This document shows positions 1 through 39,932 of a DNA stretch of 39,932 nucleotides, one piece after another. Where the stretch lies: the NCBI GenBank assembly GCA_028280815.1, contig JANQLC010000016.1:1-39932 (forward strand), given 5' to 3'. The DNA is from Flavobacteriales bacterium. Lineage in GTDB: Bacteria; Bacteroidota; Bacteroidia; Flavobacteriales; JANQLC01. Every line of letters starts with the position of its first letter. Position 1 is the first letter of the stretch. Position numbers and translations under genes: made by a program. Below the pieces are notes generated by a model. That model saw only the letters and a program-made list of their open reading frames with translations, had not been told where the DNA came from and ran no database searches.

Positions 1-246
1 TTGACTGCTGGAGATATTACATTAGAGCGAATCCTGTTGGAAAAACGCAAGGAATTCGTAGGAGAAGGCCAGACATTTTTCGACCTCATACGCAACAAAG
101 AGGATATTAAGCGAACGGGGGATGACCATTTGCTCGGTGTGCCAATGCAGATCAGATATACGGATTACAGAACGATAGAGCCCATTCCACGTTTTGAACT
201 CAACGCGAATAAAAATATCCAACAAAATCCCGGGTACGAGAAATAA
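1..246 (+). CDS. SusD/RagB family nutrient-binding lipoprotein, C-terminal fragment
   Basis: The reading frame is open from the first base, so the gene starts upstream of the window; the TTG at position 1 should not be taken as its start. The 81 visible residues match the C-terminus of SusD/RagB proteins: a helix with E-R-x-L-L-E-K-R-K-E-F, then GEGQTFFDLIRN, and near the end the pattern PIPRFELNAN followed by QNPGY. SusD proteins are outer-membrane lipoproteins that sit over a SusC/TonB-dependent channel and capture glycans or other nutrients; the partner susC gene would be expected upstream. This family is essentially confined to Bacteroidota, so it is a strong phylum marker. The substrate cannot be told from the fragment. 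Confidence 0.85.
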   Translation: MTAGDITLERILLEKRKEFVGEGQTFFDLIRNKEDIKRTGDDHLLGVPMQIRYTDYRTIEPIPRFELNANKNIQQNPGYEK

Positions 247-498
247 GCCGAACCCCCATGCTTTCTGGACCATGGGTCACCTATCTCAGGCAGTGATATG
301 ACCGCAAATCTCAATACGAGATAAAATCCGGGTGGGTAAAGTGCGATCAGTCGCATCCAACAAGCCTGGGCTAAGACAAAATTTTCAAGGATAGCGCAAC
401 TGCCATCCCCAAACCAAAGGAGAAAAAACAATCAAATAATCTGATAAACCCATAATTTATATAAATCCATTTTATGCTCAGCGCGCATTTGGAATCGA

Positions 499-506
499 TA
501 GCTTTG
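499..506 (+). promoter_or_regulatory. -7 box of putative trxA promoter
   Basis: TAGCTTTG fits the Bacteroidota -7 consensus TAnnTTTG. Transcription would start near 513, leaving a leader of about 19 nt before trxA. No good -33 TTTG lies at the usual distance (TTTA at 471-474 is the nearest), so only half of the promoter is convincing. Confidence 0.4.
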
Positions 507-531
507 TAAGCGATTTTTAAAATGTATAGAG

Positions 532-849
532 ATGGCTATTGAAATAACAGACGAGAATTTTGAGGCAGTGGTAAGCCATGCCGATAAACCCGTATTGGTG
601 GACTTCTGGGCAGCCTGGTGCGGGCCCTGCCGCACGGTAGGCCCCATCGTAGACGAGTTGTCCGACGACTACCAGGGCAAGGCGGTAGTCGGAAAGGTAG
701 ATGTGGATAAAAACCCGGAAGTAGCCGCGAAGCATGGGGTGAGAAACATTCCCACCCTCTTGTTTTTTAAGGGCGGAAAGGTGGTGGACAAGCAGGTGGG
801 GGTAGCACCTAAGAAAGCCCTGGCCGATAAGCTCGAAGCCCAGTTGTAG
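532..849 (+). CDS. trxA: Thioredoxin
   Basis: A 105-residue protein of the usual thioredoxin length with the catalytic WCGPC at residues 29-33, the cis-proline in NIPT (P74) and the conserved D24 in VDFWA. It is a cytoplasmic dithiol-disulfide reductant for ribonucleotide reductase, methionine sulfoxide reductase and similar enzymes. It has no signal peptide, so it is the cytoplasmic form rather than a TlpA/ResA-type exported protein. The ATG at 532 gives the canonical N-terminus; there is no Shine-Dalgarno, as expected in this phylum. Its reductase partner trxB lies at the far end of the same window (36947-37912, minus strand). It is followed by tRNA-Asp, which has its own promoter. Confidence 0.97.
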   Translation: MAIEITDENFEAVVSHADKPVLVDFWAAWCGPCRTVGPIVDELSDDYQGKAVVGKVDVDKNPEVAAKHGVRNIPTLLFFKGGKVVDKQVGVAPKKALADKLEAQL

Positions 850-894
850 GCCCTGATTTTCTACGCCGGTAAGTCGGATTTCACCATTTCATGG

Positions 895-902
895 TATATT
901 TG
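895..902 (+). promoter_or_regulatory. -7 box of tRNA-Asp promoter
   Basis: TATATTTG is a perfect TAnnTTTG -7 element ending 17 nt before the tRNA 5' end. The identical octamer occurs at 2908-2915 and 20094-20101, also in front of genes. A clear -33 TTTG is not seen. Confidence 0.5.
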
Positions 903-919
903 CAGGCTGCGAGCAGCGA

Positions 920-996
920 GGTCTGGTAGTTCAGCCGGTTAGAATACATGCCTGTCACGCATGGGGTCGCGGGTTCGAGTCCCGTCCAGACCGCCA
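920..996 (+). tRNA. tRNA-Asp (GTC)
   Basis: A 77-nt cloverleaf. The acceptor stem GGTCTGG (920-926) pairs with CCAGACC (986-992), followed by discriminator G and an encoded CCA (994-996). The anticodon arm is CATGC (947-951), loop CTGTCAC, GCATG (959-963), with anticodon GTC at 954-956. The T-arm contains GGTTCGAGTCC. The phage-tail island begins about 1.1 kb downstream, but I could not find a second copy of the tRNA 3' end on the island's right side, so there is no evidence that it served as an attachment site. Confidence 0.97.
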
Positions 997-2080
997 AATC
1001 AAAGGCGACCGAGTTGTTATAAATCAAGGGTTTCCACCCGCTGGCCTCAGCCAGCCAAATCCCAGTGCCCTAGGGTCAAAAGTTCCGGAATAATTCGTTT
1101 TTGTCCATCGCTTTTCAAATGGATTGGGTGCATTTCAGACTGAAGAGCTATATCCCATAAAACTTACAACCCATGAGGGCAGCGGATAGGCGAAGAGAAG
1201 TTTCCAAAATCAATTTGCCAGGCGAGCATAAAAAATAAGTTTCCTCTTTCAAACCAACTCCCTCAGAGACAAGCGTCAAAAAAATAAGTTCCCCTTTTCA
1301 GACCGACCCAAAAGCGCAAAAAAATAGAACTCAGACACCCGACGTGCCACAGCGGGCAAAAACGAACCGAATCAGGTACAAAAATGAAAAAACAAGAGCC
1401 CTTTTTTAAGTCACCAAAGCGAAACAGAGAAGTAGAGAAGCGCTTTTCAAACCGTCCCCACAGGATGCGGACAAAAGGGTAAGACCAGCCTTTTCAAAAC
1501 GCCTCCCACAGGATGCGGACAAAAGGGTAAGACCAGCCTTTTCAGGCGACTTACAGGAGAAAGACAAAAAATAAAACCAGATTTTTAGCCCCTGACAAAA
1601 GCTAAAACGAGAACCCCTCGACCCCACAAGCCTAAAACAAAAATAGAAGATAAAACAAAGAGCAAGACCCCGCTTTTCAGGCTGACTTCTCAGTATCAAA
1701 CACCAAGGGACAAAACCGACTCTTCAAATTCAAACCCACAGGGACAAACACAAAAGACAAAACCGCCCTTTAAACTGTCAGCCGAAAATAAAAACGCCAC
1801 CTTTCCAAGCGGTTGAGCGGAAATAAAACAGCCCCATCGATCAATCCACCGCCGCAAAGCGGTCTCCCCTACTGCACCCCGTGATACCCCCCTTGTTTTG
1901 AAACTGCACCCGATTCAAAATGGGATAAAAGTGCGTGGGAAACCGCAAATAAAAACAGAGGGCGAACGAGAAAAAATGGACAAAAACCACACCCAAACCG
2001 CATAAGAGGAGATGGCATTTTAAACAACCTATCCATTGTAAACAAATCAGCTTCAAAATTTTGAAAATGATCCCTTTGCC
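997..2080 (+). repeat. Gene-free block of degenerate co-oriented repeats
   Basis: About 1.1 kb without a credible gene. It is rich in A and C on the plus strand and built from diverged units resembling CTTTTCAAACCG, then CCACAGG(GA)CAAA, then an A-rich stretch with AAGATAAG-like ends. The same motifs recur, in the same orientation, in the blocks at 19714-20070, 25345-27970, 35337-36940 and 39014-39932. The minus-strand open frames here are by-products of the T/G-rich complement. A well preserved tandem duplication lies at 1457-1544. Confidence 0.7.
1457..1544 (+). repeat. Tandem duplication, 48-bp period
   Basis: A 40-nt segment at 1457-1496 is repeated without a mismatch at 1505-1544 (period 48). 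Each copy begins CCCACAGGATGCGG and ends GACCAGCCTTTTCA. It is the best-preserved pair of the degenerate family in this spacer, suggesting recent local duplication. Confidence 0.9.
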
Positions 2081-2881
2081 TCACCGCTGTTGGGAGAAGC
2101 GATCGACCTGGCCCCTCAGATCGTCGAGCTCGGTTTCCAGTTCAGACAACTTTTCCGTCAAGTCGGCGTTGGCATCGGGTGCTTTGAATTGCAAACCGAC
2201 TTCCCAATGGCAGATGGTCTGTACATCTCTTGTGTCAATGTCAAAGTTGGGATAAGTACTCCTATCGATATGGTCGCTCATCAAAATCAGCGAATCCCGT
2301 TCTGGAATCTGGTTTTTTATCCTTTTAAAATATCCCTTTCCTTCGGTGTCCACCACCACGCCTACAAACTGTTTGGGCATATCCCGCCATTCGGCTCTCT
2401 CCAGCACGCGCACGATTTGGAGTGAACCGTCTTGAAAGGTGGGGGCCATGGACATGCCTTTGAGGCGTATTGTGACGTGAGCGCCCGATTGTAAGAATCG
2501 GGCGGGGAGTGAGATGAAATCTTTGGTCTCCGCATACGCATCGTTGTAAAGTCCAAAACCGGCCGCAGCGGATACATTGGATACGGGAATAACCTTGTTT
2601 CCCGAAGTGTCTACCGTTTCCACAATGATCTTTTCCCCAGTAGGGGCAGCACGCTTGAGCATGGGTCCCCTTCCGAGGATCAACCACTCGGCACAAACAT
2701 TTGTGAACCGATCGAGTACCAGCTGCAACATTTCTGAATCCGGCTTGTTGCGCCGAGTGGCAATATTGGACATTCTGCCACTTGAAACGCCGATCTCCGC
2801 AGCGAATTTATTCCTGGAAATACTCAGATATTCAATTAGTTGAATAATTCTATCGTTGATTTCAAATCTATTTACTAACAT
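2081..2881 (-). CDS. XRE-type HTH / S24 (LexA-CI family) transcriptional repressor
   Basis: A 266-residue protein. Residues 8-45 form a helix-turn-helix (KFAAEIGVSSGRMSNI). Residues 95-230 are an S24 peptidase domain with the catalytic serine in GMSM (S144) and a candidate general-base lysine in YFKRI (K186). An Ala-Gly bond at A107-G108 lies 36 residues before the serine, matching the LexA/CI self-cleavage geometry. The last 25 residues (LSELETELDDLRGQV) look like a short coiled coil. It should repress the neighbouring tail genes and be inactivated when RecA filaments form after DNA damage; this is inferred from the family. It is transcribed away from the tail operon, with an inverted-repeat operator and divergent promoters just upstream (2885-2937). 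The ATG at 2881 fits the HTH start. Confidence 0.85.
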   Translation of the reverse strand: MLVNRFEINDRIIQLIEYLSISRNKFAAEIGVSSGRMSNIATRRNKPDSEMLQLVLDRFTNVCAEWLILGRGPMLKRAAPTGEKIIVETVDTSGNKVIPVSNVSAAAGFGLYNDAYAETKDFISLPARFLQSGAHVTIRLKGMSMAPTFQDGSLQIVRVLERAEWRDMPKQFVGVVVDTEGKGYFKRIKNQIPERDSLILMSDHIDRSTYPNFDIDTRDVQTICHWEVGLQFKAPDANADLTEKLSELETELDDLRGQVDRFSQQR

Positions 2882-2884
2882 TTC

Positions 2885-2937
2885 TTTGAAATACTCACAT
2901 TTGTTTGTATATTTGTACTGATGTGAGGGTAAATTTA
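2885..2937 (+). promoter_or_regulatory. Divergent operator-promoter of the repressor
   Basis: On the plus strand TTTG (2885-2888) is followed after exactly 19 nt by TATATTTG (2908-2915), a full-consensus Bacteroidota promoter firing rightward with a start near 2922. A perfect 7-bp inverted repeat, CTCACAT (2894-2900) and ATGTGAG (2921-2927), brackets the -7 box, and ATTTGT is directly repeated at 2899 and 2911. On the minus strand TAAATTTA (2937-2930) could be the repressor's own -7 box, overlapping the right arm. Binding at the inverted repeat would occlude both promoters, the usual arrangement for a CI/LexA-type switch. Confidence 0.65.
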
Positions 2938-3063
2938 GTCAAAAATATCCGCGCAAACCCCGAAGCGCTAAAAAATGAATTGAAAAACCTTATGCAATGC
3001 CATTCGTCCACGGGTCGAATAAGCCTGAGGAAAGGGGCAAACCGATATAGAATCCATCGGTAA
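2923..3063 (+). CDS. Possible 46-residue early protein, leaderless GTG start
   Basis: The frame opens with GTG at 2923, within a nucleotide or two of the transcription start predicted from the -7 box at 2908-2915. It encodes a 46-residue basic peptide with an amphipathic stretch (NPEALKNELKNLM) and an Arg/Lys-rich end. It is the first frame after the rightward promoter divergent from the repressor, the place where lambdoid and Mu-like phages keep a small Cro/Ner-type regulator. I do not recognise it, and no helix-turn-helix is clear. The leaderless start is an inference from spacing. It could be a chance frame. Confidence 0.3.
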   Translation: MRVNLVKNIRANPEALKNELKNLMQCHSSTGRISLRKGANRYRIHR

Positions 3064-3147
3064 CGATAAACGACACCCAAAAGTACGAGATCCGATAGAA
3101 CGAAAAAGTGCATGCCGTATTTACAAGTCGATATAAAACCTGAAATT

Positions 3148-3261
3148 ATGGACAAACCAATGGGTAAAAATTACGAGTTTACCGCGGGCCGCCTAGCCGA
3201 TGGTCATTTGGCCAAGTCCCTGAAAATCCTGCGATCGGGCCTGCGCACCACAGGGGGTTGA
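3148..3261 (+). CDS. Possible 37-residue peptide
   Basis: An ATG-initiated frame of 37 residues, beginning MDKPMGKNYEFTAGRLADG, lies on the rightward transcript from the repressor operator. Its composition is protein-like (balanced charge, no low complexity), but it is too short to classify and has no recognisable family. Listed because it fills the otherwise empty stretch between the operator and the first clear small genes. Confidence 0.25.
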   Translation: MDKPMGKNYEFTAGRLADGHLAKSLKILRSGLRTTGG

Positions 3262-3664
3262 CCCCTGCCTAAGCCCACGACCGGCTAGGGATACCGCTCG
3301 AATCCCACCGTCCGTCTCCACCGCTGCCAATCGGCTAAAAGCACGAGCTAAAAGAATCCAAATCGCTTTACAGCCAAGCCCTAGGAAACCCCAAAGACCC
3401 TTCGCAACAATCGGGATTACGGGCAATTGAGGATCGAACCGCCATTCAAAAAACCAATCCCCAAAGCTCGATCACGGGAGGAGTGACAAAAAGAGACAAA
3501 CCAAGCGTTGTGGACGAGCTGCCATGCGATAGCAGGAGACGGGCGGGTCAATTCAAATCGACAAAAAGTCGAAAAAACAGGGCATTGAAGATAAAAAACC
3601 CTTGGAAGCTGGAATGGACAGCTCGAGCCTACCACCACTGAAATCACACAAAGAGCACGACCTT
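3262..3664. other. Stretch without a convincing gene
   Basis: About 400 bp between the operator-proximal frames and the small gene at 3665. A 52-codon frame from GTG 3483 to 3641 lies immediately after a GGGAGGA sequence, but it is very rich in Arg, Lys and Ser and overlaps the next gene's possible upstream start codons, so I do not call it. Nothing else is seen. Confidence 0.5.
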
Positions 3665-3943
3665 ATGAATAGACTGACCTACGTAGAGCGGCTCTGTGCA
3701 GCCTTGCAACACGACACACTGGTGTCCCGCATTTACAGCTGTGATGAGCGCTGGGCGCTACACGGGGAAATCGCCCGTGTAATCCATGGCTATGAGACCG
3801 AGATAAGCCCTCGGATAGCCCTGCCCGAAGGCATTCCGCAGCGACGGCCTTGCCGAATCAACAGCGACCGGCAAACCGAAGTATACGACGCAAAAGACAA
3901 ATGTTGGAAACCGGTGCGCCCCACAGCGAAAACAAGGCAGTGA
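3665..3943 (+). CDS. Hypothetical protein, 92 residues
   Basis: A small soluble protein beginning MNRLTYVERLCAAL, with a helical N-terminal half and a basic tail. It has no recognised domain. The frame stays open to a TTG at 3602 and an ATG at 3614, but the ATG at 3665 gives the most protein-like N-terminus. It is the first of three small rightward genes between the repressor and the structural genes, a position where tailed phages carry regulatory or accessory genes. A role in control of tail-gene expression is possible but not shown. Confidence 0.5.
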   Translation: MNRLTYVERLCAALQHDTLVSRIYSCDERWALHGEIARVIHGYETEISPRIALPEGIPQRRPCRINSDRQTEVYDAKDKCWKPVRPTAKTRQ

Positions 3944-4003
3944 CAGCGATTCAAGCCCGTGCGTACCCCTCGAGAACAACCGAACTCTACAAACCCATAG
4001 AAA

Positions 4004-4378
4004 ATGTACAGTCCCCTAGATCTGAGCGAAAGCAGCCTCGAAGAAGTGCAGCCCCATGAGACATCGGAGTTAGCAGGCCATCGGGCGTACGAGTACTTTA
4101 AAAACGGCTGCGAGCTAGATGAGATGTACCCCTTGCAACCGCTCGAAGACCAAATGGTGGGCCACACGAGGCACAACATAGAAAACAACAGCGAGCTGGC
4201 GCTTGCGAAAGCCCGAAAAGCCTTGGAAAAGGCTAAAGCGCTCGAGGCGATTCAGTTGACCCAGGGCGCCAAATGGGTGCGTGAAGGAGCGGCCACCTGG
4301 ATATTGCGCAAGGCGCACGAGAAGAAGCGCAAGCGCGTAGCCCGGTGCGCGTTAAAGCAGCTGTCGAGCACGAGATAA
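4004..4378 (+). CDS. Hypothetical protein, 124 residues
   Basis: A charged, largely helical protein. The N-terminal half is acidic (MYSPLDLSESSLEEVQP). The C-terminal half is a strongly basic helix, ALAKARKALEKAKALEA, followed by a KKRKRVARC-like tail, so it may bind nucleic acid. No family is recognised. The stop codon overlaps an ATG at 4378 that opens a frame of only 25 codons, which I do not call. It sits between two other small genes on the same strand, 60 bp after the previous one. Confidence 0.5.
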   Translation: MYSPLDLSESSLEEVQPHETSELAGHRAYEYFKNGCELDEMYPLQPLEDQMVGHTRHNIENNSELALAKARKALEKAKALEAIQLTQGAKWVREGAATWILRKAHEKKRKRVARCALKQLSSTR

Positions 4379-4490
4379 TGGAAGGGCTACAGATTGGAAT
4401 CCGAGGAAAACAGCTGGGATTTTCAGCCGCTCACCACGCCGCTCGGCAGGGATGAAAGCATTTTTTTGTGAAACCCCAACCTCCTATACC

Positions 4491-4670
4491 ATGCCCAAAT
4501 TGAACTCGACCAAAAAGAGGCACGACATCGTGCGTCGCAACTTTGATTCGTTGTGCAAGCGGCATCCGCAATGGCGCATAGATGCCTTAATCGAAAAAAC
4601 GCATCAGCGCACCGGCTACGCCACCCGAACGATCGAGGGCATCTTACGCGGCGAATTCGAACGGGATTAA
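4491..4670 (+). CDS. Small HTH-like prophage protein
   Basis: From the ATG at 4491 the product is 59 residues, starting MPKLNSTKKRHDIVRRNFDSL. An in-frame ATG at 4452 would add 13 residues of unlike character. The pattern, a basic N-terminus, then 'RFxxLxxxxP.WRIDALIEKT', then 'TGYATRTIEGIL', resembles small conserved proteins of Bacteroidota prophages and mobile islands that end in a helix-turn-helix-like 'xxLSxxTIxxIL' motif. A DNA-binding regulatory role is plausible; this is family resemblance from memory, not a verified match. It is the last rightward gene before the leftward pair at 4716-5529. Confidence 0.5.
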   Translation: MPKLNSTKKRHDIVRRNFDSLCKRHPQWRIDALIEKTHQRTGYATRTIEGILRGEFERD

Positions 4671-4715
4671 TCCCCTTTTGCCACGTGCCCATTCGATGGG
4701 CTTAGCGATCCATTT

Positions 4716-5132
4716 CTAAAAGACGAAACGCCGTTTCAATGGGTTGTAAATCCGAGTTTCAAAATCCAAGCGATAGGCCAGCATCTGGCATTTTCGGCTG
4801 ATGGACTGTTCTCCTTTTTGGGATAGCGGCTTAAATCGCTCAGACCGCAGCCATTGAACGGCCTCTACGACCGCATCTATGAGGCTCAGACCGGCGAGTC
4901 CCTGCCCCATATAGAGATAAAGCGAAACCACAGCCCGCCCTTCTTGCAGCTGCTGCATCCTATCGACATAGTTTATGGAACTGATTTCCATTAGACAGGC
5001 GGGCAAGGGTATGGCGTTTTTGGACCCCGATTCCTCAAACTGCCCTTTTTGCCAATCGAAAAACCGAATGTCGGGGATCGTTGCGACTCGCGCTCTTACC
5101 TCATAAAGCAATTCTCGTCTTACACTTGTCAT
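4716..5132 (-). CDS. Putative tail terminator/completion protein
   Basis: A 138-residue protein. Its N-terminal helix (MTSVRRELLYEVRARVATIPDIRFFDW), the 'PLPACLMEI' strand and the later 'GRAVVSLYLY' strand resemble the small proteins that cap or terminate tail tubes in Bacteroidota tailed phages, typically 'ELxxxlkxxLxxIPEIKxVxxw...P.PavlieF'. A terminator sets the end of sheath and tube polymerisation, which a headless particle would need. It is leftward, 70 bp downstream of the gp25/W-like gene and presumably co-transcribed with it, divergent from the sheath operon. The assignment is by pattern and context only. Confidence 0.45.
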   Translation of the reverse strand: MTSVRRELLYEVRARVATIPDIRFFDWQKGQFEESGSKNAIPLPACLMEISSINYVDRMQQLQEGRAVVSLYLYMGQGLAGLSLIDAVVEAVQWLRSERFKPLSQKGEQSISRKCQMLAYRLDFETRIYNPLKRRFVF

Positions 5133-5202
5133 CGGGCTCTTTTACATTTTTTCCGCCGTGTATCGGTTGCCATTCACCGTCCCTTTGAGGTGTGCCAGCC
5201 CC

Positions 5203-5529
5203 TCATTCATAAGTGGCATCCACATAGATTTTGCCATCGGCCCCATAAGCCAAGGTAACCACGCGCATGCCGTCGTATTCAAAATTCCGCTCAGCTTTGA
5301 TGAGCAAGGCTTTGGGGTTTTCTCCGTTCAGTTCGTCTGCGATGCCCACACCGATTTCCGGTGCGGCTTTGTACGCACCCTTATGAGCGATCAGCAGGTG
5401 CCTTTGATGCTGCGTGGCGCTCTCCCCAACTTGAAAGTCGAACTCCTCAGCCCCCTTAGCCGGAAGCCGATCGCCTGTAACCCCCTGTAAGAGAAAAGCC
5501 CCTTCGCCATCGACCAATATGTCTCGCAT
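5203..5529 (-). CDS. Putative gp25/W-like baseplate wedge protein
   Basis: From the ATG at 5529 the product is 108 residues. The second half shows 'HKGAYKAAPEIGVGIADEL ... DGMRVVTL ... GKIYVDATY', the signature I associate with the small gp25/gpW-like baseplate proteins of Bacteroidota phages (G-E/Y-x-K-x-x-P-x-x-G-V-G-I, then DGM-x-V, then a last strand IDAxY). No other gene in the island looks like gp25/W, so this fills that gap. The frame stays open to a GTG at 5712, but that start would leave only 6 bp to the divergent sheath gene and would erase the promoter region, so 5529 is preferred. Transcription is leftward from a CACCTTTG box at 5548-5541. Confidence 0.5.
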   Translation of the reverse strand: MRDILVDGEGAFLLQGVTGDRLPAKGAEEFDFQVGESATQHQRHLLIAHKGAYKAAPEIGVGIADELNGENPKALLIKAERNFEYDGMRVVTLAYGADGKIYVDATYE

Positions 5530-5540
5530 CTCTTTTAGGG

Positions 5541-5571
5541 CAAAGGTGGCACAGGCTGGACTCAGAGAAAA
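5541..5571 (-). promoter_or_regulatory. Putative leftward promoter of the W-like gene
   Basis: On the minus strand CACCTTTG (5548-5541) is preceded after 19 nt by TTTT (5571-5568). This is one base off the -7 consensus TAnnTTTG and one base off the -33 TTTG. The predicted start, near 5535, gives a very short leader to the ATG at 5529. The same octamer is used by the divergent sheath promoter. Confidence 0.4.
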
Positions 5572-5642
5572 TTCTGTAAACAGATCCCGTAGCACAGCCC
5601 GCGCATTTCGGTAGGGATAGACCCCAAATCCTGTTTGGCGAT

Positions 5643-5673
5643 TTTGGTAAGCCGTTTCGCGTTTGCACCTTTG
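5643..5673 (+). promoter_or_regulatory. Putative sheath-operon promoter
   Basis: TTTG (5643-5646), exactly 19 nt, then CACCTTTG (5666-5673): a consensus -33 box with a -7 box differing from TAnnTTTG only in its first base. The predicted start is about 5680, 40 nt before the sheath ATG at 5719. The non-consensus -7 box is identical to the divergent one at 5548-5541, hinting at shared control of the two arms. Confidence 0.5.
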
Positions 5674-5718
5674 ACCCGATGTAAAATCACCCGAACCGAC
5701 AAGACAAAACACGATGAT

Positions 5719-6915
5719 ATGGGATTACCGAAGGTAGCGATAAAATTAGAAAGTGATCGACTCGGCCAGCCCCCCCAGACCGATGACGGCATGGCCGGCA
5801 TGATAGTAAGCGGCGTGACAACCGCTACGGGAAAGATCGGGATCGCTGAGCCGAGACAATTGTTCAGCTTAGGGGATGCCGAAAAATTGGGTATTAAACC
5901 GAGCGGAAAAAACGCCTTTGCGCACGGCCAAATCCGCAAATTCTACGAAGAGGCCTCGTCCGGCGCAGCGCTCTGGGTTATGCTCGTGGATGCTTCGGTG
6001 AGCATGGAACAAGCCTGCGACCTACGGGGCGACTATGCGCCGGCCTTGGAAGAAGCTTCACAGCGGCAGATCAAGCTGTTGGCCGTATCTACCCAAACGA
6101 CCCCTGCCAGCCCAAGCCTGGTGAGCGGTCTGGATGCCGAGGTTTCAAAAGCCGTCGTAAAAGCCCAAGCCCTGGCGGCGCATTACGCCAAAAATTACAG
6201 ACCCTTTCGGGTTGTACTGGACGGTAAAAACTTCAGCGGCAAAGTCTCCGAGCTGTATGGGTATAACGAAGACGACAAAAATCGCGTCTGCATCTTTTTG
6301 TGCAATGACAACGCGAGTAAAAACGCCGATGTAGGCACCCTAGTCGGGCGTGCAGCCGCCTTGCCCGTACAGCGCAATATCGGGCGCGTGAAAGACGGCC
6401 CCTTAAAGGCGTTAAAAATGTACTTTACCGACGGTAAGTCCATCGAAGCGCACGAAGACGAATGGAGCAGCATCCGCGACAAAGCCTATATCAGCTGTAG
6501 AACCTATGCGGGCAAGCCGGGCTACTTCTTCACCGACGATCCCACGCTGACCTCAGTCACAGACGATTACAACAGCCTGGCCAGGGGACGAGTCATAGAC
6601 AAAGTCATCGAGCTGACCTATACCACTTATGTGACGGAGTTGCTCGACGAAATCCCTTTGAAGGACGATGGGACGATTAACCCCGCCCTGATCAAAGCCT
6701 GGCAGAACGAGATTGAAAACGCGATTGACCTCGCGATGACCGCAAATGGAGAAATCAGCAGCGCAAGGGCTTATATCGATGAACACCAACCGATACTGCA
6801 AAGCGGTAAAATACAGATCGTCCTGCGAATCCTGCCGGTGAGCTACAGCAAGTTTATCGAGGTACACCTGGGCTTCGACACAAATGTAAACCCGCTTAAA
6901 AAAACGATCGAATGA
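5719..6915 (+). CDS. Contractile tail sheath protein (DUF2586-like)
   Basis: A 398-residue protein from the ATG at 5719. The frame is open further upstream to 5635, but the N-terminus MGLPKVAIKLESDRLG fits the family and leaves room for the promoter. The pattern (GLPxVxIxLxxxxLGxxxxTxDGMAGMIVSG near the N-terminus; IGxAEPRQLFSLxDAExLGI around residues 40-60; RDKAYISCRTYAGKPGYFFTDDPTL near 255-280; ERGRVIDK-like ARGRVIDKV near 290) is that of the Bacteroidota sheath family annotated as DUF2586. The sheath wraps the tube and contracts to drive it through a target envelope. The stop overlaps the tube gene's ATG by 4 nt (ATGA), implying translational coupling. It is the first gene of the rightward structural operon. 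Confidence 0.85.
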   Translation: MGLPKVAIKLESDRLGQPPQTDDGMAGMIVSGVTTATGKIGIAEPRQLFSLGDAEKLGIKPSGKNAFAHGQIRKFYEEASSGAALWVMLVDASVSMEQACDLRGDYAPALEEASQRQIKLLAVSTQTTPASPSLVSGLDAEVSKAVVKAQALAAHYAKNYRPFRVVLDGKNFSGKVSELYGYNEDDKNRVCIFLCNDNASKNADVGTLVGRAAALPVQRNIGRVKDGPLKALKMYFTDGKSIEAHEDEWSSIRDKAYISCRTYAGKPGYFFTDDPTLTSVTDDYNSLARGRVIDKVIELTYTTYVTELLDEIPLKDDGTINPALIKAWQNEIENAIDLAMTANGEISSARAYIDEHQPILQSGKIQIVLRILPVSYSKFIEVHLGFDTNVNPLKKTIE

Positions 6916-7328
6916 CTACTTTTAACAGCAGACAATACGGATGGTGCGATGTGAGCATTGCCATCCATGGACGCGTGATCACGGGAGCCACGGGCTTCAA
7001 ATCCACCGTGAAGCGCAAAAGGGAGCGCTTGTATGGCAGAGGGGCCAAAGCCTTTGACATACTCGATGGCAACGTAGAAGCCGAGGGCGAAATTTCCCTT
7101 TGGCAATCCGACTTAGCGGCCTTGGTAAAAAAAGCACCCGATTCAGATATCACACGGATGAAATTCGATGTGGTCGTATCCTATTCGCCCAGGGACAGTT
7201 ACCAAGTGGTGACCGATATATGGAAGGGGTTCTGCCCGACTGAAAACACCCAAGGGCTCAAGCAGGGGGATACCCATATGGAAGTGACGATTCCCGGCCT
7301 AATCCTCGATGTCAAATACAATCAATAA
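6912..7328 (+). CDS. Tail tube protein
   Basis: A 138-residue protein directly after the sheath with a 4-nt ATGA overlap, the position and size expected for the inner tube subunit of a contractile tail. Its sequence looks like the beta-rich tube fold: 'WCDVSIAIHGRVITGATGFKST' for the first hairpin, 'EAEGEISLWQSDLAALVKKAP' for the central helix, and a final strand 'MEVTIPGLILDVKYN'. The tube is ejected on sheath contraction, and its hexameric rings are counted out by the tape measure. Only one tube gene is present, as in phages and R-type pyocins; classical eCIS loci usually carry two or three. Confidence 0.75.
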   Translation: MTTFNSRQYGWCDVSIAIHGRVITGATGFKSTVKRKRERLYGRGAKAFDILDGNVEAEGEISLWQSDLAALVKKAPDSDITRMKFDVVVSYSPRDSYQVVTDIWKGFCPTENTQGLKQGDTHMEVTIPGLILDVKYNQ

Positions 7329-7334
7329 ACGGAA

Positions 7335-7622
7335 ATGACAAACTCAGAACAAATCCAACAGTGGAAAGCCAAGTATGGCGAGGTGTTTCAAGTGGAAGTA
7401 GCGGGCCATAGAGCCTATCTGAAAAAGCCCGATCGAAAAACCCTCAGCTATGCCATGACCCAGGCGCAGACCAATCCCCTCGGATTCGCTGAGGTGATTC
7501 TAAGAAATTGCTGGCTCGCTGGAGACGAGGTGATTCAGACCGACGACAGCCTCTTCCTAGCCGTCAGCAGCAAGTTGGACGAACTACTCCAGATCAAGGA
7601 GGCCGAGCTAAAAAAGCTGTAG
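7335..7622 (+). CDS. Tail assembly chaperone, short form (gpG-like)
   Basis: The zero-frame product is 95 residues, beginning MTNSEQIQQWKAKYGEVFQVEVAG and ending EAELKKL before the TAG at 7620-7622. It is small, acidic and helical, and lies between the tube and tape-measure genes. That is the place of lambda G/T and of the corresponding pairs in myophages and R-type pyocins. Such proteins coat the tape measure during tail assembly and are absent from the mature particle. The last codons contain the slippery heptamer of a programmed -1 frameshift, so a minority product extends to 7804. Identification rests mainly on gene order and the frameshift signature. Confidence 0.75.
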   Translation: MTNSEQIQQWKAKYGEVFQVEVAGHRAYLKKPDRKTLSYAMTQAQTNPLGFAEVILRNCWLAGDEVIQTDDSLFLAVSSKLDELLQIKEAELKKL

Positions 7623-7804
7623 CGGATTCGGATGGCAGCCCCGAATCCAATTGGATCAGCTATATGGATACCGTCCTGGCGTATTACCTCGGCATCGATC
7701 CGCAGCCGCTGAGCGATGCGGAATGGGCAAAAAAGCTAGCCCAGCTAAAGGACATCCGACAAAGAGAGGCCCAAGGCGAAGCCGCGCTCCGATCCGCTGA
7801 ATAA
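7335..7804 (+). CDS. Tail assembly chaperone, frameshifted long form (gpGT-like)
   Basis: A -1 slip on A AAA AAG at 7610-7616 moves ribosomes into the overlapping frame, which is open to the TAA at 7802-7804. The join is residue 94 (Lys) followed by AVADSDGSPESNWISYMDTV, giving 156 residues in total. The added 62-residue domain contains an aromatic 'YMDTVLAYYLGIDPQPLSDAEW' stretch and a charged helix, comparable in size and nature to the T domain of other tail chaperone fusions. No good start codon would let this domain be translated alone, which supports frameshift expression. The ratio of short to long form normally matters for tail assembly. Confidence 0.8.
7596..7648 (+). promoter_or_regulatory. 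Programmed -1 ribosomal frameshift cassette
   Basis: Three elements in order: an internal Shine-Dalgarno AAGGAGG (7596-7602) 7 nt before the slip site; the slippery heptamer A AAA AAG (7610-7616) in the correct zero-frame phase (ctA AAA AAG); and, after a 7-nt spacer that holds the zero-frame stop, a perfect 8-bp hairpin GGATTCGG (7624-7631) / CCGAATCC (7641-7648) with a 9-nt loop. This is the same architecture as E. coli dnaX. Confidence 0.85.
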
Positions 7805-7864
7805 ACGCGCTCCAAACCCTGGAAAAAAGACCTCCTCAGACCCTCAAAAATAAAAACCGACCCA

Positions 7865-9337
7865 ATGGCGACAGCCCAAAGCAAGGCAAAGCATTTCAGT
7901 CAACCACTCTCCATACCCGACCTCCTGGGCAGCAAACTGCTCAAAATAGTCCATACCGCTCAGAACGCCTCGGGTCAGATCCATTCGAGTGGGGATAAAT
8001 TTCGCCGACAAAACAAACCGAGCAGTTTAACCGGCGAGATAAAAACCCTATACGAGCGTTTGAAGCCATGGGCTGCGGTAGTCGAGAAGCTGATCGATGA
8101 TGCAAAGATGGTAAAAAGCACATGGGAATCCTTGGGCTCAGGTGGACTGGGTGACAAATTAAAAGGGCTGTTTTTTCGTTTTAAACAGTGGCATCCAGCA
8201 GTCGGTAAGCCGGTAAGCGATACAAAGCAGGCAAAAGCGATAGGGAATGCCCTGGGCTCAGGGGGCTTGGCGGCAATCGAGAAGTTAATCGCCGGTGTAA
8301 AGGATTTAAAAAGGCTGTGGAATTCCTTGGGTCAAGGTGGCTCAGGCGCAAAATTAAAACGGCTTTTGTCCCATTTTGAGCAGCGGCATGGGCTAACCGA
8401 GGTAAAGGCTATTAAAAAGGGATTAACCCAAGTGTCGAATCGCTGGGTTCAGAACGGTTTAATCGGAAAAGTAAAAATCTTTTACAGCCATTTGAAGCCG
8501 TGGATTCAGCTCGTCGAGAAGTTGGTCGCCGGTGTAAAGGATTTAAAAAAGCTAGGCAATACTTTGGGTCAGGGTGGTTTGGGTGACAAATTAAAAGGCC
8601 TTTTATCCCGTTTTGAGCGGTGGGGTCCGGTGGCCGAGGTGCGCAGCCTTATAGCGGATGTGAAAGAGCTATGGAGCGCCTTGGGCTCAGGGGGCTTGGG
8701 CGCCAAGCTAAAAGGCTTGTTTTCCCATTTTAAAACATGGCGTCCAACAGCCAAAGCGCTAGTCGGTGAGGTAGCAGGGCTGAAAAACCTATGGGACGCC
8801 CTGGGTCGAGGCGGTTTGGGCGTCAAGTTAAAAGAGCTCTTTTCTCGTTTCAAGCGCTGGGGCCCGATAGGTGGCGAGATCAGCCGTCTGAGGAATCTGA
8901 AAAGCGCCTGGGGCGCTTTGGGTCCAGGGCGCTTGGGCGCCAAACTAAAAAGCCTCTTTTCCGGTTTGCGAAAGGCAGGACCCGTATCCACTGCAGGGAT
9001 TCCCGCAGAGATATCCAACCGATTTCCGTATGGTTCAATGCGCGGACGGCATGGGTCGAAGAACTGGAATCGGGGATCGAGGTGCCAAAGCGCGCGAGTA
9101 GCCACAGCCGGGCAATCCACAGGTGCCCGTGATGGGGTACCCTATCGAAATGATATAGCCGCCATTACCGGCGGTGGGCAGAAGTCGATCTACATAAGCC
9201 TAAATCTGGAAAAGCTTCAGGACAAAACCGAAATCCACACCGCTACTTTTCAGGAAAGCCTCGACGAGATGGAGGAACGCGTCAAAGCGGTCTTGCTTGA
9301 CGTACTGCACAGCGCCAACCCAATCACAGCGGTATGA
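7865..9337 (+). CDS. Short, repeat-built tail tape measure protein
   Basis: A 490-residue protein. The N-terminus, SIPDLLGSKLLKIVHTA, recalls Bacteroidota tape-measure starts. Residues 61 to about 395 consist of 39-40-residue repeats of the form (G)LFSRFKRW-GP-x(10)-VKDLKxLWxALGxGGLGxKLK, about eight copies, some shortened or diverged. The C-terminal 95 residues (from about 396) are different, and end in a helix typical of a hub-binding tail. Tape measures span the tube lumen and set tail length; at about 1.5 Angstrom per residue this one implies a tail of roughly 70 nm (estimate). No transmembrane segment is evident. It follows the frameshifted chaperone pair and overlaps the next gene by 4 nt. 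The repeats would let length change by unit gain or loss. Confidence 0.8.
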   Translation: MATAQSKAKHFSQPLSIPDLLGSKLLKIVHTAQNASGQIHSSGDKFRRQNKPSSLTGEIKTLYERLKPWAAVVEKLIDDAKMVKSTWESLGSGGLGDKLKGLFFRFKQWHPAVGKPVSDTKQAKAIGNALGSGGLAAIEKLIAGVKDLKRLWNSLGQGGSGAKLKRLLSHFEQRHGLTEVKAIKKGLTQVSNRWVQNGLIGKVKIFYSHLKPWIQLVEKLVAGVKDLKKLGNTLGQGGLGDKLKGLLSRFERWGPVAEVRSLIADVKELWSALGSGGLGAKLKGLFSHFKTWRPTAKALVGEVAGLKNLWDALGRGGLGVKLKELFSRFKRWGPIGGEISRLRNLKSAWGALGPGRLGAKLKSLFSGLRKAGPVSTAGIPAEISNRFPYGSMRGRHGSKNWNRGSRCQSARVATAGQSTGARDGVPYRNDIAAITGGGQKSIYISLNLEKLQDKTEIHTATFQESLDEMEERVKAVLLDVLHSANPITAV

Positions 9338-9921
9338 ATCGGCTTGAGATACGACAACTCAGCGCGCGGGCACACGGTTATACCGGCGAGCGCTTCCCCA
9401 TAGGGGCAGGGAGCATATCGATAAAGGGCGTCGGGCAAAGCGCGTCCGGTTTGAACCATTTGGGCAAGCCCTACTTCATGGACTTCTTCGTCCGCTCGGG
9501 TGGGGTGAATCAACGCTTGCCCAACGAGCCGCTGGTAAGCCTAAGCGGACAGAATCGGATCGTGAAGACGGTAATCGTCGGAGGAGACCGCAGCGGAACC
9601 GTCAAGGAATGCATAGGCGCCGACGATTGGAAGATCAGCCTCGCCGGCATATGTATAAACGCCGAAGCCCCTTTGGCATATCCTTACGAACAAGTGGAAC
9701 AGCTCAAAGGGCTCAAAGAAGCACGCGGCAGCATAGGGGTTGAAAACGACTTGTTGCGCCTCTTCGGCATCTACAACATGGTCATTGAGAGCCTGTACCT
9801 CGACGATATGATCGGCATCCCATACGCCCAAAAATATAAGATAACAGCGCTGAGCGATGAAGACTTTCTGGCCGAGCGGAAAAGTGAATCGCGTGCGCGC
9901 GCCCTGGCAAAAGGCCTGTGA
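9334..9921 (+). CDS. DUF6046-like tail/baseplate protein
   Basis: A 195-residue protein between the tape measure and the hub, a position taken in Mu by the gp43 (N) protein and in other tails by LysM-type hub adaptors. The sequence features GIGAGSISIKG, an 'RTVKTVIVGGDRSGTVKE'-like stretch (IVKTVIVGGDRSGTVKECIG), 'DDWKISLAGICIN' and 'PLAYPYEQVEQL'. These match the Bacteroidota phage family I know as DUF6046; the family name is from memory. It probably links the tape measure or tube end to the hub. It overlaps the genes on both sides by 4 nt, so it is part of a translationally coupled chain. Confidence 0.6.
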   Translation: MNRLEIRQLSARAHGYTGERFPIGAGSISIKGVGQSASGLNHLGKPYFMDFFVRSGGVNQRLPNEPLVSLSGQNRIVKTVIVGGDRSGTVKECIGADDWKISLAGICINAEAPLAYPYEQVEQLKGLKEARGSIGVENDLLRLFGIYNMVIESLYLDDMIGIPYAQKYKITALSDEDFLAERKSESRARALAKGL

Positions 9922-10901
9922 CGTTCGTTTTACAAGCCCATATCGAAATCGGGGATTACAGCTTCAGCGAGGTACAGGGGCTGAAGATCACCCGAAGCGT
10001 GGATTCAATCTGGGATACCGCCGTGATCGAGCTGCCTGCGACCTTCGTTTTAGGAGACGGGAAAAAGGGCTTTCAAAAATCGAGAACCACCGATGCGATT
10101 GCGGTGTCGAACCGCGTATCCATCCGAATCGGCTATGCGGACCTGATCGATCGCACCGAGTTTGTGGGATGGATCACCGCCATACAGCCCAACGTACCCG
10201 TAACCATCCACTGTGCGGATAACACCTGGATTCTCAGACGAAAAAACTGCAACAAAAATTTTGTAAAAACCAGCCTCCGCGAAGTGATGGCATACATCTT
10301 AGCAGGGCAAGAAGCCCTATCCCTGAGCGAACGCATACCCGAGCTGCCCATGGACAAGTTCATACTAAAAGACAAAAACGGCTTACAAGCCTTACAGCAG
10401 TTGAAGCAAAGCCTGCAGCTCAGCATTTTTCTCGACGACCAGGGCGCGCTCTTCGCCTGTTCTCCACAAGATCAGCCCTTGGGCAAAGCGGTGGACTACA
10501 AAATCGGCTACAACGTCATCCGCCACGACTTAGAATTCAAAACCCAGGCACAGGCTGGAGTCAGCGTAAGGCTAATCGGCACGACGGCTGAAAACCGAAC
10601 GACGACCGTCGAGCAAGGGGATCCCCAAGGCGCGCGATACACCTGGCACCAGCCAAATCTGAGCGATGCAGCCGAGCTGGAAAAAATAGCCGCAAGCCAA
10701 CTCAGCGCGCTCCAATACGAGGGCTACCGCGGCACCCTCACCAGCTTTCTCATCCCCTTTGCCGACAGGGGTATGGTTGCCAATCTGCGCGACGAACGCT
10801 ACCCCGAACGGGCGGGTTGCTACTTCATACCGAGGGTGGACATCAGCTATGGTATAAATGGGGGGCGCAGAAGGGTAGAACTCGGAAGGAAGGTATCATG
10901 A
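9918..10901 (+). CDS. Tail hub protein (gpD / Mu gp44-like)
   Basis: A 327-residue protein with a GTG start at 9918 overlapping the previous stop. It resembles the phage late-control D / gp27-like hub fold: an N-terminal beta barrel ('SIWDTAVIELPAT', 'VSIRIGYADLIDRTEFVGWITAI'), a middle domain ('SLREVMAYILAG', 'GLQALQQLKQSLQLSIFLDDQGALF'), and a C-terminal barrel ('GVSVRLIGTT', 'YRGTLTSFLIPF'). The hub adapts the six-fold tube to the three-fold spike and nucleates the baseplate. It is followed at once by the spike gene (4-nt overlap), the same order as Mu gp44-gp45 and P2 D-V-like pairs. Confidence 0.75.
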   Translation: MTFVLQAHIEIGDYSFSEVQGLKITRSVDSIWDTAVIELPATFVLGDGKKGFQKSRTTDAIAVSNRVSIRIGYADLIDRTEFVGWITAIQPNVPVTIHCADNTWILRRKNCNKNFVKTSLREVMAYILAGQEALSLSERIPELPMDKFILKDKNGLQALQQLKQSLQLSIFLDDQGALFACSPQDQPLGKAVDYKIGYNVIRHDLEFKTQAQAGVSVRLIGTTAENRTTTVEQGDPQGARYTWHQPNLSDAAELEKIAASQLSALQYEGYRGTLTSFLIPFADRGMVANLRDERYPERAGCYFIPRVDISYGINGGRRRVELGRKVS

Positions 10902-11470
10902 GCGGATTGGACAGCCGATTGCAACGAGCCTTACAAGGCCTCAGCTTTAGAGAAGGGGCAATCTTTCCAGCTGTAGTCCAGTCCGTGAACAAGACCGACA
11001 AAAGCCTCAGCGTCGTCGATGCCCAGGCGCTCGAATACCCCGACGTACGGCTTACCGCCACCCTGAGCGACAGGGATAAGATCGCCGTCTATCCCCGAGT
11101 CGAGAGCTCTGTGCTCGTCTCCAAAATAGGGGGCAGCGACAACACATTGGTGTGCATCGCCTACAGCGAGGTGGAAGCCGTCGAAGGACAGCTTGAAGAG
11201 ACGGCTTTTTCAATCGACAAGGCGGGGGTTCACATCGAACAAAACGAGACGAAAATCTCAATCGACAAGGGGGGCTTTCACCTCAAACGCAAGGGTAAAA
11301 ACCTGTACAACACCTTGGAGAAACTCTTTGGATCCGTGCAGTCCCTCTGCGATGAAACAGCCAAAATCGTCGTATCCGTAGGCACTACGGTCGACATCCC
11401 CGCCGTGAATCGGATCAGGCAAAACATTGAAAATACAGTGAAGAGGGATTTAAACGATATTTTAAACTAA
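10898..11470 (+). CDS. Baseplate spike protein (gpV / Mu gp45-like)
   Basis: From the ATG at 10898, just after a purine-rich GGAAGGAAGG and overlapping the hub stop, the protein has 190 residues. An upstream start at 10817 would overlap the hub by 84 nt and is less likely. An OB-fold-like N-terminal domain (GAIFPAVVQSVNKTDKSLSVVDAQ) is followed by alternating short strands, FSIDKAGVHIEQNETKISIDKGGFHLKR, typical of the trimeric beta-helix shaft of puncturing spikes. The C-terminus is helical. It would form the membrane-piercing tip. No separate PAAR-repeat tip protein was seen in the island. Confidence 0.75.
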   Translation: MSGLDSRLQRALQGLSFREGAIFPAVVQSVNKTDKSLSVVDAQALEYPDVRLTATLSDRDKIAVYPRVESSVLVSKIGGSDNTLVCIAYSEVEAVEGQLEETAFSIDKAGVHIEQNETKISIDKGGFHLKRKGKNLYNTLEKLFGSVQSLCDETAKIVVSVGTTVDIPAVNRIRQNIENTVKRDLNDILN

Positions 11471-11607
11471 TGGTCTTAGGCAAAAGCATATTGGAACAGC
11501 GTTTAAAGGGGAAATCGTGCCATCTCGATGGTACAACCCAAAACGCCGACCCCTTTACAAAAGACCCAGCCACGGGAGCTCAGTCGGCAAACAACACGGT
11601 GCGGTGA
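11470..11607 (+). CDS. Small unknown protein, 45 residues
   Basis: The ATG shares its A with the spike stop (TAATG at 11468-11472), and the TGA at 11605-11607 lies 1 nt before the next ATG. This tight packing on both sides makes a real gene likely although the product is only 45 residues. It is hydrophilic, beginning MVLGKSILEQRLKGKSCHLDG and ending in a Thr/Asn/Ala-rich segment. No family is recognised; a small tail-tip or assembly peptide is possible. Confidence 0.45.
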   Translation: MVLGKSILEQRLKGKSCHLDGTTQNADPFTKDPATGAQSANNTVR

Positions 11608-11608
11608 G

Positions 11609-11944
11609 ATGAGAGATTTTTTCCAAAAATACCTGGGCGAGCTGCTCACAGCTGTTATAGGCGGCTTTGCAGGCTGGTTTTTTCAGCGCCGGATGAAGCG
11701 GGCTGCAGTCCATGCCGCTCAGGCGGACAACCAGCAAAAGATTATGGACTTGTACCAGGAGGCTTTAGACGATTTGGAGGCGCGATACGAAAAGCGGTTG
11801 GCTTTTTTAAAGCGGGAATGCGACGAGCGATTTCAGTCCTTACAAGCTGAAATCAAAGCCTTGAAACAAAACTTGGAGCGCTGGAAGCAAAAATACCGCA
11901 CTTTGAGGCGCGCAGTTGAAGACGACAAAGCGAAGCAGCCGTGA
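11609..11944 (+). CDS. Single-pass membrane protein with coiled coil, holin/spanin-like
   Basis: From the ATG at 11609 the product is 111 residues: a short N-terminus MRDFFQKYLGE, one hydrophobic segment LLTAVIGGFAGWFF (about residues 12-25), a basic stop-transfer RRMKR, then a long charged coiled coil to the end. In Bacteroidota tail loci, proteins of this build lie between spike and LysM genes. Candidate roles are a holin or spanin for cell lysis and particle release, or a membrane anchor. No endolysin is recognised nearby, so the lysis role is unproven. It overlaps the LysM gene by 4 nt. A longer frame from 11528 exists but would overlap the 45-residue gene. Confidence 0.5.
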   Translation: MRDFFQKYLGELLTAVIGGFAGWFFQRRMKRAAVHAAQADNQQKIMDLYQEALDDLEARYEKRLAFLKRECDERFQSLQAEIKALKQNLERWKQKYRTLRRAVEDDKAKQP

Positions 11945-12246
11945 AGATAAGCGTACAGCCCGGGCAAAACCTATGGGATCTATGCCTGCAACACACCGGC
12001 ACCCTGGCAGGCCTATTTGACCTGGCCTTAGCCAATGGCCTCAACCCCACCGATACCCTTAGGCCCGGCCAGCGGCTCGAGCTGCCCGACGACATAGCAA
12101 TCGATGCGGATATGCGCGACTATTTCCGAGTCCACGCCATCGAGCCGGCAACGGCGCTGACCCAGGCACAATTGGATTACAGCGATCCCAAAATCGGCAA
12201 TATGATCATCGGACAAACTTTTAAAATTGGGTACAATGGCAGATGA
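11941..12246 (+). CDS. LysM-domain tail protein
   Basis: A 101-residue protein from the GTG at 11941, overlapping the previous stop. Residues 3-48 form a LysM motif: VQPGQNLWDLCLQHTGTL, LFDLALANGLNPTDTLRPGQ, LELP. The rest is a short hydrophobic-ended tail. LysM proteins of contractile tails bind peptidoglycan or, as in P2 gpX and Afp7-like proteins, act as the glue between tube and baseplate. It sits between the spike region and the large fibre gene, whose ATG at 12236 lies inside its 3' end. A structural rather than lytic role is favoured because there is no catalytic domain. Confidence 0.7.
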   Translation: MKISVQPGQNLWDLCLQHTGTLAGLFDLALANGLNPTDTLRPGQRLELPDDIAIDADMRDYFRVHAIEPATALTQAQLDYSDPKIGNMIIGQTFKIGYNGR

Positions 12247-14050
12247 GATCATGAGAAGTAGGGCGATCAGTTGGCTCCAAGACGGTTGCAAGCCCCAGGG
12301 TGCGCAATTCGCTGCGATTATGAACGCGATTTTTTTCAAGCAGGACGGCCAGCTGATCACCCGAGCCGAAACCGCAGCTGACGGCGATGTGGTACTCACG
12401 CTTTCCAGTGGTGAATCGCTCACCATCGAGAAATTCAAATTGAAAAGGCTGGGCCTATCCGATATCGAAGGTTTAACCGACGCCTTGGCGCAATGCGTAC
12501 ACCAGGTGGATGGCAAGCAGCTCTCCACCCATGACTTTTCGGATGCCTGCAAGCAAAAGCTCGAAAGCCTGTCCAACTATCAAAAGCCCATTGGCGAGCC
12601 CATCGGCTATATCGCAGGCCTGCAACAAGCCTTGGACGACAAAGTCAGCGCCGAGCAATTCCAACAGGGCTTGGCGCCCAAAGCAGACATCGAAAGCCTA
12701 AGCGCCTATGCCCAAGCCGACGCGGGCAACCTCGGTGCGGACGAGCTCGAATCCTGGCGCATGCGCCTCGATTCTTTTAACGGTGAAATACCCGTGGTCA
12801 GCGATCGGGAATCCATCACGCTCACCCCCGAAAAACCGCATGTGAGCTATACCGGCAGCTTTGCCGAGCCCGTAGTGGTAATCGCCTTCGACGCCGCTGC
12901 GCCCAATACGCAGGTCAAGCACATCATCCACAACCAAAGCGAACGCATGCTCAGCATCAAGGTGAGCGATGGCCTGCGCATAGACGGCCGAGCCGAAAAG
13001 CAGCTGGCACCCCATACGGGAACCCTGATCAGCCCCGAAACAGCCCCCGATGGCAGCATTGCCGGATTCGGCTCCTGGGGGGCCAACAGCGAACAGTGGC
13101 TCCGGCTCGACGCATCCAATGCCAGCCCCGAACTCGACTCGTATTTTCAATCGCTGATAGACTCGGACACCACCGCCGACGGCATGCGCATCACCGGGTT
13201 TACCACCCCTTTGCTCGCGCAGAATTCCACCCAAACCCTCACCCTATGCGGTACAGGACTCCGCACAAGGCGCGCGCTATCCTTTGTGATCTGCGGTGAA
13301 GATAGACGAGAACTCGACCCCGAGCTGATCCGAGTCATCCGCTGGGATACCAGCGATTCCAGCCGAGAACTGTACGTAACCCTTTGCGCCGGCTCCGCCC
13401 CCCAGGATGAGATGAAAGCCACCGTTGAGCTGTTGTGTAACAACAAAGCCGTACAGGGAAGCGCTGCGCTCTGCCTATTTAAAGAAAGCGCGCTGACAAC
13501 CATACCGCGAGCGGCCTGGAAGGTCTATACCGAATTGGAGGAATCGGCTTACGACATCGCTGTAACCGCTGAGGGCATCGACTACAAGGGGGGACAAAGC
13601 GCCGACTTTCAAGTAGCCGCTACGGCGCCTGACATCGCTTTCTCAGCCGCAGAAGACTACTGGATCACCGCAGGCTTGCAAGTGGGGCAAAGCCCAGGCC
13701 AATCCGCTGCCCTCTCCTTTGGCCTAATCCCCCAAACGGATTATATTCCCAACGCCTGTTACCTCGATATGCGCTTGGGCCTAACCCTATGCGCCGATGG
13801 GAGCGAGGCCCATATCACACCCCTGTATAAGGGTCATCCCGAACGGCGCATAAGCATCCCATACGATTTTCCCGTCCCAATTCAGATCCTGAAAACCGGC
13901 GCGGAATTCAGCCTACACCTGCCAAACGCCAATGGGGCTGTACATCGCTTTAAGAAGTATCCCAGTGCAGCGCAATCGGAGGTTTTGATCCCAAAGCTCT
14001 GCTTCCGGAATCCAGGCAGCTTAGACCACATATCAATCCTGAGATTTTAG
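12236..14050 (+). CDS. Large fibre/baseplate-associated protein
   Basis: A 604-residue protein beginning MADEIMRSRAISWLQDGCKPQ at the ATG 12236, overlapping the LysM gene by 11 nt. The N-terminus ('WLQDG-x-KPxxxQFxxIxNxIFFKxDG') followed by spacer helices with 'GLSDIEGLTDAL' and 'GYIAGLQQALDDK' is the usual opening of Bacteroidota phage fibre proteins. The body is beta-rich with Ig-like stretches ('ITLTPEKPHVSYTGSF', 'RALSFVICGEDRRELD'), and no enzyme motif is visible. It is probably a long fibre or baseplate-extension protein. There are no transmembrane segments. Function beyond that is unknown. Confidence 0.6.
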   Translation: MADEIMRSRAISWLQDGCKPQGAQFAAIMNAIFFKQDGQLITRAETAADGDVVLTLSSGESLTIEKFKLKRLGLSDIEGLTDALAQCVHQVDGKQLSTHDFSDACKQKLESLSNYQKPIGEPIGYIAGLQQALDDKVSAEQFQQGLAPKADIESLSAYAQADAGNLGADELESWRMRLDSFNGEIPVVSDRESITLTPEKPHVSYTGSFAEPVVVIAFDAAAPNTQVKHIIHNQSERMLSIKVSDGLRIDGRAEKQLAPHTGTLISPETAPDGSIAGFGSWGANSEQWLRLDASNASPELDSYFQSLIDSDTTADGMRITGFTTPLLAQNSTQTLTLCGTGLRTRRALSFVICGEDRRELDPELIRVIRWDTSDSSRELYVTLCAGSAPQDEMKATVELLCNNKAVQGSAALCLFKESALTTIPRAAWKVYTELEESAYDIAVTAEGIDYKGGQSADFQVAATAPDIAFSAAEDYWITAGLQVGQSPGQSAALSFGLIPQTDYIPNACYLDMRLGLTLCADGSEAHITPLYKGHPERRISIPYDFPVPIQILKTGAEFSLHLPNANGAVHRFKKYPSAAQSEVLIPKLCFRNPGSLDHISILRF

Positions 14051-14052
14051 AT

Positions 14053-14778
14053 ATGAAGGAGCAGAAGACCTATAAAGCCGCCCGCTTTTTCGGCCGAGCG
14101 GCCACCGAGCGCCCCCAACCGATTTGGTTTTTAACCGCAGTCAGACCCTTGTTTCGGGATGCGACCCTGTGCGATTGGCGAACCGGGCTCCCACAAAGAC
14201 GAGTATATTATATGGATGCAGCGCACCGCATACCCATAGCGAGAGAAGTCTGGGATTGCGATTTGGAAAAGCGACAAGTGGTCAAAACCTGGCATTGGGC
14301 TATCGGTTATGGCGAGGATTGGGAGGTGGCTGATCCGGTTTCGACCGCTCACCCCCCAGCTGTATTTGAAAGCCTGTTGCAACAGGGGCGGCAGCAAATC
14401 CTAAACCATCTGATGGTACGGGCCCGACAGGCCTTGGGCGTCGAAGCGGATAAGGCGATCAGCCTGCTTTACAGCCGCTACCAGCGGGAACTCCTCAGCT
14501 GGAAACAATGCGGCATAGCCGCTGCTTTTCACCGAGCACTCGATGCCGATGCCGCGCAAAGGGAAGAAGGGGAAGAGCTGGCGGAAAGCCAAGGGGAAGA
14601 AAGCGAACAAAAGGAAGCAGAAGCCGCCCCACAGCGCGAACGAGCCACATGCGAAAGCGAGCAAAAAGAAGCAGCGGACATCAGTGCGATTCTAAATCAG
14701 CCCCTGAGCTGTGAAGAAATCCCAGCCGGACTCAAAGGCAAAAAAGTAATCGACTACCTAAAATACCACATCCGATAA
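14053..14778 (+). CDS. Unknown protein, first copy of a tandem paralogous pair
   Basis: A 241-residue protein that starts 2 nt after the fibre gene stop. The N-terminal 150 residues (YKAARFFGRAAT, YYMDAAHRIPIA, VVKTWHWAIGYGE, LESLLQQGRQQILNHLM-like) are nearly the same as in the next gene. The middle (about 170-205) is a low-complexity Glu/Gln/Ala linker, and the end is 'IPAGLKGKKVIDYLKYHIR'. No family or catalytic motif is recognised. It is rich in Trp, Tyr and Arg, unlike a fibre. Its place inside the tail operon suggests a particle-associated or cargo protein, but that is inference only. Compared with the second copy it lacks the last 55 residues. Confidence 0.65.
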   Translation: MKEQKTYKAARFFGRAATERPQPIWFLTAVRPLFRDATLCDWRTGLPQRRVYYMDAAHRIPIAREVWDCDLEKRQVVKTWHWAIGYGEDWEVADPVSTAHPPAVFESLLQQGRQQILNHLMVRARQALGVEADKAISLLYSRYQRELLSWKQCGIAAAFHRALDADAAQREEGEELAESQGEESEQKEAEAAPQRERATCESEQKEAADISAILNQPLSCEEIPAGLKGKKVIDYLKYHIR

Positions 14779-14810
14779 AAGCCCAACATCCGCATAGACA
14801 AATCGCAAAT

Positions 14811-15719
14811 ATGGAGGAGCAGACCACCTACAAAGCCGCCCGCTTTTTCGGCCGACCAGCCACCCACCATCCCGATCCCTTTTGGTTTGTCGCCTACCCG
14901 GGTCAATTGTTTCAGGGTGTAGCCCAATACGATTGGCAAACCGGACTGCTACAAAGACAAGTATATTATATGGATGCGGCGCACCGCATACCCATAGCCA
15001 AAGTCCTGTGGGGCTACGACTTCAAAAGACGACAAGTGGTCAAAACCTGGCATTGGGCTACCGGTTATGGCGAGGGTTGGAAAGTGAGTGATCCGATTTC
15101 GATCAGCCACAGCCCGGCTGCATTTGAAAGCCTGTTGCAAGAAGGGCGGCAGCAAATCCTAAACCACCTGATGGTACAGGCCCGACAAGCATTGGGCGCC
15201 GAAGCGGATAAGGCGATCAGCCTGTTCTACAGCCACTACCAGCAGGAGCTCCTCAGCTGGAAGCAAAGCGGCATGGCCGCTGCCTTCCACCGAGCACTCG
15301 ATACCGATGCCGCACAAACCGCTGGTTACCCCGTGCAGGGTAAACAAGGGGAAGAGCCAAAAGGAGCCAAAACCTCAATCGAGGGCGAAGGCGTCACACC
15401 CAAAGCCGAACAGAGGGAATCAAAAACCGCCCTCGAGCATGAACGAACCACATCTGAAAGCGAGCAAAAAGAAGCCGCAGCCCTAAGCGCCCTGCTAAAC
15501 CGACCCCTGGACTGTGCACCAATCCCAGCCGGGCTCAAAGGCAAAAGGGTCATCGACTATATCAAGTATTACATCAGATGGTATGGCGGCTATAAGAGAA
15601 ATTACATCTACACAGCAGCGGAAGAAAAGCCGCGGTATATGGGCAAAATATACGTGCAGCCAAGCGCCGACTACACGGGTGTGAACGCCGAAGAAATTAC
15701 CCAATCTAAAGTGAATTGA
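14811..15719 (+). CDS. Unknown protein, second copy of the tandem pair, extended C-terminus
   Basis: A 302-residue paralogue of the preceding gene, offset by 758 bp, with long stretches of near-identical DNA (for example around 14960-15070 against 14205-14315), so the duplication is recent. It keeps the conserved N-terminal block and a longer acidic/low-complexity linker (about 170-225). After 'IPAGLKGKRVIDYIKYYIR' it continues 55 residues further with a Tyr-rich segment (WYGGYKRNYIYTAAEE). The first copy stops where this extension begins, so the pair could be full-length and truncated versions. The next gene starts 1 nt after its stop. Function unknown. Confidence 0.65.
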   Translation: MEEQTTYKAARFFGRPATHHPDPFWFVAYPGQLFQGVAQYDWQTGLLQRQVYYMDAAHRIPIAKVLWGYDFKRRQVVKTWHWATGYGEGWKVSDPISISHSPAAFESLLQEGRQQILNHLMVQARQALGAEADKAISLFYSHYQQELLSWKQSGMAAAFHRALDTDAAQTAGYPVQGKQGEEPKGAKTSIEGEGVTPKAEQRESKTALEHERTTSESEQKEAAALSALLNRPLDCAPIPAGLKGKRVIDYIKYYIRWYGGYKRNYIYTAAEEKPRYMGKIYVQPSADYTGVNAEEITQSKVN

Positions 15720-15720
15720 T

Positions 15721-16611
15721 ATGAATAGACAAGATTTTAAGCTACCCGGCGGTTTTCCCTTGGAGACCGACACTTTAGACGAAATGCAAAAAGCCTATAG
15801 CTTACTCAACGCCTTTGGCGAAATAGCGGGTGATAAAGCTATCATCCAGGGTTGTGTAGCCGATGGGGAAAATGTAAGCGATGGGGTGGTCTATGTCGAT
15901 GGGGAGGTTTTTAGCTTTCGCGGCGGACCCAAACGAGATACGGTCATCGTCAAAGAAGATGTTGTAAGCAAGTCCTTTGAGAGTGGGCAAGAGCATGAAG
16001 TTTTATTCAAGCGCTACATCACCTTCGGCTCAGGAGAAGGCAGCATAAACTGGCGCGAATTTAAGCGTTATCGACTGGTCGAAGAAGTAGCCGAATTTAA
16101 GGACGAGGTACACGAGGAGTTGGCCGGCAAGGCGCCGCTTTCGCACGACCACGACGACCGGTATTACACCGAGGCTGAGATCAATCGCTTCTTTGAAGGC
16201 GAAAGCAGCGGGAAAAAACAGGTGCATTGGAATCGGGTAACGGATAAGCCCAGCGCTTACCCCCCTGCTACGCATAACCACGACGACCGGTATTATACCG
16301 AGACTGAAATCGATCGCTTTAGAAGCCACATTAGAGACTATGGTTATTTGACGGATATAGTGTATAAAACCATAAGTTATAACGCAACGAAAACCGCATC
16401 TTTTTATTCAGACAATCGCGTTTGCTGTTTCATGCAAATTTCAGATATGCCTGAATTGGTAACAACTGGTCCTTTAATTGAGAGATACGATCCAGAATAC
16501 GAATCATATGAAAGAACAGCAAGCCGCTACGATACTCGCGTGATAAGAGCAGAAGTTACCGGTGGATTTGTGATAAAATTGGGATTTGCAAAAATTAAAA
16601 TAACGACTTAA
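15721..16611 (+). CDS. Tail fibre protein with HDHDDRYYTE repeats and an AT-rich tip
   Basis: A 296-residue protein. The N-terminal domain (about 20-120: IIQGCVADGENVSDGVVYVDGE) resembles that of the collar protein at 18715 and probably attaches the fibre to the baseplate. Two copies of the phage fibre repeat follow, SHDHDDRYYTEAEI (141-154) and THNHDDRYYTETEI (185-198). From about residue 205 the DNA becomes clearly more AT-rich and codon use changes, which suggests that the receptor-binding tip was acquired separately. A fibre-chaperone-like gene lies immediately downstream. The likely role is target-cell recognition. Confidence 0.8.
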   Translation: MNRQDFKLPGGFPLETDTLDEMQKAYSLLNAFGEIAGDKAIIQGCVADGENVSDGVVYVDGEVFSFRGGPKRDTVIVKEDVVSKSFESGQEHEVLFKRYITFGSGEGSINWREFKRYRLVEEVAEFKDEVHEELAGKAPLSHDHDDRYYTEAEINRFFEGESSGKKQVHWNRVTDKPSAYPPATHNHDDRYYTETEIDRFRSHIRDYGYLTDIVYKTISYNATKTASFYSDNRVCCFMQISDMPELVTTGPLIERYDPEYESYERTASRYDTRVIRAEVTGGFVIKLGFAKIKITT

Positions 16612-16623
16612 TCCTTTAAAGCG

Positions 16624-17076
16624 ATGTACTTATTGATAAACCAACCTGTTCCTTTAATCGGCGGATTTTCCGAGAAGCTGACCGAGACTGAAAAGAAAGT
16701 CTTTGTGCACCGTAAAATCGATGTGGATGCCTGTAAAACCGCCTGTAATGCCATTGTAGCGAGCCAGGGCAACAGCTACCTCGTTGCAGATGAAAGCGAA
16801 ATCAAGCAACTCTACAGCCATGATAAAGAACTTTTCTTTACCCTGCAGGGCAAGATATTGCAACCCCTTGCCGCCAGCCAAAGCGTCAAACAATACGATG
16901 CCTTACAAAGAGAAATAGGTCAATACAAAAAGCTGCTACGAGATACCGACTGGACGGTGGTCAAATGCTTGGAGCTCGGTATAAAAGTCGGTGAAAAATA
17001 CCCTGAAATACACCGGCAAAGAACTAAGGCCAGGGCGCAGATCAACAAAGATGAGCAACAGATGAACGAGCGCTAA
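16624..17076 (+). CDS. Putative tail fibre assembly chaperone
   Basis: A 150-residue protein 12 nt after the fibre gene. The C-terminal third, 'YKKLLRDTDWTVVKCLELGI' then 'IHRQRTKARAQINKDEQ', follows the 'LxxTDWxVxKxxE...xxRQxxRxxI' pattern at the end of tail-fibre assembly proteins such as Tfa/gp38-type chaperones. The N-terminal part (MYLLINQPVPLIGGFSEKL) is not recognised. Such chaperones trimerise the fibre tip and often move together with it, which fits the atypical tip encoded just upstream. Assignment is by pattern and position. Confidence 0.5.
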   Translation: MYLLINQPVPLIGGFSEKLTETEKKVFVHRKIDVDACKTACNAIVASQGNSYLVADESEIKQLYSHDKELFFTLQGKILQPLAASQSVKQYDALQREIGQYKKLLRDTDWTVVKCLELGIKVGEKYPEIHRQRTKARAQINKDEQQMNER

Positions 17077-17342
17077 ACCCAGCGCAGAAAACCAAATGGA
17101 AAACACGACGAATAATAAGCGGGCCAACCGCTAAGGGCAGCGACCCAAAAACTCGGCTAACCTTGAACAAAGCACAAGCTCAAGGCTTAAAAAGAAGGGC
17201 AAAAAACATGGCGAGAAAATGCGACAAATAATAAATGAGCACCGCTAAAGGAGGCGACCTAAAAACCTCAGCTTAGCACGGCGGCAACAAAACACGCTGG
17301 AGCATCCCAAGACTTAGAGAACGGTAAAAAACGAGCAAAACC
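17077..17342 (+). repeat. Imperfect triplicated spacer carrying copies of the next gene's start
   Basis: ATGs at 17096, 17208 and 17343 sit in similar contexts: ATGGAAAACACGACGAATAA, ATGGCGAGAAAATGCGACAA and ATGGCGAGAAGCATCGCAGA. Between them are diverged copies of GACRAATAATAA (17107 and 17223), ACCGCTAA, GGCGACCTAAAAACCT-like and AAAAACATGGCGAGAA. Only the third ATG opens a long frame; the first two run into stops within 12 codons. The spacer looks like an approximately 115-135-bp unit duplicated together with the gene's 5' end. Confidence 0.6.
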
Positions 17343-18200
17343 ATGGCGAGAAGCATCGCAGAAATCGAAGCGGAACTCATCGGCTATAAGGACGAGCAAC
17401 CCGAGTTAAAAGACCTCAACAGCGAGAGCAAGACCAGTATATGGCGCCTTATCTTTTTTGTGGTGGCCAGCGCTTTTCAGACGCTTGAGAAGAAGTGGGA
17501 TATCCTCACCGAGCAGCTCGACCAGCTGATCCAGGCGGCCAAACCCATGAGTTTGTATTGGTACAGGCGAGAAGCCCTGCGTTTTCAATACGGCTCCGAT
17601 TTTCGGTACGACGAATGGGGGCGATACGACAACAGCGGCAAGCGAGAAGCCGATATAGCGAAATCCAAAATCGTAAAGTACGTCGCCATCGTGCGCATCG
17701 GGCATAAGTTGCAGATCAAGGTCGCCACCACAGCCGAGAACGGGGAGCTCGCCCAGCTCAATCAGAAACAGAGACGAGCCCTTCAGGCGTACTTTGACGA
17801 CAACGGCTCGGCCGGCACCCGGATCGAGATCCATTCGGAAAAAGCCGACGACCTCAAACTCAATGTCGATATCTACTACAACCCCATCGTATTGGACAGC
17901 GGTGGAAAGCGCTTGGACGGGGAAGATTTAAACCCTGTCCTAACAGCGGTTAACGCGTATTTAAAACATTTGAGTTTCAACGGGCAGCTAAGCCTAAGCG
18001 CCCTATCCAACGCCATCGAAGCCGTGGACGGCGTGGAAGCGGTAAAAATCAAAGGCGCTTGGAGCAAGTACGGCCTTTACGGCTACAGCACCACCGGCAA
18101 ACCCGGCGTGGGTGCGATCGATGAATTTCGCACCCTGGATGCGGGCTATGCTCGACTGGATCGAGAAGCGAGCCAATTCAACTACAAAATCCACGGGTGA
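17343..18200 (+). CDS. Baseplate J-like protein (Mu gp47-like)
   Basis: A 285-residue protein. The N-terminus 'SIAEIEAELIGYKDEQPEL' and 'TSIWRLIFFVVASAFQTLEKKWDIL', the central 'LYWYRREALRFQYGSDF', 'KYVAIVRIGHKLQIKVATTAENGELAQLNQKQRRAL', and later 'LDGEDLNPVLTAVNAYLKHLSFNGQLSLSALSNAIEAVDGVEAVKI' are the order of elements of Bacteroidota J-like wedge proteins. The last element is the conserved tail of J proteins, V.....I.....Y...L.F.G.....L...I....GV. It forms the baseplate wedge that triggers sheath contraction. It overlaps the next gene by 4 nt. It follows the duplicated spacer rather than being coupled to the fibre genes. Confidence 0.75.
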   Translation: MARSIAEIEAELIGYKDEQPELKDLNSESKTSIWRLIFFVVASAFQTLEKKWDILTEQLDQLIQAAKPMSLYWYRREALRFQYGSDFRYDEWGRYDNSGKREADIAKSKIVKYVAIVRIGHKLQIKVATTAENGELAQLNQKQRRALQAYFDDNGSAGTRIEIHSEKADDLKLNVDIYYNPIVLDSGGKRLDGEDLNPVLTAVNAYLKHLSFNGQLSLSALSNAIEAVDGVEAVKIKGAWSKYGLYGYSTTGKPGVGAIDEFRTLDAGYARLDREASQFNYKIHG

Positions 18201-18727
18201 ACGCGTTTAAAACCTTTGAGATAAATTGGAAAAAACTGGTGTTCCAGTTGTTGCCCAGCTTCTTGCGGCACAAAAACCTATGGGCTTATGCTTATGCCGC
18301 TATCGGAAACGCCGTCACCCTGGACAGCCGCACGGATAAATATATAAAAAGCGCGGTGTACCGCCTATCCCATACCCCCAAAAAAATACACATACAAAAG
18401 GTACTGAACGACCATTTCGACCGGCAACAGCGTCGCATTGCGATCGAGAATATAAGAAATACCGAACCCATCTGGTTCGCCAACCGCATCGAGGACAAGC
18501 CGGTCTGGTTTCCCAGGCGCACCCCAGGCAAAGCACCCGGCTTAGGTGCCTCGTTCTTCAGGCCGAGCGACTATAGGGAAGGGGACGCAGATTTTCTCGT
18601 CTGCCTCCCCGCTGCCCTCAAACCCGTGCACAAAGAGGCTTTGGGAGATTGGTTGAGCCAAATCAAAGGTCAAGTCGATTACTATAAAGAACCCGATAAG
18701 AAATACCGCATAAAATGGACCGACTAA
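18197..18727 (+). CDS. Putative baseplate protein I-like (Mu gp48-like)
   Basis: A 176-residue protein starting with GTG at 18197, overlapping the J-like stop. It occupies the position of Mu gp48 / P2 gpI right after J. Visible features are 'KLVFQLLPSFLRHKNLWAYAYAAIGNA' near the N-terminus and 'ADFLVCLPAALKP' in the C-terminal third, comparable to the 'LPP.lR' opening and late strand of the I-like family. It would complete the wedge and hold the fibre network. Family membership is inferred mainly from synteny. The last 13 nt overlap the collar gene start. Confidence 0.55.
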   Translation: MNAFKTFEINWKKLVFQLLPSFLRHKNLWAYAYAAIGNAVTLDSRTDKYIKSAVYRLSHTPKKIHIQKVLNDHFDRQQRRIAIENIRNTEPIWFANRIEDKPVWFPRRTPGKAPGLGASFFRPSDYREGDADFLVCLPAALKPVHKEALGDWLSQIKGQVDYYKEPDKKYRIKWTD

Positions 18728-19713
18728 CACTGTACAAAGACGCCGATTTCGGCGCCGATAAGGAAACCTGGCTCTTTTTGCAGGGCCAATCTCAAATCCT
18801 GCAAAGTCTGACCGCCATCGTGGGGCCTACCTATATACTCTCGGGTCTGGAAGGTACGGATACCCTGAGCGATGGCTACATCGTATACCGAGGCGAGTTG
18901 TTGCCTTTCAAGAGCGGTGAGAAACAGGCGGACTGCAGCATCGTCACCACGGTAACCGCTGCCTACTACCGGATAGACGACAAAGGGGATGGCGAATACG
19001 ACCAAAAACCCACCTACACCCACCGCTACGCTTGCTTCAGCAGCATAGCACCGAAAAAAGAGGGCGGCGCGGAGCGAGAAACATTTGCGTTTTCCGACCT
19101 AAAAGCCTTTAGGCAGCTGCTCGACCTACAACGGGCGGCCACCCCTGTAGGTGGCATCATGCTGTGGAGTGGAGCCCTGGCCGAGATCCCCGACGGCTGG
19201 TGCCTCTGCGACGGCACCGAGGGGACGCCCGACCTGCGCGACCGCTTTGTCGTAGGAGCTGGCCATGCCTACCGAGTGGCCCATAAGGGCGGGGTCCAAG
19301 AAGTAACGCTAACCCCAGACCAAATGCCCGCCCACAGCCACAGCAGCACGGTGAGCCCGGCCGGTGGCCATATCCATAGGGCTACAGCCGCCAGCGCCGG
19401 TTCCCACTCCCATTCGGGTACTACCGATTCGGCGGGCAGCCACAACCATGCTTATTACGGGGCGTGGAACCATGGACACCATGCTGGAATGGGCGGATCG
19501 AGAATAGGTGTTGATTACCAATACACCAACTATGCAGGCAGTCATTCGCATGGTTTATCCATCAACTACGCTGGATACCATAGCCATAGCATAAGGGTTG
19601 ACCCATCGGGCGACCACAGCCATAGCCTAAGCCTGGGCTACACCGGTGGGGGACAAGCACACGAAAACCGCCCGCCCTATTACGCCTTGGCCTATATTAT
19701 GTTTAAGGGGTAA
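18715..19713 (+). CDS. Collar-domain fibre/needle protein with periodic HxH motifs
   Basis: A 332-residue protein. The N-terminal 130 residues share the 'ILSGLEGTDTLSDGYIVYRGELLPF' pattern with the fibre at 15721. Residues 144-184 are a phage tail collar domain (PVGGIMLWSG, IPDGWCLCDG, TPDLRDRFVVGAG). Residues 205-305 are Gly/Ser/His-rich with HxH motifs at 207, 219, 231, 243, 253, 277, 289 and 301, mostly on a 12-residue period. The end, AHENRPPYYALAYIM, is the standard collar C-terminus. In T4 gp37, HxH motifs from three chains coordinate iron along the fibre needle; the same is inferred here. It closes the structural operon. Confidence 0.8.
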   Translation: MDRLTLYKDADFGADKETWLFLQGQSQILQSLTAIVGPTYILSGLEGTDTLSDGYIVYRGELLPFKSGEKQADCSIVTTVTAAYYRIDDKGDGEYDQKPTYTHRYACFSSIAPKKEGGAERETFAFSDLKAFRQLLDLQRAATPVGGIMLWSGALAEIPDGWCLCDGTEGTPDLRDRFVVGAGHAYRVAHKGGVQEVTLTPDQMPAHSHSSTVSPAGGHIHRATAASAGSHSHSGTTDSAGSHNHAYYGAWNHGHHAGMGGSRIGVDYQYTNYAGSHSHGLSINYAGYHSHSIRVDPSGDHSHSLSLGYTGGGQAHENRPPYYALAYIMFKG

Positions 19714-20070
19714 GTTCTAATTGTATGGCGTACAACACACAGTACGGAAAGTCTTTATCCCCAGGCCAAAGCGACGTTCTAAGCAGTCGATCGCTTATTT
19801 TTACGCCAGCTGGATGGGTAAGCAAAACGACCCGTTCTCTTTGAACGGTTTAATCTTCGGATTATCGCAGAGACAAATACCCGATAGAATCCTGTAACCA
19901 AAGGGCGCAAAACAAAAATAAAGCCCGACCTTTCAAACTGAACCCCACAGCATAAAAAAACAAGCCCAGCTCTTCAAGCCAGCTCAGCCAAGCAAATCGT
20001 TCCAAAGTAAACGAAAGCGACGCAACCCATCCAGGCTAACACAAAGCCAGGGCCCACCGCTCGGTTCGGG

Positions 20071-20101
20071 TTGTGGAAACCGGTAATTGGGACTATATTT
20101 G
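20071..20101 (+). promoter_or_regulatory. Promoter of the PpiC/SurA operon
   Basis: A perfect -7 box TATATTTG at 20094-20101, with a -33-like TTGT starting at 20071, about 19 nt further upstream. Predicted start near 20108, leaving a leader of about 55 nt that begins with the hairpin at 20113-20131. Confidence 0.5.
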
Positions 20102-20112
20102 CCATCTGAAAT

Positions 20113-20131
20113 GCCCCCTCTACGAGGGGGC
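20113..20131 (+). promoter_or_regulatory. Leader hairpin of the PpiC/SurA operon
   Basis: GCCCCCTC (20113-20120) pairs perfectly with GAGGGGGC (20124-20131) around a 3-nt loop. It is followed by AAAAAGG, not a T-run, and no T-run follows on the minus strand either, so it is not a standard terminator. It lies within a few nt of the predicted transcript 5' end. Confidence 0.5.
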
Positions 20132-20163
20132 AAAAAGGGTATCGCAGGCTCAAAATCACGGTT

Positions 20164-21042
20164 GTGGATCGCGCAGAAAAGCATGGGAAATACATATTTC
20201 TGATAGGGGTGCTGCCGGTATTTTTATCCCTTTCGTCCTGCCGCAAAGGCCTGTACGAAGCGAAGGGCAAACCCATCGCCCGTGTCTGTTATCAGTACTT
20301 GTACAGCGGTGAGCTGCGCAGAGTCATGCCTAAGGATTACACCCGCGAAGACAGCTTGGCTTTTGCCGATGCCTTTATCGACAAATGGGCGCGTAGGCAA
20401 CTCTTGCTCAAAAAAGCGGAATTAAACCTGTCTAAAGATGAGGTCGAAGGCATGGATAGAAAGGTACGGGATTATCGAAACGATTTGCTCATCGATACCT
20501 ATAGCCGATACCTAGCCGAAAAAAATGTGGATACCTCGGTTTCGGAATCCCAGGTGAAGGCCTATTACGACCGGTATCCCCAATCGTTCAACTCAAGCGA
20601 AGATTTGGTACGGCTGCGTTACGTAATCCTGCCCAAGGGTTCGGATAAGTTACAAGCGGTAAAAAGATTACTCTACGCTGCGGATTCGACCTCTCAATTC
20701 GATTTGGATTCTCTCGCCTTCCAAAATGCGACTGCCTATTCAATCGACGACAGCACATGGCTAAAGTGGCAGGACGTCCGGACAAAATTTTTCCCAAGCC
20801 TGAAATGGCGCCAGATCGTCTTAAAGAAACATAAAAATTTTGAGTGGAAGGATTCATCGCACGTATATTTGGTGCAGATCAAAGCGGTAAGGCGCCAGGG
20901 GGAACCCGCACCGATGGCATATGTCAAGCCGCTGATCGAAAAACTGATACGAAACCGCAGGCGGCTGCAGTACATGGAAGAAATAGGCGATGACTTATTG
21001 AATTATGCGACTAGAAATAAGACTTTTGAAAGGTATGACTAG
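20164..21042 (+). CDS. Periplasmic PpiC/SurA-like lipoprotein
   Basis: A 292-residue protein from the GTG at 20164. A lipoprotein signal peptide (IFLIGVLPVFLSLSSC, cysteine about residue 26) places it in the periplasm, anchored to a membrane. The body is helical and follows the SurA N-domain pattern ('FADAFIDKWARRQLLLKKAELNLS', 'YRNDLLIDTYSRYLAEKNVD', 'SVSESQVKAYYDRYPQSF'), then 'LVRLRYVILPKGSD'. A clear parvulin catalytic core is not obvious, so it may be a chaperone without isomerase activity. Bacteroidota commonly carry such SurA-like genes in tandem for outer-membrane protein folding; the next gene, overlapping by 8 nt, is the larger SurA. Confidence 0.7.
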   Translation: MDRAEKHGKYIFLIGVLPVFLSLSSCRKGLYEAKGKPIARVCYQYLYSGELRRVMPKDYTREDSLAFADAFIDKWARRQLLLKKAELNLSKDEVEGMDRKVRDYRNDLLIDTYSRYLAEKNVDTSVSESQVKAYYDRYPQSFNSSEDLVRLRYVILPKGSDKLQAVKRLLYAADSTSQFDLDSLAFQNATAYSIDDSTWLKWQDVRTKFFPSLKWRQIVLKKHKNFEWKDSSHVYLVQIKAVRRQGEPAPMAYVKPLIEKLIRNRRRLQYMEEIGDDLLNYATRNKTFERYD

Positions 21043-22402
21043 ACTTGTGGTTTGGGTCTTCGCGATCCTGAATGGGGTGGGCGTTCAGGCGCAGGATCGC
21101 AGGCACAGAGAAAAATTGGATGGCATCGCAGCGGTTGTGGGCGGGCAGATCGTCTTGGATTCCGACGTACAACAATTACAGTTCGAGCATGAAATGCAAT
21201 ACAAAGGGAGCAAAGACAAGTGCGATGCACTCAATGACTTAATGCTGCAGAAGCTCCTGCTCAACCAAGCCAAATCGGATAGCGCGATAAAGGTAAATGA
21301 GGAATCCGTCCAACGCCAAGCCCGTGAGAGGTTCAATATAATAGCAGAAAAAAACGGGGTGTCCAAGCAGCAGCTCTTAGACTTTTACAACGAGACAGAA
21401 CCGGAGATGATAAGCAAAATCGCCCAAATGATTCGCGATGGACAACTCATGGCTCAAGAGAGGAACAGCATTCTAAAAGATGTGGATGTTTCACCGCAGG
21501 AGGTCAGCGCTTTTTGCGATTCCATCTCTAAGGGCACCCCGCCTGAAGTCGATGAAGAAGCCCAACTGTCGCGGATTGTAAAGTATCCCATCATCAGCGA
21601 AGCCTCCAAACAAAAGGTGATCGACACGCTGAAACAGATCAGGAGAGAAGTGTTGCGAGAAGGGCCGGCGCGCTTTCGCACGAAAGCGATCATCTATTCA
21701 GAAGACCCGAAAAGTGCGAGCAAAGGGGGAGAATATAAAAATGTAAAACGCGGAAAATTCCCAAAGGAATTTGAAGCAGTCGCCTTCAATATGGAAGCCG
21801 GTCAGCTTTCAGAGCCCTTTGAAACGGAACTCGGTTTCTACATCATCCAACTCCTAAGGCGCCATGGCGAGCAAATCGATTTGCGATGCATCCTCATGCG
21901 AGCAAAACCCAATCAGGAGGAATTGAATCGCACGGTGCACTACATGGACAGCATTAAGGGGCTCATTCAACAAGGGGTCGTGACTTTTGAAGATGCAGCG
22001 CGGCAGTTTTCCGATGATGCGCTTACCAAGCGCAACGGTGGGCGGATGTCGAATCCCAATACGCAACTGAGACGCCTTCCTTTTTCCGATATGGATCCGG
22101 ATATGTATTTGGCGGGCAAGGATCTGAAGAAAGGGGAAATCTCTGCGCCTACCTACGCGGATTTCGAGGACAAAATGGGAAGCGTTAAAAAAGCCTACAT
22201 CCTCTATAAAATGGATGATCGATTTCCACCCCATAAGCTGAATTACGCATTGGACTTTCAACGCCTCAAAACCAGAGCCTCGGCCGAAAAGAAAGAAAAA
22301 AAGTTGTTGGAATGGCAAAAATCCAAAGTGCCCGATACCTTTATTCAAATTTCGCCAGCCTATCAGGATTGTCAGAAACTAAAACCCTGGCTGGCGAAGT
22401 GA
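21035..22402 (+). CDS. surA: Periplasmic chaperone/peptidyl-prolyl isomerase SurA
   Basis: A 455-residue protein from the ATG at 21035. It has an N-terminal signal peptide MTRLVVWVFAILNGVGVQA ending in an AxA-type site. An alternative ATG at 21005 adds 10 residues before the same signal. The SurA N-domain begins 'KLDGIAAVVGGQIVLDSDVQ', followed by helices around residues 40-190. A first parvulin domain covers about 200-290 ('IIYSEDPKSASKGGEYKNVKRGKFPKEFEAVAF', 'LGFYIIQLLRR') and a second about 295-410 ('EDAARQFSDDALTKRNGGRM', 'LKKGEISAP'). It escorts unfolded outer-membrane proteins to the Bam complex. It is co-transcribed with the upstream PpiC-like lipoprotein (8-nt overlap). Confidence 0.88.
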   Translation: MTRLVVWVFAILNGVGVQAQDRRHREKLDGIAAVVGGQIVLDSDVQQLQFEHEMQYKGSKDKCDALNDLMLQKLLLNQAKSDSAIKVNEESVQRQARERFNIIAEKNGVSKQQLLDFYNETEPEMISKIAQMIRDGQLMAQERNSILKDVDVSPQEVSAFCDSISKGTPPEVDEEAQLSRIVKYPIISEASKQKVIDTLKQIRREVLREGPARFRTKAIIYSEDPKSASKGGEYKNVKRGKFPKEFEAVAFNMEAGQLSEPFETELGFYIIQLLRRHGEQIDLRCILMRAKPNQEELNRTVHYMDSIKGLIQQGVVTFEDAARQFSDDALTKRNGGRMSNPNTQLRRLPFSDMDPDMYLAGKDLKKGEISAPTYADFEDKMGSVKKAYILYKMDDRFPPHKLNYALDFQRLKTRASAEKKEKKLLEWQKSKVPDTFIQISPAYQDCQKLKPWLAK

Positions 22403-22617
22403 TATCGTTTCAAGTCGATCCTTTTGCCACTGCGTCAAAAGCGTTCTAACCCACGCCTCGCTGTGACCAGAGGGATTCCCCCATACGTCTGATCAGCTGC
22501 GCTGAAGACGAACCCGCCGTGGCAACGCCCCTCATCCCCCAACCCAGCTGGCGAGCCACTTCGACTGCAACTCGGCTCATTTCTATCTTTGCCCTGTATA
22601 AGTTTACAAATCCCAGG

Positions 22618-23556
22618 GTGCACATCATCTTCCTCCTCATCGGTTTGACACTTTTGACTTGGGGGGGCCACGGTTTGCTCAAATCCGCTGTGGCCATCTC
22701 GCTCAGGCTACACATGCCGCGAATGATAGTCGGTATGACGGTCGTCTCGTTTGCCACTTCGGCGCCCGAACTCCTGGTCAGCGTACAGGCAGCTTGGCAT
22801 GGGCATGCCGACCTGGCGCTGGGAAATGTGGTGGGTTCCAACATCGCCAACCTGGGATTGGTCTTGGCCGTAATCCTACTGATTTCCCCCATCGGCATAA
22901 GGCGTAGCTTTTACCGAGTCGATTGGCCGATCTTGATGGTTTCATCCCTATTGCTCTTCTTCTCCCTCTGTGGAAAGGGCGTCATTTCTCGTCAGACGGG
23001 ATTCGTTATGATCGGCTTGTTGATCGGGTTTCTATGCCACTTGCTCAGCTCTCAAAAACCCGCCGTCCCGCCTGCTGACACCCATCGCAAATCGGGTTCG
23101 CTGCCAGGCGTTCAAATCCTGTTGGGCCTCTTCATGGGAGGTACTGCCCTCTGGGCTGGAAGCCGTCTTCTGATAAGCGGTGCGGTGGGTTTGGCGCAAT
23201 CCATCGGTGTAACCGACCGCCTCATAGCAGTCACCGCCGTAGCGGTGGGCACCAGCCTTCCCGAGCTGGCCACCTCCGTCATAGCTGTCGTCAAAGGGGA
23301 GAAAGGGATCTCCCTCGGCAATTTATTGGGGTCAAACGTGTTTAATATCTTAGGCGTGTTGGGCATTACAGCCGCTATCCAGCCCATAAAAATGACCGAT
23401 CAACACCTGCTTTACAACGATGTGATCTGGATGCTCGTCTATGCCTTTGCCCTACTCCCCCTGGTCTTTCTTCCGAAGAGAATGCGGTTGGGCCCTTGGG
23501 AAGGTGCGATTTTACTCCTCGGCTATTGCGCATTTGTATTTTTTACCCTGGAATAG
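22618..23556 (+). CDS. CaCA-family Ca2+/Na+ antiporter (YrbG-like)
   Basis: From the GTG at 22618 the product is 312 residues, the usual size of the family. The frame opens with GTG at 22519, but the 33 extra residues are not membrane-like. The two inverted alpha-repeats are plain: SFATSAPELLVSVQAAWHGH with LALGNVVGSNIANLG, and AVGTSLPELATSVIAVVKGE with ISLGNLLGSNVFNILG. These hold the paired acidic residues that bind cations, and about ten transmembrane helices are visible. It is an inner-membrane exchanger that expels calcium in exchange for sodium or protons. The central loop (about 150-170) is short. It lies 215 bp after surA and may have its own promoter. Confidence 0.9.
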   Translation: MHIIFLLIGLTLLTWGGHGLLKSAVAISLRLHMPRMIVGMTVVSFATSAPELLVSVQAAWHGHADLALGNVVGSNIANLGLVLAVILLISPIGIRRSFYRVDWPILMVSSLLLFFSLCGKGVISRQTGFVMIGLLIGFLCHLLSSQKPAVPPADTHRKSGSLPGVQILLGLFMGGTALWAGSRLLISGAVGLAQSIGVTDRLIAVTAVAVGTSLPELATSVIAVVKGEKGISLGNLLGSNVFNILGVLGITAAIQPIKMTDQHLLYNDVIWMLVYAFALLPLVFLPKRMRLGPWEGAILLLGYCAFVFFTLE

Positions 23557-23712
23557 TCCAGGCTGAAAGATAGGGTAGAAAAGGAAGGCAGCACAAGAGA
23601 CAGATGGCGTTTTACAGCTGCGCTTATCGAGGCCAGGCCGAGGGAAATCCGATCATCACGCGTCTCGGATTCAAAGAGGGCTGGATTCAAACCGGGTGTT
23701 TCACACAGGATC

Positions 23713-25203
23713 TCAGTTTTTAAGCCGCTTTAACAGCTTGACTATAGGTTTGTTTATCTCTGCCACCCAATTCATTCGATACACCACGCTCAGATTGGTA
23801 ACGAGAAAGAGGCCGGGCTTGTAAAGCGCATTGAATAAGGGCGTTTCAAAATTGGGGAGAAAGTAAATGACCGCTGCGCTGAGCAGTCCCAGAACGAGAA
23901 CTTTTACATGGCTTGGCGTAAAGGGAAGAATGCCAAACTTTTGATATACAAAAGCGATGAGCACTGCGTTAAAGACCACCAATGAAATGAGCGTTGCATA
24001 GGCTACGCCGACAAGGCCGGTTTCAAATACCTCGATGAACAGCAGGTTGAAGCCGACGTTCATCGCGCCGAGAAAAAGGGTGAGGTAGAGCGCAAAACGG
24101 TAATGCTCGGAAAAACTGATGATTTGTGAATTGACGCCAGTAGCCATATTGAACACAAAACCCAGGCCCAGCACCCAGAGTATGGGAACGCTGGGGATCA
24201 GATTCTCAGCGGTGGAGAGCGATTCAAAGAAAAAAGAAATGCCCAAGAACACCGCGAAGTACAGCCATATACCAATCGCACTCAGGGAAAGCGACGTGCG
24301 TTTGTAAACGCCTTGCAGTCCGCTTCGGTTGCCCCTCGCCAAATAGTCGGTGATCAGTGGCGAGGCGATTGCGATGACGGCGGCGGCGGGCACGGCCATG
24401 CTTCGACTCAGGTTGAGCGCAATGGCATACGTACCGTTGTCTGCCTCGGAGAGCAAATTGGGGATCATAAACCTGTCGATGCTGAAAGCCAACTTATTGC
24501 CCATGAGATTTGCCAGCATAACCAGGCTGTACTGAAAAAACGGTTTGCCGATGAGGTGTCCGATCGCTTTAAAGCGAAAATCGAAGCGAGTTTGGGTAAA
24601 GCGCAAGGTGTAACACAACATGAAAAATGCGACGATCAAATAAAAATAGCTGAAAGCGCGATAGGTAAATACCGGTTTAACCCCGTAGTAGAGGACTAAG
24701 ACGAATAAAATCGGTAGGGCCAGGCGCAATACAAAGCTGTCTACAAAGGCTTGTGTCGTGATGTTTTTAAAGTTGGATAGGTATTTTTTCAGCAAATCCA
24801 CGGTCGTGATGCCGATGGCTATCAGGACGCTGTATGGCAAATAGTCCAATTCTACACAAGCCGAAAGAGCCGGAAACAGGGCGCGCAGCAGCAGCGCTAA
24901 ACCACCTATGAGCAAGGCAGAAGCCAGTACAAAGGAGAGTGAAAAGCCAAACAACCGGTTTCGGTCTTGGGCTCGGTCTTTTACCTTGGGGAAGTATTTT
25001 ATAATCGTCTGTGAGATGCCAAAGCCCATAAGCGGCATCAGCAGTTCTGCGCCGGCTTGTATATAAGCAAAGGTCCCGTACAATTCCCGATCGCGCGGGT
25101 ATAGGTATAGGGATGCCAAAACGCCAATGCCAATCCCTGCATAATTGATCAGCGAAAAGAACAGGCTTTGCCTTACCATATGTTTGTTTTCTTCAGCGGT
25201 CAT
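23713..25203 (-). CDS. Polysaccharide flippase (Wzx/MATE-like, MOP superfamily)
   Basis: From the ATG at 25203 the product is 496 residues with about 12-14 hydrophobic segments and the start 'HMVRQSLFFSLINYAGIGIGVLASLYLYPRD', typical of Bacteroidota oligosaccharide flippases. The frame is open up to 25344, but the added 47 residues are hydrophilic and unlike the family. 'YGTFAYIQAGAELLMPLMGFGISQTIIKYFP' and 'FSIDRFMIPNLLSEADNGTYAIALNLSRSMAVPAAAV' are further family-like segments. It would flip lipid-linked polysaccharide units across the inner membrane. The nucleotide-sugar genes at 30780-35336 could supply such a pathway, though a 2.8 kb repeat block and two other genes lie between them. Confidence 0.85.
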   Translation of the reverse strand: MTAEENKHMVRQSLFFSLINYAGIGIGVLASLYLYPRDRELYGTFAYIQAGAELLMPLMGFGISQTIIKYFPKVKDRAQDRNRLFGFSLSFVLASALLIGGLALLLRALFPALSACVELDYLPYSVLIAIGITTVDLLKKYLSNFKNITTQAFVDSFVLRLALPILFVLVLYYGVKPVFTYRAFSYFYLIVAFFMLCYTLRFTQTRFDFRFKAIGHLIGKPFFQYSLVMLANLMGNKLAFSIDRFMIPNLLSEADNGTYAIALNLSRSMAVPAAAVIAIASPLITDYLARGNRSGLQGVYKRTSLSLSAIGIWLYFAVFLGISFFFESLSTAENLIPSVPILWVLGLGFVFNMATGVNSQIISFSEHYRFALYLTLFLGAMNVGFNLLFIEVFETGLVGVAYATLISLVVFNAVLIAFVYQKFGILPFTPSHVKVLVLGLLSAAVIYFLPNFETPLFNALYKPGLFLVTNLSVVYRMNWVAEINKPIVKLLKRLKN

Positions 25204-26820
25204 AGGGCTTTTCTCTCGGTATGGGGTTTGGGCTTTTATACCCTTTGATCGCTTTACAGCACAGATGCTGAGCCGATGCACAAAACTAACGAAATAAGCT
25301 ACGCCCTCTCTTTTCACACCGTACACAAGGCGCCAGCTATCCAACCCGAGTTATGCGTACCCAGGCCCCACGGCTTATAGAAACAAAAATCAAAGGGCTA
25401 CTGCAACTGTAGAATCATAGGAAAACAAGCCGCTTTCAAACTGCAGCCCAGAAACAGATACGAAAGATAAAGCTCGCTCAGACCCACTCGATAGGGTCAA
25501 TCCGGCGATTGAAACGCTGCAGCTGTCATACAACACAGGCAAAAAACAAGGTTGTGCTCTTCAGCTTGTCGCAGGGTATAAAATAACCGCCTGCCCTTCA
25601 AGCGCGTCCCAAGCTAAGAGACGCGACAAAAGTCGGCACAGCCGACCACAGAGACAAAGAGCTCAAAGGCAAAGAACAGCATCCATTTTTCAAACCGCTG
25701 TAAAAGGCCAAAAACCAAAAGATAAGTCCGCTCTTTTTAAAGCGCCCAAGAGCGCTATCCCGATTTGATTAGAACACGGCCCAGCGGCAAGAGAACGAGT
25801 CTTTTTTCAAACTACCAACCGGAACAAAAGCAAAAGACCACCATGGCCAATGCACAGAAAGAACAAAATCCGCTTTTCAAATCGCCACACAGGGAAAAGC
25901 ACAGCGGGATGAGAACCCCTTTTCAAACCACCGCGCACAGACGAGTCAATCCAACCCACGCGACAAACCCAAGAGGGACCAAGCACCGAGCTCGAGAATC
26001 CGAAACAGCAAGGATCTTACCCCTTTCAAAACCCATCAAACAACCGAACCCATCAACGCGATAACGCACCACCATGAGGCAACGCAATAAGGCATCAAAT
26101 ACACCACCCCTCGCAGCCAACTCATCCAGCCCCAGATCCATCCGAGCTGATCAGCGAAAAAACAAGGGCAAAAAACCGACGAGGAGGGGACAAAAACGAG
26201 AAATCCACCCCCCCTACAACAATCGCAGAAAAGACCCATGCAAAAACCCGACGAAAGATAAGAGGCAAACAAGGCGGTCCAAAAACCAGTCAACCCACTC
26301 AAACCAACCCAATCAGTCCGAACCAGTCACCTAAGCCAATCAACCCAAACCCAGCAAACCCAACCGCCAGCAACCCATCGGTCCAGCTAGCCAATCAGCT
26401 CAAACCAACCGCCAACACAACCCAAGCAACCAACCCGGCCCAGCCAAATTACAACAACGCACCAACCCAAAACCACCAACCCAATCACAGATACGTAGCC
26501 CAATCCAACCGCAACAACCACGCCCAACGAGCCAACCGAACCCATGCGACAAAACCAAGAGAGACCGAGCAATCCGATCAAGCATCCAAAACAGCAAGAG
26601 TCATGCTTATCAAGCACATCAAACAACCCAACCCACGCAAGCAACGCAATAGCACAGCAACCCAATCCAAGCCATCCACCCCCAAAGCATCCAACCCAAC
26701 CCCACTGAGCAGTCCAATCCGCCCAACGACAAAACAGCGCAACAGCAAACCGCCAACGCAAAGCGACCCAACCGATCAATTAGCCCAAACCCATCAACCC
26801 AACCGATCAACCAGCCCAAT

Positions 26821-27040
26821 CAGTCCAACGAGCCAATCAGCCTATCCAATCCGGCTAGCCCAAACCCAGCAAACCCACCAGCCCATTCAAACCCGCTCAA
26901 ACCAGTCCAACGAGCCAATCAGCCTATCCAATCCGGCCAGCCCAAACCCAGCAAACCCACCAACCCATTCAAACCCACTCAAACCAGTCCAACGAGCCAA
27001 TCAGCCTATCCAATCCAGCTAGCCCAAACCCAGCAAACCC
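26821..27040 (+). repeat. Tandem repeat, 82-bp period, about 2.7 copies
   Basis: Units start at 26821, 26903 and 26985, each beginning CAGTCCAACGAGCCAATCAG and continuing through CCTATCCAATCC and GCCCAAACCCAGCAAACCCA. The copies differ at only a few positions, and the third is cut short at about 27040. The unit holds an internal CCAATC / CCAACG alternation and lies in the most G/T-poor part of the block. Confidence 0.9.
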
Positions 27041-27209
27041 AACCGAGCAACCCGAACAAACCAGCCCAATCAACCCAACCACCAACCCCAAAGCAACGCA
27101 GCTGACAAAACAACTCGTCAAAACACCGATGAAACCAAGCCAACCCATAGCTCGCCAAGGCAAAACAGCAGCGAGAAAACAACGCCCAAGCCTTTAAACG
27201 CACACAAGA

Positions 27210-27303
27210 GGAAAGGGGCAAAAAAACAAACCGCTCTCTCCAATCCACCACAAGAGAGCCAAACCGAGAAAACGAGCCGAGCAACCGCAAACCATCCAAC
27301 CCA
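27210..27303 (+). repeat. Dispersed repeat, copy 1 (copy 2 at 39497-39590)
   Basis: These 94 bp match 39497-39590 with 7 substitutions and no gaps (about 93% identity), in the same orientation, 12.3 kb apart. Both copies begin GGAAAGGGGCAAAAAAACAA and end in ACCATCCAACCCA. Confidence 0.9.
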
Positions 27304-27972
27304 GTCGCACACAGGTAGTCCAATCGAACCCCAACCACCACGCCCGACGAGCACCAAAAAAACGCACCCCCTTTCAGACCGAGTCCTCCGAACCCATGCG
27401 GATAAAAACAACCCCCCTTCCAAGCTGCCAACTGGGGAATACAAAAGATAAGGCTGGATTTTCAGATCGCCCACAGCCAAAGAACAAGCTCCCTCTCCAA
27501 GCACTCGCGAAAGGCCGAGGTCAAAAAAAGTACCCCTTTCAGTCCAGCCCAGCCAAGTAAGCCATTCCAAATAAACGCAAAGCCACCCTTTCAAGCCAAC
27601 GCTAAGGGACAGAGAAGCCGCGTCTTCAAATTGCAAGCATTCAAACACCGGATGCGCATCTCTTACCCAACCCGCACGGCGGGTGAGCCGCAGTGACCAC
27701 AGCACAAGCACAAAAGATAATGTGGGGCGGCAGACAGACCCATAAGACAAAAGCGAGCGCCTCTTTTTAAGCGGTCTCCTTCAGGGGCAAAACCCAAAAA
27801 TACCCCTCACCCTTTGGATACGCCAAGTTGAAATGCGCAGTAAAAGCGAGCCGGAGTTAAGCCCGAGCGCAGGGTCTGCCGGCTTCAATCGATGAACGCC
27901 AGGCCGCACAGGGGGCACGTCAAAAGAATGAGAAAGCGATCGGGCTTTACCACAACACACAGGAGATTTTTT

Positions 27973-30405
27973 TCAAGCCGTTGCTCGAAATCGGTTTCGA
28001 TATCCGACAAAAACCGAAAAGCCGACTGCTGCGACCAAAAGTATGGATCCCCCCAGTGAAATGGCTTTGCCGGCCTTTACGACGGGAGGATCAAACCGAA
28101 AGGCCAGGGTGTGCCTGCCGGCGGGCACCCAAAGTGCCCGCAATACATAATTCGCCGCCAAATGAGGAACGCGCTTGCCATCGATGGTCGCTTCCCAGCC
28201 AGCGGGGTAGTAAATTTCCGATAATACGGCGAGCTGAGGGGTGCGCGCGCTGTATCCATATACCACTTCATCAGGGGCATAGTGCCTTAAAAAAATGGTA
28301 TCGCCCGGATTTGTAACCAGCTCTTTCGGCTTGTATATATTGAACGCCTCACTATTAAATTTTCGTCGTACAACGGCGTGATCCCGGGTCTGCAAGGTAT
28401 CCAAAGCGGCGAGTGCCGCGTCGGCACCCTTGACATAGGTGACGCCCTTGACAAACCAGGCGTTGCCGTTGGCTTGGGCATTTTTAATCAGCTTGCGCTT
28501 CCCATTTCCATCGACTGTGATGATGTACTTCGCGTTGAGCATATCGATCACCTGTTGGTTGCCCTTGCTGATTTGAAAGTCGTAGAGCTCTTGGTATTTT
28601 CGCAGTTTGGCAGCATGACACCCGCCGAGGGATTTAAAATAATAGGATGTAGAGGGGTCGGCCATGGTGTTCAGGGCCCGGTTTAAAACGCGAAAGTTTG
28701 AGCTGTCTTTCAAGATCTGATCTTCAATAGCGGTTTTGGGAAAGGGATTCTCATAGACTTTTTTGGAGACGAAATGATCCGCGTTCAGGTATCGCCGGTC
28801 CACCGGCCATAGGTCGATTAGGATGAGGGCTGCCAACAGAGACAAACCCAGGTTGTAGTTTATCCGCTTCTTCGAGAACAGGTAGAGGACTATCACAGCC
28901 ATGGCCACGAGCACAAAGGAGCGGATCGCATCAGCCTGAAAGAGTGCCAGTCGGTCGGCGCGTAGGGCCACTTGCAAAAAGGCTGGAAGCTGCGGATCAA
29001 CCCCTTTGTTTTCAAAGCGCAATAAGCTGGGGCCCAACCCCAGCAAAAAAGCGATTAGGCCCAGGACGATAACCGCAGCATATCGCAAAGCCTTGCGCTT
29101 TTCAGCGGGTGCGGTTTGGGTGGAAAAGAAACGCCCCAAGGCGACGAATCCGAGCAAAGGTGCGATAAACTCAAACAGGATGAGCAAAGAGGCCACCGCT
29201 CGAAACTTATCGTACAGCGGAAAGTGATCGATAAACCAGTCGGTGAGCAGCGAAAAGTTTTTGCCCCAAGCCAACAAAATGCTCAAGACCGTCCCGATGG
29301 CCAGCCACCACTTGAACCTGCCTTTTACCAAGAACAGACCCAAGACAAATAGAAAGATGACCACAGCGCCTTGGTAGGCAGGGCCCAGCACAAAGGGTTG
29401 GTCGCCCCAGTAGGTGGGTATGGCGCGCAAGGCGTAATCGGCTTCTGCAGCTGGCATACCGCTTTTGCTAAGGGCTGCGCGCAGCCGGGGCTTGGAAGCG
29501 GGCCCCTCGTAGGAGGAGCCGCCCATCAAATTGGGGATGAGCAGATTGAGCGTTTCCACCTCACCGTAGCTCCATTGGGTGATGTAGTCCCGATCCAGAC
29601 CCAGGGTCTGGTTTTCCGTACGGAGCTTCAGCTCGGATTTTCCCCTTGTACTGTACGGGCTATACTGCTGTATCGCGAGTATGGGCGTCGCGTTTACAGC
29701 CAGGGCTATAAAGACAGCAGCCGCTAGCATGCCAGCGACCTCAACCAGGTCCTTCCAGGCTTTTGCTCGGCCAAAACCAATGGTTTCAATGACGATGTAA
29801 ATGCCTATCAATAGAAACATATAATACGTCATCTGGGGGTGGTTGGCATATACGTTTAAAGAGAGGCATACCGTCGTGAGCAGGAATCCGAGTGCGTACT
29901 CTTTTCGGAAGAGCATGAGCACACCCGCGACCGTAGGCGGGATGTAGGCTATGGCGATCAGCTTTCCATTGTGACCGGCAGCTATGATGACGATAAAATA
30001 AGTGGAAAGCGAAAAAGCCAGCGATCCGATGGCAGCCAACTTGGGTTCTATGCGCAAACTGAGCATCAATATGTAAAAGCCCAACAACAGGATAAAGAGG
30101 TAATCAGCGGGCTGGGGCAAGAACCGCAATGCTTTGTCGAGCAGGGCGATCGCATTGTTCTCGTCCTTGTACTTGGCGCTCAAAAAATAAATGGGCATAC
30201 CGCCAAACATCGAATCCGTCCACAGCGAAGATTTGCCGGTGCTCTCCTCGTAATCCCGCACCGCTTTGGTGCTTCCCATATAGTTAACCGTATCGGGTTG
30301 ATACAGCTTTTTGCCCTGAAGGATGGGAGCGGCGTATAGGACCGATAAAACGACAAAGCAGCTCAGTATGAAAATGTGGGACAATACGGATCGGCGCGTT
30401 TTCAC
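27973..30405 (-). CDS. YfhO-family polytopic membrane protein
   Basis: An 810-residue protein with a short cytoplasmic start, a first hydrophobic helix (HIFILSCFVVLSVLYAAPIL) and then the periplasmic segment 'YQPDTVNYMGSTKAVRDYEESTGKSSLWTDSMFGGMPIYFL', characteristic of the long YfhO-like proteins of Bacteroidota. A dozen or so transmembrane helices follow, with a C-terminal periplasmic domain (about 560-780; 'FRVLNRALNTMADPSTSYYFKSLGG', 'LSEIYYPAGWEATIDG') and a last helix. In Gram-positive bacteria YfhO acts in glycosylation of envelope polymers; the Bacteroidota role is uncertain but probably concerns cell-surface sugars. It lies 2 nt downstream of the DUF4834 gene and is presumably co-transcribed with it. 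Confidence 0.85.
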   Translation of the reverse strand: MKTRRSVLSHIFILSCFVVLSVLYAAPILQGKKLYQPDTVNYMGSTKAVRDYEESTGKSSLWTDSMFGGMPIYFLSAKYKDENNAIALLDKALRFLPQPADYLFILLLGFYILMLSLRIEPKLAAIGSLAFSLSTYFIVIIAAGHNGKLIAIAYIPPTVAGVLMLFRKEYALGFLLTTVCLSLNVYANHPQMTYYMFLLIGIYIVIETIGFGRAKAWKDLVEVAGMLAAAVFIALAVNATPILAIQQYSPYSTRGKSELKLRTENQTLGLDRDYITQWSYGEVETLNLLIPNLMGGSSYEGPASKPRLRAALSKSGMPAAEADYALRAIPTYWGDQPFVLGPAYQGAVVIFLFVLGLFLVKGRFKWWLAIGTVLSILLAWGKNFSLLTDWFIDHFPLYDKFRAVASLLILFEFIAPLLGFVALGRFFSTQTAPAEKRKALRYAAVIVLGLIAFLLGLGPSLLRFENKGVDPQLPAFLQVALRADRLALFQADAIRSFVLVAMAVIVLYLFSKKRINYNLGLSLLAALILIDLWPVDRRYLNADHFVSKKVYENPFPKTAIEDQILKDSSNFRVLNRALNTMADPSTSYYFKSLGGCHAAKLRKYQELYDFQISKGNQQVIDMLNAKYIITVDGNGKRKLIKNAQANGNAWFVKGVTYVKGADAALAALDTLQTRDHAVVRRKFNSEAFNIYKPKELVTNPGDTIFLRHYAPDEVVYGYSARTPQLAVLSEIYYPAGWEATIDGKRVPHLAANYVLRALWVPAGRHTLAFRFDPPVVKAGKAISLGGSILLVAAVGFSVFVGYRNRFRATA

Positions 30406-30407
30406 CT

Positions 30408-30653
30408 CTATTCTATTTCCTCAAAGTCCGCGTATTCATCCACGGTCTTTTTCGTCTCACCCCCCTGGGCATTGGGCTTTGAATAGATAAATGTTTCGCC
30501 TTCTCTGTACCTGCGATGGGGGCGCGACTGGGAATTTTGTGCGCTTTTTGCAATCCGTCGAATAAAAAACCGAAGTGAGGCGGGAATCCAAATCCGCCTC
30601 GTGTAGTACAACACCAAAACAAGCGCTAAGGCGATTAAAAAAAATGTCTCCAC
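30408..30653 (-). CDS. DUF4834-like small membrane protein
   Basis: An 81-residue protein with one N-terminal membrane helix (ETFFLIALALVLVLYYTRR), a basic middle and an acidic end (VDEYADFEEIE). Small DUF4834 proteins with this layout (N-terminal helix, 'GETFIYSKP'-like strand, 'DEYVDFEEI'-like tail) are usually found next to YfhO-type genes in Bacteroidota, as here. The start is GTG at 30653, directly behind GAGGAG; the nearby ATG at 30661 is in another frame. Function unknown. It leads the leftward two-gene operon. Confidence 0.7.
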   Translation of the reverse strand: METFFLIALALVLVLYYTRRIWIPASLRFFIRRIAKSAQNSQSRPHRRYREGETFIYSKPNAQGGETKKTVDEYADFEEIE

Positions 30654-30672
30654 CTCCTCATCGATTCGGGGT

Positions 30673-30680
30673 CAAAGGTA
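30673..30680 (-). promoter_or_regulatory. -7 box of the DUF4834-YfhO operon
   Basis: On the minus strand TACCTTTG (30680-30673) matches TAnnTTTG, 20 nt upstream of the GTG at 30653. A weak -33 (TTAG) lies about 20 nt further upstream. No comparable box was found for the divergent ugd gene. Confidence 0.45.
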
Positions 30681-30779
30681 CCAAATCCGCTCGGTTTTTG
30701 CTAATGAGGCCAGGGGTTTGAGCGGGATAGAAACCCAGCTCTTTTTTCGTAAATTGCGCTCGTTTTTTTAACACATTCG

Positions 30780-32093
30780 ATGAACATAGCTGTGATCGGC
30801 ACGGGTTACGTGGGTCTGGTTTCGGGCACTTGTCTCGCAGAGAGAGGCAATCGCATAAGCTGCATAGACATAGATAGAGAAAAAGTAGCCCGGATGCAAG
30901 GCGGTGAAATTCCGATTTACGAACCCGGTTTAGAAGCGCTTTTCCATCGAAATACCGAGCGAGGTCGGTTGCATTTCACCACCGATATGGCAACTCCCAT
31001 ACGAGAAGCTGAAATCATCATGCTCGCGCTGCCCACACCGCCCAGTGGGAATGGTTCAGCCGATCTTTCCCACATTTTACAAGTAGCTGGAGATTTGGGA
31101 AAGGCCATACAATCGTATAAAGTCATCGCGAATAAGAGTACGGTCCCGGTGGGCACCGCCGAGCGGCTGAGGAAAATTATAGCAAAAGAGGCAAACGCGG
31201 ATTTCGATGTGGTTTCAAACCCCGAGTTTTTACGAGAGGGCTTTGCCGTAACAGACTTTATGAATCCCGATCGGATCCTCATAGGTACCTCATCGGCCAG
31301 AGCCGATCGCATCATGCGGCGTCTGTACAAACCCTATGTAGCACAGGTGGAACAGCTCATCTCTATGGACGAAAAATCCGCTGAATTGGCGAAATATGCG
31401 GCCAATGCTTTTTTGGCTAGCAAAATTACATTTATGAATGAGTTGGCCAATTATGCGGAACGAGTCGGTGCGAATGTGGATCACATTCGATTGGCTTTGG
31501 GCGCTGATGAGCGCATTGGCAAACGCTTTCTCCGCGCAGGGATAGGCTTTGGGGGTAGCTGCCTGCCCAAAGATGTAAAGGCACTGCTCGAGTCGGGCAG
31601 GGAATCGCATTTCGACTTCAAAATGCTGAGCGCTGTCGCAGCGATTAATGCACAGCAGCGGATCGCGCTCGTCGATAAGATCACAAAACACTTTGGCGGC
31701 GCTATTTCCAAGCTGAAAATAGCGGTGTGGGGACTGGCTTTTAAGCCGAATACAGACGATATTCGAGAGGCGCCTGCGCTGTACGTCATCAAAAAGCTAT
31801 TGGAATACGGGGCTGAAGTAGTAGCTTACGACCCGGTGGCCATGAAAAACGCAAAAGAACAGTTGGGCGACCGGATCGACTACGCCAAGGACATGTATGA
31901 GGCCTTGCAAGGCGCAGATGCCCTACTCATCGCTACCGAATGGTCGGCATTCAGCACGCCCGACTTTTCGAGGATTAAAAACGCGATGAAAAAACCACTG
32001 CTGTTCGACGGGCGAAACATATATGACACAGCTGAGATGAAAGACTTGGGTTTTACCTATTACAGCATCGGGCGCAAAGCGGGGCTAAATTGA
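30780..32093 (+). CDS. ugd: UDP-glucose 6-dehydrogenase
   Basis: A 437-residue protein. The N-terminal NAD-binding motif is GTGYVGLVSG (7-16). Also visible are 'STVPVGTAERL', 'NPEFLREGFAVTDFMNPDRILIG', the central helix 'ELAKYAANAFLASKITFMNELA', the catalytic cysteine in GFGGSCLPKD (C261), and the C-terminal 'WGLAFKPNTDDIREAP' region. It oxidises UDP-glucose to UDP-glucuronate in two NAD-dependent steps, supplying acidic sugars for capsule, LPS or exopolysaccharide. The next gene, overlapping by 4 nt, is a UDP-glucuronate-4-epimerase-like enzyme that would use its product. Confidence 0.95.
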   Translation: MNIAVIGTGYVGLVSGTCLAERGNRISCIDIDREKVARMQGGEIPIYEPGLEALFHRNTERGRLHFTTDMATPIREAEIIMLALPTPPSGNGSADLSHILQVAGDLGKAIQSYKVIANKSTVPVGTAERLRKIIAKEANADFDVVSNPEFLREGFAVTDFMNPDRILIGTSSARADRIMRRLYKPYVAQVEQLISMDEKSAELAKYAANAFLASKITFMNELANYAERVGANVDHIRLALGADERIGKRFLRAGIGFGGSCLPKDVKALLESGRESHFDFKMLSAVAAINAQQRIALVDKITKHFGGAISKLKIAVWGLAFKPNTDDIREAPALYVIKKLLEYGAEVVAYDPVAMKNAKEQLGDRIDYAKDMYEALQGADALLIATEWSAFSTPDFSRIKNAMKKPLLFDGRNIYDTAEMKDLGFTYYSIGRKAGLN

Positions 32094-33094
32094 AAATACT
32101 GGTTACCGGAGCGGCAGGGTTTATCGGGTTTCACCTGGTAAAGCGTTTGTTGGCGGCAGGCCACGACGTATTGGGCATGGATGATCTCAATGCGTATTAC
32201 AATCCACAGCTCAAATGGGATCGCCTCGCTCAACTCGGTATCAAACGACCGTTCACATCGGGTAAAACCACCGAAAGTGCGCATGACCCAGGTTTTGCAT
32301 TTGTAAAGGCTTCCGTGACGGATGCCCATGCGGTCAAGCGGGTCTTTGGAGACTGTGGCTTTGATAAGGTCTGCCAGCTCGCAGCGCAGGCTGGTGTGCG
32401 TTACGGCTCGGAAAACCCCGGCGCGTATGTGCAGTGCAACCTGGTGGGTTTTTTCAACGTCTTGCAAACCGCGAAGGATTCCGCTTGCAAACACTTCGTC
32501 TATGCGAGCAGCAGCAGTGTGTATGGGGCTAGCAATCGAGTTCCCTCCGATGTGTCACAACCGACGGACAAGCCGCTGAGCCTCTATGCAGCTACGAAGA
32601 AGAGCAACGAGCTGCTCGCACATGTCTATTCGAACCTGTATCACTTGCCTACCACAGGACTGCGCTTTTTCACCGTTTACGGACCCTGGGGCAGGCCGGA
32701 TATGGCTTACTTCAGTTTTGCCGATAAAATTCAAAAAGGCTCACCCATACCGGTTTTTAATCACGGTGCGCTGAGCCGAGATATGACTTATATAGACGAT
32801 GTGGTAGAAGCTACCTACCGCATCTTGTCTCGGGAGCCCAAATCCGAATACGGGATTTACAACATTGGAAAGGGTGAACCCGTAGGTTTGACAAAGCTCA
32901 TCGAGACGCTTGAGGAAGTTTTGGGAAAGCGAGCTATAAAGGAGATGAAGCCGATGCAGCCAGGCGATGTTTACCAAACGCGTGCCCATGTGGATCGACT
33001 GGTGAAAGACTACGGATACAAACCAGAGACACCGCTAAAATTGGGTGTGCAGCATTTTGTGGATTGGTATTTGACATACCATCAGCTGAGGTGA
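32090..33094 (+). CDS. UDP-glucuronate 4-epimerase-like SDR enzyme
   Basis: A 334-residue extended short-chain dehydrogenase starting with TTG at 32090, overlapping the ugd stop. NAD site TGAAGFIGFHL (6-16); 'DDLNAYYNPQLKWDRLAQL', the stretch typical of GAE/CapI/LpsL epimerases; 'LAAQAGVRYGSENPGAYVQCNLVGFFNVL', whose QAGVRYS-like motif separates this group from galactose epimerases; SSSSVYG and the catalytic YAATK pair; 'RFFTVYGPWGRPDMAYFSFA'. It interconverts UDP-glucuronate and UDP-galacturonate, the natural step after Ugd. Coupling to ugd supports this over other sugar epimerases. Confidence 0.9.
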   Translation: MKILVTGAAGFIGFHLVKRLLAAGHDVLGMDDLNAYYNPQLKWDRLAQLGIKRPFTSGKTTESAHDPGFAFVKASVTDAHAVKRVFGDCGFDKVCQLAAQAGVRYGSENPGAYVQCNLVGFFNVLQTAKDSACKHFVYASSSSVYGASNRVPSDVSQPTDKPLSLYAATKKSNELLAHVYSNLYHLPTTGLRFFTVYGPWGRPDMAYFSFADKIQKGSPIPVFNHGALSRDMTYIDDVVEATYRILSREPKSEYGIYNIGKGEPVGLTKLIETLEEVLGKRAIKEMKPMQPGDVYQTRAHVDRLVKDYGYKPETPLKLGVQHFVDWYLTYHQLR

Positions 33095-33421
33095 GCGCTT
33101 TGCCCCGTAATTTGCTCTCCGCCGGCTGCCCATACATAGGGGGCTCGCTATCCTCTGCGCTCGTGCACGCCTTGAAAAAAGCGCCATAAAGCCTAAGCGT
33201 ACAAGGAGCGTGACCGAAACGGATGTGCTCTTCTCTTGCACACTGAAATTTACACTGTGGATCACCCTTTCATACGGGCTCAACATTTCGCCTTTTTTGT
33301 GCACGGGAGCCCCAATTCTAAATACCCTTTCAAAGCGCGTATAAATGCCTCGCTTTTCATTCTCGGCGATTAACCGTATTTTAGGGGCCTGAATTCTCAG
33401 GCGTGAAGCGAGATGCCCCAT
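33035..33421 (-). CDS. Doubtful minus-strand frame across the epimerase-rfbB gap
   Basis: A 128-codon open frame fills the 308-bp gap at 33095-33402 and overlaps the epimerase 3' end by 60 bp and the rfbB start by 19 bp. Its first 90 residues have a protein-like mix (LRIQAPKIRLIAENEKRG, FERVFRIGAPVHKKGEM, VNFSVQEKSTSVSVTLLVRLG) and normal codon use, while the end is low quality. It could be a real small antisense-oriented gene, a decayed one, or chance. No family recognised. If it is not a gene, the gap otherwise holds only the hairpin before rfbB. Confidence 0.22.
   Translation of the reverse strand: MGHLASRLRIQAPKIRLIAENEKRGIYTRFERVFRIGAPVHKKGEMLSPYERVIHSVNFSVQEKSTSVSVTLLVRLGFMALFSRRARAQRIASPLCMGSRRRANYGAKRSPQLMVCQIPIHKMLHTQF
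33387..33402 (+). promoter_or_regulatory. Hairpin abutting the rfbB start codon
   Basis: GCCTGA (33387-33392) pairs with TCAGGC (33397-33402) around ATTC. The 3' arm ends one base before the GTG at 33403, so the stem would lie in the ribosome-binding region. Confidence 0.35.
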
Positions 33422-34476
33422 ACAAGTGCATCGCGATAACCGGCGGGGCCGGCTTTATCGGTTCCCATGTGGTACGCCGGTTTTTGAAGGGCTATCCGAC
33501 TTATCAAATCATCAATCTCGACGCCTTGACGTATGCGGGAAACTTAGAAAACCTATCGGACGTCCAAGATGCTGAAAACCATCATTTCGAGAAGTGCGAC
33601 ATTCGCGATTTCGACGGGGTAAAGCGGGTTTTTCAAACGTACAAACCCGATGCGGTTATCCATTTGGCCGCGGAGACTCATGTGGATCGCTCAATCCAAA
33701 ATCCCCATGCGTTCGTAGAGACCAATGTGGTGGGCACCGTTAACCTGTTAAATGCCGCTCGCTCGCTGTGGAGGGGATCCCTGGAGGACAAACTGTTTTA
33801 CCACATATCCACGGATGAGGTATATGGCTCCTTAGGACCCAAAGGCTTTTTTACGGAATCCACGCCTTACGCCCCCCGGTCACCTTATGCCGCCTCTAAA
33901 GCGGCTTCCGATCAGCTGGTGCGGGCATACGGCAACACATTTAAGCTGCCCCTTGTCATCAGCCATTGCTCGAACAACTACGGTCCGAACCAGTTTCCAG
34001 AAAAGTTAATCCCGCTCTTCATATACAACATTCAACACGAAAAACCCCTGCCGGTTTACGGCGATGGCAAACACGTCCGCGACTGGCTCTTCGTCGTCGA
34101 CCACGCGGTGGCCATCGACCGGGTTTTTCACCGGGGAAAAGTAGGAGCGACCTACAACATCGGAGGCTGTAACGAATGGACGAATCTCGACTTGGTGCAT
34201 CTGCTCTGTGGGTTGATGGATGAGAAGCTGGGAAATGCAGCCGGAAGCGCAGCAAGGCTTATCAAATTGGTAGCAGACCGACCCGGGCACGACAGGCGTT
34301 ATGCGATTGATACCACAAAGATCCGTTGCGAATTGGGGTGGAAGCCCACCGTTGCTTTTGAGCGGGGTTTGTCACAGACGATAGATTGGTATAGGGCTCA
34401 CAAAGCCTGGGTTGACGCGGTCGTGTCTAGTGCACATCGACGGTTTTACACCGAACCACAAGGCGATGTAATATGA
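33403..34476 (+). CDS. rfbB: dTDP-glucose 4,6-dehydratase
   Basis: A 357-residue protein from the GTG at 33403. NAD motif [10 protein letters not shown] (13-22); '[13 protein letters not shown]'; '[12 protein letters not shown]'; the catalytic Thr-Asp-Glu of STDEVYG (T137, D138, E139) and Tyr/Lys of YAASK (Y162, K166); '[18 protein letters not shown]'; '[11 protein letters not shown]' near the C-terminus. It converts dTDP-glucose to dTDP-4-keto-6-deoxyglucose, the branch point to dTDP-rhamnose and related deoxysugars. It overlaps rfbA by 4 nt (ATGA). RfbC and RfbD are not in this window, so the final sugar cannot be named. Confidence 0.95.
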
Positions 34477-35336
34477 AGGGAATCGTTTTGGCCGCCGGGT
34501 CGGGCACGCGCTTGTATCCGTTGACCGTAGCGGTGAGCAAACAATTGATGCCGGTTTATGACAAACCGATGATCTACTACCCGCTGTCGGTTTTGATGCT
34601 GGCCAAAATCCGTGAAATACGGTTGATCACCACAGCTGCAGATGCCGACAACTTTAAAAAACTCCTCGGAGATGGCAGCCAACTCGGTTGTCGATTCTCT
34701 TATGCCGTACAACCCAGGCCCGCTGGCCTGGCACAAGCCTTCCCCCTCAGTGCGGATTTCATAGGCTCGGACAGCGTCGCTTTGATCTTGGGGGATAACC
34801 TCTTCTACGGTTCTGCCCTGCCGCAGCTTTTGCAGTCCAAATTAAACCCGAAAGGAGCTACGGTGTTTGCCTATCCCGTAGCGAATCCAAAACGCTATGG
34901 CGTGGTCGAATTCGATGCTTCAGGCAAGGCGGTTTCACTAGAGGAGAAACCCGAAAATCCGAAATCTAAGTTTGCGGTTCCCGGTTTGTACTTTTACGAC
35001 AACCGTGTGGTGGAAATCGCCGCACGGGTGGAGCCGAGCGCGCGCGGAGAATACGAAATTACGGATGTGAATAGAGCGTATTTACAAAAGGGAGCGCTGG
35101 ATGTAGGGATATTGGACAGGGGGACGGCCTGGTTGGATACGGGTACCTTTGATTCGCTGCACGCAGCTGCTGAATTCGTAAGGGTAATTCAGGAACGCCA
35201 GGGCCTAAAAATCGGTTGCATCGAAGAGGTGGCCTACCGCTGTGGCTTTATCGACGGAAGCCAATTGCGCAAACTGGCTGAACGCTATGGAAAAAGCGAT
35301 TACGGGAATTATTTAGAAGATGTAGCCACAACCTAA
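34473..35336 (+). CDS. rfbA: Glucose-1-phosphate thymidylyltransferase
   Basis: A 287-residue protein of the expected length. The nucleotide-binding signature GSGTRLYP (9-16), followed by '[20 protein letters not shown]', is diagnostic. Also '[14 protein letters not shown]', '[11 protein letters not shown]', '[22 protein letters not shown]' and '[17 protein letters not shown]'. It joins glucose-1-phosphate and dTTP to make dTDP-glucose, the substrate of RfbB just upstream, with which it is translationally coupled. It is the last gene of the sugar-nucleotide cluster; a repeat block follows. Confidence 0.96.
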
Positions 35337-36946
35337 GGCGCTTTTGTCCCATGCTGATCGATTTAAAGGCCCTATAGACAAACAGCAAAAAAATAAGCGC
35401 TTTGTTCAGACGCTTATCCCAAGCGACTTAAAGCCGACATTGAGACCCTGCACCCGGCAGCCCGGGCACGGACAAAACGAAAAAGACCTGCTTTTTCAAG
35501 CCGCTACCGCGGATTGCATACAGGAAAATACCGAGCGCAAAAACGGAAGGGCAATTCCGGGGTTTTACATCACCCACAGGGACAGAGATGGCACCCTTTT
35601 CAAAACGGCCCGCAGGGGCAGAACCAAATAAGTGAGACAGGCTTTCAAACCGACACAAAGGCAAAAAAACAACCCTCTTTTGGTTAACAGAGGGACGAAG
35701 CAAGGAGCATCCCGGTTTTCAAACCGACTTCCACAGGACAGAGACAAAAAGGCTAAAAATAGAAATGGGAGAGCAGATCAGCCGCAGAGACAAGCCGAAA
35801 AATAACACCGCTTCTCGCCCCCTACAAAAGCCCAAAAAACAAATGCCGAGTTTTCAGCGTCAACACAAAGAATAAACCCCTCTTTTCAAACGGACTCTCA
35901 CGAGAAAAAAGACTGAACGCTCAGACCACCTACAGACAAAGACAAAAGAATGCGATTAAAGCCAGTATAAAAGGACGACCAACAAAAAGATAAAACCGAT
36001 CCCTTTAGAAGCGCCCCAGCTTGAACACATAATAAAAGTCAGCGCAGCCGACCACAGGGGCAAACGCAAAAAAACGAGTCCAAGTCTCCAAACCCACGCA
36101 AGAGGACGAAGGAAAAGCGGGCTCTCTTCAAGCCGACTCCGCAAAGAGACGTCGAAAAAATAAAATCGATCTCTTTAGAAGCGCCCCAGCTTGAACACAT
36201 AATAAAAGTCAGCGCAGCTGACCACAGGGGCAAACGCAAAAAGCACAGGGAACTCTTCAAAGGCGTCAAAAGCGAATAAAAACAAGCCCAGCGCTTAAAC
36301 CGACTCCCTCAGACAAATACAAAAAACAAAGGCTGAGCGTTCAGCCCCCACACGGATTATAGGTCGCGATTGGGCTTTTGCAACCGAACCTAGGACAGAG
36401 AAAAACAAAACGACACCCCAGCCTTTCAAAAGCCCAGCAGAAACGAATACGAAAATATCCCTTTTTCAGCACACCCCTACAAGACAAACAACAAAAAGAT
36501 AAGTCCAGCACCCAGGCCGACCGCAACGGAATAAAAATACCCCTTTTTTAACCCACTCCCTCAGAGACAAACACAAAAAACAACCCTCTTTTTCAGGCTA
36601 TACCCATACGATTTATGCCGTGATTGGGGTTTTGTGATCAACACACCGCACAGGCGCGTAAAATCAAAAAATAAATCCTTCTTTTCAAGACACTGCACAC
36701 AGGTAATAGGTGGAGAAAACGAGTTCCTTTCCAATCCATACAAGACAAAAGAAGGGCGGGGACAAAGTCAAAAAGCAAGGCCGGGACCTCAGATTGGGCG
36801 AGCCGACAAAAGGATTAGCCCGCCGTTCTGCACAGGCATCTCAATCGATAACCACTGCTCCTTGCAGGGACCCCCATGCGTCCCGTCTTCGCCATCAATC
36901 CACCAGCACCTGCAGTTGTATGGCTATTGTAAAGGGATACCACGCA
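35337..36946 (+). repeat. 1.6 kb gene-free block of degenerate co-oriented repeats
   Basis: No credible gene. The same family as at 997-2080, with many plus-strand cores: CTTTTTCAAGCCG (35488 region), CTTTTCAAAACGG (35597 region), TTTTCAAACCGACTTCCACAG (35716 region) and CTTTTCAAACGGACTC (35880 region), each followed by A-rich ACAAAAAGATAAG-like stretches. An inverted repeat ATAAGCG/CGCTTAT (35393-35399 and 35411-35417) lies 57 bp after rfbA but has no T-run, so it is not called a terminator. A 70-bp duplication is at 36003-36242. Confidence 0.7.
36003..36242 (+). repeat. Direct duplication of 70 bp, 170 bp apart
   Basis: 36003-36072 and 36173-36242 are identical except for one base (C at 36049, T at 36219). 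Each copy begins CTTTAGAAGCGCCCCAGCTT and ends CAAACGCAAAAA. Similarity extends about 15 bp further left with a few changes. The intervening 100 bp is ordinary family sequence. Confidence 0.92.
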
Positions 36947-37912
36947 TCAGGCCACCCGCATCGAGTCTGCGACCGAAGCCATGTATTTTTCAGCATCCAA
37001 AGCAGCCATACAACCCGATCCAGCTGCCGTGATCGCCTGCCTGTACACCTTGTCCTTTACATCACCTGCAGCAAAAACGCCGGGCCGCGCAGTCCGCGTC
37101 GAATCGGGATCGGTGACCAAATAACCGAGTTGATCCATGGCCAATTGCCCTTCGAAAATAGCTGTGTTGGGCTTGTGGCCGATGGCGAGAAAGACGCCTT
37201 CCAGTTCGATCCGCCGCAGTTCTCGCGTCTGGTTGTGAAAGACTTCTATACCGGTGACCAGGCGTTCACCCAAAACTTCTCGCAACTCGGTATGGAACAA
37301 CACTTTTAAGTTTTTCGTATTCTCCGCTCTGTGTTGCATGGCTTTGCTCGCTCTAAAGTGGTCCTTTCGTATCAATAGGTAAACGACTCGGCAGAGCTTA
37401 GCGAGATAAGTAGCCTCTTCAACGGCGGAATCCCCACCGCCCACAACGGCTACGCGCTGGCCTTTAAAAAAGAACCCATCACAGGTGGCACAGGCGGAAA
37501 CGCCGCTGCCCAACAGGCGCTTTTCAGACGCCAGCCCCAAATATTTGGCCGAAGCACCAGTGCTGATAATGAGCGAACGAGCGCGAACTTCTGCACCTCC
37601 GTCGACGACGAGTTTGTGCCACCCCCCCCGCGCTTTGGAAAGTGTTACAGCGGTTACCGCAGCCAAGCGCACATCGGTACCGAAGCGCTCGGCCTGGCTG
37701 CGCAAATCTTCCATCAGCACAGGCCCTTGGACGCCAGACGGATAGCCGGGAAAATTATCCACCTCAGTAGTCGTGGTCAACTGCCCCCCGGGCTCCATAC
37801 CCGTGTAGATCACCGGGTGTAAATCCGCACGGGCGGCGTAAACGGCAGCCGTGTATCCCGCAGGGCCCGAGCCTATGATCGCACAGGCCAATTCTTCGAT
37901 TTGATCATTCAT
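36947..37912 (-). CDS. trxB: Thioredoxin reductase
   Basis: A 321-residue flavoprotein. FAD-binding GSGPAGYTAA (14-23), 'GMEPGGQLTTTTEVDNFPGYP' (38-58), redox centre CATC (141-144), NADPH-binding GGGDSAVEEA (158-167), 'FLAIGHKPNT' and the C-terminal FAD contact 'GVFAAGDVKDKVYRQAITAAGSGCMAALDA'. It reduces thioredoxin with NADPH; the trxA at 532 is the natural partner. The ATG at 37912 gives the standard N-terminus. An AT-rich intergenic segment with a 14-bp palindrome precedes it; holA lies upstream in the same orientation, 96 bp away. Confidence 0.96.
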   Translation of the reverse strand: MNDQIEELACAIIGSGPAGYTAAVYAARADLHPVIYTGMEPGGQLTTTTEVDNFPGYPSGVQGPVLMEDLRSQAERFGTDVRLAAVTAVTLSKARGGWHKLVVDGGAEVRARSLIISTGASAKYLGLASEKRLLGSGVSACATCDGFFFKGQRVAVVGGGDSAVEEATYLAKLCRVVYLLIRKDHFRASKAMQHRAENTKNLKVLFHTELREVLGERLVTGIEVFHNQTRELRRIELEGVFLAIGHKPNTAIFEGQLAMDQLGYLVTDPDSTRTARPGVFAAGDVKDKVYRQAITAAGSGCMAALDAEKYMASVADSMRVA

Positions 37913-37918
37913 AAAAAC

Positions 37919-37964
37919 GTTTATATATAAACATTAAACAGTTCTATATTTTAATGATTGTTTA
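37919..37964 (-). promoter_or_regulatory. AT-rich palindromes upstream of trxB
   Basis: GTTTATATATAAAC (37919-37932) is a perfect 14-bp palindrome 6 nt before the trxB ATG. Next to it, TAAACA (37935-37940) and TGTTTA (37959-37964) form an inverted repeat around 18 nt. They could be operators or act on translation. No clear TAnnTTTG box was found here. Confidence 0.35.
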
Positions 37965-38008
37965 TCTCATACATATTACGTTTCTTATTATTGCACAAAA
38001 TTTATCTT

Positions 38009-39013
38009 TCAATGCATAATTTTGAACACCAGTTCTTTCAGAATGCCGAAATGATTGGCAAGCGCACCGACACCCTTTGATCGGGCATCGGCTTCTCGAA
38101 TATACGAAATGCACTGAATGGCTTTTTTCAGGCGGTAATTCCGGCTGGCGATTCGGTAATCCCCCACAAAAAAACGGCTGACTCCCAACTTATTGGAAAT
38201 GTGTTGCACCGACTTATCCGGCTCTGTGTGATAGGTGATCAGGTGGGTAAAAAAGTTATACAGCAGGCTAAGGGTAAGCGAGAGGGGATGGGCCTTTGAA
38301 TTGGCGCTAAAGTAATTGACGATTTGATGAGCTTTTTTCACCTCTCGACTGCCCACCGCTCTGAGCAACTCAAAGTTGTTGTAATCCTTGCTGATGCCCG
38401 TGTTGCATTCTATGATTTCCGCTGTAATCCTTTGGCCTTTGGGAACGACCAGCGCCAATTTGCGCAACTCCTTATCGATTCGAGATAGGTCCGAGCCCAA
38501 GAATTCGCTCAGCAAATGGCTGGCCCTTTCATCGATGCTATATCCCCTAGCGCGCAACTCGGAAGCAATCCAAGCTGGAACCGCATCCGCATACAGGGGT
38601 TTTGACTCGAAGATGACGCCGTTCCGCTCGATGAGTTTGTATAGTTTCTTGCGCGCGTCCAGCTTTTTGTATTTGTAATTGAGCACCAAAAGGGTCGAAG
38701 CCAGCGGATTTTCGGCATAAGCACTCAGGCGATCAATCGCATGGTACAGCTGTTGGGCCTCGCGCACGATCACCAGCTGATAGTCGGACAGTATCGGGTA
38801 GCGCTTGGCATGTTCAACGATGGCATCGACGGTCGTTTCACCGCCGTACAAGACAATCCGATTGAAGCTCTGCTGCGATTCTGTCAAAACGCGATCTGCG
38901 ATATGGTTTGAAATCGAATCGATGAAATAAGGCTCCTCACCCATCAGCAGGTAAATGGGTGCATAGTGCCGGGCTTTGATCCGTTCGATTATCGCACTGT
39001 AACCGCTATTCAT
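38009..39013 (-). CDS. holA: DNA polymerase III delta subunit
   Basis: A 334-residue protein. The N-terminal 'YAPIYLLMGEEPYFIDSISNHI' is the HolA/AAA-like domain I start, and 'YPILSDYQLVIVREAQQL' follows as the second signature (family form: P....rrlv.v..a). The C-terminal collar has 'YNNFELLRAVGSREVKKAHQIVNYF' and 'SLTLSLLYNFFTHL'. The delta subunit opens the sliding clamp and is part of the clamp-loader complex. The family diverges strongly, but the layout and length are right for Bacteroidota. The ATG at 39013 directly follows the repeat block on its 5' side. Confidence 0.85.
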   Translation of the reverse strand: MNSGYSAIIERIKARHYAPIYLLMGEEPYFIDSISNHIADRVLTESQQSFNRIVLYGGETTVDAIVEHAKRYPILSDYQLVIVREAQQLYHAIDRLSAYAENPLASTLLVLNYKYKKLDARKKLYKLIERNGVIFESKPLYADAVPAWIASELRARGYSIDERASHLLSEFLGSDLSRIDKELRKLALVVPKGQRITAEIIECNTGISKDYNNFELLRAVGSREVKKAHQIVNYFSANSKAHPLSLTLSLLYNFFTHLITYHTEPDKSVQHISNKLGVSRFFVGDYRIASRNYRLKKAIQCISYIREADARSKGVGALANHFGILKELVFKIMH

Positions 39014-39932
39014 AAGCTGCGAAGATACGCATACTCAGGGGTGCAAGCGCAAAAAAAACAAGCCCGGGCCTTAGACCGTCTCCATGAGATATATATACGC
39101 CAAATCGCGACGCTGCAGCTGGAGTATTAGGCCAGACAAATAACAAAACAAGGCCCCTTCTAAGCCACTGTGAGAGGCCAAAAGCGAAGGGTGAGTCAAA
39201 CTGATGTGAGAAACACAAAAAAGACTTAGCTCTTCAAGACGAACCCTGGCGGGCAAAGGTTGGAAAATAAGAAGGCCTATTTAAGTCGTCACGCACAGAC
39301 AAGTGCAAGAGATGAAGGTGGTTTTTTAAATCACCCAAGAAGAACGGCCCCTTTTTAAACCCACCACAACTGCCATAAAAGGCTATGAATCAAAAATAAG
39401 CGCGATTCTCGCTAGCTGTATAAGGATAAAGGCAACAGCCTGCTCTCAAACCCCTACGCGGAGAAAAATGCTATGCGCTTTCAAACCCGCACAAAAGGAA
39501 AGGGGCAAAAAAACAAACCGCTTTCTCCAAGCCACCGCAAGAGAGTAAAGCCGAGAAAACGAGCTGAGCAACCGCAAACCATCCAACCCAATCCATGCAC
39601 TCACTCAAATAAACTCACCAAATGATTATAAACAACGCAAACCGACTAAGCCAGCGCAAGGGGACAAAAACAACACAACCCAAAACCCGCAGGCGTCAAG
39701 CGTAGAAAAACCCAGGCAAAAGACTCGACGAGGGACAGCCCAATCAACGCATTAGCGACAAGCAACCCGCCAACGCAGACCAGCCAGCCCATGCAAGGGT
39801 AAAACACCAACTCAAAGCCCGCGCACGCCAACTGTAGAAAGGACAAATGCGAATAACCCGATGGAGACGAGCCAATCCCAGTAGCACAATCCAAAACCCA
39901 CTCGAACCCATTGCAAAAAAGACCGATGAGAA
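39014..39932 (+). repeat. Gene-free repeat block at the right edge
   Basis: 919 bp to the end of the window without a credible gene. It belongs to the same plus-strand family (TCTCAAACCCC near 39435, CTTTCAAACCC near 39478), turning into G/T-poor CCAACCCA-type sequence from about 39560. It contains the second copy (39497-39590) of the dispersed repeat at 27210-27303. The block probably continues beyond the window. Confidence 0.65.

Follow-up and report, generated by a model that had tools for sequence, protein, structure and literature searches.

Frameshifting in tail chaperone genes was reportedly described in 2004 by Xu, Hendrix and Duda for lambda gpG/gpGT and for its counterparts in long-tailed phages. 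The lambda slip site is G GGA AAG. Frameshifts of the gpG/gpGT type in long-tailed phages have been reviewed (PMC5009743). The locus analysed here lies in a stretch of 39,932 nt from a Flavobacteriales bacterium (contig JANQLC010000016.1 of assembly GCA_028280815.1; hereafter the window), and it resembles lambda in having a short chaperone gene between the tube and tape measure genes, with a predicted -1 shift near its end that adds a T extension. It differs from lambda in its A AAA AAG slip site, its downstream hairpin and its upstream Shine-Dalgarno (SD)-like motif, and in being part of a Winoviridae-like contractile tail in the Bacteroidota; no sequence match was found between the window proteins and lambda proteins.

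An SD-like sequence, A AAA AAG and a downstream hairpin occur in the same order in E. coli dnaX, an unrelated gene whose shift product is the shorter one, whereas in the window it is the longer; unlike E. coli, the host of the window has ribosomes that sequester the anti-SD. The original prediction called the cassette dnaX-like, which is apt for the list of parts and less so for the gap between SD-like element and heptamer, 7 nt in the window and about 10 nt in dnaX, or for AAGGAGG, which is not conserved in full among homologues and is the least conserved element. The same puzzle of anti-SD access arises for another Bacteroidota gene that contains an SD-like sequence, Flavobacterium johnsoniae prfB, where in contrast the shift is +1, the SD gap is short, the role is cellular autoregulation, and frameshifting has been measured and is inefficient even though the internal SD is perfect (PMC8710568, PMC12421855). 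Insertion sequence elements of Amoebophilus asiaticus, likewise a Bacteroidota host whose only tRNA-Lys is UUU, have a predicted -1 shift at A AAA AAG, followed after 5 nt by a stem-loop; these are transposase genes, and an SD-like element is not discussed in the accessible parts of that report (PMC3196728). The frameshift mechanism is already known in phage tail genes, and the window gene is a new, well-supported case with a dnaX-like parts list. In a literature search of partial coverage, no published description of a frameshift for this chaperone family was found.

The genome that contains the window is 1.59 Mb and 92% complete, and it falls in the order of Tenacibaculum, the Flavobacteriales, in agreement with the assignment to Bacteroidota that had been made from the letters of the sequence. 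The features that concern us are the following.

5635..6915, + strand, tail sheath (DUF2586; PF10758, 2e-49; phrog_907)
6912..7328, + strand, tail tube-like protein (phrog_9206, 7.6e-27; phrog_4579, 1e-5; gene order)
7335..7622, + strand, gene G in the zero frame, 95-aa gpG-like tail assembly chaperone (phrog_19076, 3.8e-38)
7596..7602, + strand, SD-like AAGGAGG, 7 nt upstream of the heptamer (GAGG at 7599-7602)
7610..7616, + strand, slippery heptamer A AAA AAG, in phase (AAA 7611-7613 in frame with ORF 7335-7622)
7616..7804, + strand, T domain in the -1 frame, 62 codons plus stop (TAA ending at 7804)
7617..7623, + strand, spacer CTGTAGC, 7 nt, containing the zero-frame stop TAG 7620-7622
7624..7648, + strand, hairpin GGATTCGG-ATGGCAGCC-CCGAATCC, perfect 8-bp stem with a 9-nt loop
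7865..9337, + strand, likely tape measure protein, assigned by position only

Gene G sits between the tube gene and the gene in tape measure position, and baseplate hub genes lie farther downstream. Its match, phrog_19076, is a family of unknown function. The predicted structure of G is confident (AlphaFold, pLDDT 94); its best fold match in the PDB was an uncharacterised Bacillus protein (3fgx, E 2e-3), followed by a weak match to the HK97 tail assembly chaperone (2ob9, E 0.43), and some of its BFVD fold matches carry the name tail assembly chaperone. The T domain, predicted to consist of two helices, had no family match in a profile search, and the putative tape measure product had none in PHROG and Pfam profile searches. 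That product is a short protein in which LGxGGLGxKLKxLxSxF.RW-like units recur. Winogradskyella phage Peternella_1 has the identical order of sheath, tail protein, G, gap and tape measure, the last annotated as such, and the order in Flavobacterium phage pippi8-1 is similar; both phages are Winoviridae. The order of sheath, tube, G/GT and tape measure and the weak HK97 fold match both fit a tail chaperone of the lambda gpG/gpGT type. Neither phage record carries a frameshift annotation at the G/T position, and tail chaperone T domains appear to be missed or split in the annotation of Bacteroidota phages.

The signal from 7596 to 7648 reads AAGGAGG-CCGAGCT-AAAAAAG-CTGTAGC-GGATTCGG-ATGGCAGCC-CCGAATCC, with the zero-frame stop one codon after the heptamer, and predicts a G-T fusion of 156 aa with the junction ...ELKK-AVADSD. 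The elements, coordinates and counts of the original prediction, from AAGGAGG, heptamer, spacer and 8-bp hairpin to the 62 codons and 156 residues, proved exact. Taken singly, the parts of the signal are uncommon, not extraordinary. The heptamer A AAA AAG occurs in phase three times in 6736 window codons, and directly before a stop only at 7610-7616; the window contains two copies of AAGGAGG. Among 20,000 shuffles, 34 had a perfect stem of 8 bp or longer beginning 3-12 nt downstream, as had 0.3% of the positions in the window, and the folding energy of the window hairpin is unremarkable (-12.4 kcal/mol, z -0.75 against dinucleotide shuffles). The case against chance is conservation in homologues.

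On comparative grounds, we consider it very probable that the gpG-like chaperone gene of this Winoviridae-related contractile tail module ends in a programmed -1 frameshift. Most ribosomes would stop at TAG 7620 and release the 95-residue G. In a minority, paused by the hairpin at 7624-7648, the lysyl-tRNAs on AAA AAG would slip back by one base to pair with AAA AAA, and 62 further codons would be translated to give the 156-residue fusion; the SD-like element may have a stimulating role. Comparative sequence supports the slip site, the -1 coding and the hairpin. By analogy with lambda, we infer the ratio of products and the chaperone action: tandem tRNA-Lys slippage would occur at a low level, leaving G in excess over GT, and G would coat the tape measure protein while the T part recruits the tube protein (PMC5009743).

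Conservation was examined in about 465 locus entries, some of them duplicates, that were drawn from phage records, IMG/VR, named genome contigs and whole genomes. A search of viral contigs with the single G protein as query gave no matches, and excessive diversity made a 12-row alignment unsuitable as a search pattern; narrower alignments succeeded. In one of the latter an unknown residue of L109 was omitted, and that alignment was used solely as a query. Slip sites were counted in 227 non-redundant loci, which share less than 85% identity and have a -1 ORF of 35-110 codons. An A-site slip A_AAN lies exactly one codon ahead of the stop in 196 of the 227, a set in which the -1 ORF requirement favours frameshift-type loci yet does not favour a fixed slip site. 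The most frequent heptamer was A AAA AAG (92 loci), followed by G GAA AAG (30), A AAA AAA (17) and G GTA AAG (13). Substitutions past the stop in close pairs numbered 478, 281 and 1177 at -1-frame positions 1, 2 and 3, and this third-position excess indicates that the -1 frame is translated and constrained. In E. coli, slippage on AAG involves the tRNA-Lys with anticodon UUU. In the window's own genome a single tRNA-Lys, UUU, was found (30 of 31 tRNAs read, the remaining one having the length of a class II tRNA). Z_ZZN tetramers also shift in E. coli, where A_AAA_AAG is among the most efficient heptamers (PMC4066793).

With a fixed slip site, a constrained -1 frame, a covarying hairpin and a consistent gene order, the central claim of the original prediction, that a -1 frameshift yields the T-like extension, is well upheld. 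It had counted loss of the heptamer and downstream frame from close homologues against itself, and no such loss was seen there. The window's genome has another homologue of the chaperone gene (L047; G000:C17:23887-24198, minus strand), which ends GTA AAA AAG CTG TAA and has a different 8-bp stem, CCGCTTCC-GCTT-GGAAGCGG, at the same 7-nt spacing. Five loci from one genus of the family of Tenacibaculum (L035-L039, genus g3) have a G that ends KPVKVEIL and lacks the slip site; the shifted frame is not open in four of the five, and the long -1 frame of L036 does not resemble T. These loci possibly represent loss of the frameshift.

A rival reading dispenses with the frameshift and has T translated on its own from an internal start codon, for example ATG 7664. 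That codon does exist inside the T domain, and in the pippi8-1 record a short ORF of its own is annotated where T lies, but such starts are not conserved: of 236 loci, only 100 have an ATG among the first 24 T codons, and only 9 have a -1-frame start ahead of the slip site, where the window has a single ATG, GTG or TTG (TTG 7508). A separate start would also leave the fixed slip site and hairpin unexplained; we regard it as very improbable. In some bacteria transcription can slip at A runs, so the frame could also be changed by RNA polymerase and not by the ribosome. Many homologues, however, keep only a short A_AAG (G GAA AAG, G GTA AAG, A ACA AAG), and the covarying hairpin stands at ribosomal spacing, so that we rate slippage by the polymerase slightly lower still than a separate start and retain the ribosomal -1 shift.

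The evidence for the hairpin comes from the family. Predicted structure is strong in folding windows that start 2-5 nt past the heptamer (mean z about -0.9 over 85 thinned loci, 20 of them with z < -2), with a mean z of -1.39 at A AAA AAG loci versus -0.41 at other slip sites. The geometry of the window hairpin, with its 7-nt spacer, 8 bp and 9-nt loop, recurs in L459/L460 (GGATTCCA/TGGAATCC) and in L436 (GGACTCAA/TTGAGTCC), which differ from the window by compensatory changes at stem pairs 4, 7 and 8; this recurrence with compensation suggests that the hairpin was probably selected as a structure. In many further members another stem lies close to that position, many homologues have no obvious strong stem, and a strict count of stems of at least 6 bp gave no clear enrichment (10 of 110, with controls at 1-15). 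A second peak of predicted structure, 36-44 nt past the heptamer (mean z -0.88 to -0.97, 85 thinned loci), is absent in the window.

Since AAGGAGG follows from the peptide Lys-Glu-Ala, the SD-like element was tested through codon choice, with codons numbered from the stop and expectations drawn from the codon usage of each locus plus a pooled next-base effect. At codon -7, G-ending codons for Lys, Glu or Gln before G were found in 53 of 79 loci against 32.0 expected (z 5.2, Weeksellaceae excluded), and for Glu alone in 44 of 65 against 27.0 (same exclusion). In an earlier set, with both groups together, this was the largest signal of 74 gene positions, whose z-scores are overdispersed (sd 1.4). 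The bias persists when loci are thinned to less than 40% identity (13/17 versus 6.6), and the ends of other genes show the opposite bias. For these reasons the site probably shows a preference for GAGG at the nucleotide level, and we rejected the peptide as a full account of the motif. At codon -8, where AAG would complete GGAGG, no preference was seen (37/93 versus 34.5), and codon -5 showed a weaker bias.

Whether such an element acts during elongation, in a phylum whose ribosomes sequester the anti-SD at initiation, was asked by the original prediction; the question had been raised before for F. johnsoniae prfB (PMC8710568; PMC12421855), and our counts sharpen it. We consider it possible, if rather less than an even prospect, that the anti-SD of the elongating ribosome pairs with GAGG or AAGGAGG and raises frameshifting despite that sequestration, as an addition to the -1 shift described above. 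The strength and robustness of the bias at codon -7 and its reversal at other gene ends speak for this addition, and GAGG is a proven stimulator in E. coli when 6-17 nt ahead of the motif (PMC4066793). Against it stand the indifference at codon -8, the inefficiency of prfB shifting in F. johnsoniae and the presence in the host of a bS21 with Tyr at position 54 (numbered from the second Met), a residue whose mutation in F. johnsoniae raises translation of strong-SD messages (PMC9976891). The bias also persists in Weeksellaceae, whose 16S tails have UCUCA or UCUCU in place of CCUCC (22 genomes and one further; a UCUCA anti-SD has been reported, PMC8710568). There the thinned count was 9/12 versus 3.3, and Glu alone gave 5/14 versus 3.5 at a looser cut, small numbers in both cases. 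The expectation that an altered anti-SD would abolish the GAGG bias was not borne out, and because the numbers are small and GAG still pairs with CUC, these loci give no decision on anti-SD pairing. The 3' end of the host 16S was not present in the assembly, and an uninformative search of that genome at up to 2 mismatches found no prfB motif. The 16S 3' anti-SD regions of L053 (CCTCATTT), L054 (ACTCCTTA) and L056 (TCTCATTC), from families f88, f81 and f92 of the same order, indicate that the anti-SD varies in the Flavobacteriales beyond Weeksellaceae.

More broadly, we hold just as tentatively that elongating ribosomes of Bacteroidota may use the anti-SD tail at a slippery-site pause and that phage genes may carry selected SD-like stimulators. 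If true, such stimulators would have been selected in a phylum whose ribosomes largely ignore the SD at initiation. The family amounts to a large, naturally replicated set of putative -1 sites in a phylum with a sequestered anti-SD, and as a data set it makes the availability of the anti-SD during elongation pausing testable.

One protein family appears to use several slip sites, and a different frame in a sister clade. The members of that sister subfamily (L041, L043, L046, L048, L486, L488, L492-L499, L504, L505 and L508) have a G that ends FFRA, encoded by GAR/GAC TTT TTT CGY GCN TAR. Their -1 frame is closed, the +1/-2 frame is open for 57-59 codons, and substitutions by +1-frame position number 574/323/1359, so the subfamily is likely a +1 or -2 frameshift version.

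The core genes of Winoviridae include those for Clp protease, neck, major capsid, sheath and phage protein D (PMC8776804). Sheath and hub genes are present in the element around the tail module, short of that core set, and no capsid, portal, terminase or protease was found in it; the tail module appears related to Winoviridae, and the core genes found do not support membership of the whole element. The element occupies window positions 1000-20300, adjoins a tRNA-Asp at 920-996 and is followed by host genes. It encodes an S24-type repressor (2081-2881, minus strand) together with tail, baseplate, holin-like and tail fibre genes, and by its content it may be a remnant or a tailocin-like contractile particle that lacks a head.
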